DNA of 64,000 nt. Origin: Stutzerimonas nosocomialis (GTDB taxonomy: Bacteria; Pseudomonadota; Gammaproteobacteria; Pseudomonadales; Pseudomonadaceae). The notes below the pieces were generated by a model that searched no databases, was not told where the DNA came from, and saw only the letters and a list, made by a program, of their open reading frames with translations. Positions 1 through 64,000 of this stretch are shown here, one piece after another (within the stretch, counting starts at the first letter, position 1; each line of letters begins with the position of its first letter). Made by a program: the position numbers and the translations under genes. The stretch is taken from positions 1 through 64,000 of the forward strand of contig NZ_QLAE01000012.1 of assembly GCF_005876855.1 (NCBI RefSeq). Direction: 5' to 3'.

Positions 1-371
1 AGGCGGCTGGTGTCTTCGAAACGGTGGGTGAAGTAGTCCGGCAGGGTCAGCGCGTTCTGGTTGCGTTCGGTGTGCACCCGCAGGCGCCCGGCGACGAACA
101 GCCAGTTCAGCCAGGCACCGGCGATCAGGCCGATGGCGATCCAGCTCTCCGACAGGCCGGCGACGAAGATGGCGCCGGGCAGGCCCATCAGCAGCCAGCC
201 GCTCATGTCGGACGCGCCGGCCGACAGCGCGGTGACGAAACTGCCCAGGCTGCGGCCGCCCAGGATGTAGTCGTCGAAATTCTTGGTCGCCCGGTACGCG
301 ATGAAGCCGATCAGGATCATCGCGCCTATGTAGACCAGAAAGGTGATGAGTGTGGGTGTACTGATGCTCAT
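1..371 (-). CDS. putP: Sodium/proline symporter PutP, N-terminal part (runs off the window)
   Basis: Inner-membrane Na+/proline symporter of the SSS family that imports proline for PutA. The visible part is the first 123 or so residues, starting MSISTPTLITFLVYIGAMIL. It shows a first hydrophobic helix, then the motif DDYILGGRSLGSFVTALSAG and the segment ASDMSGWLLMGLPGA, both typical of SSS transporters. The gene is cut by the left edge of the window. It lies downstream of putA on the same strand with a 254-bp gap, so the two form the usual proline-use pair. Start ATG at 371 is preceded by a GAGGGAAC-like ribosome site. Confidence 0.95.
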   Translation of the reverse strand, partial: MSISTPTLITFLVYIGAMILIGFIAYRATKNFDDYILGGRSLGSFVTALSAGASDMSGWLLMGLPGAIFVAGLSESWIAIGLIAGAWLNWLFVAGRLRVHTERNQNALTLPDYFTHRFEDTSR

Positions 372-625
372 TGTGTTCCCTCGTTAGTTGTTGTCGATGG
401 ATGCGAGGGGAAGCCCCGAACCCACCTGGCAGAGGGCGATGGCCATGACGCCATCACCGGGCGACGAGCCAGAGCCGGCTCGTCAGTGGCGCAAGAGCGA
501 TACGCCAACTGTTCGTGTTGTTCTACGTCGCCGGCAGGCAAGGCGGCTGCCGGCTGGTTGCACGCGTGACGGTAATCAAGCGTTCGCGGGGCGGACGGCC
601 GAAACCGCCCACGCCCCGCCAGACC

Positions 626-3600
626 TCAATCGTCGACCAGCGACAGCAGCGAGGCGTTGCCGCCCACCGCCGTGGTGTTGGTCGAGGTGGTGCGTTCGTT
701 GGTGAAGCGCAGCAGGTAGCTCGGGCCGCCCGCCTTCGGGCCGGTTCCGGACAACCCGTTACCCCCGAACGGCTGCACGCCGACCACCGCACCGACCTGG
801 TTGCGGTTGATGTAGAGATTGCCGATCCGGGCCAGCGACTCGATGCGCGCGGCGGTTTCCTCGTTGCGGCTGTGCACCCCGAGGGTCAGCCCGTAACCGG
901 TGCCGTTGATCGCGGCGACGACCTTTTCCAGGTCGGCGGCGTCGTAGCGCACCACGTGCAGGACCGGCCCGAAATGCTCCCTGGCCAGCTCGTGAATGCC
1001 GCCGATCTCGAACGCCACCGGGGCGACGAAATGGCCGTTCAGCCCCTCCGGCAGGCGGGCCTCGGCGATCAGCCGGCCCTCGCCCTTGAGCCTGTCGATG
1101 TGCGCCAGCAGGCTTTCTCGGGCTTCGGCGTCGATCACCGGCCCCAGGTCGTTCTCGCGCAGGTGGGTCGGGCCGACCTTGAGTTCGGCCATCGCGCCCT
1201 TGAGCAACTCGATCACGCGGTCGGCGATGTCGCGCTGCACGTAGAGCACGCGCAGGGCCGAGCAGCGCTGGCCGGCGCTGGTGAAGGCCGAGCCGATGGC
1301 ATCCTTGACCACCTGTTCGGGCAGCGCGGTGGAGTCGACGATCATCGCGTTCTGGCCGCCGGTCTCGGCGATCAGGGTGGCGATCGCCCCCTCCTTCTCG
1401 GCCAGCTGGCGATTGATGACGCGCGCGGTGTCGGTGGAACCGGTGAAGCACACGCCGACCACGCGCGGGTCGCGGCAGAACACGCTGCCCAGGGTCGCGC
1501 CGTCGCCGGGCAGGAAGGCGATGGCATCCGTCGGCAGGCCGGCCTCGAACATCAGCTCCAGCGCGCGGGCGGCGATCAGGCTGGTCTGCTCCGCCGGCTT
1601 GGCCAGCACGGTGTTGCCGGCCACCAGGGCCGCGGTGATCTGACCGAGGTAGATCGCCAGCGGGAAGTTCCAGGGGCTGACGCAGACGAACACGCCCCGG
1701 CCTTCGTGGAACAGCTCGTTGCGCTCGCCGGTCGGTCCCTTGAGCTCCTCGCGGCCCAGCTTCTGGCGCGCCTGCAGGGCGTAGTAGCGGCAGAAATCCA
1801 CCGCTTCGCGAACCTCGTCGATACCGTCCTGCAGGGTCTTGCCGGCTTCGCGGGTGCACAGCGCCATGAGCTCGGCGCGGTTGGCTTCGAGCAGATCGCC
1901 GAGCCGTTCGAGAATCGCGGCACGCTCCTCGACCGGCGTCGCGTTCCAGCGCGGCCAGGCGGCGGACAAGCCATCGAGCGCCTGACGGGCGTGCTCGGCG
2001 GTGGCGAACTGCGCGGTGCCGACCACATCGGCGAGGTCATAGGGGCAACGGACTTCGCTCGGGGTACCGCCCAGCGCCTTGCCGCCGATGACCGGCGCGG
2101 CCTGCCACTGGCGCGAAAGGAAGGGTTGGTAGGCGTGGGTCAGTTCATTCCATTGAGTCTGGATATTCATGTTGAGGCCTTGCGAGTTTTTCCGATCGCC
2201 GTACAGCGCTGGCGGAAGCGGGATGCGTGGGTTGCCGAAGGTCTTGAACTGGCGCAGCTGGGTCACCGGATGGTCGATGAGCGACTCCACCGGTACGCGC
2301 GGATCGACCAGCTGGTGGACGAACGAGGAGTTCGCGCCGTTCTCCAGCAGGCGACGCACCAGGTACGGCAGCAGATCCTTGTGCGCCCCGACCGGGGCGT
2401 AGATGCGCACGTTCTTGCGGTATTTCTCGATCACCGTGTCGTACAGGGCATCGCCCATGCCGTGCAGGCGCTGGAATTCGAACTCGCGCGCGTGCCCGGA
2501 CGTGGCCTGTGCCTCTTGCGCCATCGCCAGGATGCAACTGACGGTGTGGGCGTTGTGGCTGGCGAACTGCGGGTAGATCACGCCGCGCGTCTGCTCGGAC
2601 AGCAGATAGCGCGCGCAGGCGAGGTACGCCGTATCCGTGCCCTCTTTACGGGTATAGACGGGGTAGCCGGAGAGCCCCTGGACCTGGCACTGCTTGATCT
2701 CGCTGTCCCAGTACGCGCCCTTGACCAGGCGCAGCGGGATGCGCGCACCGAGCTCCTTGCCCAGCAGGGTCAGCCAGACCAGCACCGGCAGGCAGCGCTT
2801 GGAATAGGCCTGCACCACCAGACCGAACTCGCCCCAACCGGCGATCGCCGGGTCGCGCATGAGCTTCTCGAACAGCTCCAGCGACAACTCCAGGCGGTCC
2901 GCCTCTTCGGCATCGATGGTGATGCCGACGTCGAGCCGGCGCGCCAGGACCGCCAGCTCACGCACGCTTTCGAACAGCTCGCCGAGCACGCGTTCGCGCT
3001 GGGCAACCTCGTAGCGCGGGTGCAGCGCCGACAGTTTGATCGACACCGACGGTCGCGGCCCCGGTCCGACCTGGGGCTCGGCGCCGACGGTCTCGACCGC
3101 ACGGCGGTAGTCGGCCATGTATTTCTCGGCGTCTTCGACCGTCAGGGCCGCTTCGCCGAGCATGTCGAAGGAATAGGTGTAGCCCTTCTCGCGCTCGGGA
3201 CGGCCGTTCTTCAGCGCCTCGGAAATGCTGCGCCCGAGGACGAACTGCTTGCCCATCAGCTTCATCGCCTGGTTCATCGCGGCACGGATCACCGGCTCGC
3301 CAGAGCGCCTGATCAGCCGGCCGAGCACGTTCTTCGGGCGGCCGTCGGCGCTGTCCGGATCGACCACCTTGCCGGTCATCACCAGGCCCCAGGCGGCGAA
3401 ATTCACCAGCACGTTGTCGCTCTGGCCCAGGTGGCGCTCCCACTCGGCGGCGTTGAGCTTGTCGCGGATCAGCGCATCGGCGGTGGCCGAGTCCGGCACG
3501 CGCAGCAGCGCTTCGGCCAGGCACATCAGCATCAGGCCTTCCTGGGTGTCGAGGCTGTACTGGCGCAACAGGGCATCGAGGGTGTCGACCGCATTGTCAC

Positions 3601-3799
3601 GGCCGCGCACGGCCTCGATCAGGCTGCGGGCCTCGCGCCGGATCGCTTCGATGCCCGCCTCGCCAGGATCGGCGAGTTGCAACAATTGCTCGAGATACTG
3701 GGCTTCGTCGACGCAATAGGTAGCGCTGACCTGGGGAAAGAACTCGGCGGCTTTCAGGTTGGCGAAGTCGCCCTGCAAGACGTGACCGGCTTTGAACAT
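626..3799 (-). CDS. putA: Bifunctional proline dehydrogenase / L-glutamate-gamma-semialdehyde dehydrogenase
   Basis: 1057 residues. Oxidises proline to pyrroline-5-carboxylate with FAD, then to glutamate with NAD+. The N-terminal half is the proline dehydrogenase barrel (SYDM-type segments around residues 215-450, including RLVKGAYWDSEIK). The C-terminal half is the aldehyde dehydrogenase, with AETGGQNAM and the catalytic cysteine in SAGQRCSALR. The length fits the short PutA of P. aeruginosa, which lacks the N-terminal ribbon-helix-helix repressor domain. Control is therefore expected from the neighbouring AraC-type gene rather than by autorepression. Start ATG at 3799 has a GAGGAG ribosome site 8 bases upstream. 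A very long open frame on the other strand is a high-G+C shadow. Confidence 0.97.
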   Translation of the reverse strand: MFKAGHVLQGDFANLKAAEFFPQVSATYCVDEAQYLEQLLQLADPGEAGIEAIRREARSLIEAVRGRDNAVDTLDALLRQYSLDTQEGLMLMCLAEALLRVPDSATADALIRDKLNAAEWERHLGQSDNVLVNFAAWGLVMTGKVVDPDSADGRPKNVLGRLIRRSGEPVIRAAMNQAMKLMGKQFVLGRSISEALKNGRPEREKGYTYSFDMLGEAALTVEDAEKYMADYRRAVETVGAEPQVGPGPRPSVSIKLSALHPRYEVAQRERVLGELFESVRELAVLARRLDVGITIDAEEADRLELSLELFEKLMRDPAIAGWGEFGLVVQAYSKRCLPVLVWLTLLGKELGARIPLRLVKGAYWDSEIKQCQVQGLSGYPVYTRKEGTDTAYLACARYLLSEQTRGVIYPQFASHNAHTVSCILAMAQEAQATSGHAREFEFQRLHGMGDALYDTVIEKYRKNVRIYAPVGAHKDLLPYLVRRLLENGANSSFVHQLVDPRVPVESLIDHPVTQLRQFKTFGNPRIPLPPALYGDRKNSQGLNMNIQTQWNELTHAYQPFLSRQWQAAPVIGGKALGGTPSEVRCPYDLADVVGTAQFATAEHARQALDGLSAAWPRWNATPVEERAAILERLGDLLEANRAELMALCTREAGKTLQDGIDEVREAVDFCRYYALQARQKLGREELKGPTGERNELFHEGRGVFVCVSPWNFPLAIYLGQITAALVAGNTVLAKPAEQTSLIAARALELMFEAGLPTDAIAFLPGDGATLGSVFCRDPRVVGVCFTGSTDTARVINRQLAEKEGAIATLIAETGGQNAMIVDSTALPEQVVKDAIGSAFTSAGQRCSALRVLYVQRDIADRVIELLKGAMAELKVGPTHLRENDLGPVIDAEARESLLAHIDRLKGEGRLIAEARLPEGLNGHFVAPVAFEIGGIHELAREHFGPVLHVVRYDAADLEKVVAAINGTGYGLTLGVHSRNEETAARIESLARIGNLYINRNQVGAVVGVQPFGGNGLSGTGPKAGGPSYLLRFTNERTTSTNTTAVGGNASLLSLVDD

Positions 3800-3937
3800 C
3801 TCGCCGCTCCTCTGAGAGGTGAAGATAGGTATGGTTCTAGCTCACGACCGCACCACTCACCATGTGGGCGAGCTGCTTTCGCAAGGGGATGGCGGAATGT
3901 AGAGGCAGCCATCGAGCCGGTTCTTGCGCAAAGCTAT

Positions 3938-3958
3938 GGAGTTTTTGCGAAAAACTCC
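3938..3958. repeat. Perfect 9-bp inverted repeat between pruR and putA
   Basis: GGAGTTTTT, a 3-base GCG loop, then AAAAACTCC. It sits in the 251-bp gap downstream of the AraC-type regulator and upstream of putA. The stem could end pruR transcription or be part of the putA control region. The sequence alone does not decide which. Confidence 0.6.
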
Positions 3959-4050
3959 GCCCACTGCGGTTATCCGGCGGAGCCGGGCGCCGCGCACCAA
4001 GAAGGTGCAAGGCGGCGCGAGCGTAGGAGTTGCCCGGACGGGCGAAGCGG

Positions 4051-4806
4051 TCAGGCCGGCTCGTGGCGCATCCGCTTCGGCGTCAGCCCCAGGTAGCGAC
4101 GCATCGCGGTGGTCAGGGCGCTCTGGCTGGAAAACCCGCACTCCTCGGCGATCCGCACCAGCGGCAGCGGGCTTTCGCGCAGCATCCGCGCGGCGCGATC
4201 CAGGCGCGTCTTGAGCAGGTACTGGTGAGGCGTCAGCCCGACGCAATCCTTGAACTGCATGTGGAAGTGGCTCGGGCTCAGGCAGGCGACCTGCGCCAGC
4301 TCCGCCACGCTGATGCGCCTGGCGAGGTTTTCGTGGATGTGCGCATCGAGTCGCTCGATGTCCAGCGGCCCGGCCGGAACCCGCTGCCGCTCGCCGAACA
4401 GACGCAGGTGCAACGCCCGCAGCAGCACGCCCCCCAGGGCCCGCCCCAGCAGCGGGTCGCTGCCGTAGCGCGCGAGTTCGGCGCCGGCGTAGCTCAGCAG
4501 GTTCTGGAAATCGGCATCGAGCGCCGGATAGCGCGGCGTATCGAACAGCTGCGCGAGCAGGTCGCGATCGTCCTCGGGAAGGTTCTGCTCGTCGAGGTCG
4601 AGAATCAGCATGCGGTTGTCGCCGACCCCGGCGAACTCGTGCTCGGCATCGCCCGGCACCAGGCAGGCCCGCATGCGACAGACCTCGCCTCCCGCACCGT
4701 TGACCTCGAATTCCGCACGCCCAGCCAGCGACAGCACCAGCTGGTGATAGTCGTGGGCGTGTTCGTGGGCCTGGGAGTCCAGGCAGAGCAGGCGGGCTTG
4801 GAGCAT
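4051..4806 (-). CDS. pruR: AraC-family transcriptional regulator, PruR-like activator of proline catabolism
   Basis: 251 residues. The N-terminal cupin-like sensing domain (HEHAHDYHQLVLSLAG) is followed from about residue 155 by the two helix-turn-helix units of AraC proteins. These include RISVAELAQVACLSPSHFHM, the second helix-turn-helix around IAEECGFSSQSALTTAMRRY, and the closing LGLTPKRMR. In P. aeruginosa a gene in the same position, between putA and the asrA Lon-type protease, encodes PruR, which activates putA and putP in response to proline. The identity here is inferred from that synteny and the domain layout. I chose ATG 4806 because CGAGG lies 8 bases before it; a longer frame to 4902 has no good ribosome site. 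Confidence 0.85.
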   Translation of the reverse strand: MLQARLLCLDSQAHEHAHDYHQLVLSLAGRAEFEVNGAGGEVCRMRACLVPGDAEHEFAGVGDNRMLILDLDEQNLPEDDRDLLAQLFDTPRYPALDADFQNLLSYAGAELARYGSDPLLGRALGGVLLRALHLRLFGERQRVPAGPLDIERLDAHIHENLARRISVAELAQVACLSPSHFHMQFKDCVGLTPHQYLLKTRLDRAARMLRESPLPLVRIAEECGFSSQSALTTAMRRYLGLTPKRMRHEPA

Positions 4807-4933
4807 GGCGGTACCTCGGGATTCGGCCGACTTTACCCGAGCCCCGGGCCGCTTGCACAGCCAGGGGACGCGCGGGATTGAAATCACCGGCAGCGCTCCC
4901 ATCTATGAAGCATCCAATGCCAACAGGTGCCCC

Positions 4934-7324
4934 ATGAGCGATCAGGACAACACGCCGGAAATCGTCGAAGAGATCACCCTGTCGGGCGGCAGCCTGGCGC
5001 TGCCTGGCCAGACGCTGCCCGAGCGCGTCTACATCATTCCGATTCACAACCGCCCGTTCTTCCCGGCGCAGGTGTTGCCGATCATCGTCAACGAAGACCC
5101 CTGGGCCGAGACACTGGAGCTGGTCGCCAAGACGCCTCACCAGCGCCTGGCGCTGTTCTTCATGGACGGCCAGACGGAAGATGCCGCCAGCTTCGACCCC
5201 GACAGTCTGCCCCAGCACGGCACCCTGGTCCGGGTCCATCACGCCACGCGCGAAGGCGGCAAGCTGCAATTCGTCGCCCAGGGCCTGACACGGGTACGCG
5301 TACGCGGCTGGCTGCGTCGCAAGCCGCCCTACCTCGCCGAGGTCGACTACCCGCAGAGCGAGGATGACCCGCGCGACGAGGTCAAGGCCTACGGCATGGC
5401 GCTGATCAACGCCATCAAGGAGCTGCTGCCGCTCAACCCGCTCTACAGCGAAGAACTGAAGAACTACCTCAACCGCTTCAGCCCCAACGACCCGTCGCCG
5501 CTGGCCGATTTCGCCGCGGCGCTGACCACCGCGCCGGGCCTGGAACTGCAGGAAGTGCTCGACTGCGTGCCGATGCTCAAGCGCATGGAAAAGGTCCTGC
5601 CGCTGCTGCGCAAGGAAGTCGAGGTCGCCAAGCTGCAGAAGGAACTCACCGGGGAGGTGAACCGCAAGATCGGCGAGCGCCAGCGCGAGTTCTTCCTCAA
5701 GGAACAGCTCAAGATCATCCAGCGCGAGCTGGGCATCACCAAGGACGACAAGAGCGCCGACGCCGACGAGTTCCGCGCCCGGCTGGCCGGCAAGACCCTG
5801 CCCGCTCCGGTACGCAAGCGCATCGACGAGGAGCTCGGCAAGCTGTCGATCCTGGAAACCGGTTCGCCCGAATACGCCGTCACCCGCAACTACCTCGACT
5901 GGGCCACCGCCCTGCCCTGGGGCGTCTATGGCGAGGACAAGCTCGACCTCAAGCGCGCCCGCAAGGTACTGGACCAGCATCACGCCGGGCTCGACGACAT
6001 CAAGAGCCGCATCCTGGAGTTTCTCGCGGTGGGCGCCTTCAAGGGCGAGATCGCAGGCTCCATCGTCCTGCTGGTCGGCCCGCCCGGCGTCGGCAAGACC
6101 AGCATCGGCAAGTCCATCGCCGAATCGCTCGGCCGCCCGTTCTACCGCTTCAGCGTGGGCGGCATGCGCGACGAGGCCGAGATCAAGGGCCACCGGCGCA
6201 CCTATATCGGCGCGATGCCCGGCAAGCTGGTGCAGGCACTCAAGGATGTCGAGGTGATGAACCCGGTGATCATGCTCGACGAGATCGACAAGCTCGGCGC
6301 CAGCTACCAGGGCGACCCGGCATCGGCCCTGCTCGAGACCCTCGATCCGGAACAGAACGTCGAGTTTCTCGACCACTACCTGGACCTGCGCCTGGACCTG
6401 TCCAAGGTGCTGTTCGTCTGCACCGCCAACACGCTGGACTCGATCCCCGGCCCGCTGCTCGACCGCATGGAGGTGATCCGCCTGTCCGGCTACATCGCCG
6501 AGGAAAAACTCGCCATCGCCAAGCGCCACCTGTGGCCGAAGCTGCTGGAGAAGACCGGCGTGCCGAAGCAGCGGCTCTCGCTCAGCGACAGCGCCCTGAA
6601 GGCGGTGATAGACGGCTATGCACGGGAAGCGGGCGTGCGTCAGCTCGAGAAACAGCTGGGCAAGCTGGTACGCAAAAGCGTGGTGCAGCTGCTGGAGGAC
6701 CCGGAGCGCAGCATCAGGATCGGCCCGAACGACCTGGACGACTACCTCGGCAAACCGGTGTTCCGCAGCGAACAGGTGCTCTCGGGCGTCGGCGTCATCA
6801 CCGGGCTGGCCTGGACCAGCATGGGCGGCGCGACGCTGCCGATCGAGGCGACCCGCATCCATACCCTCAACCGCGGCTTCAAGCTGACCGGCAAGCTCGG
6901 CGACGTGATGAAGGAGTCGGCAGAGATCGCCTACAGCTACGTCAGCTCGCACCTGAAGGAATTCAAGGGCGATCCGCAGTTCTTCGACGAGGCCTTCGTG
7001 CACCTGCACGTGCCCGAAGGCGCGACGCCCAAGGATGGCCCGAGCGCAGGCATCACCATGGCCAGCGCCCTGCTCTCCCTGGCGCGCGGCCAGGCGCCGA
7101 AGAAAGGCGTGGCCATGACCGGCGAGCTGACGCTGACCGGACAGGTCCTGCCGATCGGTGGCGTACGCGAGAAGGTCATTGCGGCGCGTCGGCAGAAAAT
7201 CTTCGAACTGATCCTGCCCGAGCCCAACCGGGGCGACTTCGAAGAGCTGCCCGACTACCTCAAGGAAGGCCTCAAGGTGCATTTCGCCCGGCGTTTCGCC
7301 GACGTCGCCAAGGTGCTGTTCTAA
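4934..7324 (+). CDS. lon: ATP-dependent Lon-type protease (AsrA-like second Lon)
   Basis: 796 residues, normal for Lon. It has an N-terminal substrate-recognition LAN domain (PIHNRPFFPAQVLPIIV), an AAA+ module with Walker A GPPGVGKTS and Walker B VIMLDEIDKL, and a C-terminal protease domain. The catalytic serine is in KDGPSAGITMAS and the lysine in REKVIAARR. In P. aeruginosa the Lon paralogue in this neighbourhood is AsrA, a stress-induced cytoplasmic protease distinct from the housekeeping Lon; the same role is inferred here. It is transcribed divergently from pruR. ATG 4934 starts MSDQDNTPEIVEE; frames extending upstream have no support. Confidence 0.93.
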   Translation: MSDQDNTPEIVEEITLSGGSLALPGQTLPERVYIIPIHNRPFFPAQVLPIIVNEDPWAETLELVAKTPHQRLALFFMDGQTEDAASFDPDSLPQHGTLVRVHHATREGGKLQFVAQGLTRVRVRGWLRRKPPYLAEVDYPQSEDDPRDEVKAYGMALINAIKELLPLNPLYSEELKNYLNRFSPNDPSPLADFAAALTTAPGLELQEVLDCVPMLKRMEKVLPLLRKEVEVAKLQKELTGEVNRKIGERQREFFLKEQLKIIQRELGITKDDKSADADEFRARLAGKTLPAPVRKRIDEELGKLSILETGSPEYAVTRNYLDWATALPWGVYGEDKLDLKRARKVLDQHHAGLDDIKSRILEFLAVGAFKGEIAGSIVLLVGPPGVGKTSIGKSIAESLGRPFYRFSVGGMRDEAEIKGHRRTYIGAMPGKLVQALKDVEVMNPVIMLDEIDKLGASYQGDPASALLETLDPEQNVEFLDHYLDLRLDLSKVLFVCTANTLDSIPGPLLDRMEVIRLSGYIAEEKLAIAKRHLWPKLLEKTGVPKQRLSLSDSALKAVIDGYAREAGVRQLEKQLGKLVRKSVVQLLEDPERSIRIGPNDLDDYLGKPVFRSEQVLSGVGVITGLAWTSMGGATLPIEATRIHTLNRGFKLTGKLGDVMKESAEIAYSYVSSHLKEFKGDPQFFDEAFVHLHVPEGATPKDGPSAGITMASALLSLARGQAPKKGVAMTGELTLTGQVLPIGGVREKVIAARRQKIFELILPEPNRGDFEELPDYLKEGLKVHFARRFADVAKVLF

Positions 7325-7347
7325 CCGCGCCTGCCCGGCGCGCCGCA

Positions 7348-7379
7348 GCCCGCGCCTGGGCCTTTGTGCCCGGGCGGGC
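7348..7379 (+). terminator. GC-rich stem-loop after lon
   Basis: The two arms GCCCGCGCCTGGGC and GCCCGGGCGGGC can pair imperfectly around CTTTGT. It sits just after the lon stop and before icp. There is no T-run, so its role as an intrinsic terminator is uncertain. Confidence 0.4.
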
Positions 7380-7415
7380 TATCCTTGCGGTTCGTTTCAC
7401 GGATCGGTCACGCCC

Positions 7416-7808
7416 ATGCCTTCGGTACCCCGCCTCATCCTGCCCGCCTCGCTGACCTTGCTCGCCGCCTGCTCGAGCACGCCGCCCAGCAGTGTTTCGC
7501 TCAAGGACGACCGCAGCTGCCCGCTGAATCTGCACGCCGGTCAGACGCTGATCGTCAGCCTGCCCAGCAACCCCACCAGCGGTTACCGCTGGAACCTGCA
7601 GGATGCCGCGCCCGGGCAGCTCAAGAGCCTCGGCCCCGAGGTGTTCAGCTCACCGGACAAGGACGTGATCGGCGGAGAAGGGCTTTCGACCTGGCGCTTC
7701 CAGGTCCAGGGCGGCGGCAGCGGACGGCTGTACCTGGCCTACCAGCAACCCTGGGACGCCGCCGCCGAACCGGCCGGACTGTTCGATTGCCGGATCGAGG
7801 TGCGCTGA
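7416..7808 (+). CDS. icp: Chagasin-family cysteine peptidase inhibitor, predicted lipoprotein
   Basis: 130 residues. The N-terminal signal ends in a lipobox (LTLLAACSS), predicting a lipid-anchored cysteine at residue 19 or so. The mature part carries the inhibitor loops of the chagasin/ICP family: NPTSGYRW (NPTTGY/F loop), a glycine-rich GGGSGRLYLAY segment and QPW (RPW loop). These loops block papain-like cysteine peptidases. In P. aeruginosa the icp gene follows asrA in the same order. The target peptidase is not evident in this window. Confidence 0.88.
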   Translation: MPSVPRLILPASLTLLAACSSTPPSSVSLKDDRSCPLNLHAGQTLIVSLPSNPTSGYRWNLQDAAPGQLKSLGPEVFSSPDKDVIGGEGLSTWRFQVQGGGSGRLYLAYQQPWDAAAEPAGLFDCRIEVR

Positions 7809-7877
7809 CGCGCAGTACGCGCCGCGCCCTGCGTTTCCGCTACAATGCCGGCCCTTTTCGCCGCATCGCCAAACGCC

Positions 7878-8621
7878 GTGAGCCACGATCCCGACCACCT
7901 GTTCGCCAAGCCCCTGCCCCACGTACCGGACTTCGTGTTCAACGAGGACGTGGTGCGCGTATTCCCGGACATGATCAAGCGCTCGGTGCCCGGCTACCCG
8001 ACCATCGTCGAGAACATCGGCGTGCTCGCCGCGCAATTCGCCCAGCCCGACAGCTGCCTGTACGACCTCGGCTGCTCGCTGGGTGCGGTCACCCAGGCGC
8101 TGCGACGCCATGTGAAGGCTGACAACTGCAGGGTCATCGCGGTGGACAACTCGGCGGCGATGACCACCCGCTGCAACGAATACCTGCACGCGCAGGACTC
8201 AATGTTCCAGGAGCTGCTGCCGGTCAGCGTGATCGAGGCGGATATCCTGACCCTTGCGTTCGAGCCCGCCTCGCTGGTCGCCCTCAACTTCACCCTGCAG
8301 TTCATCCCGCCCGAGCAGCGCCCGGCGCTGCTGGCGCGCATTCGCCAGGCGCTGCTGCCAGGCGGCGCGCTGATCCTCTCGGAGAAGCTGCGCTTCGAGG
8401 ATGAACAGGAGCACGCCCTGCTCACCGACCTGCACATCGCCTTCAAGCGTGCCAATGGCTACAGCGAGCTGGAAATCGCCCAGAAGCGCAGCGCCATCGA
8501 GAACGTGATGAAGCCCGACAGCCTGGAGACCCATCGTCAGCGCCTGCTCGAGGCCGGCTTCTCCAAGGTGGTGCCCTGGTTCCAGTGCCTGAATTTCGCC
8601 TCGCTGATTGCCCTGCCATGA
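7878..8621 (+). CDS. cmoA: Carboxy-S-adenosyl-L-methionine synthase
   Basis: 247 residues from the GTG at 7878, which matches the usual CmoA length. An ATG at 7845 in the same frame would add 11 residues, but it overlaps a TACAAT -10-like sequence. CmoA converts S-adenosylmethionine and prephenate to carboxy-SAM, the cofactor for 5-oxyacetyl-uridine in tRNA position 34. The SAM-binding motif is [14 protein letters not shown], and the N-terminal [20 protein letters not shown] is typical. The stop overlaps the cmoB start in ATGA, so the two are translationally coupled. Confidence 0.95.
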
Positions 8622-9580
8622 ATCTCGACCTCTCCCCCCTGGCCTGGCGTCTGGCCGGCACTCCCCTGGCCGCCTGGGCCAACGGTCTGCAGCAGCAGCT
8701 CGACGCCAAGCTCGAGATCGGCCACGGCGACCTGCCACGCTGGCAACGCGCCGTCGATGCCCTGCCCGACCTGACGCCGAGCGACGTCCGCCTGGATCAG
8801 GGCGTACGCCTCTGCGCCGCCGGCCAGGAACAGGTCCATGGACAGACGCTCGAAGCACTGCGCGGGCTGATCCCCTGGCGCAAGGGCCCGTTCGAGATCT
8901 TCGGCGTGCCGGTGGACACCGAATGGCGTTCGGACTGGAAATGGTCCCGCGTCGCCCCGCATCTGGATCTGGTCGGCAAGCGCATCCTCGACGTCGGCTG
9001 CGGCAACGGCTACTACATGTGGCGCATGCTCGGCGCCGGCGCCCACAGCGTGGTCGGCATCGACCCCAACTGGCTGTTCTTCTGCCAGTTCCAGGCGATC
9101 AAGCGCTACCTGCCTGAGCACCCCGCCTGGCACCTGCCGCTGGGCATCGAGGAGCTGCCGGCCCGGCTCGAAGGCTTCGACACGGTGTTTTCCATGGGCG
9201 TGCTCTATCACCGCCGCTCGCCCATCGACCATTTGCTCGACCTGCGCGACTGCCTGCTCAAGGGCGGCGAACTGGTGTTGGAAACCCTGGTGGTCGAGGG
9301 CGACGAGCACACCGCGCTGGTGTCGGAAGACCGCTACGCGCAGATGCGCAACGTCTGGTTCCTGCCCTCCGTGCCGGCGTTGCAGCTGTGGCTGCGGCGC
9401 GCCGGCTTCGTCGACGTTCGCTGCGTCGACGTCAGCCGCACCAGCACCGAGGAGCAGCGCAGCACCGAATGGATGCGCTACCAGTCGCTGCCCGACTTCC
9501 TCGACCCACAGGACCCGGGCAAGACCATCGAAGGGCTGCCGGCGCCGATGCGCGCGGTGATCGTCGCCCGCAAGCCCTGA
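8618..9580 (+). CDS. cmoB: tRNA U34 carboxymethyltransferase
   Basis: 320 residues. Transfers the carboxymethyl group of carboxy-SAM to 5-hydroxyuridine at the tRNA wobble position. The SAM-type fold shows [15 protein letters not shown], then [16 protein letters not shown] and [15 protein letters not shown], all characteristic of CmoB. It overlaps cmoA by four bases (ATGA), forming a two-gene operon for one modification. It converges with pdxJ, leaving a 38-bp gap. Confidence 0.96.
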
Positions 9581-9618
9581 ATCACACGTTGACTAGCGTC
9601 CCATGATAGGTGGACGAC

Positions 9619-10362
9619 TCAGCGATGCGCAGAGCTGGCGATCAGGTGCTTCATTTCCTTGACCGCCTGCTTGAAGCCGACGAACAGGGCATGGGCGACG
9701 ATGGCATGGCCGATGTTCAGCTCGTGGATACCCTCGATCTCGGCCACCGCCTGGGTGTTGTGGTAATGCAGGCCGTGGCCGGCATTGACCACCAGTCCGA
9801 GCTCGCGCCCAAGCGCCACGCCCCGACGGATGCGCTCGAGTTCCTCGGCCTGCTCGGCCGGCGTTTCGGCATCGGCATAGCGGCCGGTGTGCAGCTCGAT
9901 GGCCGGCGCGCCGATCCGCCGCGCCGCCTCGATCTGCTGGGGTTCGGCGTCGATGAACAGCGAGACTTCGCTGCCGAGCCGACTCAGCCGCTCGACTGCC
10001 GCCCGGATACGCGCTTCCTGGCCGGCGACATCCAGCCCGCCTTCGGTGGTCAGTTCCTGGCGGGTTTCCGGGACCAGGCAGATGTGCTCGGGGCGGATGC
10101 TCTCGGCGAAGTCGAGCATCGCGTCGGTGACGCCCATCTCGAAGTTCATCCGCGTCTGCAGCGCGTCCTTCATCATCCGCACGTCGCGCTCCTGGATGTG
10201 ACGACGGTCTTCGCGCAGGTGCAGGGTGATACCGTCCGCCCCGGCCTCCTCGGCATCCAGCGCCGCCTTGAGCGGGTCCGGATAGCGGGTGCCGCGGGCC
10301 TGGCGCAGGGTCGCGACGTGATCGATGTTGACGCCAAGCAGAATACGACTGGATTCAGCCAC
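9619..10362 (-). CDS. pdxJ: Pyridoxine 5'-phosphate synthase
   Basis: 247 residues. Condenses 1-deoxyxylulose 5-phosphate with 3-amino-2-oxopropyl phosphate to pyridoxine phosphate in the DXP-dependent vitamin B6 pathway. The TIM-barrel signatures are [18 protein letters not shown] at the N-terminus, [12 protein letters not shown] in the middle and [11 protein letters not shown] near residue 195. The start overlaps the recO stop by 8 bases, at the end of the lepA-lepB-rnc-era-recO-pdxJ run. Confidence 0.97.
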
Positions 10363-11047
10363 GGGTAGGCTCCTTGAGGTTCATGAACAGCTCGCGGCTG
10401 ACCAGGGGTCGGCCGCCCAGATGAGGGGCGAGGGCCTGTCGCATCAGGCGCTTGGCCGCCGCCAGCGCGCCCGGCGATTGCCAGTCGGCTTCGGCCATCG
10501 CCAACAGTTCTGCGCCCTGGAACAGCCCGGGCTGAAACTGCCCGACCGGCTCCAGACCCGCGTCGGGCACCAGCCGATAGAGCCCGTCCGCAGCCACAGG
10601 CTGACCCTGGATATCCTGGTCCAGCGCAAAACCGTACCCGAGTTCGGACAACAATCGCCACTCGAAGGCTCGCAGCAACGGCTCCAGCGGACGCTTGGCC
10701 GCCAGCGCCGGCAGTGTCGCCGCGTAGTGCTCGAACAGGTCGGGGTGGGCGTCTTCGGCGGGCAACAGCCGAATCAGCAACTCGTTGAGGTAGAGACCGC
10801 TGAACAGCGCATCGCCGTCGAGCCAGTGGGCAAGCCCTGCGCCCTCCAGCCGCGCCAGGGTCTTGAGCTCGCTGCGGCCGCGCAGCTCCACTTCCAGCGG
10901 CACGAACGGCCGCGCCAGGCTGCCGGCCCGGCCCCGGGCGCTGCGCAGCACCGCGCGCAGCCGCCCCTGGGGCGTGAACAGGTCGACCAGGGCGCTGCTT
11001 TCCTTGTAGGGACGGCTATGCAGGACGAAAGCGGCTTGAGCGGTCAT
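10355..11047 (-). CDS. recO: DNA repair protein RecO
   Basis: 230 residues. RecO works with RecF and RecR to load RecA onto SSB-coated single-stranded DNA. The N-terminal OB-fold begins [20 protein letters not shown], followed by the alpha-helical body with [22 protein letters not shown]. It lies between era and pdxJ, the usual gammaproteobacterial order, and overlaps pdxJ. Confidence 0.95.
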
Positions 11048-11103
11048 GGCAGCTCATCGGCAATGACGCGGAAGGACCGGTGCCGCAAGGTGCGGCCCGG
11101 CAA

Positions 11104-12009
11104 TCAACTGTCGCGGTAACCCAGCGAGTGGAGTGCGCGCTCGTCGTCGGACCAGCCGCCCTTCACCTTGACCCAGAGGTTGAGCATGACCTTGGAGTCG
11201 AACAGCACCTCCATGTCCTTGCGCGCTTCCTGGCCGATGCGTTTGATGCGCTCGCCCTTGTCGCCGATGATGATCTTCTTCTGACCGTCGCGCTCGACCA
11301 GGATCAGGGCGTGGATGTGCAGCACCCGGCCCTCCTGCTTGAAATCCTCGATCTCGACGGTGATCTGGTAGGGCACTTCCGCGCCGAGCTGGCGCATGAT
11401 CTTCTCGCGCACCAGTTCGGCGGCGAGGAATCGGCTGCTGCGGTCGGTGATCTGGTCTTCCGGGAAGAAATGCTCGCCTTCGGGCAGGCGCTCGGCCACC
11501 AGGCGCTCGAGGGTGTCGAGATTGTGACCGTGCTGGGCGGAGATCGGCACGATCTCGGCGTTCGGCAGCTGCTGCGCCAGCCACTCGAGGTGGGGCATCA
11601 GCTCGCCCTTGTCTTCGACGCGGTCGGTCTTGTTGACCGCCAGGATCACAGGGCCCTGCACGTACTGCACGCGCTCGAGCACCAGCTGGTCCTCGTCGGT
11701 CCAGCGGGTGCGGTCCACCACGAAGATCACCACGTCGACGTCCTTCAACGCGGAGGACGCGGTGCGGTTCATGTAGCGGTTGAGCGCGGTCTCGCCATTC
11801 TTGTGAAGACCGGGCGTGTCGACATAGACCGCCTGGACCTCGCCCTCGGTCTTGATGCCGAGCATGTTGTGGCGGGTGGTCTGCGGCTTGCGCGAGGTGA
11901 TCGCAAGCTTCTGCCCGAGGATATGGTTGAGCAGCGTCGACTTGCCCACGTTCGGCCTTCCGACGATCGCCACATAGCCACAGCGGCTCACCGCGCCCTC
12001 TTCACTCAT
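11104..12009 (-). CDS. era: GTPase Era
   Basis: 301 residues from ATG 12009. Era is a GTPase that helps 16S rRNA maturation and 30S assembly. G motifs seen are GRPNVGKST (G1), DTPGLH (G3) and NKTD (G4). The C-terminal KH domain contains [14 protein letters not shown]. The ATG at 12009 overlaps the rnc stop by 8 bases, typical of the rnc-era pair; a longer frame to 12027 would start inside rnc and is less likely. Confidence 0.97.
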
Positions 12010-12691
12010 TTCCGTTCTCCACGCCAAGGGCGATCAATGCGGCTGCCGCGGCAACCTGTTCGGCGATCCGCCGGCTGGCGCCCCGCCCTTGTGTCGTTTC
12101 GTTGAGCAATGCCACCTGGCACTGGACGAAGAACGTCCGGCAATGTGGCTCACCCTGGATGTCCACCACTTCGTAACGCGGCAGCTCGCAGGCGCGCGAC
12201 TGGAGGAACTCCTGCAGGCGCGTCTTGGGATCCTTGTTGGTATCGACCAGCGTCAGGCTCTGCAGCTCATTTTCCAGCCAGGCCAGCACCCGCTCGCGGG
12301 CGGCATCGATGCCGGCGTCCAGGTAGATGGCGCCGATCAGCGCCTCGAGCGCATCGGCCAGAATCGACTCGCGGCGAAAACCGCCGCTCTTCAGCTCGCC
12401 GGAGCCCAGACGCAGGTAATCGCCGAGTTCGAAGCCCCGTGCCAGGACCGCAAGGGTTTCGCCCTTGACCAGCCGCGCGCGCAGGCGCGAAAGCTGCCCT
12501 TCGCGCGCCTGGGGGAAGTGATTGAACAGGGCTTCGCCAGCGACGAAGTTGAGAATGGCATCGCCGAGGAATTCCAGGCGCTCGTTGTTGCGCCCGGCAT
12601 AACTGCGATGAGTGAGCGCCAGGAGCATCAACTCCTGGTCCTTGAATTGGTAACCGAGCTTGCGCTCCAGGCGGGCTAACGAAGTGCTCAC
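12002..12691 (-). CDS. rnc: Ribonuclease III
   Basis: 229 residues. Cleaves double-stranded RNA in rRNA processing and mRNA turnover. The endonuclease signature [20 protein letters not shown] (residues about 36-55) holds the metal-binding acidic residues. The C-terminal third is the double-stranded RNA-binding domain ([13 protein letters not shown] and [18 protein letters not shown]). It overlaps the upstream DUF4845 gene by 4 bases and the downstream era by 8. Confidence 0.97.
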
Positions 12692-13065
12692 GGCATCCTT
12701 AAACGATATTCTTTGTCGAAGCGCGCAACGAGGTCCAGATTGCGAATCATCGGCTCACGCTTCTCATAGTTCAGGTGCGCCTTGAACTCGTTGTTCTCGA
12801 CTTCCACCTTGAGCACGTCTTCGAGTTTTATGTCGCGAACGCCGTTGACCTGCATCCCTTTGTTTACATGACTATAAAAGTCGCGAACGCTGCGGATGTC
12901 CAGCGCCCTGTCGGTTTCCACCGAAGTGATGATCTTGTCCATCGACATGTAGTCGAAGTAATGGGGCATCATCTTGAAGGCCGTGCTTGCGACGAACGCA
13001 ACCACCGCCAGCACCATGACCCAGCCCAGCATGGACATCCCTTTCTGAGAACGCGCGAATCTCAT
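12688..13065 (-). CDS. DUF4845 family single-pass membrane protein
   Basis: 125 residues. A short basic N-terminus (RFARSQKG) is followed by one hydrophobic helix ([20 protein letters not shown]), then a soluble, probably periplasmic domain with [18 protein letters not shown]. The start at 13065 has GAGG 7 bases upstream. In Pseudomonas such a protein lies between lepB and rnc. No biochemical role is known to me; its position between signal peptidase and RNase III is conserved. Confidence 0.85.
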
Positions 13066-13156
13066 TTCGACCTCAACGTGTTGCAGTACCCACCGATCGG
13101 GGCGTCGACAAATATAGCGGCCTGTGCGGAGCGAAGACGGCGGCAATTCACAGCTT

Positions 13157-14011
13157 TCAGTGAATCAGCCCCACGCGCGAGAAATGCGGCAGGTTGCTGA
13201 ACTTGGGATCGGGCCAGCTCATCCACACGGCGAACGCCTTGCCGACGATGTTGCGGTCCGGAACCATGCCGGCCAGGTTCGCCGGAATGCCCGGGTCCTG
13301 CCAGTAACGGCTGTCGTTCGAGTTGTCGCGGTTGTCGCCCATCATGAAGTAATGGCCGTCCGGAACGGTCCACTGGCGACCCGGCTCGACCCGGTAGCGC
13401 CCCATTTCCTTGCGGATCTGGTGCTCGACGTCGCCCAGTTGCTCGTTATAGAGCACCGCGCTGCCCAGGCTGCCAGGCTCCTCGCCGATCAGGGATTCGG
13501 CCACCGGCTGGTCGTTGATGAACAGGCGCTTGTCGCTGCTGTAGCGGATGACATCACCCGGCAACCCGATCACGCGCTTGATGTAGTTGACGTTAGGGTC
13601 GCTGGGATAGCGGAACACCATCACGTCGCCGCGCGCCGGATCGCTGACGTCGACGATCTTGGTGTCGATCACCGGCAGGCGAATGCCATAGGCGAACTTG
13701 TTGACGAGGATGAAATCGCCCACTTCCAGTGTCGGCTTCATCGAGCCGGACGGAATCTGGAACGGCTCGACCAGGAACGAGCGCAGCACCAGCACGATCG
13801 CCAGCACCGGGAAGAACGACTTGCCGTACTCGATCAGCAGGGGTTCCTTGTTCAGCGCATCCAGCGTGCTCTGGTCGGTCTCCCCTACCCGCCCTTCGTA
13901 GGCGGCGATCGCCCGGCGACGCCGCGGAGCCAGGAACAGAAGGTCGATGAGCGCCAGCGCACCGCTGACCGCCACGGCAATGACCAGCAACAGCGGGAAA
14001 TTGATCGACAT
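13157..14011 (-). CDS. lepB: Signal peptidase I
   Basis: 284 residues. Inner-membrane serine protease that removes signal peptides from exported proteins. There are two N-terminal membrane helices (residues about 4-25 and 65-80). The catalytic serine is in QIPSGSMKPTL and the catalytic lysine in NYIKRVIGLPGD; the box MMGDNRDNSNDSRYW follows. It lies directly downstream of lepA, with 1 base between the genes, so the two are co-transcribed. Confidence 0.97.
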   Translation of the reverse strand: MSINFPLLLVIAVAVSGALALIDLLFLAPRRRRAIAAYEGRVGETDQSTLDALNKEPLLIEYGKSFFPVLAIVLVLRSFLVEPFQIPSGSMKPTLEVGDFILVNKFAYGIRLPVIDTKIVDVSDPARGDVMVFRYPSDPNVNYIKRVIGLPGDVIRYSSDKRLFINDQPVAESLIGEEPGSLGSAVLYNEQLGDVEHQIRKEMGRYRVEPGRQWTVPDGHYFMMGDNRDNSNDSRYWQDPGIPANLAGMVPDRNIVGKAFAVWMSWPDPKFSNLPHFSRVGLIH

Positions 14012-14012
14012 A

Positions 14013-15812
14013 TCAGCTATCCACCTTCAGCACCGCCAGGAAGGCTTCCTGCGGGATCTCCACACTGCCGACCTGCTTCATGCGCTTCTTGCCGGCCTTC
14101 TGTTTTTCGAGCAGCTTGCGCTTGCGGCTGACGTCGCCGCCGTAGCACTTGGCCAGAACGTTCTTGCGCAGCGCCTTGACCGTCGTGCGTGCAACGACCT
14201 GCCCGCCGATGGCGGCCTGGATCGCCACGTCGAACATCTGGCGTGGGATCAGTTCCTTCATCTTCTCGGTCAGCGCGCGCCCTTTGTAATGGGCATTGTC
14301 GCGGTGGACGATGACCGCCAGCGCATCGACCTTCTCGCCATTGATCAGCACGTCCAGGCGTACCAGGTTGGCAGGCTGGAAACGGTCGAAGCTGTAGTCG
14401 AGGGAGGCATAGCCGCGGCTCACCGACTTGAGGCGATCGAAGAAATCGAGCACCACTTCGTTCATCGGCAGGTCATAGCGCACCTGGACCTGGGAACCGA
14501 GGAACTGCATGTCCCGCTGCACGCCGCGCTTCTCGATGCACAGCGTGATCACCGCGCCCAGGTGGTCCTGCGGAACGAGGATGTTGGCCTGCACGATCGG
14601 CTCGCGCATCTCGTCGATGGAGGCTAGGTCAGGCAGCTTCGAAGGGTTGTCGACGTAGACCAGATCGCCGTTCTTGAGCGCCACCTCGAACACCACGGTC
14701 GGCGCGGTGGTGATCAGGTCCAGATCGTACTCGCGCTCCAGGCGTTCCTGGATGATTTCCATGTGCAGCATGCCCAGGAAGCCGATCCGGAAACCGAAGC
14801 CCAGCGCATCGGAGCTTTCCGGCTCGTACTGCAGCGCGGCGTCGTTGAGCGTGAGTTTCTGCAGCGCCTCGCGGAAATCTTCGAAATCGTCGGAGCTGAC
14901 CGGGAACAGGCCGGCATAGACCTGCGGCTTGATCCGCTGGAAACCCGGAAGCATCTCGACGTCAGGGGTCGCCGACAGCGTCAGGGTATCGCCTACCGGC
15001 GCGCCATGAATGTCCTTGATACCCGCGATGATGAAGCCCACCTCACCCGCTTTCAGGTCTTCGGTGGTGGTGTGCTTGGGTGTGAATACGCCGACGCTGT
15101 CCACCTGGTGGATCTTGCCGGTCGACTTGACCAGGATCTTGTCGCCCTTCTTCACGCGCCCCTGGCGCACCCGCACCAGCGAGACCACGCCGAGGTAGTT
15201 GTCGAACCAGGAGTCGATGATCAGTGCCTGCAGCGGCGCTTCGATCTCGCCTTCCGGCGGCGGGATCACCTGGACCAGGCGCTCGAGCACGTCGACCACG
15301 CCCATGCCGCTCTTGGCGCTGCAGGGCACCGCGTCGGTGGCATCGATGCCGATGATGTGCTCGATCTCGGCCTTGACCCGGTCGGGCTCGGCCTGCGGCA
15401 GGTCCATCTTGTTCAGCACCGGCATGACCTCGAGGCCCTGCTCGATGGCGGTATAGCAGTTGGCGACCGACTGCGCCTCGACACCCTGGCCGGCGTCCAC
15501 CACCAGCAGCGCGCCCTCGCAGGCGGCCAGCGAGCGGCTCACCTCATAGGTGAAGTCGACGTGCCCGGGGGTATCGATGAAATTGAGCTGGTAGGTCCTG
15601 CCGTCCTGCGCCTTGTAGTGCAGGGTCACGCTATGGGCCTTGATGGTGATGCCGCGCTCGCGCTCCAGATCCATCGAGTCGAGGACCTGAGACGCCATTT
15701 CGCGCTCGGTGAGGCCGCCGCACATCTGGATGAAGCGATCCGCCAGCGTCGACTTGCCGTGATCAATGTGCGCGATGATGGAAAAATTGCGGATATGACT
15801 CAGGTCACTCAC
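14013..15812 (-). CDS. lepA: Elongation factor 4 (LepA GTPase)
   Basis: 599 residues, the normal length. Ribosome-associated translational GTPase. G motifs are [21 protein letters not shown] and NKMDLPQA. The LepA-specific C-terminal domain ends with [20 protein letters not shown] followed by [12 protein letters not shown]. It is the first gene of the lepA-lepB-rnc-era operon, 156 bp from mucD, with room for a promoter in that gap. Confidence 0.97.
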
Positions 15813-15968
15813 AGCTCAACACTCGAAATGCCGCAGGCCGATTGCCCGCCGAAAATAGCCGCCAAGTGTACCCCAACGCCCAACCAAGCGCCACGCTGGC
15901 CGGATCGAAGCCTGACGTGGAGCACGCAGTCATGCCCCACATCCGCTGTGCCTGGCACAGCCCACGCA

Positions 15969-17387
15969 TCAGTCGGTGAGCTTGAAGGTGATGAAGCTCG
16001 CCCGCCCCTGACGCAGCACCCGCATCGAAACCGACCGATGCTTCGGCAGCTGCTCGGCCACCTGGGCGAAGGTACGGACCGAGTCGATCGCCTCGTTGTT
16101 CAGGTGGGTGATCACATCCCCCGGACGCAGGCCGATCATGGCGGCCGGGCCGTTGAGGATTTCGCTGATCACCACGCCGCCTTGCAGATCGAGCCCTTGC
16201 TTCTGCTCGGCAGCGAGCTCGGTGACTCGGACCCCCAGCCGGTTGCTGCTCTGCTCGGCCGCCGCCTCCGGCGCCCTCCCGGCTTCCATCTCCCGCCCCT
16301 GCTCCGGCAGGGTGCCGACGGCCATCTCCAGCGTCGTGCGGCCACCATCGCGGGCCACCTCCAACCGGGCCAGCTCGCCGGGACGCAGGGCCCCGATCCG
16401 ATGAGGCAGGTCGGCGGCCATGCCGATGGGCTGCCCGTTGACGGTCAGGATCACGTCACCGACGCGAACCCCGCCCCGGGCGGCGGGACCGCGCTCCAGC
16501 ACCTGCGCGACCAGCGCGCCGGCCGGGCGTTCGAGCCCGAACGATTCGGCCAGCTCCCGGTTCACTTCCTGGATGCCGACGCCGAGCCATCCGCGACTGA
16601 CCTTGCCTTCGGTGCGCAACTGGTCGGCCACGTCCATCGCGACGTCGATCGGAATGGCGAACGACAGCCCCATGAAGCCACCGGAGCGGGTGAATATCTG
16701 CGAATTGATCCCGACCACTTCGCCATCCAGGTTGAACAGCGGACCGCCAGAGTTGCCCGGATTGATCGCCACGTCGGTCTGAATGAACGGCACATAGCTT
16801 TCAGCCGAAAGACTGCGGCCGGTCGCACTCACCACACCTGCGGTGACGGAGCGATCGAAGCCGAACGGTGAGCCGATCGCCAGCACCCACTCACCGGCCT
16901 TCAGCGCGCTGGATTTGCCCAGCGTGACAGCCGGCAGGTCCTTGCCCTCGACCTTGAGCAAGGCGATGTCGGCGCGCGGATCGGCGCCGACCAGCTTGGC
17001 GGCCAGCTCGCGGCGATCGGTCATGCGCACCATGATTTCGGACGCATCGGCAACCACGTGGTTATTGGTCAGCACATAGCCATCGCTGGAGATGATGAAG
17101 CCCGAGCCCAGCGATTGGGCTTCCCGCTGACGTCCCCGGTTCGGCTGGCCCGGGTTCGGCGGAATACTGCGCTCGAAGAACTCGCGAAAGAACGGAGGCA
17201 GCCCCTCCAACTCGGGAACGGGGGACGCCCCGGCCGCCTGCCGCGCACTGATATTGACGACGGCCGGCGAAGCTCGCTCGACCAAGGGGGTGAAATCCGG
17301 AAGCGCTGCCCGTACCAGCAGGGCCTGCCCCAGCAATACGAGGCCGGTCAGATAGGCGACACGCGTGCGATTCAACATGCTAAGCAT
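15969..17387 (-). CDS. mucD: Periplasmic serine protease MucD (DegP/HtrA family)
   Basis: 472 residues. An N-terminal signal sequence ends near VRAALPDF. The trypsin-like domain has the triad histidine in TNNHVV, aspartate in DIALLKV and serine in NPGNSGGPLFN. Two PDZ domains follow (GWLGVGIQEV and LRPGDVITHLN). In Pseudomonas MucD degrades misfolded envelope proteins and dampens AlgU activation. It is the last gene of algU-mucABCD on the minus strand. Confidence 0.95.
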   Translation of the reverse strand: MLSMLNRTRVAYLTGLVLLGQALLVRAALPDFTPLVERASPAVVNISARQAAGASPVPELEGLPPFFREFFERSIPPNPGQPNRGRQREAQSLGSGFIISSDGYVLTNNHVVADASEIMVRMTDRRELAAKLVGADPRADIALLKVEGKDLPAVTLGKSSALKAGEWVLAIGSPFGFDRSVTAGVVSATGRSLSAESYVPFIQTDVAINPGNSGGPLFNLDGEVVGINSQIFTRSGGFMGLSFAIPIDVAMDVADQLRTEGKVSRGWLGVGIQEVNRELAESFGLERPAGALVAQVLERGPAARGGVRVGDVILTVNGQPIGMAADLPHRIGALRPGELARLEVARDGGRTTLEMAVGTLPEQGREMEAGRAPEAAAEQSSNRLGVRVTELAAEQKQGLDLQGGVVISEILNGPAAMIGLRPGDVITHLNNEAIDSVRTFAQVAEQLPKHRSVSMRVLRQGRASFITFKLTD

Positions 17388-17404
17388 TTCCCCACGACAA
17401 CGGA

Positions 17405-17860
17405 TTAAGACGCCCCCTGCGGGTCGACGAGCATCGCGCGCAGCACGACAGGCCGCAACGAAACCTCATCTCCCGCGCGAAGATTGCGCCTCCAGACCCA
17501 CAACCAGGCCAGCGCAAAGCCGCTCAACCCGCCGAGAATCACCACGGGCTCGCCAAACGAAAGACAGGAAAACAGGAAAGCCGACGCGAACAGCGCCAGC
17601 AAGGGAACGAGATACACCGTTACGGCACCCCGGAGCAGAGCGGCTTCGGGAACCCCGACCGTGACCTGATCACCAACGCCAAGAACCAGATCCGAGGCAG
17701 CGAACACGCGATGACGGCGTTCGCGCACACCCAGGCGATCCATCAGCCCCTGCCCGCAACCGCTTCGAACGGAGCAGCCCGAGCAGGTGGTTTTCTGCAG
17801 CGTCTCGACCCAAACCCCGTCGGTCTCGACCGCCACCACCCGGCCCCGCTCTTCGATCAT
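17405..17860 (-). CDS. mucC: RseC/MucC family membrane protein
   Basis: 151 residues. The N-terminal cytoplasmic part carries the cysteine cluster CSGCSVRSGCG, a possible metal or redox site. Two membrane helices follow (GAVTVYLVPLLALFASAFLF and VILGGLSGFALAWLWVW). RseC-family proteins are linked to SoxR reduction and to tuning of the AlgU regulon. The start overlaps the mucB stop by four bases (ATGA). Confidence 0.92.
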   Translation of the reverse strand: MIEERGRVVAVETDGVWVETLQKTTCSGCSVRSGCGQGLMDRLGVRERRHRVFAASDLVLGVGDQVTVGVPEAALLRGAVTVYLVPLLALFASAFLFSCLSFGEPVVILGGLSGFALAWLWVWRRNLRAGDEVSLRPVVLRAMLVDPQGAS

Positions 17861-18804
17861 CGCTGCGCCTGGGCGGCACCTGCCCTCATCGAGAGGGCTA
17901 CACGCTCGGCGGTCCCTGGCGGAATTTCGCCCACGACAGTCACCATGACATCGCCTTCGGCGGCGGTGATGCGCTTGGATACCGCGACGGTCGGGCCCAT
18001 CTGGCTGCGGGCGTCTTCGACGATTTCACCCTTGAGCGGCTCGATGAACACCGAAAAGCTGGCCAGGCCATCGCTGTAGGCCAGCCAGGAAACCGGCTCG
18101 TCCGACGCGGGGCTGGGTCGCACGTCGGCCTTGGTCAGGCGAAAACCCGCCGGCAACCAATCCGAGCGCCAGCCGGTTTCCAGCGGCTTCCCCACTTCGG
18201 TCCCGGGCGCCACCGCCGTGCATGCCGCCGAAGGCGCGAGGTCGCGCTCGGAAACATCGCCGGTATCGAGATGAGCGAACTGGAAGCGCTCGAGCAGTTG
18301 CCCCCGCTCGCTCAGGAGCAGGGACTTCAAGGGCAGCGCGGTTTCGCGATCGAGGTGGAGTTCGAATCCGTAGCGATGCTGATCGCGCGGCAGGATGGCC
18401 AGCGCGACCGCCTCGCGGCCGGCGACACGCGAATCGCCGATCACACGGAATTCATACCATTCGGACAACGCATGGGTATCGAAGCTTTGTTCATGCCACG
18501 CCTTGCCGCCGGAAAACTGCCCGGCCAGTTCGGTGCTCAGGCACTTGAGTTCGCCATTCACACGAACGACCTCGGACGCCGGGCCATCGAGCTGCAGCAT
18601 CCGCTCGCGCACGACGTCGCCCTCCACACCCTGCCACACGGCATGGCTGGAGAAAGCGCCGTTGCGCTCGTAGACGAAGATTCCGGAATAGCTTTGAGTG
18701 TGCTCGGTCTTGGCCAGACGGCTCATCCACTCGTCAGCATCAGCAGCAAGGGCCGGCATCGATAGCCAGCCCCCGAGCACCACATACAGCGGTATGACGC
18801 GCAT
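17857..18804 (-). CDS. mucB: Periplasmic regulator MucB (RseB family)
   Basis: 315 residues. The signal peptide ends near SMPALAADADEW. The LolA-like N-terminal domain and the C-terminal domain of RseB proteins are both present. MucB binds the periplasmic tail of MucA, protecting it from cleavage until lipid or lipopolysaccharide signals release it. It is located between mucA (15 bp upstream) and mucC (4-bp overlap). Confidence 0.94.
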   Translation of the reverse strand: MRVIPLYVVLGGWLSMPALAADADEWMSRLAKTEHTQSYSGIFVYERNGAFSSHAVWQGVEGDVVRERMLQLDGPASEVVRVNGELKCLSTELAGQFSGGKAWHEQSFDTHALSEWYEFRVIGDSRVAGREAVALAILPRDQHRYGFELHLDRETALPLKSLLLSERGQLLERFQFAHLDTGDVSERDLAPSAACTAVAPGTEVGKPLETGWRSDWLPAGFRLTKADVRPSPASDEPVSWLAYSDGLASFSVFIEPLKGEIVEDARSQMGPTVAVSKRITAAEGDVMVTVVGEIPPGTAERVALSMRAGAAQAQR

Positions 18805-18819
18805 GTTTCTCCCTAGCGT

Positions 18820-19413
18820 TTAGCGCTCTTCCATGCTAGCGGCGCGAGCGAACGGAAGGGCACTGTCCGACCCACCGCTGAAAGCGGCCTGCTGCGCGTG
18901 CTGGCGCACGAACGACGGCAGACGCTGCTCGTGCCAGCCTTGGGCAGGAGCCGCTTGTGCAGCGCCCGCTTCGCTCTGACCTTCGCTGTAACCAGCCAGT
19001 ACGGCCGGACCTTGAGCCTGGCTCGCCTGGGGCACCGAAATGACCGGCGCAGGTGCCGGTTGTGCCAGTTGCTGACCTGAAATGTCATCCTGGTTGTACA
19101 GACGGACACCGGCCAGGACCGCTACGGTAACCGAAGCAGCGACCGCCAGGCGACCCATGCTGCGCCATGGCGAGCGACGGGCCTTGACTGCCGGGGCAGC
19201 CTCGTCGGCGATCGCGGCGGATACGGCCGCGGCGATGTCCAGACGTGGATCGATCAGTTCCTTGTGCAGTGCGGCACGGGCAACTTGATAGCGCGACCAG
19301 GTGGATCGCATTTCGTCTTCGCCACTGGCGGCGAGCACACGACGTATTTCCAACTCGTCCGCTTCGTTATCCATCACCGCGGACAGCGATTCATGCAGGG
19401 CTTCACGACTCAT
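18820..19413 (-). CDS. mucA: Anti-sigma factor MucA
   Basis: 197 residues from ATG 19413. The cytoplasmic anti-sigma domain (REALHESLSAVMDNEADELE) is followed by one membrane helix near residues 83-103 (MGRLAVAASVTVAVLAGVRL) and an alanine/glutamine-rich periplasmic tail that binds MucB. The frame is intact to the end, so this is not a mucA truncation of the kind that makes P. aeruginosa mucoid. Repression of AlgU should be functional. There is a 31-bp gap from algU. Confidence 0.95.
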   Translation of the reverse strand: MSREALHESLSAVMDNEADELEIRRVLAASGEDEMRSTWSRYQVARAALHKELIDPRLDIAAAVSAAIADEAAPAVKARRSPWRSMGRLAVAASVTVAVLAGVRLYNQDDISGQQLAQPAPAPVISVPQASQAQGPAVLAGYSEGQSEAGAAQAAPAQGWHEQRLPSFVRQHAQQAAFSGGSDSALPFARAASMEER

Positions 19414-19444
19414 GGCGGTTCCTCTCTTGGCTGTCGCCGCTGTC

Positions 19445-20026
19445 TCAGGACTCATGCAACAAGGGTTGCAATGCTTTATCGATGGCTTCCCGCGCCCGGA
19501 AGATCCGGGAGCGTACGGTCCCCACCGGACACTGCATCACGCTTGCAATGTCTTCATAACTAAGACCATCGAATTCGCGCAATGTTAGAGCAGTGCGCAA
19601 ATCTTCTGGCAATTGCTGGATGGTTCGATGGACGGTGCCTTCGATCTCATCCCTGAGCAAGGATCGTTCCGGCGACTCGATATCCTTGAGGGCATGATCG
19701 CCTTCGTAGAACTCGGCATCCTCGGAACTTACATCGTTGTCCGGCGGACGTCTGCCGCGGGCCACCAGATGATTCTTCGCCGTATTGATGGCGATGCGGT
19801 ACAGCCATGTGTAGAACGCGCTGTCACCACGAAAATTCGCAAGTGCGCGGTAGGCCTTGATGAACGCCTCCTGGGCTACATCCTGGGCTTCATGGGAATC
19901 ATGCACGAACCGCACGATCAGCCCCAGAATCTTGTGCTGGTATTTCATCACCAGCAGATCAAAAGCCCGCTTATCCCCACGCTGCACACGTTCGACCAGT
20001 TGCTGGTCCTGCTCCTGGGTTAGCAT
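19445..20026 (-). CDS. algU: RNA polymerase sigma factor AlgU (RpoE/sigma-22)
   Basis: 193 residues, the same length as P. aeruginosa AlgU. ECF sigma factor for envelope stress and alginate genes. Region 2 includes AQDVAQEAFIKAYRALANFR and FYTWLYRIAINTAKNHLV. Region 4 includes LREFDGLSYEDIASVMQCP and VGTVRSRIFRAREAI. The start MLTQEQDQQLVERVQRGD at 20026 is chosen by family alignment over an ATG two codons upstream. It heads algU-mucABCD and has a match to its own consensus promoter upstream. Confidence 0.97.
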   Translation of the reverse strand: MLTQEQDQQLVERVQRGDKRAFDLLVMKYQHKILGLIVRFVHDSHEAQDVAQEAFIKAYRALANFRGDSAFYTWLYRIAINTAKNHLVARGRRPPDNDVSSEDAEFYEGDHALKDIESPERSLLRDEIEGTVHRTIQQLPEDLRTALTLREFDGLSYEDIASVMQCPVGTVRSRIFRAREAIDKALQPLLHES

Positions 20027-20085
20027 GAACACTCCTTGGAAAGATCGAAGGGGTGTCGCTTGAACCAGCGAACCGACCTGCCAGA

Positions 20086-20112
20086 ATAGACCCGGGCTTT
20101 ACGCAAAAGTTC
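20086..20112 (-). promoter_or_regulatory. AlgU-dependent (sigma-E type) promoter of algU
   Basis: Reading the minus strand, GAACTT (20112-20107), 16 bases, then TCTAT (20090-20086). This fits the AlgU/RpoE consensus GAACTT-N16/17-TCtgA well. It lies 60 bases upstream of the algU start, implying autoregulation as known in P. aeruginosa. Confidence 0.75.
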
Positions 20113-20441
20113 TCCCCTCCTAGCAAGCTGTCATGCGAAGCGATCAACGGTATCGCTTACACAAAAATAAGAATGCGCCGGTGCGGCGCACGGGCCATCT
20201 GCAAGGACACCCCATAGCGCATCCTGACCGCCTATCTTGGAATAGGAGCCAGGATGCTTATATAACTTTCTATTGAGCCGCATGTGCCGGGAAAGTTCCA
20301 TGCAGGCAAACCGGTGGCCCGGTTGGCTGCGCAGAATATGACGTCGCGCACCGTCAAGGCAAACCGCGCGCCAGTCAGCCTCCCTATTCTTGCACCCTGC
20401 TCCCCCCGATATACTCGCCCGCTCGCTTTCAGGGATCCGAC
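20113..20441. other. 329-bp gap between divergent algU and nadB
   Basis: No gene found. The left end adjoins the AlgU promoter. The right end has a TATACT -10-like box (20410-20415) ahead of nadB and an AGGGATC ribosome site before the nadB ATG at 20442. The -35 for nadB is not clear. The segment around 20140-20280 is relatively A+T rich. Confidence 0.5.
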
Positions 20442-22061
20442 ATGAGCCAACTCTTCCAGCACGACGTCCTGGTCATAGGCAGCGGGGCGGCCGGCCTGAC
20501 ACTGGCCCTCAACCTGCCCGACGACATGAGCATCGCGGTGATCAGCAAGGGCGATCTGGCCAACGGCTCGACCTATTGGGCCCAGGGGGGCGTGGCCGCC
20601 GTGCTAGACACCCGCGACACGGTCGACTCCCATGTAGCCGACACGCTGAATGCGGGCGCAGGGCTGTGCCGTGAGGAGGCCGTACGCTTCACCGTCGAAC
20701 ACAGCCGGGAGGCGATCGGCTGGCTGATCGAACAGGGCGTGCCCTTCACCCGCGACGACAGCGCCGCCCTGGAAGACGGCGGCTTCGAATTCCACCTCAC
20801 ACGCGAAGGCGGACACAGCCACCGGCGGATCATCCATGCCGCCGACGCCACCGGCGCCGCCATCTTCGACACGCTGCTCGGCAAGGCGCGGCAAAAGCCG
20901 AACATCGAGCTGCTACAGCAGCGCGTCGCGGTGGACCTGATCACCGAGAAAAAGCTCGGCCGCCCCGGTCGCCGCTGCCTCGGCGCCTATGTCCTCAACC
21001 GCGAGACGGGCGCGGTCGACACCCATCAGGCGCGCTTCGTGGTCCTGGCCTCCGGCGGGGCGGCGAAGGTCTACCTCTATACCAGCAACCCCGACGGCGC
21101 CTGCGGCGACGGGATCGCCATGGCCTGGCGGGCCGGCTGCCGGGTAGGCAATCTGGAATTCAACCAGTTTCATCCGACCTGCCTGTATCACCCCCAGGCC
21201 AAGAGCTTCCTGATCACCGAGGCGCTGCGCGGCGAGGGCGCCCTGCTGAAGCTGCCCGACGGTGAACGCTTCATGGCCCGCTTCGACCCCCGCGCCGAGC
21301 TCGCGCCCCGCGACATCGTCGCGCGCGCCATCGACCATGAAATGAAGCGCCTGGGCATCGACTGCGTCTACCTGGACATCAGCCACAAGCCCGCCGAGTT
21401 CGTGAAGTCGCACTTTCCCACCGTCTACGAGCGCTGCCTCGAATTCGGCATCGATATCACGCAGCAACCGATACCGGTGGTCCCGGCTGCGCACTACACC
21501 TGCGGCGGCGTGCTCGTCGACAGCCAGGGTCGCACCGACGTGCCCGGCCTGTATGCCATTGGCGAAACCAGCTTCACCGGACTGCACGGCGCCAACCGGA
21601 TGGCCAGCAATTCCTTGCTCGAATGCTTCGTCTACGCTCGCTCGGCGGCCGACGACATCCTGCGCGAGCACACAGCGGTGGCCGATCCCGCCGACCTGCC
21701 GGCCTGGGACGCGAGCCAGGTGACCGATTCGGACGAAGACGTGATCATCGCCCACAACTGGGACGAGCTGCGGCGGTTCATGTGGGACTACGTCGGAATC
21801 GTCCGCACCAGCAAGCGCCTGCAGCGCGCCCAGCACAGGGTGCGGCTGCTGCTCAGCGAGATCGACGAGTTCTACAGCAACTACAAGGTCAGCCGGGACC
21901 TGATCGAGCTGCGCAACCTGGCGCTGGTCGCCGACCTGATGATCCGTTCGGCCATGGCGCGCAAGGAGTCCAGGGGCCTGCACTACACCCTCGATTACCC
22001 CGAGCAGCTGCCCGAGGCGGTGGACACGATCCTTACGCCGCCCTCTTGGAGGCCGGTTTAA
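20442..22061 (+). CDS. nadB: L-aspartate oxidase, with an element-supplied C-terminus
   Basis: 539 residues. FAD enzyme that oxidises L-aspartate to iminoaspartate, the first step of NAD synthesis. The dinucleotide motif [14 protein letters not shown] is at the N-terminus; the active-site region has [10 protein letters not shown] and [13 protein letters not shown], and [20 protein letters not shown] is in the C-terminal half. The last residues, [12 protein letters not shown], differ from the stranded tail [11 protein letters not shown] found 4.35 kb downstream. The 3' end was therefore rebuilt by an integrated element; the catalytic part is untouched and the enzyme should be active. Confidence 0.96.
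21873..22021 (+). repeat. attL-side direct repeat (149 bp, within nadB)
   Basis: Identical over 149 bases to 26227-26375. The match breaks at one base on each side (C/T at 21872, G/A at 22022) and then continues as weaker similarity. Upstream is host nadB. Downstream is element sequence that provides the last codons of the current nadB. Confidence 0.9.
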
Positions 22062-22075
22062 GCGCAAGACGTTAG

Positions 22076-22111
22076 CACTTTTCTAACAGACCTCGAACAC
22101 TTTTCTAACGG
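22076..22111 (+). promoter_or_regulatory. Candidate integrase arm-type sites, left end
   Basis: CACTTTTCTAACAG at 22076-22089 and CACTTTTCTAACGG at 22098-22111: two direct repeats 22 bp apart, about two helical turns. The same TCTAACAG core appears twice at the right end of the element. This suggests binding sites for the element integrase (inference from position and spacing). Confidence 0.5.
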
Positions 22112-22356
22112 CGCGCGCGGAAAAGTAGATGCGCAGTCAGGGAACCCGAGGGCCGGCACGGGGGAATGGCGCTGGGTTTCTTATTGATAAGGGTTCACAG
22201 AAATTTTTGTTGGGTTCATCGAGAGGCCCTTTTAGCGACGAACTGACGACGCGGCCAATCCATTAGCAAGCTAACGAAGCGAAAAGAAAGCCCCGAGTCC
22301 CTAATGGTCTTGGAGCTTCCTAATACGCACATACTGGTTTGCCGCGCGCGGCTTAG

Positions 22357-22902
22357 CTAAACGTACTCACGGCCAGCCCGACGCGTCTTATCGGCCTCAG
22401 AGCGCGCCATGCGGGCATACCGTTGGCGCTCCTTCTGCTCAGTCGTCAAGAGTGGTCTGGGTCCCTTCTTCAAGGCTCGGAGTGCTTCCCTACGGATGTC
22501 CTTTTCGCGCTCCAGCAAGGCGGCGCTATGGCGGTATCCCATCGTCCGCATTTGGTCAGCCACAGCGGCCATGACCTCGGGCAAGTCAAGGATCGCCTCG
22601 AAGGCGTCGAAGACCATATCTTCAAATTCGGGCGACACCCAGGCAGCGTAACGGATGACTGCCTGCTTCGCTGCGAGCGTCTGGGAGCCAGCTCGGCCAC
22701 GATTTAACGAGCCGATTTTTCCGGCCTGTTCTAAGCGCTGAGCCTCTTTGCGTTCTACGAATCGTTTCGGCTGCTTGCCCTTCGGCAACCTGAGCGTCTG
22801 CCAGATTTCTGTCAGGTCCCATTGGCCCGCATCGTTGGCCTTGAACGGGTGCCCCTCGATTGTGATGAGGTGCCCGGCGTGCTTGTGCTTGATGTCGATC
22901 AT
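22357..22902 (-). CDS. KilA-N domain protein of the nadB element
   Basis: 181 residues from ATG 22902, with AGAGGA about 8 bases upstream. The KilA-N DNA-binding domain covers about residues 15-110: HPFKANDAGQWDLTEIWQ, then KRFVERKEAQRLEQAGKIG, the aromatic RYAAWVSPEFEDMVFDAFEA. The C-terminal third is basic and charged (REALRALKKGP, KERQRYARMARSEADK). KilA-N proteins are phage regulators, antirepressors or lethal proteins; the role here is unknown. It is the last gene of the element, facing the nadB 3' end, after a 630-base leader starting at a T7-like promoter. Confidence 0.8.
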   Translation of the reverse strand: MIDIKHKHAGHLITIEGHPFKANDAGQWDLTEIWQTLRLPKGKQPKRFVERKEAQRLEQAGKIGSLNRGRAGSQTLAAKQAVIRYAAWVSPEFEDMVFDAFEAILDLPEVMAAVADQMRTMGYRHSAALLEREKDIRREALRALKKGPRPLLTTEQKERQRYARMARSEADKTRRAGREYV

Positions 22903-23530
22903 GTCGTGAATCCTCTTTGGTCGAACCTCCCAGTCGCGCCCACAGCCCGACCACCAAGGCCCCACGACAGGGCACCGGGACATAGCAAGAAGGTTCGACC
23001 GAAAAGGCTTGGTGTGCGAGTGAACGATGGACCCAGCCGCGAAGCTGTAGCGGTCCTAAGTGACGGAGAGTTGCGAAGAGAATCAGGATCGTGGTCTGCC
23101 AAGACCCGTCCTAACTTGGAGAGACCTGGGACCTAAAGTTAATCTCAGAGAGTTAATTGCTTGTTTCACAAGACAATTGCTGGATCTCAGAGAGAATCTT
23201 TAAGTAAAAGCCCCCCGTGTTCTCATGGTCAGTTCGAGCGCCCCCAGTTCTCGAAAAGGCTCAGGGACAAGTCCAATGGTCAGCTTTGCGCCGACACCTG
23301 AGCGAACACCACGATACGGCCTGTCTGCTTGAGGCTCGGACTTGCCGTCGAGCTGGTAGAGACACCAGCCGACGATCCGATTGTCCTCCCGCTGTTCACC
23401 ATGGCATGCCCACGAAGGGCAGCGCTGTAGCGAACGGAGAGGCGACCCGAAGAGGGTCAGCAGGGCCAGCCGTGAAGCTGGCAAGAAGGAAACGGAAGGG
23501 CCGCGTGGCTGAGCACGAGCGGGCTTATCT
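22903..23530 (-). other. Non-coding, repeat-rich leader between the T7-like promoter and the KilA-N gene
   Basis: About 630 bases without a convincing gene. It contains several pairing elements: 10-bp inverted repeat GGTCGAACCT / AGGTTCGACC (22919-22928, 22991-23000); nested hairpin 23029-23056 (GGACC...GGTCC around CAGC/GCTG); 11-bp direct repeats ATCTCAGAGAG (23142-23152, 23184-23194) flanking a hairpin at 23155-23178; hairpins GACCC/GGGTC (23444-23458) and GCCAGC/GCTGGC (23465-23482). A three-block repeat, GCTGTAGCG, ACGGAGAG, CGAAGAG, occurs at 23044-23080 and again at 23424-23454. A structured RNA or processed leader is possible (inference). Confidence 0.5.
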
Positions 23531-23560
23531 TCCTGTCTCCCCTATTAGTGAGGGTTTTTA
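23531..23560 (-). promoter_or_regulatory. T3/gh-1-type phage RNA polymerase promoter
   Basis: On the minus strand this reads TAAAAACCCTCACTAATAGG and then GGAGACAGGA. It contains AACCCTCACTAA, the core of the T3 promoter (AATTAACCCTCACTAAAGGG), and begins TAAAAACCCTCACT like promoters of P. putida phage gh-1. It ends with a GGGGAGA start resembling the T7/T3 GGGAGA. There are single-base length differences from T3 in the initiation region. It overlaps the tandem stop codons TAA-TAG of the upstream membrane protein and points at the KilA-N gene. No single-subunit RNA polymerase is encoded in the element. Confidence 0.75.
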
Positions 23561-23835
23561 ACCCGTGAGAATTTCCGCACCGCTTCCTCTATTGAGCGAA
23601 GCATCCAGCTCCATAGGAAACAGCATGCGGCCAGTAGCACGAGTGCCGTAACGACTCGCATGGTAGATGTGACCACAGTGCCGTCGATGAGGGATGCCAC
23701 TATTTGTGCAGGGGAAGCCCGCCCCGGGTAGGCCCATACCAGTTCATCGTATAGACGCATGGCTACCAGGGCGGGCACTGCGAAAGAAGCCCATATAAAG
23801 GATTTCAGAATCTGAGATGGACCTGCCGTAAGCAT
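23545..23835 (-). CDS. Small two-helix membrane protein of the nadB element
   Basis: 96 residues from ATG 23835, chosen because GGAGG lies 7 bases upstream. Two hydrophobic segments are seen: FIWASFAVPALVAMRLYDEL near the N-terminus and VVTALVLLAACCFLWSWML near residues 62-80. A charged tail follows (RSIEEAVRKFSRVKNPH). It ends in tandem stops that overlap the T7-like promoter. I do not recognise a family. Small inner-membrane proteins in phage elements can be holins, exclusion proteins or toxins; nothing here separates these. Confidence 0.6.
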   Translation of the reverse strand: MLTAGPSQILKSFIWASFAVPALVAMRLYDELVWAYPGRASPAQIVASLIDGTVVTSTMRVVTALVLLAACCFLWSWMLRSIEEAVRKFSRVKNPH

Positions 23836-23863
23836 TGAAAACCTCCGTGTTAGAAGTCTCAGT

Positions 23864-24703
23864 TTACCGTCTCCGGTCGACTCCATGCACCTCAGCCATG
23901 GGGAGCATAAGGTTCTGGCTCACCGGGTCGTTCGGGACGAAGTGTCGAAGAGTTCCAAAGCGCCGTCCTGTAGCCCTGCGCGTCAGCTCCCCGGCGAACT
24001 GCTGGCCTTCCACCGTGGTGCTCTCGTTCACGTTGTAGGCGCCAGTCTTGCGGATGGATGGGAGGACCTCCTCGGTGACCCACTTGCGGAATGGCTCGGA
24101 GGCCGGAGCGTGGCCCCACAGGAGCATCTGATAGGTCGCCGCCTCAGAAAACATCCACGAGGTTGCCTTTAGGGTGTTCCCGCGTCCCTCTGTAATTTCC
24201 GCAGGGACACCCAATGTCCCCATCTGCCTTGTCTGCGTGTGGCCGTGGTGCTTGGCCGTGGCCCATGCCGCATAGCGGACAACTTGTCCGTTAAGACTTC
24301 CTTCGCTCGGAAGGTCTGGCATTTCCTGACAGGCCTCCAAGACATCACGCAAAGCCAGGAAGTTTTCTGGACCCCTTTAGGGCTCTCCAGGGCCTCTACA
24401 ATTTGTATAGACCCCCTTAGGCTTCTTCAAGGTCTCTGCTTGAAATAGAGACCCGAACTGATGGACAAAGCGGTGCTCCATGCCCTTCTCGTCTCCCGGA
24501 AGACTGACCGAGGATTTATCGATCAGTGTCGCCAAAGGGTGGCCGCACTTGTGGTACTTGCGGGCCAGGTTAACCGAGCCAGCCGGGTCCTTCAGCCCCG
24601 CCGCCCTTGCGACTTGCGTAGCGATGAACAGGATGTCGTGCTCAGGGTGACCCACCAGGATGTCCAACTCGATGTCCATGAAGGACTGCTTGGTGAATTG
24701 CAT
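23864..24703 (-). pseudogene. BRO-N domain protein, interrupted by an in-frame stop
   Basis: The N-terminal part (24703-24377, 108 residues) carries HDILFIATQVARAAGLKDP, the first half of a BRO-N domain. The C-terminal part (24352-23864) carries FSEAATYQMLLWGHAPASEP and FRKWVTEEVLPSIRKTGAY, the second half. Both are in the same frame and are separated by a single TAA at 24377-24379; a TTG at 24352 could restart. Next to the stop lie two imperfect 28-base repeats. BRO-N proteins are phage or virus DNA-binding and antirepressor proteins. It is most simply a nonsense-disrupted gene, but two separately translated pieces cannot be ruled out. Confidence 0.65.
24368..24435 (-). repeat. Imperfect 28-base tandem units at the BRO-N stop codon
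   Basis: Units at 24368-24395 and 24408-24435, 21 of 28 bases alike, with a 40-base period. Each holds a CCTAAGG or CCTAAAG core, and one can form a short AGACC/GGTCT stem. The in-frame TAA of the BRO-N gene is part of one CCTAAAG. CCTAAAG repeats flank the terminal repeats of phage T7, so this may echo phage origin, but chance cannot be excluded. Confidence 0.45.
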
Positions 24704-24755
24704 TGCGTTGGCGTTGGTTTAGCAGGTCTTCGGGAGCTCCATAGGCCCGCCATGT

Positions 24756-24995
24756 TCAAGCCCCTTCATGCGCCTTGCGCTTAAGAAGTTGAACGCACTT
24801 CGCCCAAGCGCCCCACGCGATGGCCCCCGCCAGAAGGATGCATAACGTTGCCGTGACGAGGAAAAAAGGAGTCGCCAGGGCCATAGCGAACCACTGCCCT
24901 ATGTCCCAAGGCACAAGCAAGCCAATACAGGCGGCAACATAGAAAAGAATCCAGAAAATCGTAAACGGGGACATTCTGCGGAGATTGTGAAACAT
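24756..24995 (-). CDS. Small membrane protein downstream of the integrase
   Basis: 79 residues with two membrane helices, FTIFWILFYVAACIGLLVPW and then FFLVTATLCILLAGAIAWGA, and a basic tail (AKCVQLLKRKAHEG). ATG 24995 begins 3 bases after the integrase stop, with AAGGATG upstream, so it is probably translated with int. No family recognised. The layout resembles small phage membrane proteins, but no function can be assigned. Confidence 0.6.
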   Translation of the reverse strand: MFHNLRRMSPFTIFWILFYVAACIGLLVPWDIGQWFAMALATPFFLVTATLCILLAGAIAWGAWAKCVQLLKRKAHEGA

Positions 24996-24998
24996 GTT

Positions 24999-26011
24999 TT
25001 ATTCATCCTTGATTGTGAGGCCGATGCTTGCGCCTTCAGCTTGGTCCGATGTTGACCTAAAGGCCACCGCTAAAGCCGCTGCCAGCTTCTCCACGGCAAC
25101 CCGCTGATCTCCCCCGTAAAGGTCATAGCTGATCGATTGCGAGCTATGCCCGAGGATATCCTGGGCAATTCCTACAGGCACTCCGCACGCCTTCAACCGC
25201 GAGGCCATCGAGTGGCGTAAAGAATGGAAGGATTGCACCCGGTCCGCTTCGAGGCTCAGGGCCTCCCTAAGAAACGAATTGTTTACCTGGGAGAAATAGC
25301 CGTAGCCTTGATCGAACAGCCGTGCTCCTGCCGTCTCCGCTTCGACAAACCGGAGGAACGCCTCAAGGTCAAAACCGTAGGCGCCATCGACCAGCGGCAC
25401 CAAGCGGGCCGAATAGCGATTCTTAAGGGTCTTGCCTTCCCGGCTGTTGATGTCTATGACCCATACGTCCCCGACTTGCCGAACATCCTCCTTCGTGAGC
25501 TGGTGAAGCTCCCCGATGCGAGCGCCTGTGAGCGCAGCCAAGGAGACTGACCACCGGACCCACGAGTCCGCACGCTGAGCTTTCGCCATCAGTTCGGCCA
25601 CTTGTTCCGGCGAGAGCGCCTCGCGGGAGCTGTCCGCCCCCTTCGTGATCTTCAGTTTCTTAATATTGCTATCAAAGATAGCATAATAATCGATTCTATC
25701 TATCACGCTCAGTAGCGGCCCAGTGTCCCCTTGGAGCCTACGTTCAGCCCCGCGAGCAATCTCACGAGCCAACGGGACCGCTCGAGGCTGTGCGACCGTC
25801 AGTGAAGAGGCTCTTTCGGCCTTCCCCAGGTCGTCGCTTAGGTCCGAGTATGTCATCCCCAAGGAATCGAGCGCCTCCCACTCCGTAGGAGTCGCAAGAA
25901 AAGGCCCTCAGCGGTCTCCCTGAGCTGCGCCCTTAGCTCCGGCCAAGTGGCGTCTGGGTTGTCGAGGTGGAAGGCCCTCAGGGCCGCCTGAAGCTGCTTG
26001 CTGGTAACCAT
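24999..26011 (-). pseudogene. Tyrosine recombinase (integrase) of the nadB element, with a -1-type frameshift near its start
   Basis: The catalytic domain is intact in the frame 25862-24999: TGARIGELHQL (Arg), then HSLRHSMASRL (His-x-x-Arg), ILGHSSQSISYDLYGG (His and the nucleophile Tyr). The first 52 residues (MVTSKQLQAALRAFHLDNPD from 26011) lie in another frame ending at 25853. Inserting one base at the T-run 25899-25902 would join them as GLFLATPTEWEALDSLGMTY, giving about 337 residues. The upstream piece ends in an ATGA overlap with ATG 25856, and GGGAGG precedes an in-frame TTG at 25862. The short form might therefore be made by coupled translation. Confidence 0.7.
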
Positions 26012-26130
26012 TGCGGTAGATCGGTCATTGGTGCGGAGCGATACCGTACAGCATGCCACAGAGCCCAGCGGGCGGACCCTAAGGTAGTAGATACCGGAGC
26101 GTCTGTAGTGCCACGGCTTAGCGAGCTGAG

Positions 26131-26150
26131 TTCTAACAGTGGTCTAACAG
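26131..26150 (+). promoter_or_regulatory. Candidate integrase arm-type sites, right end
   Basis: TTCTAACAG at 26131-26139 and GTCTAACAG at 26142-26150, the TCTAACAG cores 11 bp apart, about one helical turn. Same orientation and core as the pair near the left end. They lie between the integrase start and the right att repeat. Confidence 0.5.
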
Positions 26151-26220
26151 TTGGCCCTTCATTTCGCTGGAGCATCGGCTGAAACCCTTGATTCCAGTGG
26201 GTTTGAGCCTCCTTGAGAGT

Positions 26221-26412
26221 GAGTTTTACAGCAACTACAAGGTCAGCCGGGACCTGATCGAGCTGCGCAACCTGGCGCTGGTCGCCGACCTGATGATCCG
26301 TTCGGCCATGGCGCGCAAGGAGTCCAGGGGCCTGCACTACACCCTCGATTACCCCGAGCAGCTGCCCGAGGCGGTAGACACTATTCTGGTGCCGCCCACC
26401 TTCGCCGACTGA
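26221..26412 (+). pseudogene. Stranded original 3' end of nadB
   Basis: Encodes [20 protein letters not shown] through [11 protein letters not shown] and a TGA, the last 63 codons or so of nadB, without the rest of the gene. Codons before 26227 are element sequence; those after about 26375 are the original host tail. The tail overlaps the stop of convergent ygfX by 32 bp, which marks the pre-insertion arrangement nadB><ygfX. Confidence 0.9.
26227..26375 (+). repeat. attR-side direct repeat (149 bp)
   Basis: Identical to 21873-22021. The repeat length is far above a usual tyrosine recombinase core, so the true crossover is somewhere inside. The extra identity reflects the gene-rebuilding segment carried by the element. 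Confidence 0.9.
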
Positions 26413-26833
26413 ACTTCAACCGCAGCCGAAGCCTGCGGTGCTGATCCAGGGGAAGCGCGTCACGAGGAATGCAGACCCCACGGGCGAAGCGCTCCCCCTC
26501 CACCCGAAAACGCAGGACGACGGCGACCGGCAGCGCCAGGCTGTCACGCCGAAGCTGCACCCGCTGCCAGCCGGCACGCTCATTCCACAGCTGCCAGCCG
26601 CCTTCGTCATGGCGCAGCGCGCGCCAGGCCTGTCGATGGGACAGCAGGATCTGCCGCGGCAGGGTCCAGCCGGCATGCGCGAGGCAGCCGGCCAGCCCGA
26701 GCAGCTTGAGCCACAGCGGCGCGGAGACGATCAGCAGGGTCAGCGAAGCCAGTGCCAGCCCAAGGAGGTACAGCGCCAGCAGACGCGCCGACGGCTTCCA
26801 TTGGCAGACGAAAGGGTCACTTGGGCTGGACAC
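26381..26833 (-). CDS. ygfX: YgfX family membrane protein
   Basis: 150 residues. Two adjacent N-terminal membrane helices ([20 protein letters not shown] and [15 protein letters not shown]) are followed by a soluble beta-rich domain with arginine-rich stretches ([13 protein letters not shown]). YgfX/CptA proteins pair with SdhE/CptB; toxin and assembly roles have both been proposed for the family. The start overlaps sdhE by 17 bp. Its 3' end overlaps the stranded nadB tail. Confidence 0.8.
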
Positions 26834-27071
26834 GGTCGAGAATCATGCGAACCATGCGCCTGAGATCCTCGTCCTCGGGCTCCTCGCGCTCCATGAACCA
26901 GCCGAACATGTCCTGGTCCTCGCAGGCGAGCAGCTTGCGGTAGCGCGCCTGGTCATCGGCATCGAGATCGGCATAGACCTCCCTGACGAAGGGCACCAGC
27001 AGCACATCGAGCTCGAGCATGCCGCGGCGGCTGTGCCAGAACAGGCGATTGAGTTCGGTTTGGTCGACCAT
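26817..27071 (-). CDS. sdhE: FAD assembly factor SdhE
   Basis: 84 residues. Small helical protein that helps attach FAD to succinate dehydrogenase SdhA. The key RGxxE-type motif is seen as [11 protein letters not shown]; the C-terminal [20 protein letters not shown] is also typical. It forms a two-gene unit with ygfX and is divergent from ygfZ. Confidence 0.93.
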
Positions 27072-27204
27072 GGGACAGCTCCGGGTAGGCGGGCCGGCAT
27101 TATAGCGGCGCGCCGTCGGGCGGCACCATCGGGCAGGTGCCCCTCGCGATCTTGGGCGGCGGGCCTGCTATGATGGCCACCCCGCACCAGCACGGCGATC
27201 GAGC

Positions 27205-28155
27205 ATGACCGACACAGCTTTTTACTGCGCCCTGTCGCACGAGGGCGTCCTGGCCGTTCGCGGCGTCGATGCCAGCAAATTCCTGCAAGGCCAGCTGACC
27301 TGCAACCTCAACTACATCGACGCCGAGCACGCCTCGCTGGGCGCCCGCTGCACCCCCAAGGGGCGCATGGTTTCCAGCTTTCGCCTGCTCGCCGAAGCCG
27401 ACGGCTACCTGCTGGCGATGGCGCAGGAGCTGCTCGAGCCACAACTGGCGGACCTGAAGAAATACGCGGTGTTCTCCAAATCCACCCTCGCCGACGAGAG
27501 CACGCGCTGGATCCGTTTCGGCCTGCACCGCGGCGATGGCGCCCTGCTGGGCCTGGGGCTGGATCTGCCGCAGGAGCCCGGCCGGGTGGCTCGCCTCGAC
27601 GACCTGATCGCCATACGCCTGCCAGGCGGCGATTGCGAACTCTGGGCCAGCGCCGACAACACCGAATCGCTGACGCTCCGGCTCGGCGCACAGCTTCGCC
27701 ACGCGCCCTTGAACGATTGGCTGCTCGCGCAGGTGCGCGCTGGGGTCGGCCAGGTATTCGGCTCGACGCGCGAGCTGTTCATCCCGCAGATGATCAACCT
27801 GCAGGCGCTGGGCGGCGTCAGCTTCAAGAAGGGCTGCTACACCGGCCAGGAAATCGTGGCCCGCATGCAGTACCTGGGCAAGCTCAAACGGCGTCTGTTT
27901 CGGCTGGCCAGCGACAGCCCCGACGAGCATGATCTGCCCGCGCCCGGCGTCGATCTTTATTCACCCGTTCACAGTTCCAGCGTCGGCGAGGTTGTGCTCG
28001 CCGCGAAGGCGACCGATGGTGTGGAACTGCTCGCCGTACTGCAGGAAGATGCCGCCGCCGATGGTCGGGTATTTCTCGGTTCGCCGGACGGTCTGCCCCT
28101 GACTCTGCTGCCACTCCCTTACACGCTGGATCCGGACCGCGAGATCCAGCGCTAG
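27205..28155 (+). CDS. ygfZ: Folate-binding protein YgfZ (Fe-S cluster / tRNA modification factor)
   Basis: 316 residues. GcvT-like fold that uses tetrahydrofolate in maintenance of certain Fe-S enzymes such as MiaB. The diagnostic motif KKGCYTGQEIVARMQYLGKL contains the conserved cysteine. The N-terminal LAVRGVDASKFLQGQLTCNL is also characteristic. It is divergent from sdhE, as in other Pseudomonas. Confidence 0.93.
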   Translation: MTDTAFYCALSHEGVLAVRGVDASKFLQGQLTCNLNYIDAEHASLGARCTPKGRMVSSFRLLAEADGYLLAMAQELLEPQLADLKKYAVFSKSTLADESTRWIRFGLHRGDGALLGLGLDLPQEPGRVARLDDLIAIRLPGGDCELWASADNTESLTLRLGAQLRHAPLNDWLLAQVRAGVGQVFGSTRELFIPQMINLQALGGVSFKKGCYTGQEIVARMQYLGKLKRRLFRLASDSPDEHDLPAPGVDLYSPVHSSSVGEVVLAAKATDGVELLAVLQEDAAADGRVFLGSPDGLPLTLLPLPYTLDPDREIQR

Positions 28156-28202
28156 CGTTCACCCATGCCCTGCCAGGCATAACCGGCTCACAAGGAAATG
28201 AC

Positions 28203-29039
28203 ATGAGTACCCTTGCCGAAAGCGTCCAACTCAAACTGATCCAGGCGATCGACAACGACGAACTGGTACTGCCTACCCTGCCGGAAGTGGCCCTGCGGGT
28301 ACGCGAAGCGGCGGAAGACCCGAACATCAGCATTCCCAACCTGTGCAAGGTGATCGGCAACGACGCGGCCCTGACGGCGCGCATCATCAAGGTCGTGAAC
28401 AGCCCTTTGCTGCGCTCGAACAAGGAAATCAACGACCTGCAGATGGCGGTCAGCCGCCTGGGCATCAACTACACCTGCAACCTGGCCACCGGCCTTGCGA
28501 TGGAGCAGATGTTCCAGGCCACCACCGATGTGGTCGACCGCAAGATGCGCGAGGTGTGGAACAAGAGCACGGAAGTCGCCGCGATCTGCCATGTGCTCTG
28601 CCGCCACTACACACGACTGGCGCCGGACCAGGCGACCCTGGCCGGACTGGTGCATCAGATCGGCGTCCTGCCGATCCTCACCTATGCCGAGGAGCACAGC
28701 GAGCTGCTGTCCGACTCCATCAGCCTCAACCACGTGATCGACAAGATTCACCCGATCATCGGCGAAAAGATCCTGCGGGCCTGGGAATTCCCCGACCCGA
28801 TCGCCAGGGTGCCCGGCGAATACGTGGACTTCGCCCGGGATTCGGTCAAGGCCGACTACGTGGACATCGTTCAGGTAGCGACGCTGCAGAGCTACCTCGG
28901 CACCGGGCATCCGTACACCCAGCTGGATTGGAACCAGATTCCCTCGTTCGCCAAGCTGGGCCTCGATCCGAACTCCCTGATGGACGAGGACGAAGACCTC
29001 TCCGCCGCCATGGATGCGGCCATGAGCATGCTGCAGTAA
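28203..29039 (+). CDS. HDOD domain protein
   Basis: 278 residues, nearly all one HDOD domain (degenerate HD phosphohydrolase): LPTLPEVALRVREAAEDPNI at the start, then NDAALTARIIKVVNSPLL, LVHQIGVLPILTYAEEH. The HD metal ligands of true phosphohydrolases are not evident (HQIG instead of HDIG). Such stand-alone HDOD proteins are usually signalling scaffolds; the partner is unknown. It follows ygfZ by 47 bp with AAGGAAATGAC before the ATG. Confidence 0.88.
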   Translation: MSTLAESVQLKLIQAIDNDELVLPTLPEVALRVREAAEDPNISIPNLCKVIGNDAALTARIIKVVNSPLLRSNKEINDLQMAVSRLGINYTCNLATGLAMEQMFQATTDVVDRKMREVWNKSTEVAAICHVLCRHYTRLAPDQATLAGLVHQIGVLPILTYAEEHSELLSDSISLNHVIDKIHPIIGEKILRAWEFPDPIARVPGEYVDFARDSVKADYVDIVQVATLQSYLGTGHPYTQLDWNQIPSFAKLGLDPNSLMDEDEDLSAAMDAAMSMLQ

Positions 29040-29211
29040 AGCTCCGGGGCCGGCGCTCGCCGGCCCTCCCCTACCGTTCGCCGGCCCTCCTGAACCCCTG
29101 CCCGTGACACCAGTCACAAAATGGACGGCATCTTTCGCCGTATCCGCTTGCCTGCCACCAGGCCTACCTGGCCAGTCATCGCAGTCTCGTCAGCAGAGGA
29201 AGGAGAACGAC

Positions 29212-29724
29212 ATGAACGCTAAAACAAAAGCATTCTTCAGCGGCACCATGGCCGTGCTGTTCGGCATGGCCGCCAATCTGGCGCTCGCCGCCGACGGCGA
29301 CAACTTCGTCGACGAAGCATCGGCCAAGGGCCTCGCGGAAATCGAAACCGCCAAGCTCGCGCTGGAAAAAGGCACAGCCGAAGACGTCCGCACGTTCGCC
29401 CAGCAGATGATCGACGAACACACCAAGTCCAACCAGGAACTGGCTCAGCTGGCGGGCGAGAAGAACCTGGAAATGTCCGACAACGCGACCCTTATGGACA
29501 GGGCCAAGGCGATGATCCTGCAGTTGCGCGATGGCGAAAATTTCGACCAGGCCTATGCGAACAACCAAGTGGTCGCCCACGAACAGACCATCGAGCTGTA
29601 TCGTGACTACATCCAGGATGGCGAGAACGCCGACCTCAAGCGTTTCGCCGAGCAGACCCTGCCGACGCTGGAGCAACACCTGGAGCATGCTCGCAAGCTT
29701 CAGGCCCAGCACGGCCAGCGCTGA
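29212..29724 (+). CDS. DUF4142 family exported protein
   Basis: 170 residues. The signal peptide ends after MAANLALA-AD. The mature part is an alpha-helical, ferritin-like domain of the DUF4142 family (FVDEASAKGLAEIETAKLAL, then FAQQMIDEHTKSNQELAQLA and HLEHARKLQAQHG). It is predicted to be periplasmic. AGGAAGGAG lies just upstream of ATG 29212, fixing the start. The family function is not known. Confidence 0.87.
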   Translation: MNAKTKAFFSGTMAVLFGMAANLALAADGDNFVDEASAKGLAEIETAKLALEKGTAEDVRTFAQQMIDEHTKSNQELAQLAGEKNLEMSDNATLMDRAKAMILQLRDGENFDQAYANNQVVAHEQTIELYRDYIQDGENADLKRFAEQTLPTLEQHLEHARKLQAQHGQR

Positions 29725-29732
29725 GACAGCCT

Positions 29733-29760
29733 GAGCGGTGCCCCTGATGCGGCACCGCTC
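29733..29760. terminator. Stem-loop between convergent DUF4142 gene and ung
   Basis: Perfect 10-bp stem GAGCGGTGCC / GGCACCGCTC with an 8-base loop. It ends at the last base of the ung stop codon, on the convergent side. No T-run, so it may act as a bidirectional RNA 3' end. Confidence 0.6.
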
Positions 29761-30455
29761 TAGACCTCGGCCGGCAAGCTCCAGTCGATCGGCGTCAGGC
29801 CGTTCTGCCTGAGAAACTGATTGGCGCGACTGAAGTGCCCGTTCCCCAGAAAGCCCCGGTGCGCCGACAACGGCGAGGGGTGGGCGGACTTCAGCATCAG
29901 GTGGCGGGTAGGATCGATCAGCGGAGCCTTGCTCTGCGCATGAGCCCCCCACAGCATGAACACCAGGTGCGGCCGCTGCTGCACCACCACCTCGATGATC
30001 CGATCGGTGAATCGCTGCCACCCGGCCTTGGCATGCGAGCCGGCGTTACCCTGCTCGACGGTCAGCGAGGTGTTGAGCATCAGCACGCCCTGATCGGCCC
30101 AGGATTGCAGGTAGCCATGGGTCGGAACCTCGAGGTTCAGGTCGCGCTTGAGTTCCTTGAAGATGTTCTGCAGCGACGGCGGTGGCGCAACGCCCGGCTG
30201 CACCGAAAAGCACAGCCCGTGTGCCTGTCCCGGGCCGTGATAGGGATCCTGACCGAGGATCACCACCTTCACCTGGTCGAGCGGCGTGGAATTGAGGGCA
30301 TTGAAGATCAGCGGGCCAGGCGGGTAGATCACCTTCCCCGCGGCCTTTTCGCGGCGCAGGAAATCCTTTAGCTGCTGCATGTAGGGTTGCTGAAACTCCT
30401 CGTGCAGGGCGGCTTTCCAGCTCGGTTCCAGCTTGATGCGATCGTCTTGAGTCAT
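29760..30455 (-). CDS. ung: Uracil-DNA glycosylase
   Basis: 231 residues. Removes uracil from DNA in base-excision repair. The catalytic water-activating loop [18 protein letters not shown] holds the key aspartate; the minor-groove loop [13 protein letters not shown] holds the histidine. Length and order of motifs are those of family-1 UDG. Confidence 0.97.
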
Positions 30456-30582
30456 CCGAATCCCCGATTGGCGGCTGCCGCACCCTAGAAAAGCGCGACC
30501 AGACTGTCAATCCGCCCGCACGGGGAAGAAGATAATGCCGGAGCACGGCTCCCGCAGCCCTCGGTGCAGAGAGCCTGGGCGA

Positions 30583-31212
30583 TCAGGCGGCCTGCAGGAT
30601 CGGCGCGACGGCGCGCCTGAGCGTTTCGAATTCCACCGAGCCGCGCAGACAGATCGCCTCGTCCAGCAACTGGCTGGCCGGCCGGATGCAAATGACCGGC
30701 AACACCGAAGTGTCGAGCGTCTCGGCCAGTTGCCGGTCGGCGAACAGGTCTTCCAGATACAGACCGGTGTCGATGGCCTGCTTCAGCGCGTCGGTATCGA
30801 GGCCCAGCTCCTGGGCCAACTCGAGCAGGACCACCTCCTCGCCGATATCGCGTCCCTCTTCGAAATAGGCCCGGAACAGCGCCTCGTGGACCGTATCGAA
30901 GCACCCCCTCTCCCGGGCGAAGGCCGCCATCTCGAATGCCTTGCGGCTCGGCGGCTGGCCGACGGGCCGGCGCGGTACGATCTGGCGCAGCGAAGCCATC
31001 GGAAACGCCTCCCGGGACCAGTCGTCGCCGGGTTCCTCGGCGTCGGGATCGGGCACCAGAACGGGTTCGGGGCGCAGTTCGAACGCATGCCAGACCAGCG
31101 ATGCGCGCGGCCCCAGCTCATGGGCGAGCTGCTTGATCACGGGCAGCTGTATGTAGCAGACCGGACAGACATAATCGCTCCAGACGTCGATCCGGATGGT
31201 GGCGGTAACCAT
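30583..31212 (-). CDS. DsbA-family oxidoreductase (FrnE-like, cytoplasmic)
   Basis: 209 residues without a signal peptide. The thioredoxin-like fold has VWSDYVCPVCY near the N-terminus, with a CPVC pair in the place of the CxxC of DsbA proteins, and the cis-proline region TSVLPVICI. The inserted helical domain (FEMAAFARERGCFDTVHEAL) is as in FrnE/2-hydroxychromene-2-carboxylate isomerase-like proteins. A cytosolic thiol-redox or isomerase role is likely; the substrate is unknown. Confidence 0.8.
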   Translation of the reverse strand: MVTATIRIDVWSDYVCPVCYIQLPVIKQLAHELGPRASLVWHAFELRPEPVLVPDPDAEEPGDDWSREAFPMASLRQIVPRRPVGQPPSRKAFEMAAFARERGCFDTVHEALFRAYFEEGRDIGEEVVLLELAQELGLDTDALKQAIDTGLYLEDLFADRQLAETLDTSVLPVICIRPASQLLDEAICLRGSVEFETLRRAVAPILQAA

Positions 31213-31363
31213 GGCACTCTCCTGATGGACTTCCTTCTTGCGACCCGGCGCAGGACCTGAAATTCACCCCGCGACACGAATTGCTCGCTTGTCCGGCCGC
31301 CGCCTCGGGAACAACCACCCGCAACCGCCGGCCCAAAGGTCATCCACCATCGGAGGTGTCACG

Positions 31364-31681
31364 ATGAGCAAAGCAGTCAAGCCCGACGCCGAGCGCCCGT
31401 ACTTCGACGCACCGGCAGGCATTCCCGCCGGCAGCGACCATCAGATCCCCCATAGCCACCGTTTCAGGCACAACGACCTGGACGTCATCGTGCATCTGAC
31501 CGGCTACGAGTACGAAAGCCTCGGCCAGACCCTATGGGCCTTCGGCATCGAACTGGTGCGCGACCGGCAGATCGTGCAGCCGGTCCGGGTCTATCGGGAG
31601 CGGCATTACGGACAATTCGAAGAAGCCCTGGCCGAAGGCATCGAGCAGGGCCGGCAACAGGCCGAAACCTTCGACCGATAG
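31364..31681 (+). CDS. Hypothetical protein, 105 residues
   Basis: I do not recognise the family. ATG 31364 has CGGAGGTG well placed upstream, and codon use matches its neighbours, so it is likely real. The N-terminal third is rich in proline and histidine (PAGIPAGSDHQIPHSHRFRH); the rest is a mixed alpha/beta stretch with LDVIVHLTGYEYESLGQTLW, no membrane helix, no signal peptide. It stands alone between a DsbA-like gene on the other strand and an enoyl-CoA hydratase. Confidence 0.7.
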   Translation: MSKAVKPDAERPYFDAPAGIPAGSDHQIPHSHRFRHNDLDVIVHLTGYEYESLGQTLWAFGIELVRDRQIVQPVRVYRERHYGQFEEALAEGIEQGRQQAETFDR

Positions 31682-31757
31682 GCCAGCGGCTCGGCATTTC
31701 CTAGAATCCTTTCAACGCTACCGCGCACGAGCAATGGACGACAAAGGGATCGACCGC

Positions 31758-32576
31758 ATGACCAATGCCATTGAACCTTACCAATCCGGTGTCTTCGACC
31801 TGACCCACAAGCTCACGGTGGAGAAGCACGGCCACACCGCTCTGATCACCATCAACCACCCTCCGGCCAACACCTGGGACCGTGAATCGCTGATCGGACT
31901 GCGGCAGGTGGTCGAACACCTGGACCGGGACCCCGAGATCTACGCGCTGGTCATCACCGGCCAGGGCGAAAAATTCTTCAGCGCCGGCGCCGACCTCAAG
32001 CTGTTCGCCGATGGCGATCGCCACCGCGCACGGGAGATGGCCCGCCGCTTCGGCGAAGCCTTCGAGGCCTTGCGCGACTTTCGTGGCGTGACCATCGCGG
32101 CGATCAACGGCTTCGCCTTGGGCGGCGGGCTCGAATGCGCCCTGGCCTGCGATCTGCGCATTGCCGAACGGCAGGCCGAGCTGGGCCTGCCGGAAGCCTC
32201 GGTTGGGCTGCTGCCCTGTGCCGGCGGAACCCAGGCGCTCGCCTGGCTGGTGGGCGAAGGCTGGGCCAAGCGGATGATCCTCTGCGGCGAGCGCCTCACC
32301 GCCGAGACCGCGCTGCGCATCGGGCTGGTCGAACAGCTGGTCGATGCCGGCGAGGCGCGCGGCCATGCGCTGCTGCTGGCGACCCGCGTGGCGCGGCAGA
32401 GCCCGGTGGCCGTGCGCGCCATCAAGCCCTTGATCAATGGCGTTCGAGGCCGCGGCCCGGATACCTTCGCCGCTGCCGAGCGCGAGGCCTTCCTCGACCT
32501 TTTCGAGGCCGAGGACACCCGCGAGGGCGTCAACGCCTTCCTGGAAAAACGCGACCCGCAATGGCGCAACCGCTGA
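31758..32576 (+). CDS. Enoyl-CoA hydratase (crotonase family)
   Basis: 272 residues from ATG 31758; an ATG at 31734 would add eight. Hydrates 2-enoyl-CoA in acyl-CoA breakdown. Oxyanion-hole residues lie in FFSAGADLK and ALGGGLE; the two catalytic glutamates are present, in GGGLECALACD and GLPEASVG. AGGGA upstream of 31758 supports that start. It sits 39 bp before a 3-hydroxyisobutyryl-CoA hydrolase-like gene; together they suggest valine or branched-chain acyl-CoA catabolism. Confidence 0.9.
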   Translation: MTNAIEPYQSGVFDLTHKLTVEKHGHTALITINHPPANTWDRESLIGLRQVVEHLDRDPEIYALVITGQGEKFFSAGADLKLFADGDRHRAREMARRFGEAFEALRDFRGVTIAAINGFALGGGLECALACDLRIAERQAELGLPEASVGLLPCAGGTQALAWLVGEGWAKRMILCGERLTAETALRIGLVEQLVDAGEARGHALLLATRVARQSPVAVRAIKPLINGVRGRGPDTFAAAEREAFLDLFEAEDTREGVNAFLEKRDPQWRNR

Positions 32577-32615
32577 CGCCGCCATGCCCCACACCGACAA
32601 CAAGAAAGGCCGTCC

Positions 32616-33722
32616 ATGAACGTGATCTTCGAAGAACGCCCCGCCCTGCACGGCGCCCGCATCGGCATCGCCACGCTCGACTCGGAAAGGAGCCTCAACG
32701 CCTTGAGTCTGCCGATGATAGAGGCGCTGCTGGCCCAGCTCGACCAGTGGGAAAAAGACCCCGCGCTGGTCTGCGTGCTGCTGCGCGGCAACGGAACCAA
32801 GGCCTTCTGTGCCGGCGGCGACGTCCGGCGGCTGGCCGAGGCCTGCCTGGCCCAGCCCGGGGAAGTGCCGGCCCTGGCGAGCCGCTTCTTCGCTGACGAA
32901 TACCGGCTCGATCATCGGCTGCACCGCTTCCCCAAGCCGGTGATCGGCTGGGGCCATGGCTACGTGATGGGCGGCGGCATGGGCCTGCTGCAGGGCTGCT
33001 CGATTCGCATCGTCACCCCAGACAGCCGCCTGGCCATGCCGGAAATCAGCATCGGCCTGTATCCGGACGTCGGCGCCAGCTGGTTCCTGCAACGGCTGCC
33101 GGGCAAGCTGGGAACCTTCGTTGGGCTGACCGCCACCCAGATGAACGCACGCGACGCCCTCGACCTGGGCCTGGCCGACCGCTGCCTGCGCCAGGACCAG
33201 CAGAACAACCTGATCGAGGGCCTGGTCCAGCTGAACTGGAACGACCAGGCGCCCAGCCAGCTCAACAGCCTGCTACGGGCTCTGGCGCAGGACGCCAGCG
33301 GGCAACTGCCGCCGGCGCAGTTGCTGCCGCGCCGCGAAACGATCGACCAACTGCTCGATGTCGCCGACCTGCCGACGGCCTGGCGGGCCCTCACGGCGCT
33401 GGCGGACGACAACGACCCGCTGTTCAGCCGGGCCGCCGAAACCTTGCGCAACGGCTGCCCGCTGACCGGCCATCTGCTCTGGGAACAATTGCGTCGCGCG
33501 CGGCACCTGTCGCTCGCTCAAGCCTTGCGCATGGAGTACGCGATGAGCCTGAACTGCTGCCGTCATCCGGAATTCCCCGAAGGGGTAAGAGCGCGGCTCA
33601 TCGACAAGGACAACCAGCCGCGCTGGCACTGGCCCGACCCGGCGAGCGTGCCGCCCGCCGCGGTGCAAGCCCACTTCCAGCCCACCTGGGAAGGCGAGCA
33701 TCCGCTGGCGGACCTCGCCTGA
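32616..33722 (+). CDS. 3-hydroxyisobutyryl-CoA hydrolase-like crotonase
   Basis: 368 residues, matching the longer HIBYL-CoA hydrolase branch of crotonases. The core motifs are KAFCAGGDVRRL, GYVMGGGMGLLQGCSIRI and MPEISIGLYPDVGASW, with the hydrolase glutamate and aspartate both present. It hydrolyses 3-hydroxyisobutyryl-CoA in valine catabolism; the exact substrate is inferred. It is probably co-transcribed with the preceding enoyl-CoA hydratase. Confidence 0.88.
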   Translation: MNVIFEERPALHGARIGIATLDSERSLNALSLPMIEALLAQLDQWEKDPALVCVLLRGNGTKAFCAGGDVRRLAEACLAQPGEVPALASRFFADEYRLDHRLHRFPKPVIGWGHGYVMGGGMGLLQGCSIRIVTPDSRLAMPEISIGLYPDVGASWFLQRLPGKLGTFVGLTATQMNARDALDLGLADRCLRQDQQNNLIEGLVQLNWNDQAPSQLNSLLRALAQDASGQLPPAQLLPRRETIDQLLDVADLPTAWRALTALADDNDPLFSRAAETLRNGCPLTGHLLWEQLRRARHLSLAQALRMEYAMSLNCCRHPEFPEGVRARLIDKDNQPRWHWPDPASVPPAAVQAHFQPTWEGEHPLADLA

Positions 33723-33729
33723 CGGCGGT

Positions 33730-34149
33730 CTACCAGCGACGATAGGAGCCGTTGAACTGCCGCTGCGGCTGGCCATAATAGCCGCGCGGCTGATGCTGGT
33801 ACTGCGGCGGGCGGTAGCCGTGCTGCGGCGGGCGGTAATGGGGGTGGCGCTGGTCGAACCGCTGGTCGTTGCGCTGCCAGCGCCCCAGGCGGATGTCAGT
33901 CCTGGGCTGGACACCGGTCTGCGGCGGACGGTAGCCAGGCTGGTTCGGCAGGTTGCGCTGATACTGAGGGTGTTGCGGATAGGGGCTGCGCGGATCGTAC
34001 TGGTAGGAGCGCACCTGCGAGCCACCGCCGTAATAGCCATGGTCGCCGGCCTTGTAGACGTAGACGCCGCCCCGGCTGTCGGCATGGGCACCCAGCGCCA
34101 GGCCGAGGCCCACGATTCCCACGATTCCCACAAGAATTCGAAGCTTCAT
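33730..34149 (-). CDS. Secreted Tyr/Pro/Gln-rich low-complexity protein
   Basis: 139 residues. The signal peptide MKLRILVGIVGIVGLGLALG ends near AHADS. The rest is low-complexity, rich in Tyr, Pro, Gln, Arg and Gly, with irregular YRPPQ-type repeats (PGYRPPQTG, HYRPPQHGYRPPQYQ) and a single tryptophan-bearing RLGRWQRNDQRFDQRHPH. GGAGG lies just before ATG 34149. I do not recognise a function; an exported, disordered envelope protein is likely. Confidence 0.7.
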   Translation of the reverse strand: MKLRILVGIVGIVGLGLALGAHADSRGGVYVYKAGDHGYYGGGSQVRSYQYDPRSPYPQHPQYQRNLPNQPGYRPPQTGVQPRTDIRLGRWQRNDQRFDQRHPHYRPPQHGYRPPQYQHQPRGYYGQPQRQFNGSYRRW

Positions 34150-34311
34150 CACTACCTCCGGGCCTTGTAGGCACCTTGCCCAGGCTTTGGACATTGGACC
34201 CCATGATCGGCCACTTGCCGCAGGCTGCGGTCGCGGGTTCGTATCAACGTGTTACATGGGTGGCGCGGGCGCCCGGCCTGTCGCCGTCGGGCGCTGCGGC
34301 AACCGCCACGG

Positions 34312-34340
34312 TTGTATGCCCTACCCGGCTTCCCGATAAT
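34312..34340 (+). promoter_or_regulatory. Candidate sigma-70 promoter of the rnf operon
   Basis: TTGTAT (34312-34317), 17 bases, GATAAT (34335-34340), 40 bases before the rnfA start. Spacing is optimal; the -35 is only a partial match. Confidence 0.5.
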
Positions 34341-34380
34341 AGGCGCCCTTTTTTCCCAACGCGCCCCGGCGACGGACCCG

Positions 34381-34965
34381 ATGACCGAACTCGCCCTGAT
34401 CATGGTTAGCGCCATACTGGTCAACAATTTCGTCCTGGTCCAGTTCCTCGGCCTGTGCCCCTTCATGGGCGTGTCGAAAAAGATCGAGGCCGCCATCGGC
34501 CTGTCCCTGGCCACCACCTTCGTGCTCACGCTCGCGGCGATGTGCAGCTATCTGGTGCAGCGCTACGTGCTCGCACCGCTCGATCTGGAATACCTGCGCA
34601 CCATCGGCTTCATCCTGATCATCGCCGTGGTGGTGCAGTTCACCGAAATGCTGGTGAACAAGACCAGCCCGCTGCTCTATCGCGTGCTGGGCATCTTCCT
34701 GCCGCTGATCACCACCAACTGCATCGTGCTCGGGGTCGCGCTGCTCAACGCCCATCGCCAGGAGCTCAACTTCCTGACGGCGACGGCAACCGGCTTCGCG
34801 GCGGGACTGGGCTTTTCCCTGGTGCTGGTGCTGTTCGCCGCCCTGCGCGAGCGGATCGCCATCGCCGATGTGCCCCAGGCCTTCCAGAGCGCCGCCATCG
34901 GCATGATCACCGCCGGCCTGATGTCGCTCGCGTTCATGGGCTTCAGCGGGTTGATCAAGCCATGA
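34381..34965 (+). CDS. rnfA: Electron transport complex subunit RnfA
   Basis: 194 residues, six predicted membrane helices. Integral subunit of the Rnf (Rsx) complex, which couples NADH:ferredoxin electron flow to ion movement; in gammaproteobacteria it also reduces SoxR. Motifs [20 protein letters not shown] and [16 protein letters not shown] bear the conserved cysteines. It overlaps rnfB by ATGA and heads rnfABCDGE. Confidence 0.97.
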
Positions 34966-35537
34966 CCCTGGTGCTGGTGGCCGTGCTGGTGCTGGCGGCG
35001 CTGTGCCTGGTGTGTGGCGCGATCCTCGGCTTTGCCGCGGTGCGTTTCAGGGTCGAGGGTGACCCGGTCGCCGAACGGATCAACGCCCTGCTGCCGCAGA
35101 CCCAGTGCGGCCAGTGCGGCTATCCCGGCTGCAAGCCATACGCCCAGGCCATCGCCGCCGGGGACAAGATCAACAAGTGCCCACCGGGTGGCGAGTCGAC
35201 CATTCAGGCGCTGGCCGACCTGCTGGACCTGGATGCCGAACCGCTCGACGCCGAAGGCGGGGAAAAGCCGCCGATGGTGGCCTACATCCGCGAGGCCGAA
35301 TGCATCGGCTGCACCAAATGCATCAAGGCCTGCCCGGTGGACGCCATCGTCGGCGCCGCCAAGCTGATGCACACGGTGATCGTGTCCGAGTGCACCGGCT
35401 GCGACCTGTGCGTGGAGCCCTGCCCGGTCGATTGCATCGACATGGTCGAGGTGCCCGGCGGCCTGCGGCAATGGAGCTGGGACCACCCGCCGGCGCCGGG
35501 CCGGCTGATCGCCAGCGACCGGGAGCGCGCCGCATGA
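34962..35537 (+). CDS. rnfB: Electron transport complex subunit RnfB (Fe-S)
   Basis: 191 residues. An N-terminal membrane helix, then a 4Fe-4S site CGQCGYPGC, and two bacterial ferredoxin clusters [12 protein letters not shown] and [12 protein letters not shown]. RnfB passes electrons within the Rnf complex. It overlaps rnfA and rnfC by four bases each. Confidence 0.97.
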
Positions 35538-37825
35538 GCGAAGCACGGCTGTGGGATTTTCCCGGCGGCATTCATCCGCCGGAATGCAAGACACTGTCCA
35601 ATCGCACCCCGATCCAGCCGATGCCGCTGCCGCGTGTCCTGTACGTACCCCTCGGCCAGTCCGTCGGCGAACCGGCCGAACCCTGCGTGGCGGTCGGTGA
35701 GCGGGTCCTCAAGGGCCAGAAGATCGGCCTGGCCAGCGGCGCGCTGGGCGTCGCCCTGCACGCGCCGAGCTCCGGCGTGGTGACCGCCATCGGTCCGCAG
35801 CCCTATCCGCATGTCTCCGGGCTGCCGGCACCGGCCATCGTGATCGAAACCGACGGGCAGGAACGGTGGACAGCGCTGGAGCCCTGCGATGATTTTCGCC
35901 GCGAGCCCGCCGACGCCCTGCTCGAGCGCATCCGCGAAGCAGGCATCAGCGGGCTGGGTGGCGCGGGCTTTCCGACCGCGGCCAAGCTCGCCGCAGCGCC
36001 GCGGCAGAAAGTCCGCACCCTGGTCATCAACGGCGCCGAATGCGAGCCCTACATCACCGCCGACGACCTGCTGATGCGGGAGAAACCGGTGGCACTGGTA
36101 CGGGGCATTGAAATCCTCGTCCATCTGCTCGACCCCGACGAGGTGCTGATCGGCATCGAGGACAACAAGCCCGAAGCCATCGCGGCGCTGCAAGCCGCCA
36201 TCGGCGAGCGGCCATTCACCGTGCGGGTCATCCCGACCCGCTATCCGTCGGGCGGTGAAAAGCAGCTGATCCAGATTCTCACCGGCCTCGAAGTGCCCTC
36301 CGGCGGCCTGCCGATGGACCTTGGCGTGCTCTGCCAGAACGTCGGCACCTGCGTGGCGATCCACGACGCCATCGTGCTGGGGCGACCGCTGATCTCGCGG
36401 ATCACCACCCTGACGGGCGAAGCGCTCGAGCGCCCCATGAACGTCGAGGCCCTGATCGGCACGCCGGTCGCCGAACTGCTGGCCTTCGCCGGCTTGCGCG
36501 ACAGCCGTCTGCAGCGCCTGCTGATGGGCGGGCCGCTGATGGGCTTCGCGCTGCCGTCTCGCGACGTGCCGCTGATCAAGACCACCAATTGCCTGCTCGC
36601 CGGCACCGCGGCCGAACTCCCGCCACCCGCCCCCGCGCTGCCCTGCATCCGTTGCGGCGATTGCGCAGAGGTCTGCCCGGCGAGCCTGCTGCCCCAGCAG
36701 CTGCACTTTTTCGCGCTGGGCGAAGACCACCCCCAACTCAGGGCGCACAACCTGTTCGACTGCATCGAATGTGGCGCCTGCGCCTACGTCTGCCCGTCGA
36801 ATCTGCCGCTGGTGCAGTCCTACCGGGCCGCGAAGGCGGACATCCGCGAGATCGAGCTGCGCCAGCACAAGGCCGAGCAATCGCGGATGCGTTTCGAGCA
36901 ACGCCAGGAACGCCTGCGCCGCGCCGATGAGCAGAAGGAGGCCGAGCGCCAGGCGCGTGCCGAGAAACGGCTGCGGACCCAGGCGGTCGACGCCGAAACC
37001 CGTTCGGTGCCTGTCCAGGACGACCCGTTGGCCCGGGTGCAGGCGCAGAAGGCCAGCACGCTGTCCGACACCCAGAAGAAGCTGAAGATCGAAGCCAGCA
37101 TGGCCCAGGTGGCGCTGAAGAAGGCGCAGAAGCAACTGGCAAGCCATGCCTCGCCCGAACTCGAGCGTCAGGTCGAGGAACTGCGCCACGCCGCCGACGC
37201 TGCCCAGGCAGCGCTGGAGCGCGCCCTGGCCGAACAGCCGCCACAGGAGCGACCCGCCCCCACGGACGGCCCGGCGCTGAACACACTCAAGATCGAGGCG
37301 GCCATGCTGCGCGCGCAGTTGCGCAAGCTGGAAACGCTCGACCCGCCCGACGCCGACCAGGAGCGCGAGCTTGAGCACTTGCGCGCTGCACTGCAGTCCG
37401 CAGAGCGGAAACTGGCCGAGCTTCAGCCCGGCGAAAGCGCCGCGACGCCCGCCGCTGGCGATCCGCTGAAGAAAGCCAAGATCGAACTGGCCATGCGCCG
37501 AGCCGCGCTGAAGAAAGCCGAAACGGCCGGTGCCGAGGAAACCCAGCTGCAGTCCCTGCGCGAGCAGCTCGCCGAAGCCGAACGGACGCTGCATGCCGCC
37601 GAGGAACAGTCGCAGCGCCCGGCCCCCGAGCTGATCCGCATCGACAAGCGCCCCATCGACGCGGATACCCGCGCCCTGAAAACCGAGCTGGCCTACGCGC
37701 GGGCGGACCTGCGAAAGCTTGAGCGTGATGACACCGCCGCTGCCGAGGCCCTTGACGCGGCCCGCACGCGCCTGGCCGAAGCGGAGCGTCGGCTGGCCGA
37801 GCGCCCGCCCCGATCGCAGCCGTGA
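35534..37825 (+). CDS. rnfC: Electron transport complex subunit RnfC with long repeat-bearing C-terminus
   Basis: 763 residues. The N-terminal half is the NADH/flavin-binding module ([14 protein letters not shown] and [14 protein letters not shown]) with two 4Fe-4S clusters [17 protein letters not shown] and [17 protein letters not shown] ending near residue 430. The rest is a charged, helical, probably coiled-coil extension. It contains four imperfect units starting near residues 517, 585, 648 and 715 ([64 protein letters not shown]). Such C-terminal extensions are known in gammaproteobacterial RnfC and vary in repeat number. Confidence 0.95.
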
Positions 37826-37882
37826 ATACCTTCGTGAACGCGGCGCCCTGACCGCCCACTGACCATTCGAACCGGAGAGCCG

Positions 37883-38911
37883 ATGGCCCTGCCCCGCCCC
37901 ACCTCGCCCCATGCCAAGGGCGGCAACCGCACCCAGCAGGTCATGCTGACGGTGCTGGCCGCGACCTTGCCGGGGGTGCTCGTGCTGACCTGGCTGTACG
38001 GCGCCGGCACCCTGATCAACCTGCTCTGGGCCAGCGGCGCCGCGCTGGCCATCGAAGCCCTGATCCTGCGGATGCGCCAGCGCCCGGTGGGTTTCTTCCT
38101 GCGCGACGGCAGCGCCCTGGTCACCGCGGTGCTCCTGGCCCTTGCGTTGCCGCCCTACGCGCCCTGGTGGCTGACGCTGATCGCGGTGGCCAGCGGCATC
38201 GTGCTCGGCAAGCAGCTCTACGGCGGCCTGGGGCAGAATCCGTTCAACCCGGCGATGGTCGGCTACGTGGTGGTGCTGGTCTCGTTTCCCCTGCAGATGA
38301 CCACCTGGCCGGTCGCCCATGCGGTGTCCCTGGGCGCGGGCCTGCAGCAGATCCTTGGCCTGGTGGCGGCACCCGACGCCTGGACCCAGGCCACCGCGCT
38401 GGATGTCCTGAAGAACAACCAGAGCCTGACGGTCGACGAACTCTGGCAAGGGCCTGCGTTCGGCCATTTCGGCGGCATCGGCTCGGAAGTGGTGAACCTC
38501 GCGTTTCTCGCCGGCGGGCTGTTCCTGCTGCACAGGCGCCTCTTCAGCTGGCACGCGCCGGTGGGCATGCTCGCCGCCCTGTTCGTCATGAGCCTGGTGT
38601 TCTGGAACGGTTCGGGCTCCGATTCGAATGGCTCGCCGCTGTTTCACCTGCTCAGTGGCGCAACCATGCTCGGCGCCTTTTTCATCGTCACCGACCCGGT
38701 CAGCGGAGCCACCAGCAACCGTGGCCGGCTCGTCTTCGGCATCGGCGTCGGCGTGCTGGTCTATGTGATTCGCGCCTGGGGCGGCTATCCCGACGGCGTC
38801 GCCTTCGCGGTGCTGCTGATGAACCTCGCCGCGCCCACCATCGACTACTACACCCGTCCCCGCACCTATGGCCATGCCAAGCCGGTGCGCGGCCTGAAGA
38901 CGGAGGACTAG
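37883..38911 (+). CDS. rnfD: Electron transport complex subunit RnfD
   Basis: 342 residues, about eight membrane helices. Carries the covalently bound flavin of the NqrB/RnfD family at the threonine of the SGAT motif in [16 protein letters not shown] 37883 follows rnfC by 57 bp with a GGAGAG site. The C-terminus faces the periplasm with the conserved [20 protein letters not shown]. Confidence 0.96.
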
Positions 38912-38913
38912 CC

Positions 38914-39681
38914 ATGGCGCTGCCGGAAATCAGCCGCTCGATGCTGCGCAATGCTGGGGTCCTGGCGCTCTTCGCGGTCGTCACGGTAGGCGGCGTCAGC
39001 CTGCTGCGCCAGGCGACCGCCGAACGCATCCACCAGGCCGAGCGCGCCGCGCAGTTTCGCGTCCTGGAAGAGATCCTGCCCGCGGACAGCCACGACAACC
39101 TGCTGCTCGACAGCACCCGCGACGTGCAACATCCCCTACTGGGCTACGACACCCCGCTGCCGGCCTATATCGCCATGCGCCAGGGCGTTCCGAGCGCGGT
39201 GATCCTGCAGGTCCTCGCGCCGGACGGCTACAGCGGGGCCATCCACCTGCTGGTCGGCATCGAGGCCGACGGCCGGCTCGCCGGCGTACGCGTGGTCAGC
39301 CACCGCGAGACGCCCGGCCTCGGCGATCGCATCGAAACCGGCAAGAGCGACTGGATTCTGGGATTCACCGGCAAGTCGCTGCAGGACCCCGAGCCGTCAC
39401 GCTGGGGGGTCAAGCGCGACCGCGGCGCCTTCGACCAGTTCGTCGGCGCCACCATCACGCCCCGGGCGGTGGTCAAGGCGGTGCATGGCGCGCTGCAGTA
39501 TTTCGATGCCAACCGCGAGGCCCTGTTCGCCACCGACGCCCTGCAGCCAGCCCCGGAAGGCGCGCTGGAGCGGCCCGAAGCAGCCAGGGACCCCGCGACC
39601 CACGCCAGGGCCGGCAGCGATGCGGCGCGCGATCAGGTGCCGGCCGGCGAATCCCACCCGCAGGACGGAGCGTCCCGATGA
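38914..39681 (+). CDS. rnfG: Electron transport complex subunit RnfG
   Basis: 255 residues. One N-terminal membrane helix ([20 protein letters not shown]), then a periplasmic FMN-binding domain with the attachment threonine in [19 protein letters not shown]. The proline/alanine-rich tail ([20 protein letters not shown]) is longer than in many RnfG. It starts 2 bases after rnfD and overlaps rnfE by four. Confidence 0.95.
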
Positions 39682-40391
39682 GCACCCCGAACCTTCGCGA
39701 ACTGAGCCTCAACGGCCTGTGGCGCAACAACCCGGCGCTGGTGCAGCTGCTGGGCCTCTGCCCCCTGCTGGGCGTCAGCAACTCGGCCGTCAACGCGCTG
39801 GGCCTGGGCCTTGCGACCCTGCTGGTGCTGACCTGCTCGAACGTTGCCGTCTCGCTGGTACGCGGCGTGGTGAACACCGCCGTGCGCCTGCCGGCGTTCG
39901 TGATGATCATCGCGGCGCTGACCACCTGCATCGAATTGCTGATGCAGGCCTTCACCTACGAGCTGTACCAGATCCTCGGCATCTTCATCCCGCTGATCAC
40001 CACCAACTGCGTGATCCTCGGTCGAGCCGACGGCTTCGCCTCGCGCCACAACCCCCTCGTCGCGGCCTACGACGGCGTGATGATGGGCCTGGGCTTCTGC
40101 GCGGTGCTGGTGGTGCTCGGCAGCCTGCGGGAGCTGATCGGCACCGGCGCGGTGCTGGCCAACATGCACCTGCTGTTCGGCCCCGTGGCCACGGGCTGGA
40201 AGCTCACCCTGGTGGAGAATCACGAAGGCTTTCTGCTGGCGATCCTGCCGCCGGGCGCATTCATCGTCCTCGGCCTGCTGATCGCACTGAAGAACCGCAT
40301 CGACCATCACCTGGCCGAGCGCGCCCGACCCGCCGCGCAACAGAGCCCGTCGGCCAGCCGCCGCGTCCGCGTCACCGGCGTGATCGAGTGA
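39678..40391 (+). CDS. rnfE: Electron transport complex subunit RnfE
   Basis: 237 residues, six membrane helices. Paralogue of RnfA, with [20 protein letters not shown] and [20 protein letters not shown]. These hold the cysteines thought to ligate the membrane Fe-S centre shared with RnfA. Last subunit of the Rnf operon; nth follows after 73 bp. Confidence 0.97.
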
Positions 40392-40464
40392 GGCAGATGC
40401 ACGCACGTCGAACACCCCAACGGACTGCTTGCGGCCTGCCGCTTGAAGCTTGGAGCTGAAGTCA

Positions 40465-41103
40465 ATGAACGCCGCCAAACGCCTGGAAATCTTCCGCCGC
40501 TTCCACCGGGAAAACCCCGAACCCAAGACCGAGCTGGCCTACAGCACGCCGTTCGAACTGCTGATCGCCGTGATCCTCTCCGCCCAGGCCACCGACGTCG
40601 GGGTCAACAAGGCGACCGCCCGGCTCTATCCCGTGGCCAACACACCCGAGGCGATCTATGCGCTCGGCTACGACGGCCTGTGCGAGTACATCAAGACCAT
40701 CGGTCTGTACCCGAGCAAGGCGAAGAACGTGCTGGAAACCTGCCGGATCCTGATCGAGAAGCACGGCAGCCAGGTACCCGACAACCGCGAGGACCTCGAA
40801 GCCCTGCCCGGCGTCGGTCGCAAGACGGCGAACGTGGTGCTCAATACCGCCTTTCGCCAGTTCACCATGGCGGTCGATACCCACATCTTCCGCGTCGCCA
40901 ACCGCACCAACATCGCCCCGGGGAAGAACGTGCTCGAGGTGGAGCGCAAGCTGATCAAGTTCGTCCCCAAGGACTATCTGCTCGACGCCCACCACTGGTT
41001 GATCCTGCATGGCCGCTACGTCTGCAAGGCACGCCGGCCGCAGTGTGGCAGCTGCCTGATCGAGGACCTGTGCGAGTACAAGCACAAGACGTCGGACGAT
41101 TGA
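40465..41103 (+). CDS. nth: Endonuclease III
   Basis: 212 residues. DNA glycosylase/AP lyase for oxidised pyrimidines. The helix-hairpin-helix is LPGVGRKTANVVLNTAF with the catalytic lysine; the aspartate is in VDTHIFRVANR. The 4Fe-4S loop is Cys-x6-Cys-x2-Cys-x5-Cys in CKARRPQCGSCLIEDLC. nth commonly ends the rnf operon in gammaproteobacteria. ATG 40465 gives MNAAKRLEIFRRF. Confidence 0.97.
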   Translation: MNAAKRLEIFRRFHRENPEPKTELAYSTPFELLIAVILSAQATDVGVNKATARLYPVANTPEAIYALGYDGLCEYIKTIGLYPSKAKNVLETCRILIEKHGSQVPDNREDLEALPGVGRKTANVVLNTAFRQFTMAVDTHIFRVANRTNIAPGKNVLEVERKLIKFVPKDYLLDAHHWLILHGRYVCKARRPQCGSCLIEDLCEYKHKTSDD

Positions 41104-41145
41104 GCGAGTCGGGACTTTTCAGCACCCGCGATTGAAAAAATCTTT

Positions 41146-41174
41146 TTTACCGCCTTCGGGAATGCCGCTATAAG
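41146..41174 (+). promoter_or_regulatory. Candidate sigma-70 promoter of the small PA3496-like gene
   Basis: TTTACC (41146-41151), 17 bases, TATAAG (41169-41174), 41 bases before the GTG start. This suggests the small gene can be transcribed apart from the rnf-nth operon. Confidence 0.45.
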
Positions 41175-41215
41175 GTGCGCCAACAGCGCCCCCGCAGTAG
41201 TGGAGTGAGAACACC

Positions 41216-41395
41216 GTGGCCGATAAAGAAGAAATCGAGATCGAAGACGATTTCGTCGCCGAAGACGAAGACGACGTCGCCGAAGCCCCTGTCGAAGTGG
41301 CGAAGACCAACCTGACCAAGCGTCGGATCATCGACAACCTGCTCGAAGAGCGTCGCCTGCAAAAGCAGCTGAACGACTTCGACTTCGACATCTGA
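41216..41395 (+). CDS. Small acidic protein, PA3496 family
   Basis: 59 residues from a GTG start with GGAG 8 bases upstream. Highly acidic N-terminus (ADKEEIEIEDDFVAEDEDD) followed by a basic helical end (KRRIIDNLLEERRLQKQLND). In P. aeruginosa a protein of this type follows nth (PA3496) and has been described as a putative envelope integrity protein; its molecular role is not clear. It is followed by a hairpin. Confidence 0.75.
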   Translation: MADKEEIEIEDDFVAEDEDDVAEAPVEVAKTNLTKRRIIDNLLEERRLQKQLNDFDFDI

Positions 41396-41401
41396 ACGAA
41401 A

Positions 41402-41424
41402 GAAAGCCCCACGAGGGGGCTTTC
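41402..41424 (+). terminator. Stem-loop after the PA3496-like gene
   Basis: GAAAGCCCC and GGGGCTTTC arms around a short loop, just after the stop at 41395. Only a weak pyrimidine run follows. It sits between convergent genes and may serve both strands. Confidence 0.7.
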
Positions 41425-41440
41425 CTGTCTCGCGGCCGTA

Positions 41441-41833
41441 TCAGTCCGCCCGCTTGGGCGACAGCAGCTCGATCTTGTACCCGTCCGGATCCTCGACGAA
41501 CGCCAGGATACTGGTGCCGTGCATCATCGGCCCCGGCTCCCGGGTGATCTTGCCGCCCCGCGAGCGGATATCCTCGCAGGCCTTGTAGACGTCCTCCACC
41601 TCGAGCGCGATGTGGCCGTAACCGGTGCCCAGCTCGTAGCTTTCCACGCCCCAGTTATGGGTCAGCTCGATCACGCTGTTGTGCGCCTCGTCGCCGTAGC
41701 CGACGAAGGCGAGCGTGAACTTGCCCTCCGGATAGTCCTTGCGCCGCAGCAGGGTCATGCCGAGCACTTCGGTGTAGAACGCGATGGAGCGCTCCATGTC
41801 GCCGACGCGGAACATCGTATGCAGCAATCTCAT
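41441..41833 (-). CDS. gloA: Lactoylglutathione lyase (glyoxalase I)
   Basis: 130 residues from ATG 41833 (GGAGAAGACCT upstream). Converts the methylglyoxal-glutathione adduct to S-lactoylglutathione. The vicinal-oxygen-chelate motifs are [20 protein letters not shown], then [20 protein letters not shown] and [14 protein letters not shown] with the metal-binding His and Glu. The length is normal for the nickel-type bacterial enzyme. Confidence 0.96.
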
Positions 41834-41860
41834 AGGTCTTCTCCTCACGGCTGAAAAACG

Positions 41861-41884
41861 AACCCCGGCTCTTCGACCGGGGTT
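41861..41884 (-). terminator. Intrinsic terminator after argG
   Basis: Eight-base stem AACCCCGG / CCGGGGTT with an 8-base loop; runs of T or A flank it on both strands. It lies between the argG stop (41978) and the gloA start, so it most likely ends argG transcription. Confidence 0.75.
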
Positions 41885-41977
41885 TTGTGCGTTCCTCTGC
41901 CTTCGCGCAGAGGATCGGGGCAAGGCACCGCTCGCCTGGCTCTCTTCGCCGCGGCCCGGGCCTCGCCCTTCAGGGCA

Positions 41978-43195
<1,218 letters not shown>

Positions 43196-43273
43196 CGCCA
43201 TCCACTCCCGGGGTTGTGCGGAAAAGCGCGATTCTACTGGTCGCGACGGCGCTTTTACAGGGGGCGGAGGGAA

Positions 43274-44206
43274 TCAGGAAAGTGGCGCCCCGGCCGGTGG
43301 GACGGCGGCCGCGGTCTCGGGGACAGGCGCGTGCCGCAGCAATTGCAGCGTCACCCGGCGATTCTTGCCGCGGTTGGCCGCGTTGTTGTTCGGCACCAGC
43401 GGATAGCGCTCGCCGTGAAAGCGCAGGGTCACCTGGTCCTCGCCGATGCCGTTGGCCAGCAGGTACTCCCTGACCGCCAACGCGCGCCGGCGCGACAGGT
43501 CGCGGTTGGCCAGTCGATTGCCGCTGTTGTCGGAGTGGCCGTCGAGCTGGATGTGCTTGATGCCGGGGTCGGCCTTGATGAACTGGAGGATGATGTCCAG
43601 CTTCGCGCGACCGACATCGTCGAGCTCGACCGCATTGTTGGTGAAGGCGATGTTGCTCTGCTTGATCTGGTCGAAATTCACCGGCAGCAGTTTCGCGGTA
43701 CAGGCCTGATAATCCTCGTAGGCCTTGGCGAACCGCGCCGGCAGCAGACGCACTTCCAGGGCATCGCCACCGTGCAGGGTGCGATGGCGCACCACCGGGC
43801 TGCGCCCCTCGAGCAGGCCCGTCAGCAAGCGACCTGCCTGCAACTGGGTACTGTTGAAGGGGATCTCCCCCGGCCCTACCGACACCACGCCCAGATTGAT
43901 GTCGCCGCGCGCCGGCTGCCAGGGCGCGGCCGCCGCGAGCAGTGTCGCCGAGCCGTTGGCCAGCCAGCGGTCGTTGGCCTTGAGGCGGAAAATCGCCTGC
44001 TCGCCGGCGCGCCGCACGAACTCGCCGGCACCGAAGCCGGCGATCGGCTGAGCCAGGCGGCATTCGAACTGATCGCCTTCGACCTGCCACTCCACCTTTT
44101 CCAGACGCGTCTGGAAAGTGATGGCATGGACCGGCTGGACGGCCAGCAGGCTGAAGAGGACAAGAGAACGCAGGCGCACAGCGGGCTCCGCAGAGGATGT
44201 ATTCAT
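43274..44206 (-). CDS. motY: Sodium-type flagellar protein MotY
   Basis: 310 residues. The signal peptide ends near VQPVHAITF. A MotY N-terminal domain (TFQTRLEKVEWQVEGDQFEC) is followed by an OmpA-type peptidoglycan-binding domain with LDGHSDNSGNRLANRDLSRR and ALAVREYLLANGI. It forms the T-ring that supports the stator of polar flagella in Vibrio and Pseudomonas. Its position between argG and pyrC is the same in P. aeruginosa. Confidence 0.93.
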   Translation of the reverse strand: MNTSSAEPAVRLRSLVLFSLLAVQPVHAITFQTRLEKVEWQVEGDQFECRLAQPIAGFGAGEFVRRAGEQAIFRLKANDRWLANGSATLLAAAAPWQPARGDINLGVVSVGPGEIPFNSTQLQAGRLLTGLLEGRSPVVRHRTLHGGDALEVRLLPARFAKAYEDYQACTAKLLPVNFDQIKQSNIAFTNNAVELDDVGRAKLDIILQFIKADPGIKHIQLDGHSDNSGNRLANRDLSRRRALAVREYLLANGIGEDQVTLRFHGERYPLVPNNNAANRGKNRRVTLQLLRHAPVPETAAAVPPAGAPLS

Positions 44207-44396
44207 CTGGAGGTATCGGTGAGGGGCGATAAAACTTGAGCGCCGGCCCGGACTTGCGCGTCCCTTGCGGCCTGCACCGCCGCTCCCGCGTGCCGCCGGA
44301 GCGCGACATGGCCCCCGTATCGCCGGTTAACGCGGCGTGCCGCCGCATGGCTTTTCCGGTAGCATTCCCGCACGTTCGACCCGCCTGGAAGTCTGC

Positions 44397-45440
44397 ATGT
44401 CCGATCGACTCACCCTGCTGCGCCCCGATGACTGGCACATCCACCTGCGCGACGGCGAAGCGCTGTCCCATACCGTCGCCGACGCCTCCCGCCAGTTCGC
44501 CCGGGCGATCATCATGCCCAACCTGGTTCCCCCGGTACGCAACGCCGACGAGGCGGACGCCTATCGCCAGCGCATCCTCGCCGCCCGGCCCGCCGGAAGC
44601 CGCTTCGACCCGCTGATGGTGCTCTACCTCACCGACGCCACGCGTCCGGAAGACGTCCGCCAGGCCAAGGCATCGGGTTTCGTCCACGCCGCCAAGCTCT
44701 ATCCGGCCGGGGCCACGACCAACTCCGCCTCGGGCGTGACCCGCATCGACAACATCTTCGCGGTGCTCGAGGTGATGGCCGAAGTCGGCCTGCCGCTGCT
44801 GGTACACGGCGAGGTTACCCGCCCGGAGATCGACGTCTTCGATCGGGAGAAACATTTCATCGACGAGCACCTGACCCGTGTCGTCGAGCGTTTCCCGACG
44901 CTCAAGGTGGTGTTCGAACACATCACCACCCGCGATGCGGTGCAGTTCGTCGAGGCCGCTCCGGCCACCGTGGGCGCCACCATCACCGCGCACCACCTGC
45001 TCTACAACCGCAACCACATGCTGGTGGGCGGGATCCGGCCGCACTTCTACTGCCTGCCGATCCTCAAGCGAAACACCCACCAGGAAGCACTGCTCGACGC
45101 CGCCACCAGCGGCAACGCCAAATTCTTCCTCGGCACGGACTCGGCGCCCCACGCCCAGCACGCCAAGGAATCGGCCTGCGGTTGTGCAGGCTGCTACACC
45201 GCCTTCGCCGCCATCGAGCTGTATGCCGAGGCGTTCGAACAACGCGGCGCGCTCGACCGGCTGGAGCCCTTCGCCAGCCACTTCGGCGCCGATTTCTACG
45301 GACTGCCGCGCAACACCGAGCAGATCACGCTGGTGCGCGAAAGCTGGACGGTACCGGCCCAGCTGCCGTTCGGCGATCGACAACTGGTGCCCTTGCGGGC
45401 AGGCGAATCCCTGCAATGGCGACTGGAGACCGGCGCATGA
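44397..45440 (+). CDS. pyrC: Dihydroorotase
   Basis: 347 residues from ATG 44397. Cyclises carbamoyl-aspartate to dihydroorotate in pyrimidine synthesis. Zinc ligands lie in [10 protein letters not shown]; the carbamylated lysine is in [17 protein letters not shown]; further ligands are in HGEV, FEHITT and GTDSAPHA. This is the E. coli-type class II enzyme. It overlaps rnt by ATGA. Confidence 0.97.
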
Positions 45441-46111
45441 GCGAAGATCAGTTCGAGGACGAGCTGGACGGCAATCTTTCCAACGACACGCGCCACCCGA
45501 TGGCACGGCGCTTCCGGGGCTATCTGCCGGTCGTCGTCGACGTCGAGTGCGGCGGGTTCAACTGCACCACCGATGCCTTGCTGGAAATCGCCGCCGTCAC
45601 CATCGGCATGGACGAGCAGGGCCTGCTGTTTCCCGAGCACACCCACTTCTTTCGTGTCGAGCCGTTCGCCGGCGCCAACATCGAAGCCGCTGCGCTGGAA
45701 TTCACCGGCATCAAGCTCGACCATCCGCTGCGCATGGCGGTTGCCGAGTCCCACGCGCTGGGCGAGATCTTCCGCAGCGTGCGCAAGTCGCTCAAGGCCA
45801 ACGGCTGCAAGCGCGCCATCCTGGTCGGCCACAACAGCAGCTTCGACCTGGGCTTCCTGAACGCCGCGATTGCCCGCTGCGACATCAAGCGCAACCCCTT
45901 CCACCCCTTCTCCAGCTTCGATACCGCCACCCTGGCAGGCCTCGCCTACGGGCAGACGGTACTCGCCAAGGCCTGCCAGGCGGCCGGCATCGACTTCGAT
46001 GGCCGCGAGGCGCACTCGGCCCGCTACGACACCGAAAAGACCGCCGAGCTGTTCTGCGGCATCGTCAACCGGTGGAAGGAGATGGGCGGCTGGGAAGACT
46101 ACGAAAGCTGA
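45437..46111 (+). CDS. rnt: Ribonuclease T
   Basis: 224 residues. DEDDh 3'-5' exonuclease that trims the CCA end of tRNA and other stable RNAs. Exo I is [11 protein letters not shown], Exo II is [14 protein letters not shown] and Exo III is [17 protein letters not shown]. It is coupled to pyrC by a four-base overlap, as in P. aeruginosa. Confidence 0.97.
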
Positions 46112-46265
46112 GGCCTTCGAACGCCCTGTAGAAGCCGGACGGGGAAGCTGCGTACCCTCATCAGGCCCGGCGGGCCACCTTCTTCCGGAGGGAGAAAGTG
46201 GCCCGATGCCGTCTGCCCCGCGGACGCAGTCCTGACCGCGAACGGGACGGCACCCAAGCCCCGCC

Positions 46266-49200
46266 TCAGGCCAGCGCCCGCTCCAGCACCCTCGCCACGT
46301 GCAACGCTGTTCTCTGGGCCCCGTCGTGGATCTGGTGTCGGCAGCTGGTGCCGTCGGCCACCACCAGGTCATCCGCCTCCGCCTTGCGTACCGCCGGCAG
46401 CAGCGCCAGCTCACCCATCTGCATCGACGCCTCGTAGTGCTCGCGCTCGTAGCCGAAGCTGCCGGCCATGCCGCAGCACGAGGTCTCGACCGTCCTGACC
46501 TCCAGCTGCGGTATCCAGCGCAGCACCTGCTCCACTGGGCGCAGCGCGTCGAACGCCTTCTGATGGCAATGCCCGTGGAGCAGCGCCCGGGTTTCGGCCA
46601 GCGGCTTGAGGTCGAGCCGCAGGTGACCGGCCTGGTGCTCGCGCAGCAGGAACTCCTCGAACAGGAAGGAGGCCTTCGACAGCGCCACCGCCTGCTCGCC
46701 GTAGCCGTAGCGCAGGAACTCGTCGCGCATGGTCAGCAGGCACGAAGGCTCCAGGCCGACGATGGCGACGCCGCGCTCGACGAACGGCAGCAGGTGGTCC
46801 AGCGCGCGTTTTGCCTCGGCCTTGGCCTTCTCCACCTGCCCGGAGGCGAGGTAGGTGCGACCGCAGCAGAGCGGGCGCTGGCCCGGCGCCTGGTTGAAGT
46901 GCACCCGATAGCCGGCCGCCTCCAGCACCCGCCGCGCGGCCCGTGCGTTTTCCGGTTCCATGTAGTTGTTGAAGGTGTCGACGAACAGCAGCACGTCCCG
47001 CGTCTGCGTCGCGCTCTCCGTGCCGCTGGCCTCGGCCAGAAAGTCGCCAACGAAGCTCGGCAGCGCGCGCTGGTCGGCCAGGCCCAACCGGCGCTTGACC
47101 CAGCGCGACAGCAACGGTACCCGCTCGACCGCCGCCACCGCGCCGGCCAGATGGCGTGCATAGGGCGCATAGCGCGGCATCTCGGCAATCAGCCGTTCGC
47201 GTAGCGGAATGGCATGTCTGCTGGCCCAGGCAGCGCGCGCCTCGATCTTCATCTTCGCCATGTCGACGCCGGTCGGACATTCGCGCTTGCAGCCCTTGCA
47301 GGACACGCACAGATCCAGTGCTGCCTTCACGTCCTCGCTGGCCAGCCCTTCGCTGCCAAGCTGCCCGGACAGCGCCAGGCGCAGGGTGTTGGCGCGCCCG
47401 CGGGTCAGGTGCTGCTCGTTGCGCGTGGCGCGGTAGCTCGGGCACATGGTGCCGGCGTCGAACTTGCGGCAGTGGCCATTGTTGTTGCACATCTCCACGG
47501 CCTTGATCAGCCCGCCGGTGGGGTCGCCGGCGCTGCCCGGCGCGCTCTGCTCGCCGGTCAACGGGTCACGCAGCACGTCCCAATCCGACCAGTCCAGCAC
47601 CGGCGTGACCGGCATCGGCTGGTAGGTCCGAGGGAAGCGGAAGTAGCTGTGATCGTCCATTCGCGGCGTGTCGACGATCTTGCCGGGGTTGAGCAGGTTG
47701 TCCGGGTCGAACAGTTGCTTGATCTCCTTGAACGCGGCGTTGAGCTGTGGGCCGAACTGCCAGGCCACCCACTCGCCGCGACAGATGCCATCGCCGTGCT
47801 CGCCGGAAAACGCCCCCTTGTACGCGCGCACCAGTTCAGACGCCTCCTCGGCGATGGCGCGCATCTTGTCCGAACCGTCGCGACGCATGTCGAGGATCGG
47901 CCGCACGTGCAGGGTGCCGACGCTGGCGTGGGCGTACCAGGTACCCTCGGTGCCGTGCTTGTGGAACACCTCGGTGAGCTTGGCGGTATATTCGGCGAGG
48001 TGCTCCAGCGGCACCGCGCAGTCCTCGATGAAAGACACCGGCTTACCGTCGCCCTTCATGCTCATCATGATGTTCAGGCCGGCCTTGCGCACATTCCACA
48101 GCGCCGTCTGCTCGGCGCCCTCGATCATGCTGACCACGCTGCCCGGCAGCCCGAGGTCGGCCATCAGCTCGCTCAGGCGGTCCAGCTGCCGACGCAGCTC
48201 ACCGGCGTCCTCGCCGGCGAACTCGACCAGCAGCAGCGCATCCGGCTGGCCGATCAGGGCCTTCTCGATCACCGGGCGGAAGGCGGGATTCTCCAGCGAC
48301 AGCTCGATCATGGTGCGGTCTACCAGCTCGACCGCGGTAGGGTCGAGTTTGACGATGTGCTGGGTCATGTCCATCGACTGGTAGAAGCCGGGGAAATTCA
48401 CCACCCCCAGCACCTTGTGACGCGGCAGCGGCGAGAGCCGCAGCTTGATCCGCCGGGTCACGCCGAGCGTGCCCTCGGAGCCGACCAGCAGGTGCGCCAG
48501 GTTGATCTGCCCGTCCGGGTCGTAGGGCCTCGGGTTCTGGCAGTCGAACAGGTCGAGGTTGTAGCCGCCGACCCGTCGCAGCACCTTGGGGAAATGCTCC
48601 TGGATGTTCGGCTGCTCGCGTTCGGCGATGCGCTGCACCTGGCGGGTGATCTCGCGCATCCGCTCGTTCGCCGGCAGTTCGTGCAGAAAACCGAAGTAGC
48701 CCTGGCTGCCGTCCGCCAGCAACGCCTCGATGCCGAGCACGTTGTGCACCATGTTGCCGTAGTGGATCGAGCGCGAGCCGCAGGAGTTGTTACCGGCCAT
48801 GCCGCCGATGGTGCACTGGGCCGACGTCGAAACGTCCACCGGGAACCACAGGCCGTGCGGCTTGAGCCAGCGATTGAGGTCGTCGAGCACCATGCCCGGC
48901 TCGACCACCACGGTGCGCGCCTCGAGGTCGAACTCGACCACCTGGTTCAGCCAGCGGCTGGTGTCCACCACCAGCGCGTCGCCCACGGTCTGCCCGCACT
49001 GGCTGGTGCCGCCGCCGCGCGCCAGCAGCGGCACACGGGCCTCGCGGGCAATGTCCAGCGCGACCTGGAGGTCATCCTGGTGCCGGGGAATGACGACGCC
49101 CACCGGCATCACCTGGTAGATCGAGGCATCGGTCGAATAGCGGCCGCGCGACGCGGCATCGAACAGCACCTCCCCGGCGATCTCGCGTTGCAGTCTCGCC

Positions 49201-49268
49201 GCCAGCTCGGTCACCCGGGCCGCCGGCACCTTGCTCGTCTGTAAACCTGATCCGCTCAACGAAGTCAT
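46266..49268 (-). CDS. FAD-linked oxidase fused to Fe-S (GlcF-like) module; D-2-hydroxyacid dehydrogenase
   Basis: 1000 residues from ATG 49268, which has a perfect AGGAGG site; an upstream ATG at 49301 overlaps the previous stop. The N-terminal half is a PCMH-type FAD domain (LLARGGGTSQCGQTVGDALV and LVGSEGTLGVTRRIKLRLSP) with the FAD-oxidase C domain. The C-terminal half has the 4Fe-4S site CVSCKGCKRECPTGVDMAKM and two CCG-type domains (CCGRTYLASG, CCGMAGSFGYE). This is the YdiJ-like / D-2-hydroxyglutarate dehydrogenase type. It probably oxidises a D-2-hydroxyacid linked to the other genes of this island; substrate not known. Confidence 0.88.
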   Translation of the reverse strand: MTSLSGSGLQTSKVPAARVTELAARLQREIAGEVLFDAASRGRYSTDASIYQVMPVGVVIPRHQDDLQVALDIAREARVPLLARGGGTSQCGQTVGDALVVDTSRWLNQVVEFDLEARTVVVEPGMVLDDLNRWLKPHGLWFPVDVSTSAQCTIGGMAGNNSCGSRSIHYGNMVHNVLGIEALLADGSQGYFGFLHELPANERMREITRQVQRIAEREQPNIQEHFPKVLRRVGGYNLDLFDCQNPRPYDPDGQINLAHLLVGSEGTLGVTRRIKLRLSPLPRHKVLGVVNFPGFYQSMDMTQHIVKLDPTAVELVDRTMIELSLENPAFRPVIEKALIGQPDALLLVEFAGEDAGELRRQLDRLSELMADLGLPGSVVSMIEGAEQTALWNVRKAGLNIMMSMKGDGKPVSFIEDCAVPLEHLAEYTAKLTEVFHKHGTEGTWYAHASVGTLHVRPILDMRRDGSDKMRAIAEEASELVRAYKGAFSGEHGDGICRGEWVAWQFGPQLNAAFKEIKQLFDPDNLLNPGKIVDTPRMDDHSYFRFPRTYQPMPVTPVLDWSDWDVLRDPLTGEQSAPGSAGDPTGGLIKAVEMCNNNGHCRKFDAGTMCPSYRATRNEQHLTRGRANTLRLALSGQLGSEGLASEDVKAALDLCVSCKGCKRECPTGVDMAKMKIEARAAWASRHAIPLRERLIAEMPRYAPYARHLAGAVAAVERVPLLSRWVKRRLGLADQRALPSFVGDFLAEASGTESATQTRDVLLFVDTFNNYMEPENARAARRVLEAAGYRVHFNQAPGQRPLCCGRTYLASGQVEKAKAEAKRALDHLLPFVERGVAIVGLEPSCLLTMRDEFLRYGYGEQAVALSKASFLFEEFLLREHQAGHLRLDLKPLAETRALLHGHCHQKAFDALRPVEQVLRWIPQLEVRTVETSCCGMAGSFGYEREHYEASMQMGELALLPAVRKAEADDLVVADGTSCRHQIHDGAQRTALHVARVLERALA

Positions 49269-49300
49269 CTCGACCTCCTGTTCTGCCGTCGGGGAAGACA

Positions 49301-50509
49301 TCAGCTGGCGGTAGCCAGCGGATGCGCCGCGAAATAGTCCAGGGCCGCGAGCACGCCGCTGCCCTGGAGCTTCGCCCCGGACAGCTTGAGGCCGGCCTCG
49401 CAGCCGCCGAGGGTGGCGATCAGCGTCAGGTCGTTACAGTCGCCCAAATGGCCGATGCGGAACATCTTGCCCTTGGCCTTGCCAAGCCCGGTGCCCAGCG
49501 ACAGGTCGAAGCGCTTGTAGATCAGGCTGCGAACGGCGTCGGCGTCGATGCCCTCGGGCATCACCACGCCGGTCAGCACCGGCGAGTAGACGCTCGGGTC
49601 CTGGCACTGCACTTCCAGCCCCCAGCATTCGACTGCGGTGCGCACGCCGGCCGCCCAGCGCTGGTGGCGGGCGAACACCTGCTCCAGCCCCTCATCGAGG
49701 AGCATGTCCAGCGCCTCGTTCAGGCCGTACAGCAGGTTGGTGTTGGGGGTATACGGCCAGTAGCCGCTCTTGTTCATCTCCAGGATCTCGTCCCAGGCCC
49801 AGAAGCTCTTCGGCAGCTGCGCGCGGCGGCTGGCCTCGACGGCCTTGGCGGAGACGGCGTTGAAGCTGATGCCCGGCGGCAGCATCAGGCCCTTCTGCGA
49901 GCCGGAGATGGTCACGTCGACGCCCCAGCCATCGTGCTGGTAGTCGGCGCAGGCCAGGCCCGAGATGGTGTCCACCAGCAGCAGCGCCGGGTGCCGCGCC
50001 TCGTCGAGCGCACGGCGCACGGCGGCGATGTCGCTGGTCACGCCGGTGGAGGTTTCGTTGTGCACCACGCAGACCGCCTTGATCTCGTGGTTGCTGTCCT
50101 CCTTCAGGCGCCGCTCGATCATGTCGGCCTGCACCCCGTTGCGCCAGCCCTCGTACCCCGGCAGGCCGAGGAACTCGGGCTCGAGCCCCAGCCGGCGCGC
50201 CATCTTTTCCCACAGGGTGGCGAAATGGCCAGTCTCGAACATCAGCACCCGGTCGCCCGGCGAGAGGGTGTTGACCAGCGCCGCTTCCCAGGCGCCGGTA
50301 CCGGAGGCCGGGTAGATGACCACCGACTGCTGGGTCTTGAACACCTCGCGGACCTTGCGCAGCACTTCCAGCCCCAGCGCGCCGAACTCCGGGCCGCGGT
50401 GGTCGATGGTCGGCAGGCTCATGGCGCGCAGGATGCGATCCGGCACCGGCGACGGGCCGGGGATCTGGAGGAAATGGCGACCGGAGGGATGGAAATCGAG
50501 TTTCAACAT
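49301..50509 (-). CDS. Class V aminotransferase, serine/aspartate-glyoxylate type
   Basis: 402 residues from MLKLDFHPSGRHFLQIPGPS at 50509. PLP enzyme; the lysine is in SGSQKGLMLPPG. It resembles the serine-glyoxylate aminotransferase branch that also includes BhcA of the beta-hydroxyaspartate cycle (PTIDHRGPEFG, NETSTGVTSDIAAVRRAL, GTGLGKAKGKMFRIGHLG). It probably transfers an amino group to or from glyoxylate or another 2-oxoacid. Its stop is 33 bases before the oxidase start, so the two are co-expressed. Confidence 0.85.
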   Translation of the reverse strand: MLKLDFHPSGRHFLQIPGPSPVPDRILRAMSLPTIDHRGPEFGALGLEVLRKVREVFKTQQSVVIYPASGTGAWEAALVNTLSPGDRVLMFETGHFATLWEKMARRLGLEPEFLGLPGYEGWRNGVQADMIERRLKEDSNHEIKAVCVVHNETSTGVTSDIAAVRRALDEARHPALLLVDTISGLACADYQHDGWGVDVTISGSQKGLMLPPGISFNAVSAKAVEASRRAQLPKSFWAWDEILEMNKSGYWPYTPNTNLLYGLNEALDMLLDEGLEQVFARHQRWAAGVRTAVECWGLEVQCQDPSVYSPVLTGVVMPEGIDADAVRSLIYKRFDLSLGTGLGKAKGKMFRIGHLGDCNDLTLIATLGGCEAGLKLSGAKLQGSGVLAALDYFAAHPLATAS

Positions 50510-50580
50510 GGCGGCTCTCCTTCTTTGTTCTTTTTGTTTTTTGCGTTTTGCATGCAATGAAAATCAGCAAAAACGCGGAT

Positions 50581-51768
50581 TCAACGGACGCAGCCTTCGC
50601 TGCGCAGGCTCTGAATCTCGTCGTCGCTCATGCCGATGCCCTGCAGCACCTCGTCCGTGTGCTGGGCGAACAGCGGCGCCGGGTAACGGATCTGCAAGGG
50701 GGTCCGGGAGAACTTGGTCGGGAAGCCGATCGTCTTCATCTCGCCGATCACCGGATGGCTGACCTGCTTGACCATGTCCCGCGCCAGGTAATGCTCGTCG
50801 TGCATGGCCTGAGCGAAGTCATTGATCGGCCCGGCCGGCACCCCAGCCGTGTCACAGCGCTCGAGCCAGTGCTTCATGGGCTGCCGCACCAGGATCTCCT
50901 CGAGCAGCGTCTCCAGCACCTCGACGTTGCGCCCGCGGTCGCTGTTGGTGACGAAGCGCTCGTCGGCGAGCAGGTCCTCGCGGCCGATCACGTCGCGGCA
51001 GAAGCGCTCCCAGGTTCTCTGGTTCGCGCAGCCGAGCATCATGTAGCCGTCCGCAGCCTTGACCGCCTGGTACGGTGCCGACACCCGATGGCGCGAACCG
51101 GTGGGCTTGGGCACGGTTCCCTCGGCGAAATAGGCGGCCGCTTCCCAGCTGAACCAGGGCAGCCCGCACTCGGCGATGGCGATGTCGACGTGCTGCCCTT
51201 CCCCGGTGTTCTGCTTGTGGATGTAGGCCGCGAGGATCGAATAGATGGCGGTGATGCCGGCGCCGATGTCGTACACCGCGATGCCGGTCTTCAGCGGACG
51301 CTTGCCCGGCTCGCCGGTCATCGACATCAGCCCGGTCATGCCCTGGGCGACCAGGTCGAAGCCACCCTTGTTGCTGTAGGGCCCGGTCTGGCCGTAGCCG
51401 GAGATGGAGCAGTAGATGATGCCGGGGTTGATCCGGCGGATCGTCTCGTAGTCGATCTCCAGCGACTGGGTCACGCCCGGCCGGTAGTTCTCCACGATCA
51501 CGTCGGCGTCGGCGGCGAGCCGGTAGAACACCTCGCGGGCGCGCGGGTCCTTGAGGTTCAGCGAGATGCTCTTCTTGTTCCGGTTGATCTGGAAGAAGCA
51601 GGTCGACTCGCCGTTGACGTAGGGGCCCATCTGCCGGCTGTCGTCGCCGCCGTTGGCCTTCTCGACCTTGATCACCTCGGCGCCGAGATCGCCCAGCACC
51701 ATGGTGCAGTACGGGCCGGCCATGATCTGCGAGATATCGAGGATTTTCACGTTGTTCAATGGAAGCAT
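50581..51768 (-). CDS. Class III CoA-transferase (CaiB/BaiF family)
   Basis: 395 residues from MLPLNNVKILDISQIMAGPY. Moves CoA between organic acids through an aspartyl intermediate; the conserved aspartate is expected near FDLVAQGMTGLMS. N- and C-terminal motifs (LGDLGAEVIKVEKANGGDDS, GVPAGPINDFAQAM) fit the family. In this island it is likely to activate a dicarboxylate or hydroxyacid, with the adjacent crotonase acting on the CoA ester. Confidence 0.88.
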   Translation of the reverse strand: MLPLNNVKILDISQIMAGPYCTMVLGDLGAEVIKVEKANGGDDSRQMGPYVNGESTCFFQINRNKKSISLNLKDPRAREVFYRLAADADVIVENYRPGVTQSLEIDYETIRRINPGIIYCSISGYGQTGPYSNKGGFDLVAQGMTGLMSMTGEPGKRPLKTGIAVYDIGAGITAIYSILAAYIHKQNTGEGQHVDIAIAECGLPWFSWEAAAYFAEGTVPKPTGSRHRVSAPYQAVKAADGYMMLGCANQRTWERFCRDVIGREDLLADERFVTNSDRGRNVEVLETLLEEILVRQPMKHWLERCDTAGVPAGPINDFAQAMHDEHYLARDMVKQVSHPVIGEMKTIGFPTKFSRTPLQIRYPAPLFAQHTDEVLQGIGMSDDEIQSLRSEGCVR

Positions 51769-51794
51769 TGGGTTTCTCCAGAGCGGGCGCGTGA

Positions 51795-52589
51795 CTACTG
51801 GCCGGTCCAATCGAACGGCGTCTTGCTGGCGAAATGGCCGACGGCCGTCTTGAAATCGCGGCTGCCGTAGCAGGCGCGTATCCAGTCGTCGCTGGCATCG
51901 GCCGAGGCCCGGCGGTGCGCCAGCACCCGGTTGATGGTGGCCTTGGTGGCCTGCACGGTGAGCGGCGCGCGCCGGGCGAACGCCTGCGCCTTGCGGGCGA
52001 CCTCCTGGTGGATGCTGTCCGCCGCGAAGACCTCGCCGACCAGGCCGACCGCCGCCGCTTCCGGCGCCTCGATCAGCCGGGCGGCCATCAGCACCTCCTT
52101 GGTCCGCGCGACGCCGAGCAGGTCCATCAGTCGCGAGACATTGGTCACCGACAGGCAGTTGCCCAGCGTCTGCGCGATCGGCACGCCGAACTTCAGCGAC
52201 GGCGTGCAGTAGCGGAAGTCGCAGGCCAGGGCGATGGCCGCGCCGCCGCCGACGCAGAACCCCTCGAGCAGCGCCAGGGTGGGCTTGCGCATGTTCTCCA
52301 GCCCGGCGATCACGCTGTCGATGCGCCGCTCGTAGGCCACGCCCGCCTCGCCGCCCTCGAAGTCGGCGAACTGGGCGATGTCGGTGCCGGCGACGAAGGC
52401 CTTGCCGCCGCAGCCGTGGAACACCACCGCGACCACCTCGGGGTTGTCGTCCACCTCCTGGCGGAGCCGGTCCAGACTGTCGTACATGCTCCAGGTCATC
52501 GCGTTTCGGCTTTCCGGCCGGTCGAAGCCAATCCAGGCGACCCCCTGCTCGATCCGGCAGGCTACCTGCCCCTGAGTCGTGTCAGTCAT
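51795..52589 (-). CDS. Crotonase-family protein lacking both hydratase glutamates
   Basis: 264 residues from ATG 52589 (GGAGGAGGC upstream). The crotonase fold is clear: WIGFDRPESRNAMTWSMYDS, KAFVAGTDIAQFADFEGG, GFCVGGGAAIALACDFRY. At the two catalytic positions of enoyl-CoA hydratase, however, it has Ala (GGGAAIALACD rather than GGGxE) and Ile (FGVPIAQTLG rather than xxPE). It is therefore unlikely to be a normal hydratase; a lyase, isomerase or hydrolase acting on the CoA ester made by the neighbouring transferase is more plausible. Confidence 0.82.
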   Translation of the reverse strand: MTDTTQGQVACRIEQGVAWIGFDRPESRNAMTWSMYDSLDRLRQEVDDNPEVVAVVFHGCGGKAFVAGTDIAQFADFEGGEAGVAYERRIDSVIAGLENMRKPTLALLEGFCVGGGAAIALACDFRYCTPSLKFGVPIAQTLGNCLSVTNVSRLMDLLGVARTKEVLMAARLIEAPEAAAVGLVGEVFAADSIHQEVARKAQAFARRAPLTVQATKATINRVLAHRRASADASDDWIRACYGSRDFKTAVGHFASKTPFDWTGQ

Positions 52590-52603
52590 GCTTGCCTCCT
52601 CCG

Positions 52604-53890
52604 TCATGTGCCGTAGACCAGGTTCACCAACGCCATGGCGACGGCCGGCACGTAGGTGTTGATCAGCAGGATCAGGGTCAGCACGCCGAGGAACCACAGG
52701 TTGGTGCGGGTGGTGGCCCAGATGTCGGCCTTGGCGATCGAGCAGGAAGCGATCAGCACGCTGGCCACCGGCGGCGTCTGCTGGCCGATGGCCAGGTTCA
52801 GCGTGACGATCAGGCCGAAGTGGATCGGGTCGATGCCGACCGCCAGCACCAGCGGCAGGACGATGGGCACCACCAGGATGATCGCCGCCGCCGAGTGCAG
52901 GAACATGCCGAGGATGAGGAAGATGATGTTGAGCAGCGCCAGGATCACGTACTTGTTGCTGGTCCACTCGCTGATCTGGCTGGCCAGTTGCTGCGGCAGT
53001 TGCGTTTCGGTCAGATACAGCCCCACCACCGCGGAACTGGCCACCAGCAGCATCACCACCGCGGTCTGGATGCCCGCATCGAGGCAGGCCTTGTAGAAAG
53101 TCTTCAGGGTGAACTCGCGGTAGATGACAGCGCTGATGAAGATCGCCACCACCACCGCCAGGGCCGCGCCTTCGGTGGCGGTCACCACCCCTCCGAAAAT
53201 ACCGCCCAGGATGATGACCGGGATCGACAATGCCCAGATCGAGCCCTTGAACGCCTCCCAGAGTTTCTTCGCGCGGAACTCGCCTTCGGACGGAAAATTG
53301 TGCTTCTTGGCCAGGTAGTAGCACATCGCAGCCAGGCCCAGCGCCCCGAGCAGCCCCGGGAAGACGCCGGCGACGAACATCTTCACCACCGATTCGCCCG
53401 ACATCACCGCGTAGAGAATCATCGGGATCGACGGCGGCAGGATGATCGCCAGGCTCGCTGCCGAGGAGGACAGCGCCGCGGAAAACTCCTTCGAGTAGCC
53501 CTTCTTCTTCATCGCCGGGATCATGATGCTGCCGATGGCCGAGACGCCCGCCACCGCCGAACCGGAGATTTCGGCGAAGAAGATCGAGGCGCCGATGGTG
53601 ACCATCGACAAGCCGCCCTTGATGAAGCCCAGCATGGCCGAGGCCAGGTCGATCAGGCGCCGGGAGATGCTCGAGGCGTTCATGATGGCGCCGGCGAGGA
53701 TGAACAGCGGGATGGCGATCAGCGGGAAGCTGGTGGTGCCGTCGTACATGACCATCCCGATGTTGGGAAGCGCCAGTGCGCCGTAACTCATGAAAATCGC
53801 CACCGCACCGACCACACCCAGCGCGATGGCCACCGGGACGTTGATGAGTATCAGGAATATCAAGCCAAGGAACATGTATAGGATGGTCAT
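52604..53890 (-). CDS. dctM: TRAP transporter large membrane subunit (DctM)
   Basis: 428 residues, 11-12 membrane helices. Main permease of a tripartite ATP-independent periplasmic transporter, driven by the sodium or proton gradient. Typical motifs include IPLFILAGAIMNASSISRRL, FFAEISGSAVAGVSAIGSIM and AIGQQTPPVASVLI. Starts near dctQ, with dctP further upstream, in the order P-Q-M. Confidence 0.95.
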   Translation of the reverse strand: MTILYMFLGLIFLILINVPVAIALGVVGAVAIFMSYGALALPNIGMVMYDGTTSFPLIAIPLFILAGAIMNASSISRRLIDLASAMLGFIKGGLSMVTIGASIFFAEISGSAVAGVSAIGSIMIPAMKKKGYSKEFSAALSSSAASLAIILPPSIPMILYAVMSGESVVKMFVAGVFPGLLGALGLAAMCYYLAKKHNFPSEGEFRAKKLWEAFKGSIWALSIPVIILGGIFGGVVTATEGAALAVVVAIFISAVIYREFTLKTFYKACLDAGIQTAVVMLLVASSAVVGLYLTETQLPQQLASQISEWTSNKYVILALLNIIFLILGMFLHSAAAIILVVPIVLPLVLAVGIDPIHFGLIVTLNLAIGQQTPPVASVLIASCSIAKADIWATTRTNLWFLGVLTLILLINTYVPAVAMALVNLVYGT

Positions 53891-53943
53891 TTCTTGTTCT
53901 CTCCCGAGCGCCGCGACGGACGTTCGTTATGCATTTCGGCCAC

Positions 53944-54477
53944 TCACGCCTTGGCGAGCTTGATGCCGGCTTCTTCGAGTTCGTGATCGACGAATCCGTC
54001 GCCCCTGGCACTCTCGATCACTTCCGGCAACCGCAGCAGCTCGGCGATGATGAATAGCGCGGAACCGATCGGCAGCACGGACTGGGTCAGTTGCAGCGAC
54101 ACGCTGGTCAGGCTGACCAGCGTCGAACCTTCCAGGATCAGAACCACCTGAGTGCCGGTCCAGGCCAGCAGCACGAAGAAGCCGATGGTGATCGCCTCGG
54201 CGACCAGCGCGATCGGCAGGCGCAGCCTCGGGGAGAAGTAGTTCACCACGCTCGGGCAGCCGATATGCGCACCCTTGGCGGCGGCCAGCGCCGCGCCGTA
54301 ATAGGTGAGCCAGGCCAGCCCGACGGAGGCCACTTCGTCGTACCAGCTGAACGGCGAGCCGGCCAGCCGCGAGGCGAACCCGATGGTGATCACCAGGGCC
54401 AGCGCCACGACGTTGAGCACCACGATGACTTCGAGAAACTTGGAAAAACCCTTTCTGAAAGCAGCGACGGAATTCAT
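53944..54477 (-). CDS. dctQ: TRAP transporter small membrane subunit (DctQ)
   Basis: 177 residues from ATG 54477, with GGAGAG before it. Four predicted membrane helices; the segment SPFSWYDEVASVGLAWLTYY (W-x-E-E/D type) and GAALAAAKGAHIGCPSVVNY are typical of DctQ. It works with DctM and the binding protein DctP. Confidence 0.92.
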   Translation of the reverse strand: MNSVAAFRKGFSKFLEVIVVLNVVALALVITIGFASRLAGSPFSWYDEVASVGLAWLTYYGAALAAAKGAHIGCPSVVNYFSPRLRLPIALVAEAITIGFFVLLAWTGTQVVLILEGSTLVSLTSVSLQLTQSVLPIGSALFIIAELLRLPEVIESARGDGFVDHELEEAGIKLAKA

Positions 54478-54546
54478 CAGCTCTCTCCGATCTATGGGGC
54501 ATCGCCGCACCGGACCTCGGTGCGGTCATGCGCAGGCAGGTGGGGG

Positions 54547-55524
54547 TCACATCTGGCGGAGCTGTTTCACCTTGTCGAGCATCGCCTGGCCGCCTTCGAC
54601 CTCCTTGGCGAACTTGGCGTAGATCGCGGCGGAGCCATCGATGAAGGCCTGCTGGTCGACCTCGTTCACCTCCATGCCGGCCTCTTCCATCTTCTTCACC
54701 AGGCTGTCGTCGAGCGCCTTGCCCTGCTCCAAGGCGTAAGCCTCGACCTGCTGGGCGGCTTCGCTCAGCGCCTGCCTCACGTCCTCGGGGAAGCGCTTCC
54801 AGCTCGCGCCGGCGACGACGAAGGCGGGGGTGTAGACATGGTTGGACATGGAGAGGTACTTCTGGACCTCGTGGAAGCGCTGCGAATAGCTCTGCACCAG
54901 CGGGTTTTCCTGGCCGTCCATCGCACCGGTCTGCAGCGCCACGAAGGCTTCGGAGAGCGCCATCGGAGCCGGGTTGGCACCGTAGCTTTTGAACATTTCG
55001 ACGCGCCAGATGCCGTTCGGCGTCCTCAGCTTCAGGCCTTTCAGATCGCTCGGCACGACGATGGGCCGGGCGTTGTTGGTGATCTGCCGAACACCGTTCT
55101 CCCAGACCCCGATGATCTTGTAGCCCTTGCCTTCAGCGGCCTTGTACAGCTCGTCGCGAACCAGCCCGTCGCGGACACGCTTCATGTGCTCGCGATCGCT
55201 GATCAGGTAGGGCATTTCGAACAATGAGAACGCCGGCGCCACGCTGCTCATCACTGTCGAGGGCAGCGCCAGGTCGAGCGAGCCGAGCTTGAGCTTGTTG
55301 AGCATCTGCGAGTCGTCGCCGAGCTGGCTGGACCCGTAGATGATGACCTTGGCCTTGCCTTCGAGCTTTTCGTTGGCGATGCGCGCGAACTCGTTGGCCG
55401 AGATTTCGAACAGCGAACCCGGGCCACCGACGTGCCCGAATTTGATCTGTCTCTCGGCCGCCTGTGCCGACGCTGCGGCAAGACCTAGCAGGGATGCGAC
55501 CAATGCCGTCTTCAGGATTTTCAT
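54547..55524 (-). CDS. dctP: TRAP transporter substrate-binding protein (DctP)
   Basis: 325 residues from ATG 55524. The signal peptide ends after AASAQA-AERQIKFGHVG. The DctP fold has GLKLRTPNGIWRVEMFKSYG, with the arginine that salt-bridges the carboxylate of the ligand, and ALSEAFVALQTGAMDGQENP. The ligand is thus an organic acid; its nature is not readable. First gene of the transporter set; GGAGGTCAGC lies upstream of the start. Confidence 0.94.
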   Translation of the reverse strand: MKILKTALVASLLGLAAASAQAAERQIKFGHVGGPGSLFEISANEFARIANEKLEGKAKVIIYGSSQLGDDSQMLNKLKLGSLDLALPSTVMSSVAPAFSLFEMPYLISDREHMKRVRDGLVRDELYKAAEGKGYKIIGVWENGVRQITNNARPIVVPSDLKGLKLRTPNGIWRVEMFKSYGANPAPMALSEAFVALQTGAMDGQENPLVQSYSQRFHEVQKYLSMSNHVYTPAFVVAGASWKRFPEDVRQALSEAAQQVEAYALEQGKALDDSLVKKMEEAGMEVNEVDQQAFIDGSAAIYAKFAKEVEGGQAMLDKVKQLRQM

Positions 55525-55985
55525 GCTGACCTCCACTGTTGTTTTTATTGAGGTGGTACTGCAATCACCGTCGGAAACCATGTGGGTGGCCCGACGCGCA
55601 TCGCCGGCAGGCGGCGTGCTGGAGCCCGGTAGTTCGCATTGCGGACAGCAACCAAGGCTTCAAGGAAAAATGAATTCATTATTCATCATCCCGTTCAGAC
55701 CTTAGTTCAGCTTTTCGAGAGGCGCCAGAAAGGAATCGAAGAAATTTCGGGCGGTCCGTGAAGGGTCTTGAAAGGAGCTGTCCCCTAGGGCAATGGGCAT
55801 TCGCGCAGCCGGACTGCCGTTGGTGACTGAATAGACATGCAGCGGCCGGCACGCTCTGTTAGGGCCTGCACGGCCGGGACAAGAGCCCGGCGTATGGGGA
55901 ATAGAGTCGCCGACGACGACCATCCATCCGTGGCATCGAGGCGCGGGCCGAGAGAGAGGACCGGTCGGCAGCGCCCCGCGTCGTA
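55525..55985. other. 461-bp gap between dctP and the GlcG-like gene
   Basis: No complete gene found. An A+T-rich patch near 55660-55690 may hold the dctP promoter. A minus-strand open stretch ending at 55702 (tail FQDPSRTARNFFDSFLAPLE) reads like a protein C-terminus without its gene. It may be a remnant. Confidence 0.4.
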
Positions 55986-56447
55986 TCAAGCCGGCACGAT
56001 GCCGGCCTTGAATCCTGCCGCTTCGATTCCGCTGATCGCGGCCTGCTCGTCCTCGTCCGAGGAAGCGCCGCTGACACCCACCGCGCCGATGACCTCTTCG
56101 TTGCCGTCGAGAATCAGCACGCCGCCGGGCACCGGAATGAAGCGACCATCGGACGCGGCGGCCACCGCGGCGAGAAAGGCCGGACGCGCTTCGTTGCGTT
56201 CGCCGACCGTGCGGCTGGCGACGCCGTTGCCCAGCGCGGCAAAGGCCTTGCCTCTGGCAACCGCGAAACGCAGCGGGGCGCAACCGTCCTCGCGCTCGGC
56301 AGCGATGAGGTTGCCGCCGCCGTCCATGACGAAGGCGGTCAGCGGTTCCATGTCCTTCGCCCTCGCCTCGGCGAACGCCGCATCCAGGATGCGTCGGGCC
56401 TGGGCCCGTGAAATCGCCACGCTCGAACGGTAAACCTTGCCAGCCAT
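55986..56447 (-). CDS. GlcG/HbpS-family protein
   Basis: 153 residues, single GlcG/HbpS domain: ARRILDAAFAEARAKDMEPL at the start, then FVMDGGGNLIAAEREDGCAP and IGAVGVSGASSDEDEQAAIS at the end. Some homologues bind haem; others accompany glycolate, propanediol or hydroxyacid catabolic genes. The place next to a GntR regulator and a TRAP transporter supports a catabolic link. No signal peptide seen. Confidence 0.85.
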   Translation of the reverse strand: MAGKVYRSSVAISRAQARRILDAAFAEARAKDMEPLTAFVMDGGGNLIAAEREDGCAPLRFAVARGKAFAALGNGVASRTVGERNEARPAFLAAVAAASDGRFIPVPGGVLILDGNEEVIGAVGVSGASSDEDEQAAISGIEAAGFKAGIVPA

Positions 56448-56666
56448 GTCATTTCTCCTCAGGGTGTATCGGATCGGACGGAGTGCTTTCGCGGCTGCGA
56501 AGGCACTCCGTAAACTCCGCTACTGGCTTACCGGAAAACAGGCGAAACGCTGTTATTCGGTCCGGCTTCGCGTAGATCGCACTTTCGAGCTAATTTGTAT
56601 TCTTAATTCAAAAGCTAGCACAGCGTGGCCAGGCGGCAATGTTGCCGACCTACCGGAGGTGCCGAA

Positions 56667-57353
56667 ATGACGCTACCCGCGCAGGAGAAGTCGTTGGACA
56701 AGATTCAGCACAGGATTCTCTACCAGGAAGCGGCCAACCGAATCCGCGAACTGATCGAACACGGTGCGCTGATCGCCGGGGAGAAAATCTCGGAAAAGCA
56801 GCTGTGTGAGAAATTCGGTATTTCCAGGACGCCGCTTCGTGAAGCCCTCAAGGTGCTGACGTCCGAGGGGCTGGTGGAGATCCTGCCGAATCGCGGGGCG
56901 CGGGTGAGCCGCCTGACGCTGAGCGACGTCGAACACACCTACGACGTCATGGGTGCTCTGGAGGGTTTGGCCGGCGAAACCGCCTGCCGCCACCTGACGG
57001 ACGAGGAGTTCGCGCGGATCTGCGACCTGCACCAACAGATGCTCGGGCACTACCAGCGCAAGGAGCTGCAGGCCTATTTCGAGGCCAACCGGCAGATCCA
57101 CGAGTGCATCCTTCTGGCCTCGCGCAACGCCATCCTGCTGGAGATGTACAACAACCTCAGCCAGCGGATCAAAAGAATTCGCTACACCATGGAAATGAGC
57201 GATGCCTTCTGGCGCAAGGCAGTGAACGATCACGAGGAAATGATCGAAGCGCTGCGCGCACGCGACGGCAAGCGCCTGGGCGACATCCTTCGCGGGCATC
57301 TCGGTCAGAAGATCGGGGCGGTCAACCTTGCCGGCGTGGTCAATCCCGACTGA
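56667..57353 (+). CDS. GntR-family regulator (FadR/FCD type)
   Basis: 228 residues from ATG 56667 (CCGGAGGTG upstream). The winged helix is LCEKFGISRTPLREALKVLT with SEGLVEILPNRGARVSRLTL; the C-terminal FCD ligand-binding domain has HTYDVMGALEGLAGETACRH and NRQIHECILLASRNAILLEM. It is divergent from the GlcG-like gene and the catabolic run behind it, so it likely controls this island. The A+T-rich 56580-56625 region between them is a possible operator and promoter zone. Confidence 0.9.
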   Translation: MTLPAQEKSLDKIQHRILYQEAANRIRELIEHGALIAGEKISEKQLCEKFGISRTPLREALKVLTSEGLVEILPNRGARVSRLTLSDVEHTYDVMGALEGLAGETACRHLTDEEFARICDLHQQMLGHYQRKELQAYFEANRQIHECILLASRNAILLEMYNNLSQRIKRIRYTMEMSDAFWRKAVNDHEEMIEALRARDGKRLGDILRGHLGQKIGAVNLAGVVNPD

Positions 57354-57746
57354 GCTCTTTGCGCGGTGTCAGACGAGCGCCCCGCGAATGAAGAGCAGCG
57401 CCAGCGCGACGAAGTGAATCAGGGCGAAGCGAGCAGGGCTCGGGATATGCGATGCAGGCAAAGAATGATCTGCATAACCATAACGGACCGGGCGCCCGCC
57501 ACACCGCGAATTTTCTGAACGGGAGCTTAAGCCAGCCCCTGACCTAACCGCGCCGGCCGCAAGTGATTCCAAGGGGTATCGCCGCGAGGCCGCGAGCAGA
57601 TCGGTCGCAGGCGCGCCAGCTTTTAGAGGCGCTCATTGAAGCCTCAGGCAACGGCGAGCTTTTCCCGGCTTCGTTGCGAGAAAAAAGCCCTGTACTCGCC
57701 CGCTGCCCTGGCTAAAGGACACCCTGTTGCGCCGGCTCGCCGTCCG
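57354..57746. other. 393-bp gap between the GntR gene and thrC
   Basis: No supported gene. A minus-strand open stretch ending at 57369 has a hydrophobic tail (ALIHFVALALLFIRGAL) but no good start. I see no clear terminator for thrC. Confidence 0.4.
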
Positions 57747-59171
57747 TCAGAGTGGCTTGCCGCGGTTGCCGTGCTGGCTGACGAACGCCTGTACCGCTTC
57801 CAGCGCGTTCGGCAGCACGGTGCAGCGCTCCGCGCGCTGGAACAGGTCCGACAGATGCGCCGGCAGCTCCAGCGCCTTGCCGACACCCGCCTGGGTGACC
57901 GCATCGGGGAATTTCACCGGGTGCGCGGTACCCAGGATCACCATAGGCGTGGCCAGGTTGCGCCGGCATTCACGCGCCGCGCGCACGCCGATCGCGGTGT
58001 GCGGGTCGAGCAGCTCGCCGCTGGCCTTGAAGACCTCGGCGATGGTCGCGCAGGTTTGCGCATCGTCCACCGCCAGCGAATCGAACAGGCGACGCGCTTC
58101 GGTCCAGCGATCTTCCTCGACGGCCAGCTTGCCGCTGGCACGGAAGCCGTTGAGCAGCTCGGCCACCGCCGCACCGTTGCGCCCGTGCAGGTCGAACAGC
58201 AGGCGCTCGAAGTTGGAGGACACCATGATGTCCATCGACGGCGACAGGCTGGCGTGCAGCGTGTCCTTGTCGTAGCGGTTGCCGCTCATGAAGCGGTGCA
58301 GGATGTCGTTGCGGTTGGTCGCGACGATCAGTTGGCTGATCGGCAGGCCCATGTTGCGCGCCAGGTAGCCGGCGAAGATATCGCCGAAATTGCCGGTAGG
58401 CACCGAGAACGCGACCGAGCGCGCCGGGCCACCCAGCTGCAGCGCCGCATGGAAGTAATAGACGATCTGGGCCATGATCCGCGCCCAGTTGATCGAGTTG
58501 ACCGCGACCAGGCGTGTGCTCTTGAGAAAACCCTGGTCGGCGAAGCTCGCCTTGACCATCTCCTGGCAATCGTCGAAGTTGCCTTCGATGGCGATGTTGT
58601 GGATGTTCTCGCCGAGAATGGTCGTCATCTGGCGGCGCTGCACTTCGGACACGCGGTTGTGCGGGTGCAGGATGAAGATGTCGACGTTCTCGCAGCGGCG
58701 GCAGCCCTCGATGGCGGCCGAGCCGGTGTCGCCGGATGTGGCGCCCATGATCACCACCCGCTCGCCACGCTTGGCCAGCACGTAGTCCAGCAGGCGGCCG
58801 AGCAGTTGCAGGGCGAAGTCCTTGAACGCCAGGGTCGGGCCGTGGAACAGCTCGAGCACCCATTCGTTGGCATCCAGCTGACGCAGCGGCGCCACGGCGC
58901 CGTGGGCGAACACGCCACCTTCGCCGGTCGCGTAGGTCTCTTCCAGAATCCGCTTGAAATCGGCATCCGGGATGCTGCCGGCCACGAATGGGCGCATCAC
59001 CCGGAATGCCAGCTCGTGATAGGGCAGGCCGGCCCAGGATGCGATTTCTTCCTGGGTGAAGCGCGGCAGGTTTTCCGGCACGTAGAGACCGCCGTCGCTG
59101 GCCAGGCCAGCGAGCAGGACGTCTTCGAAATTCAGGGCCGATGCCTGGCCGCGGGTGCTGATGTAGCGCAT
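57747..59171 (-). CDS. thrC: Threonine synthase
   Basis: 474 residues. PLP enzyme turning O-phosphohomoserine to threonine. Long-form enzyme: MRYISTRGQASALNFEDVLL at the start, the PLP lysine in FHGPTLAFKDFALQLLG, and the phosphate loop in PTGNFGDIFAGYLARNMGLP. It lies 62 bp downstream of hom on the same strand. Confidence 0.97.
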   Translation of the reverse strand: MRYISTRGQASALNFEDVLLAGLASDGGLYVPENLPRFTQEEIASWAGLPYHELAFRVMRPFVAGSIPDADFKRILEETYATGEGGVFAHGAVAPLRQLDANEWVLELFHGPTLAFKDFALQLLGRLLDYVLAKRGERVVIMGATSGDTGSAAIEGCRRCENVDIFILHPHNRVSEVQRRQMTTILGENIHNIAIEGNFDDCQEMVKASFADQGFLKSTRLVAVNSINWARIMAQIVYYFHAALQLGGPARSVAFSVPTGNFGDIFAGYLARNMGLPISQLIVATNRNDILHRFMSGNRYDKDTLHASLSPSMDIMVSSNFERLLFDLHGRNGAAVAELLNGFRASGKLAVEEDRWTEARRLFDSLAVDDAQTCATIAEVFKASGELLDPHTAIGVRAARECRRNLATPMVILGTAHPVKFPDAVTQAGVGKALELPAHLSDLFQRAERCTVLPNALEAVQAFVSQHGNRGKPL

Positions 59172-59233
59172 GTATTCAAAACCTTCGGTTTGGGCCTGAA
59201 GCCAGAGCGATCCGTCCCAGCTTCCAGCTCCAG

Positions 59234-60538
59234 TTAGTTCAGTTGTTCGACGCGAATCCGCACGACGCTGCCAACCACATCGTCCAGCGCCTCGAGGGCG
59301 GCGATCGCATCGTCGATGCGCTGCTCGACCACCCGATGGGTGACCAGGATCACCGGCACCAGCCCATCGTGTTCCTCGACTTCCTTCTGCATGATCGACT
59401 CTATGTTGATCCCGCGCTCGGACAGAATGGTCGCGACCTGGGCGAGAACGCCCGGATGGTCCTTGGCCTGGATGCGCAGGTAATAGGCGCTTTCGCAGGC
59501 GCCGATCGGCAGGATCGGGTGATCCGACAGCGCGTCGGGCTGGAAGGCCAGGTGAGGGACGCGGTTGTTCGGATCGGTGGTCAGCGCCCGCGCCACATCC
59601 ACCAGGTCGGCGACCACGGCCGAGGCCGTCGGCTCCATGCCGGCGCCGGCGCCGTAATAAAGGGTCGAGCCCACGGCATCGCCATTGACCATCACCGCGT
59701 TCATGACGCCGTTGACGTTGGCGATGAGGCGGTCGGCGGGGATGAGCGTCGGATGCACGCGAAGCTCGATGCCCGCGGCGGTGCGGCGCGCGACGCCCAG
59801 GTGCTTGATGCGATAGCCCAGCGCCTCGGCATAATTCACGTCGGCCGTGGCCAGGCGGGAAATCCCCTCGGTGTAGGCCTTGTCGAACTGCAGCGGGATA
59901 CCGAAGGCGATAGAAGCCAGGATGGTCAGCTTGTGGGCCGCGTCGATGCCTTCGACGTCGAACGTCGGATCGGCCTCGGCATAACCCAGCGCCTGGGCTT
60001 CCTTGAGCACGTCCTCGAAGGTACGGCCCTTCTCGCGCATTTCGGTCAGGATGAAGTTGCCCGTGCCGTTGATGATCCCGGCGAGCCAGTTGATCTGGTT
60101 GGCGGCAAGCCCCTCACGGATCGCCTTGATGACCGGGATGCCACCGGCCACCGACGCCTCGAACGCCACGATCACGCCCTGCTCCCGGGCACGGGCGAAG
60201 ATCTCGTTGCCGTGGACGGCGATCAGCGCCTTGTTGGCGGTCACCACGTGCTTGCCGTTGGCGATGGCCTTGAGCACCACCTCGCGGGCGACGGTGTAGC
60301 CGCCGATCAGCTCGACGACGATATCGATTTCCGGATTATCGACCACCTCGAACACGTCGCTGCAGGTGGGAGTGGAGCCGGTGTCGCACTTGGGGTTCGG
60401 CCGGCGGGTAGCAATCTGTGCAACCTCGATTCCGCGCCCGGCACGGCGGGCAATCTCCTCGGCGTTGCGTTTGAGCACATTGAAGGTACCGCCACCGACG
60501 TTACCCAGCCCACAGATGCCAACTTTCACCGGTTTCAA
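59234..60538 (-). CDS. hom: Homoserine dehydrogenase
   Basis: 434 residues, reading from a TTG start at 60538. The TTG gives KPVKVGICGLGNVGGGTFNV, aligns with the known N-terminus in Pseudomonas and has GGGGAG 8 bases before it; no ATG fits better. Reduces aspartate semialdehyde to homoserine. The N-terminal NAD(P) fold, the central LAGIINGTGNFILTEM and a C-terminal ACT domain (YYLRIQAKDHPGVLAQVATI) for threonine feedback are all present. Confidence 0.95.
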   Translation of the reverse strand: MKPVKVGICGLGNVGGGTFNVLKRNAEEIARRAGRGIEVAQIATRRPNPKCDTGSTPTCSDVFEVVDNPEIDIVVELIGGYTVAREVVLKAIANGKHVVTANKALIAVHGNEIFARAREQGVIVAFEASVAGGIPVIKAIREGLAANQINWLAGIINGTGNFILTEMREKGRTFEDVLKEAQALGYAEADPTFDVEGIDAAHKLTILASIAFGIPLQFDKAYTEGISRLATADVNYAEALGYRIKHLGVARRTAAGIELRVHPTLIPADRLIANVNGVMNAVMVNGDAVGSTLYYGAGAGMEPTASAVVADLVDVARALTTDPNNRVPHLAFQPDALSDHPILPIGACESAYYLRIQAKDHPGVLAQVATILSERGINIESIMQKEVEEHDGLVPVILVTHRVVEQRIDDAIAALEALDDVVGSVVRIRVEQLN

Positions 60539-60654
60539 GCTGAACTCCCCATGCCAACGAAACGGTCGGCGCGCCGACCGAACAAAAGAGCCGCACATTA
60601 CGAAGCATGGGGGTTTTAGTCAATCGGCGCGGGGAGCGGCAGGCGCTGCGGCGC

Positions 60655-61143
60655 TTAGCAGGAAAGCCCAAGTCGCTCGTGCCACTGCGCCAGGGATTCG
60701 TCGGGATACTCATCGAAGGTCTTGTCGTTGGCCATGACCTGCGGCTCCACCCAGGCGGCCTTCGAACCCAGCATCAGGTGGGTATGTTCCGGCGGGACCG
60801 GAAGCGGCGTATCGATCACCGAGGCATGCGGGTGGACCAGATCCGGCCAGTTCGGATCCCAGAGCCAGAGCGCACTGCCGCACTGCTTGCAGAAATGCCG
60901 CTGGCCGTCGCTGACGCTTGCCTTGCCGTCGCCGTCGTCCACCATTCGCGCCCGGTAGACGCCCAGATGATTGCGCCCTTCGACCTGCAGGGTCCTGTTG
61001 TCGGCCCCCAGGTTGATGGCATAACCGCCGCCACCCGCCGTCTTGCGGCAGATGGAACAGTAGCAGCGCATGAAGGGGTAGGGCTGCGCGGATTCGACGC
61101 TGAAGCGCACCGCGCGGCAATGACAGGAACCTTCCAGCTTCAT
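60655..61143 (-). CDS. GFA-family (DUF636) zinc protein
   Basis: 162 residues from MKLEGSCHCRAVRFSVESAQ at 61143. The Mss4-like zinc fold of the GFA family is marked by CHC, CYCSICRKTAGGGG and HFCKQCGSALWLWDPNWPD. Relatives are annotated as glutathione-dependent formaldehyde-activating enzymes, though few are tested. It sits between dsbC and hom, where P. aeruginosa has no gene, so it is an insertion into a conserved block. Confidence 0.85.
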   Translation of the reverse strand: MKLEGSCHCRAVRFSVESAQPYPFMRCYCSICRKTAGGGGYAINLGADNRTLQVEGRNHLGVYRARMVDDGDGKASVSDGQRHFCKQCGSALWLWDPNWPDLVHPHASVIDTPLPVPPEHTHLMLGSKAAWVEPQVMANDKTFDEYPDESLAQWHERLGLSC

Positions 61144-61245
61144 GGTGACCTCCTCGCTCGTGTTACAGCTCTGAGCGAGGAAGGCTAAGCCAAGTTTCGG
61201 CACGCCGCCGGCCGACGGGGTCTTCCGGACCGGCGGCGATGCGGC

Positions 61246-61974
61246 TTACTGGCCGGCCTGGAGGGCGATCTCGGCCAGTTGCGGCGCTGGCTGGTAGCCT
61301 GGGATCATGTGTCCGTCAGCCAGGACGATGGCAGGAGTCCCCTGCACGCCCATCATCTGCCCCATCGCGAATTGCTTGGCCACGGGATTGTCGCAACTGG
61401 CATCGGCCACCTTCTCGCGGGCCTTGGCCTTGTCCATCGCAGCCTGGCGATCCTTGGCGCACCAGACATTGGTGAGGGTCTTGGCGCCCGCGCTGTTGAG
61501 ACCCTGACGCGGGAAGGCCATGTAGCGAACCTCGACGCCGCGGCGATTGAGCTCTTTCACTTCGCTGTGCAGCTTCTGGCAATAGCCGCAATCGGTATCG
61601 GTGAACACGGTGATGTGGGTCTTCGGCTTTTCAGGCGCGAACACCACCATTTCGCTCGCCGGCACGGCGTTGATTTCCTTGGCGACAGCGCTGGCCTGGG
61701 CCTCCTCGGTGAGGTTGACCGCCTGCCCGTCCTTGAACTGGAACAGGTAACCCTGGATCAGGAACTGGCCGTCGGCGCTGGCATACAGCTGCCGCCCGCC
61801 CGTCAGCTGAACCTGGTAGACGCCAGGCATGGGGCTCTCGGCGATGGCCTGGATCGGCAGGTCGGGCTGCAGGGCTTGCAGCGATCGGCGGATGGCCTGG
61901 TCGGGGTCGGCCGCAAGAGCCAGGGAACCGGACAGACCGAGGGCCATCGCAGCGAACAAACGAATCACGCGCAT
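61246..61974 (-). CDS. dsbC: Periplasmic disulfide isomerase DsbC
   Basis: 242 residues from ATG 61974 (CAGGAG upstream). The signal peptide ends near GSLALA-ADPDQ. An N-terminal dimerisation domain precedes the thioredoxin domain with the active site FTDTDCGYCQKLHSEV and the cis-proline VQGTPAIVLADG. It reshuffles wrong disulfides in the periplasm. A longer in-frame reading to 62268 runs inside xerD and is not used. Confidence 0.96.
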   Translation of the reverse strand: MRVIRLFAAMALGLSGSLALAADPDQAIRRSLQALQPDLPIQAIAESPMPGVYQVQLTGGRQLYASADGQFLIQGYLFQFKDGQAVNLTEEAQASAVAKEINAVPASEMVVFAPEKPKTHITVFTDTDCGYCQKLHSEVKELNRRGVEVRYMAFPRQGLNSAGAKTLTNVWCAKDRQAAMDKAKAREKVADASCDNPVAKQFAMGQMMGVQGTPAIVLADGHMIPGYQPAPQLAEIALQAGQ

Positions 61975-62062
61975 GAACTGAAATCTCCTGACAGCGGCGT
62001 GGAAAAAGTGAGCCAGCCTACCACAGCGGGCATGCGGCCCGTTGCCGGGCAGCGCACAACGG

Positions 62063-62959
62063 TCAGCCGCGCGGATGATGCCGCGCGTGCAGCTCCTGCA
62101 GGCGGGCACGTGCGATATGGGTGTAGATCTGGGTGGTGGACAGGTCGCTATGGCCGAGCAGCATCTGCACGGTGCGCAGGTCGGCCCCGTGATTGAGCAG
62201 GTGGGTCGCGAAAGCATGGCGCAGGGTATGCGGCGAAATCGATTTGCCGATCCCGGCCACCGTCGCATGCAGCTTGATTCGATGCCAGAAGGTCTGGCGA
62301 GTCATCTGATCGCCGCGCTGGCTGGGAAACAGCACATCGCTCGCCTTTCCCGACAGCAGTTCGCCTCGCGCCTCGCGCAGGTAGCGCTCGATCCAGTGCA
62401 TCGCCTCGTCCCCCATCGGCACCAGGCGCTCCTTGTTGCCCTTGCCGAAGGTGCGCAGCACACCCTGACGCAGACTGACCTGTTCGAGCGTCAGGCTGAT
62501 CAGTTCGGTTACCCGCAATCCGCATGCGTAGAGAACCTCGAGCATCGCACGGTCGCGCAGCCCCAACGGCTCGCCGGTATCCGGCGCCGCCAGCAACGCC
62601 TCGACATCGGCCTCGGAAAGGGTCTTGGGCAACGGCCGACCCAGCCGGGGCATTTCCACGCGAAGCGTCGGGTCCTGGTCGATCCGCCCCTCCCGCAAGA
62701 GGTAGCGGTAGAAACCGCGCAACCCGGACAGAAATCGCGCGGTGGAGCGCGCCTGGTAACCCTGGCCGAGGCGCCAGGCCAGGTGATCGAGAATGATCTC
62801 CCGCCCGGCCCCCTCCAGCGCGACGCCACGCTCGTGCAGCCAGCCGTGGAACAGCCCCAGATCCGTGCGATAGGCCTCGCGGGTATTCTCGGCCAGGCCC
62901 TTTTCGAGCCAGAGGGCATCGAGGAACTGATCGATCAGGGGGTCTTCGCGAAGGCTCAT
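62063..62959 (-). CDS. xerD: Site-specific tyrosine recombinase XerD
   Basis: 298 residues. With XerC it resolves chromosome dimers at dif under FtsK control. Catalytic residues are in ACGLRVTELISLTLEQ (Arg), HTLRHAFATHLLNHG (His and Arg), LLGHSDLSTTQIYTHIARA (His and Tyr). It lies upstream of dsbC on the same strand, as in other Pseudomonas. This chromosomal recombinase is unrelated in position to the nadB element integrase. Confidence 0.97.
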   Translation of the reverse strand: MSLREDPLIDQFLDALWLEKGLAENTREAYRTDLGLFHGWLHERGVALEGAGREIILDHLAWRLGQGYQARSTARFLSGLRGFYRYLLREGRIDQDPTLRVEMPRLGRPLPKTLSEADVEALLAAPDTGEPLGLRDRAMLEVLYACGLRVTELISLTLEQVSLRQGVLRTFGKGNKERLVPMGDEAMHWIERYLREARGELLSGKASDVLFPSQRGDQMTRQTFWHRIKLHATVAGIGKSISPHTLRHAFATHLLNHGADLRTVQMLLGHSDLSTTQIYTHIARARLQELHARHHPRG

Positions 62960-63023
62960 GGGCTATCGGATTTCGAACGAGGGCGCCCAGTCTTCCACAG
63001 CCGCGCGCGAAAGCGCCAGCGCC

Positions 63024-63437
63024 TCACTCGACCAGGCCAGGCAAGACCGGTACCGGCCGCTGCTCTTCATTGATGGCGACGAAACTGAAGGTCCCCTCGA
63101 TCGCTTTCTCGCGACCGTCGGCGCTCATGCTCTCGACGAACACCTCGACCGAAACCTTGAGGCTGGTGTTGCCCACTTTGACCACCCGTCCGATCAGCTC
63201 GACGATCGAACCCGCCGGAATCGGATGGTTGAAGTCGATACGGTCAGTGGAAACCGTCACCAGCGGCAGGCGGCAGAAACGCGTCGCGGTGATGAAGGAC
63301 ACCTCGTCCATCCAGGCCAGGGCGGTCCCGCCAAACAGGGTGTTGTGATGATTGGTGGTGGGCGGAAACACCGCCTTGGTGACACGCGTCTCGGACAGCT
63401 GCGTGCGACGCTGGATTTCGAGTTCTCTGGAGGTCAT
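63024..63437 (-). CDS. Acyl-CoA thioesterase (hotdog fold, YciA-like)
   Basis: 137 residues. Single hotdog domain with NHHNTLFGGTALAWMDEVSF, the helix that carries the catalytic Asp/Glu region, and DFNHPIPAGSIVELIGRVVK. Hydrolyses acyl-CoA esters; chain-length preference is not readable. It is located between rplS and xerD. Confidence 0.88.
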   Translation of the reverse strand: MTSRELEIQRRTQLSETRVTKAVFPPTTNHHNTLFGGTALAWMDEVSFITATRFCRLPLVTVSTDRIDFNHPIPAGSIVELIGRVVKVGNTSLKVSVEVFVESMSADGREKAIEGTFSFVAINEEQRPVPVLPGLVE

Positions 63438-63550
63438 GCCACGCTCTACGACTACGGGAGTGGGCTGCCACGGCGACGGTTGTTGTGATTGTTCTACGCT
63501 GCACGCAGGCAGATACCGCGGACCGCCCGGTCAGCGATCCCCTGAATGCA

Positions 63551-63576
63551 AAAAAGCAGCCCGAAGGCTGCTTTTT
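63551..63576 (-). terminator. Intrinsic terminator after rplS
   Basis: AAAAAGCAGCC, tetraloop CGAA, GGCTGCTTTTT: an 11-bp stem. On the minus strand it ends in a T-run just after the rplS stop at 63594. Strong factor-independent terminator. Confidence 0.9.
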
Positions 63577-63593
63577 CGATGGAACCGCTGTCC

Positions 63594-63944
63594 TCAGGAC
63601 AGCTTTTCCTTGATGCGTGCGGCCTTGCCGGACAGCTCGCGAAGGTAGTACAGCTTGGCCTTGCGGACATCGCCGCGGCGCTTGACGCTGACGCTGTCGA
63701 CCAGCGGGCTGTAGGACTGGAAGGTACGCTCCACGCCCACACCGTTGGAGATCTTGCGAACGGTGAACGCGCTGTTCAGACCGCGGTTGCGCTTGCCGAT
63801 CACCACGCCTTCGAAGGCCTGCAGGCGCTGACGGTCGCCTTCCTTCACCTTCACCTGAACGATCACGGTGTCGCCCGGGGCGAACGGCGGGATTTCCTTG
63901 GTCATCTGCTCGGCTTCGAGCTGCTGGATGATCTTGTTGGTCAT
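63594..63944 (-). CDS. rplS: 50S ribosomal protein L19
   Basis: 116 residues from [20 protein letters not shown] at 63944. The L19 hallmarks are [20 protein letters not shown], then [20 protein letters not shown] and [21 protein letters not shown]19 lies at the 30S-50S interface. It is normally the last gene of rpsP-rimM-trmD-rplS; trmD would lie beyond the right edge. AGGAGC precedes the start. Confidence 0.97.
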
Positions 63945-64000
63945 GCTGTGTGCTCCTAAGGCGGACCGTCTCGGGTACGCCATCGATACGTTAACTATCG

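What the first reader, a model, noticed from the sequence alone, without database searches (positions are those of the whole stretch)
23531..23560. T3/gh-1-type phage promoter in a chromosomal element with no T7-like RNA polymerase
The minus strand carries AACCCTCACTAA followed by a GGGGAGA start, very close to the T3 promoter and to gh-1 promoters of Pseudomonas. Host RNA polymerase does not use such sites. The KilA-N gene and its leader would then be transcribed when a T7-like phage supplies its polymerase. That would be a simple way for a satellite to sense a helper, or for a defence gene to be triggered by the phage it blocks.
Basis: partly seen in the sequence, partly recalled or inferred. 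Interest (0 to 1): 0.8.

Follow-up and report, generated by a model that had tools for sequence, protein, structure and literature searches.

The report
Satellite read by phage's RNA polymerase
A small piece of parasitic DNA in a Pseudomonas-type chromosome carries the start signal and, faintly, the DNA-packaging tag of T7-like viruses, as many related elements do, which suggests that such elements wake up and hitch a ride when a T7-like virus infects the cell.

Summary
The site is real. On the minus strand, 23562-23540 reads GTTAAAAACCCTCACTAATAGGG, identical over 23 nt to a site before the major capsid gene of a T7-like phage contig: a gh-1/Warsawvirus-type promoter.

It lies in a 4.2-kb element between 177-nt repeats of a nadB-like gene end, with a broken integrase, a broken Bro-N gene fused to a gp16 remnant, a conserved leader and a KilA-N-like gene. 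No T7-like RNA polymerase was found in the genome.

Related integrases occur in 40 of 398 family genomes. Twenty neighbourhoods show att-type repeats (4.6-10.4 kb, median 6.7). With the window, 21 elements hold 26 promoter-like sites, all in one direction; 303 kb of flanks hold none. Eighteen of 21 carry a copy of the T7-like concatemer junction (start of the terminal repeat). The window's copy (22217-22143, minus) is the only match in its genome at E 0.01, but weak.

Best reading: a decayed member of a family of satellites of T7-like phages, in which the helper's polymerase transcribes the satellite toward a mimic of the helper's packaging site. Ten literature searches listed no such family. 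No experiment was possible.

The parts
21867..22043 (+). att-type direct repeat, far end: 3' end of a nadB-like gene (gene name inferred from the translation)
   Evidence: 177-nt repeat, 96% identical to 26221-26397 (aligned)
22143..22217 (-). sequence like the start of the terminal repeat (concatemer junction) of gh-1/3MF5-type phages
   Evidence: Profile trained without the window: E 5.5e-5 in 48 loci, 3.9e-6 in the window alone, reversed decoy silent; first-round profile gave only E 1.1; only match at E 0.01 in the 4.76-Mb genome, E 0.0038
22357..22983 (-). KilA-N-like regulator gene, 208 aa, downstream of the promoter
   Evidence: Pfam KilA-N E 0.0037, below the curated cut-off; phrog_129 transcriptional regulator E 3.5e-11; family present in 13 loci of the set, window included
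22984..23542 (-). noncoding leader; core 23196-23542 conserved in 3 other elements
   Evidence: Alignments; fold z -3.39; RNAalifold 81 pairs, 14 with changes on both sides, 4 sequences only; no Rfam match at E 5
23540..23562 (-). gh-1/Warsawvirus-type phage promoter, predicted start at about 23542
   Evidence: 23-nt identity to the site before the capsid gene of L001
23545..23886 (-). possible 113-aa ORF that runs into the promoter, no significant family match
23867..23959 (-). remnant of the C-terminus of a T7 gp16-type internal virion protein, fused to the Bro-N frame
   Evidence: 54.8% identity over 31 aa to the gp16 of the P. matsuisoli element, E 3e-6; a second short piece in another frame, E 0.014
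23864..24352 (-). Bro-N gene, C-terminal part
   Evidence: Pfam Bro-N E 1e-6; 71% identity over 63 aa to the P. baetica Bro-N
24377..24703 (-). Bro-N gene, N-terminal part (gene broken)
   Evidence: 80% identity over 45 aa to the P. baetica Bro-N
24999..25862 (-). tyrosine integrase, C-terminal part
   Evidence: Pfam Phage_integrase E 5.4e-16; matches residues 282-494 of the P. baetica integrase
25886..26125 (-). tyrosine integrase, N-terminal fragment in another frame; the middle of the gene is missing
   Evidence: Residues 28-108 of the 3MF5 integrase; residues 9-91 of the P. baetica one
26221..26397 (+). att-type direct repeat at the integrase end

Best explanation
The element is a decayed member of a family of integrative satellites of T7-like phages (gh-1/Warsawvirus group). 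The satellite has no RNA polymerase, terminase or portal of its own. When a T7-like helper infects, the helper's single-subunit polymerase reads the satellite's phage-type promoters, which switches on the leader and the genes downstream. Transcription runs toward a copy of the helper's concatemer junction, where the helper's polymerase would pause and its terminase start packaging satellite DNA. Shown by sequence: promoter, its recurrence and direction, the junction copy, the att repeats, the absence of a polymerase gene, the breakage of this copy. Inferred: use of the promoter by a helper polymerase, pausing, packaging and transfer.
For: Promoter identical over 23 nt to a T7-like capsid-gene promoter. 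26 sites in 145.7 kb of 21 att-flanked elements, 26 of 26 on the integrase-sense strand, 0 in 303 kb of flanks. 18 of 20 exact 15-mers in 398 genomes lie in these elements. Junction copy: the 3MF5 and gh-1 terminal repeats start just after CCTTTRAGAATCTGA-AGAAAAATCTGA, with CCCCCGT further on, and satellites carry the same; 18 of 21 elements, 17 of them 255-584 bp from the far repeat. The model also finds, untrained, the far end of a long T7-like prophage 1.2 kb after terL, and a site 0.7 kb after terL in a prophage remnant. Integrase shared with a T7-like phage. gp16-type genes in several elements. Own genome lacks the polymerase. T7/T3 polymerase with gp3.5 pauses at the junction and interacts with gp18/gp19 (passage in PMC3276506).
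Against: No transcript, excision or particle has been seen. The window copy is broken and its junction score is weak: E 1.1 in the first round, and 0.0038 in the genome search, where 12 of the 51 sites over 398 genomes lie between 1e-5 and 0.01 and about 4 are expected by chance. Five of 21 elements have no promoter at this threshold and 3 of 21 no junction. Over all 42 fetched neighbourhoods only 20 have a site within 3 mismatches of TAAAAACCCTCACTANNAGG; of the 13 with lower-scoring integrases (L082-L094) 1 does and 1 has a junction. The junction profile was trained on 17 of the 18 elements counted. RNAP-bearing phages are scattered among satellites in the integrase tree, so a single satellite origin is not shown.
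Confidence: 0.84

Rival explanations
1. It is only the rubble of a T7-like prophage: an integrase-bearing T7-like phage integrated and lost nearly everything, leaving one of its own promoters.
For: The integrase family is shared with phage 3MF5 and with the polymerase-bearing loci of G349 and G347; the element holds a gp16 remnant; RNAP phages are interspersed in the integrase tree.
Against: Twenty other loci have an att-flanked layout at 4.6-10.4 kb without polymerase, portal or terminase matches. Among them 9 share a 337-aa shell-like protein and 8 a KilA-N-like gene; the shell-like protein has no match in 50,697 phage records. The order integrase, Bro-N, gp16, promoter, leader, KilA-N, junction is not the 3MF5 order.
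Confidence: 0.1
2. The promoter mainly arms a defence: KilA-N or another downstream gene is expressed only when a T7-like phage brings its polymerase, and blocks that phage, with or without transfer of the element.
For: The promoter, leader and KilA-N frame survive while integrase and Bro-N are broken; a PICMI satellite encodes a defence gene (passage of PMC10803314).
Against: The genes downstream differ between elements; the junction copy points to packaging; KilA-N is a weak match to a regulator family and nothing here links it to killing.
Confidence: 0.25
3. The promoter serves replication and packaging rather than gene expression: transcripts prime replication or deliver the polymerase to the junction, and the genes downstream are incidental.
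For: All promoter-like sites point in the direction of the junction's strand; the leader is long and noncoding; junction pausing starts packaging in T7/T3.
Against: In P. guineae a promoter sits directly before a gene with a plausible ribosome site, and in nearly all elements with both the last promoter is more than 1 kb before the junction.
Confidence: 0.3
4. Chance resemblance, or a terminator-like hairpin.
For: The 12-mer alone is not unusual; two identical 15-mers in G083 are hairpins followed by T.
Against: 23-nt identity to a phage promoter, recurrence, one direction and enrichment in the element family; here no GGAGGGTTT arm follows.
Confidence: 0.02

Closest known systems
PICMI, satellites of virulent Vibrio phages (PMC10803314, passages seen)
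   Same: Small (6,110 bp for PICMI115), integrated in the chromosome, woken by a virulent phage
   Different: Integrates by fis; packaged as an 8-copy concatemer, apparently by a headful mechanism; encodes no capsid-remodelling genes; the passages seen describe no helper-read promoter. Here the sites are nadB-like and tesA-like gene ends, with T7-type promoters and a terminal-repeat mimic
PICI, cf-PICI and P4-like satellites (recalled; only passing mention seen)
   Same: Integrative, use helper packaging; some elements here encode a shell-like protein as cf-PICIs encode a capsid
   Different: As recalled, those sense a phage protein; here the sensor would be transcription by the helper's own RNA polymerase
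Warsawvirus 3MF5 and T7-like prophages of Pseudomonas (LUZ100 paper PMC10134795, passages)
   Same: Same integrase family, promoter class, terminal-repeat start and gp16 family (3MF5)
   Different: Phages with RNA polymerase, replication, capsid and terminase genes; about 40 kb
Phage gh-1 (AF493143) promoters and terminal repeat
   Same: TTAAAAACCCTCACTA core; the same junction sequence at the annotated start of the terminal repeat
   Different: The window's promoter continues ATAGGGGAGA, closer to Warsawvirus-like phages such as L001

Membership tests
Phage satellite (general) | Integrative element with its own integrase and att repeats | tested here: met
   Repeats in 20 relatives and the window; the window's integrase is broken
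Phage satellite (general) | Lacks the genes needed for independent growth | tested here: met
   No match to the 3MF5 RNA polymerase, DNA polymerase, portal or terminase at E 1e-5 in the 20 att-flanked loci or the window; no polymerase in G000
Phage satellite (general) | Shares regulatory or packaging sequence with a helper | tested here: met
   Promoters and junction; junction weak in the window itself
Phage satellite (general) | Mobilised by a helper phage | not testable with these tools
   Needs infection experiments
PICMI | Integration next to fis | tested here: not met
   Window repeat is the end of a nadB-like gene; others a tesA-like gene (names read from translations)
PICMI | Packaged as a concatemer | not testable with these tools
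   Sizes cluster near 6.7 kb but no particle data exist
Capsid-forming satellite (cf-PICI-like) | Encodes its own capsid protein | tested here: inconclusive
   337-aa family in 11 loci; model pLDDT 46.8; the 50 listed PDB matches are by title HK97-type shells, but TM-scores are only 0.22-0.37; no profile match to helper capsid; not found in the window element
T7-like temperate phage or prophage | Own single-subunit RNA polymerase and structural genes | tested here: not met
   Only a gp16 remnant and the integrase in the window
gh-1/Warsawvirus-type promoter | Sequence match to promoters of such phages | tested here: met
gh-1/Warsawvirus-type promoter | Transcription by the cognate polymerase | not testable with these tools
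   In vitro transcription needed

The most novel reading that the evidence does not exclude
A new, widespread family of satellites of T7-like phages that uses one helper protein twice: the helper's RNA polymerase is the alarm that switches the satellite on, and, by running from satellite promoters into a copied concatemer junction, it is also the tag that sends satellite DNA to the helper's terminase. Subtypes bring their own HK97-type shell protein or their own gp16 ejection protein, and one subtype a conserved structured leader RNA.
Probability: 0.55. Interest if true: 0.92.

Novelty: new variant of a known kind. Interest (0 to 1): 0.87.

Why it matters
T7 is the textbook phage, yet the searches made here listed no satellite of a T7-like phage. 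If right, these elements listen for a helper in the simplest way possible, by carrying a promoter only the helper can read, and they point to the short sequence that T7-like packaging recognises, because at least 18 compact elements keep it outside a phage genome. Apparently intact relatives in named Pseudomonas species make both claims testable with gh-1-type phages.

Tried and rejected
T3 identity: the match is to gh-1/Warsawvirus promoters, not T3 itself (recalled). Pfam PF00940 search of the genome proved nothing, since its controls were silent; replaced by the 3MF5 polymerase. Leader in phages: only the promoter matched. Leader words in IMG/VR: one pattern found nothing, the other 2 contigs, with no more similarity than one 18-nt match. 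Leader (P. baetica query) in 398 genomes: the window, G068 and G259 strongly, 9 other genomes by short matches at E 5e-4 to 0.01. Rfam: none. Shell-like protein against T7-like capsid proteins and its neighbour against T7-like scaffolds by profile comparison: nothing. Shell-like protein in phage records: nothing; in PDB sequences: nothing. The 8.7-kb record of phage phi C106 looked like a packaged satellite but carries terminase genes and is a contig piece of a phage. One origin of the satellites was not shown by the integrase tree of 38 rows. Matching of promoter class with junction class (NNAGG with CAT, RTGG or AAGG with CAC) gave Fisher p 0.007 without L061 and 0.04 with it; classes were assigned by eye after seeing the data and rows are related, so it is only suggestive. 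A size of one sixth of a helper genome (about 6.7 of 40 kb) is noted, not claimed. Elements L072, L086 and L093 have neither promoter nor junction at the thresholds. Loci L082-L094 were only scanned.

Full report
THE SITE. The minus strand from 23562 reads GTTAAAAACCCTCACTAATAGGGGAGACAGGAAGATAAGCCCG. The core AACCCTCACTAA is exact; the bare 12-mer would not be remarkable (2 matches at up to 2 mismatches, 1.34 expected). The longer string is. The 18-mer AAACCCTCACTAATAGGG occurs in 2 stretches of 2.9 million IMG/VR contigs. Both are T7-like phages: tblastn with proteins of Pseudomonas phage 3MF5 finds portal, scaffold, capsid and others, and the sites lie just before the capsid gene (L001) or the scaffold gene (L002). 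The window and L001 share 23 nt without a break. In annotated phages, blastn of the 51-nt region matched 17 records, all Pseudomonas phages, the best at an annotated promoter before the RNA polymerase gene of 3MF5. gh-1 promoters share TTAAAAACCCTCACTA.

THE ELEMENT. The element lies between two 177-nt direct repeats, 96% identical, which are the 3' end of a nadB-like gene (the gene name is my reading of the translation). Reading from the integrase end on the minus strand: an integrase with its middle missing (residues 9-91 and 282-494 of the P. baetica relative remain, in two frames), a Bro-N gene in two pieces, the last 31 residues of a gp16-type internal virion protein fused to the Bro-N frame (54.8% identity, E 3e-6), a possible 113-aa ORF, the promoter, a noncoding leader of about 560 nt, a KilA-N-like gene, and a packaging-junction-like sequence. 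The KilA-N assignment is weak in Pfam (17.5 bits against a cut-off of 23.8) and better in PHROGs (E 3.5e-11). The genome has no T7-like RNA polymerase by the 3MF5 query (3 of 30 genomes searched had one, G000 not).

RELATIVES. The pattern TAAAAACCCTCACTANNAGG occurs in 6 stretches of the collection of 84,980 species genomes: P. guineae, P. matsuisoli, P. baetica, Pseudomonas sp. BBP2017, Pseudomonas sp. UBA9188, and one Lokiarchaeia MAG that I did not follow. The P. matsuisoli element carries a 1401-aa gp16-type protein, 67.7% identical to that of 3MF5 over 99% of the query. An integrase profile matched 40 of 398 family genomes at E 1e-60. I fetched 42 neighbourhoods. Twenty show a direct repeat between the integrase end and a point downstream (E 0.026 for L072, 2e-4 or below for the others), giving elements of 4.6-10.4 kb, median 6.7, 11 of 20 between 6.4 and 6.9 kb (lengths include the repeats). 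None of these twenty holds an RNA polymerase, DNA polymerase, portal or terminase match to 3MF5 at E 1e-5; one (L062) holds a gp16 fragment. Two loci do hold a near full-length polymerase, L070 (G349) and L082 (G347), and L063 a C-terminal scrap. So the integrase family is shared by T7-like phages and compact elements; 3MF5 itself has one. In a tree of 38 integrases the polymerase-bearing phages fall in three places among the compact elements.

PROMOTERS IN RELATIVES. With one rule (at least 13 of 16 positions of TTAAAAACCCTCACTA, CTCAC required), the 21 att-flanked elements including the window hold 26 sites in 145,682 bp, 26 of 26 in the sense of the integrase gene; 303,437 bp of flanking DNA hold none. 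Sixteen of 21 elements have at least one; L062, L072, L073, L086 and L093 have none. By another rule (up to 3 mismatches to TAAAAACCCTCACTANNAGG, which favours one promoter type) 20 of all 42 neighbourhoods have a site, and 1 of the 13 with lower-scoring integrases, L082-L094. Without using the integrase, the exact 15-mer TAAAAACCCTCACTA over 398 genomes gives 20 sites in 13 genomes, against 1 site for the pattern read backwards. Eighteen of 20 lie beside these integrases; the two in G083 are hairpins followed by T, terminator-like.

PACKAGING JUNCTION. Blastn of the elements against 3MF5 showed a short match near the far end of many elements to 3MF5 41235-41386, across the start of the right terminal repeat at 41332. 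The gh-1 repeat (annotated start 37143) begins in the same sequence: CCTTTAAGAATCTGACAGAAAAATCTGAATGGTC then ACCTCTCAAGG and, some 20 nt on, TTCCCCCGTAGG. A profile from 9 elements, 3MF5 and gh-1 found 9 further elements at E below 0.01 that were not in its training (L014 and L061 are the same one); the window scored only E 1.1 then. After iteration, with the window always left out, the window scored E 5.5e-5 among 48 loci and 3.9e-6 alone; reversed sequences gave no hit. Eighteen of 21 elements carry it, all on the integrase-sense strand, 17 of them 255-584 bp from the far repeat and one (L071) 4.3 kb from it; 17 of these 18 were in the iterated training set. A sequence-only covariance model (19 satellites, 3MF5, gh-1, without the window) was run over 398 genomes. 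The window's genome has one match, 22217-22156 minus, E 0.0038. At E below 1e-5 there are 39 sites in 36 genomes, 19 of the sites from training, 30 of the genomes integrase-positive; I did not check each site's place in its element. Twelve more sites, the window's among them, lie between 1e-5 and 0.01, where about 4 are expected by chance in 398 genomes. The six integrase-negative genomes: one (G023) shows the satellite shell-like gene next to the junction, one (G384) a T7-like prophage remnant with the junction about 0.7 kb after terL, and four (G466, G288, G455, G450) nothing recognised beyond a weak integrase match in one. In the T7-like prophage of G349, not in training, the match lies about 1.2 kb after terL, some 38 kb from the integrase; both ends of that prophage were seen, not its middle. 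The P. matsuisoli and UBA9188 genomes have their junctions on other contigs, which I take to be the other ends of their elements.

HOW IT WOULD WORK. [quoted passage not shown] The satellites show promoters of that polymerase class, all in the sense of a junction copy near the far end. The simplest account is that helper infection both turns on the satellite genes and delivers polymerase and terminase to the satellite's junction. Shown: sequences, positions, directions, recurrence. Inferred: every step in the cell.

OTHER PARTS. A 337-aa protein family occurs in 11 loci of the set (one a partial frame), 9 of them att-flanked elements, with a smaller partner upstream in 10 of 11, and in G023 and UBA9188. 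It has no significant Pfam or PHROG match and no PDB-sequence match and no match in 50,697 phage records. Its model is poor (mean pLDDT 46.8). I take it as a probable HK97-fold shell protein. It was not found in the window element, which belongs to the gp16 type. The leader of the window is shared by P. matsuisoli, P. baetica and G259 elements, folds more stably than 100 of 100 shuffles (z -3.39) and shows 14 of 81 predicted pairs with changes on both sides, from only 4 sequences; its role is unknown.

LITERATURE. Ten searches of the open PMC library listed no paper that by title or opening of abstract describes satellites of T7-like phages; I saw passages only, of PMC10803314, PMC10134795, PMC3276506 and PMC12846349. 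T7-like prophages of Pseudomonas are known. The library holds few preprints and lacks most subscription papers, so this is no proof of absence; PMC10085698, a large satellite survey, was not held.

LIMITS. The window copy is degenerate. Counts rest on one genome per species. Profiles were trained on part of the set they are counted on; the untrained hits are stated above. Related elements are not independent events. Gene names nadB and tesA are read from sequence, not from annotation.

Noticed in passing
window 20442-22061: The nadB-like gene upstream of the element keeps an open frame because the element supplies a replacement 3' end; the original end remains at 26221-26397.
   Followed up: partly
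L009 13173-17378; L054; L064; L068: Integrase elements that carry a complete or nearly complete gp16-type internal virion protein (broken in L064 and L068) but no other 3MF5-like structural gene in the stretch fetched.
   Followed up: partly
L082 (G347:C35) 27-10622: Integrase, T7-like RNA polymerase, gp15- and gp16-type genes close together and no capsid gene between them: a satellite with its own polymerase, or a deleted prophage.
   Followed up: no
L063 (G456:C51): Integrase, a C-terminal scrap of T7-like RNA polymerase, gp14- and gp15-type genes, two promoter-like sites, and a junction match about 18 kb from the integrase: perhaps an intermediate between prophage and satellite.
   Followed up: no
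L014 196-1155 (-): BBP2017 element carries an antisense 319-aa gene that to my eye has FtsK-gamma-like and HIRAN-like parts, opposite to the promoter-driven strand.
   Followed up: no
L171-L174 (G466, G288, G455, G450): Junction-like matches (model E 5e-7 to 4e-6) without promoter-like site or clear T7-like genes nearby: perhaps other mobile elements with the same packaging tag, or chance.
   Followed up: partly
L110, L118 (G083): The 15-mer TAAAAACCCTCACTA also arises inside terminator-like hairpins (CCCTCACTAGGAGGG), a trap for promoter scans.
   Followed up: yes
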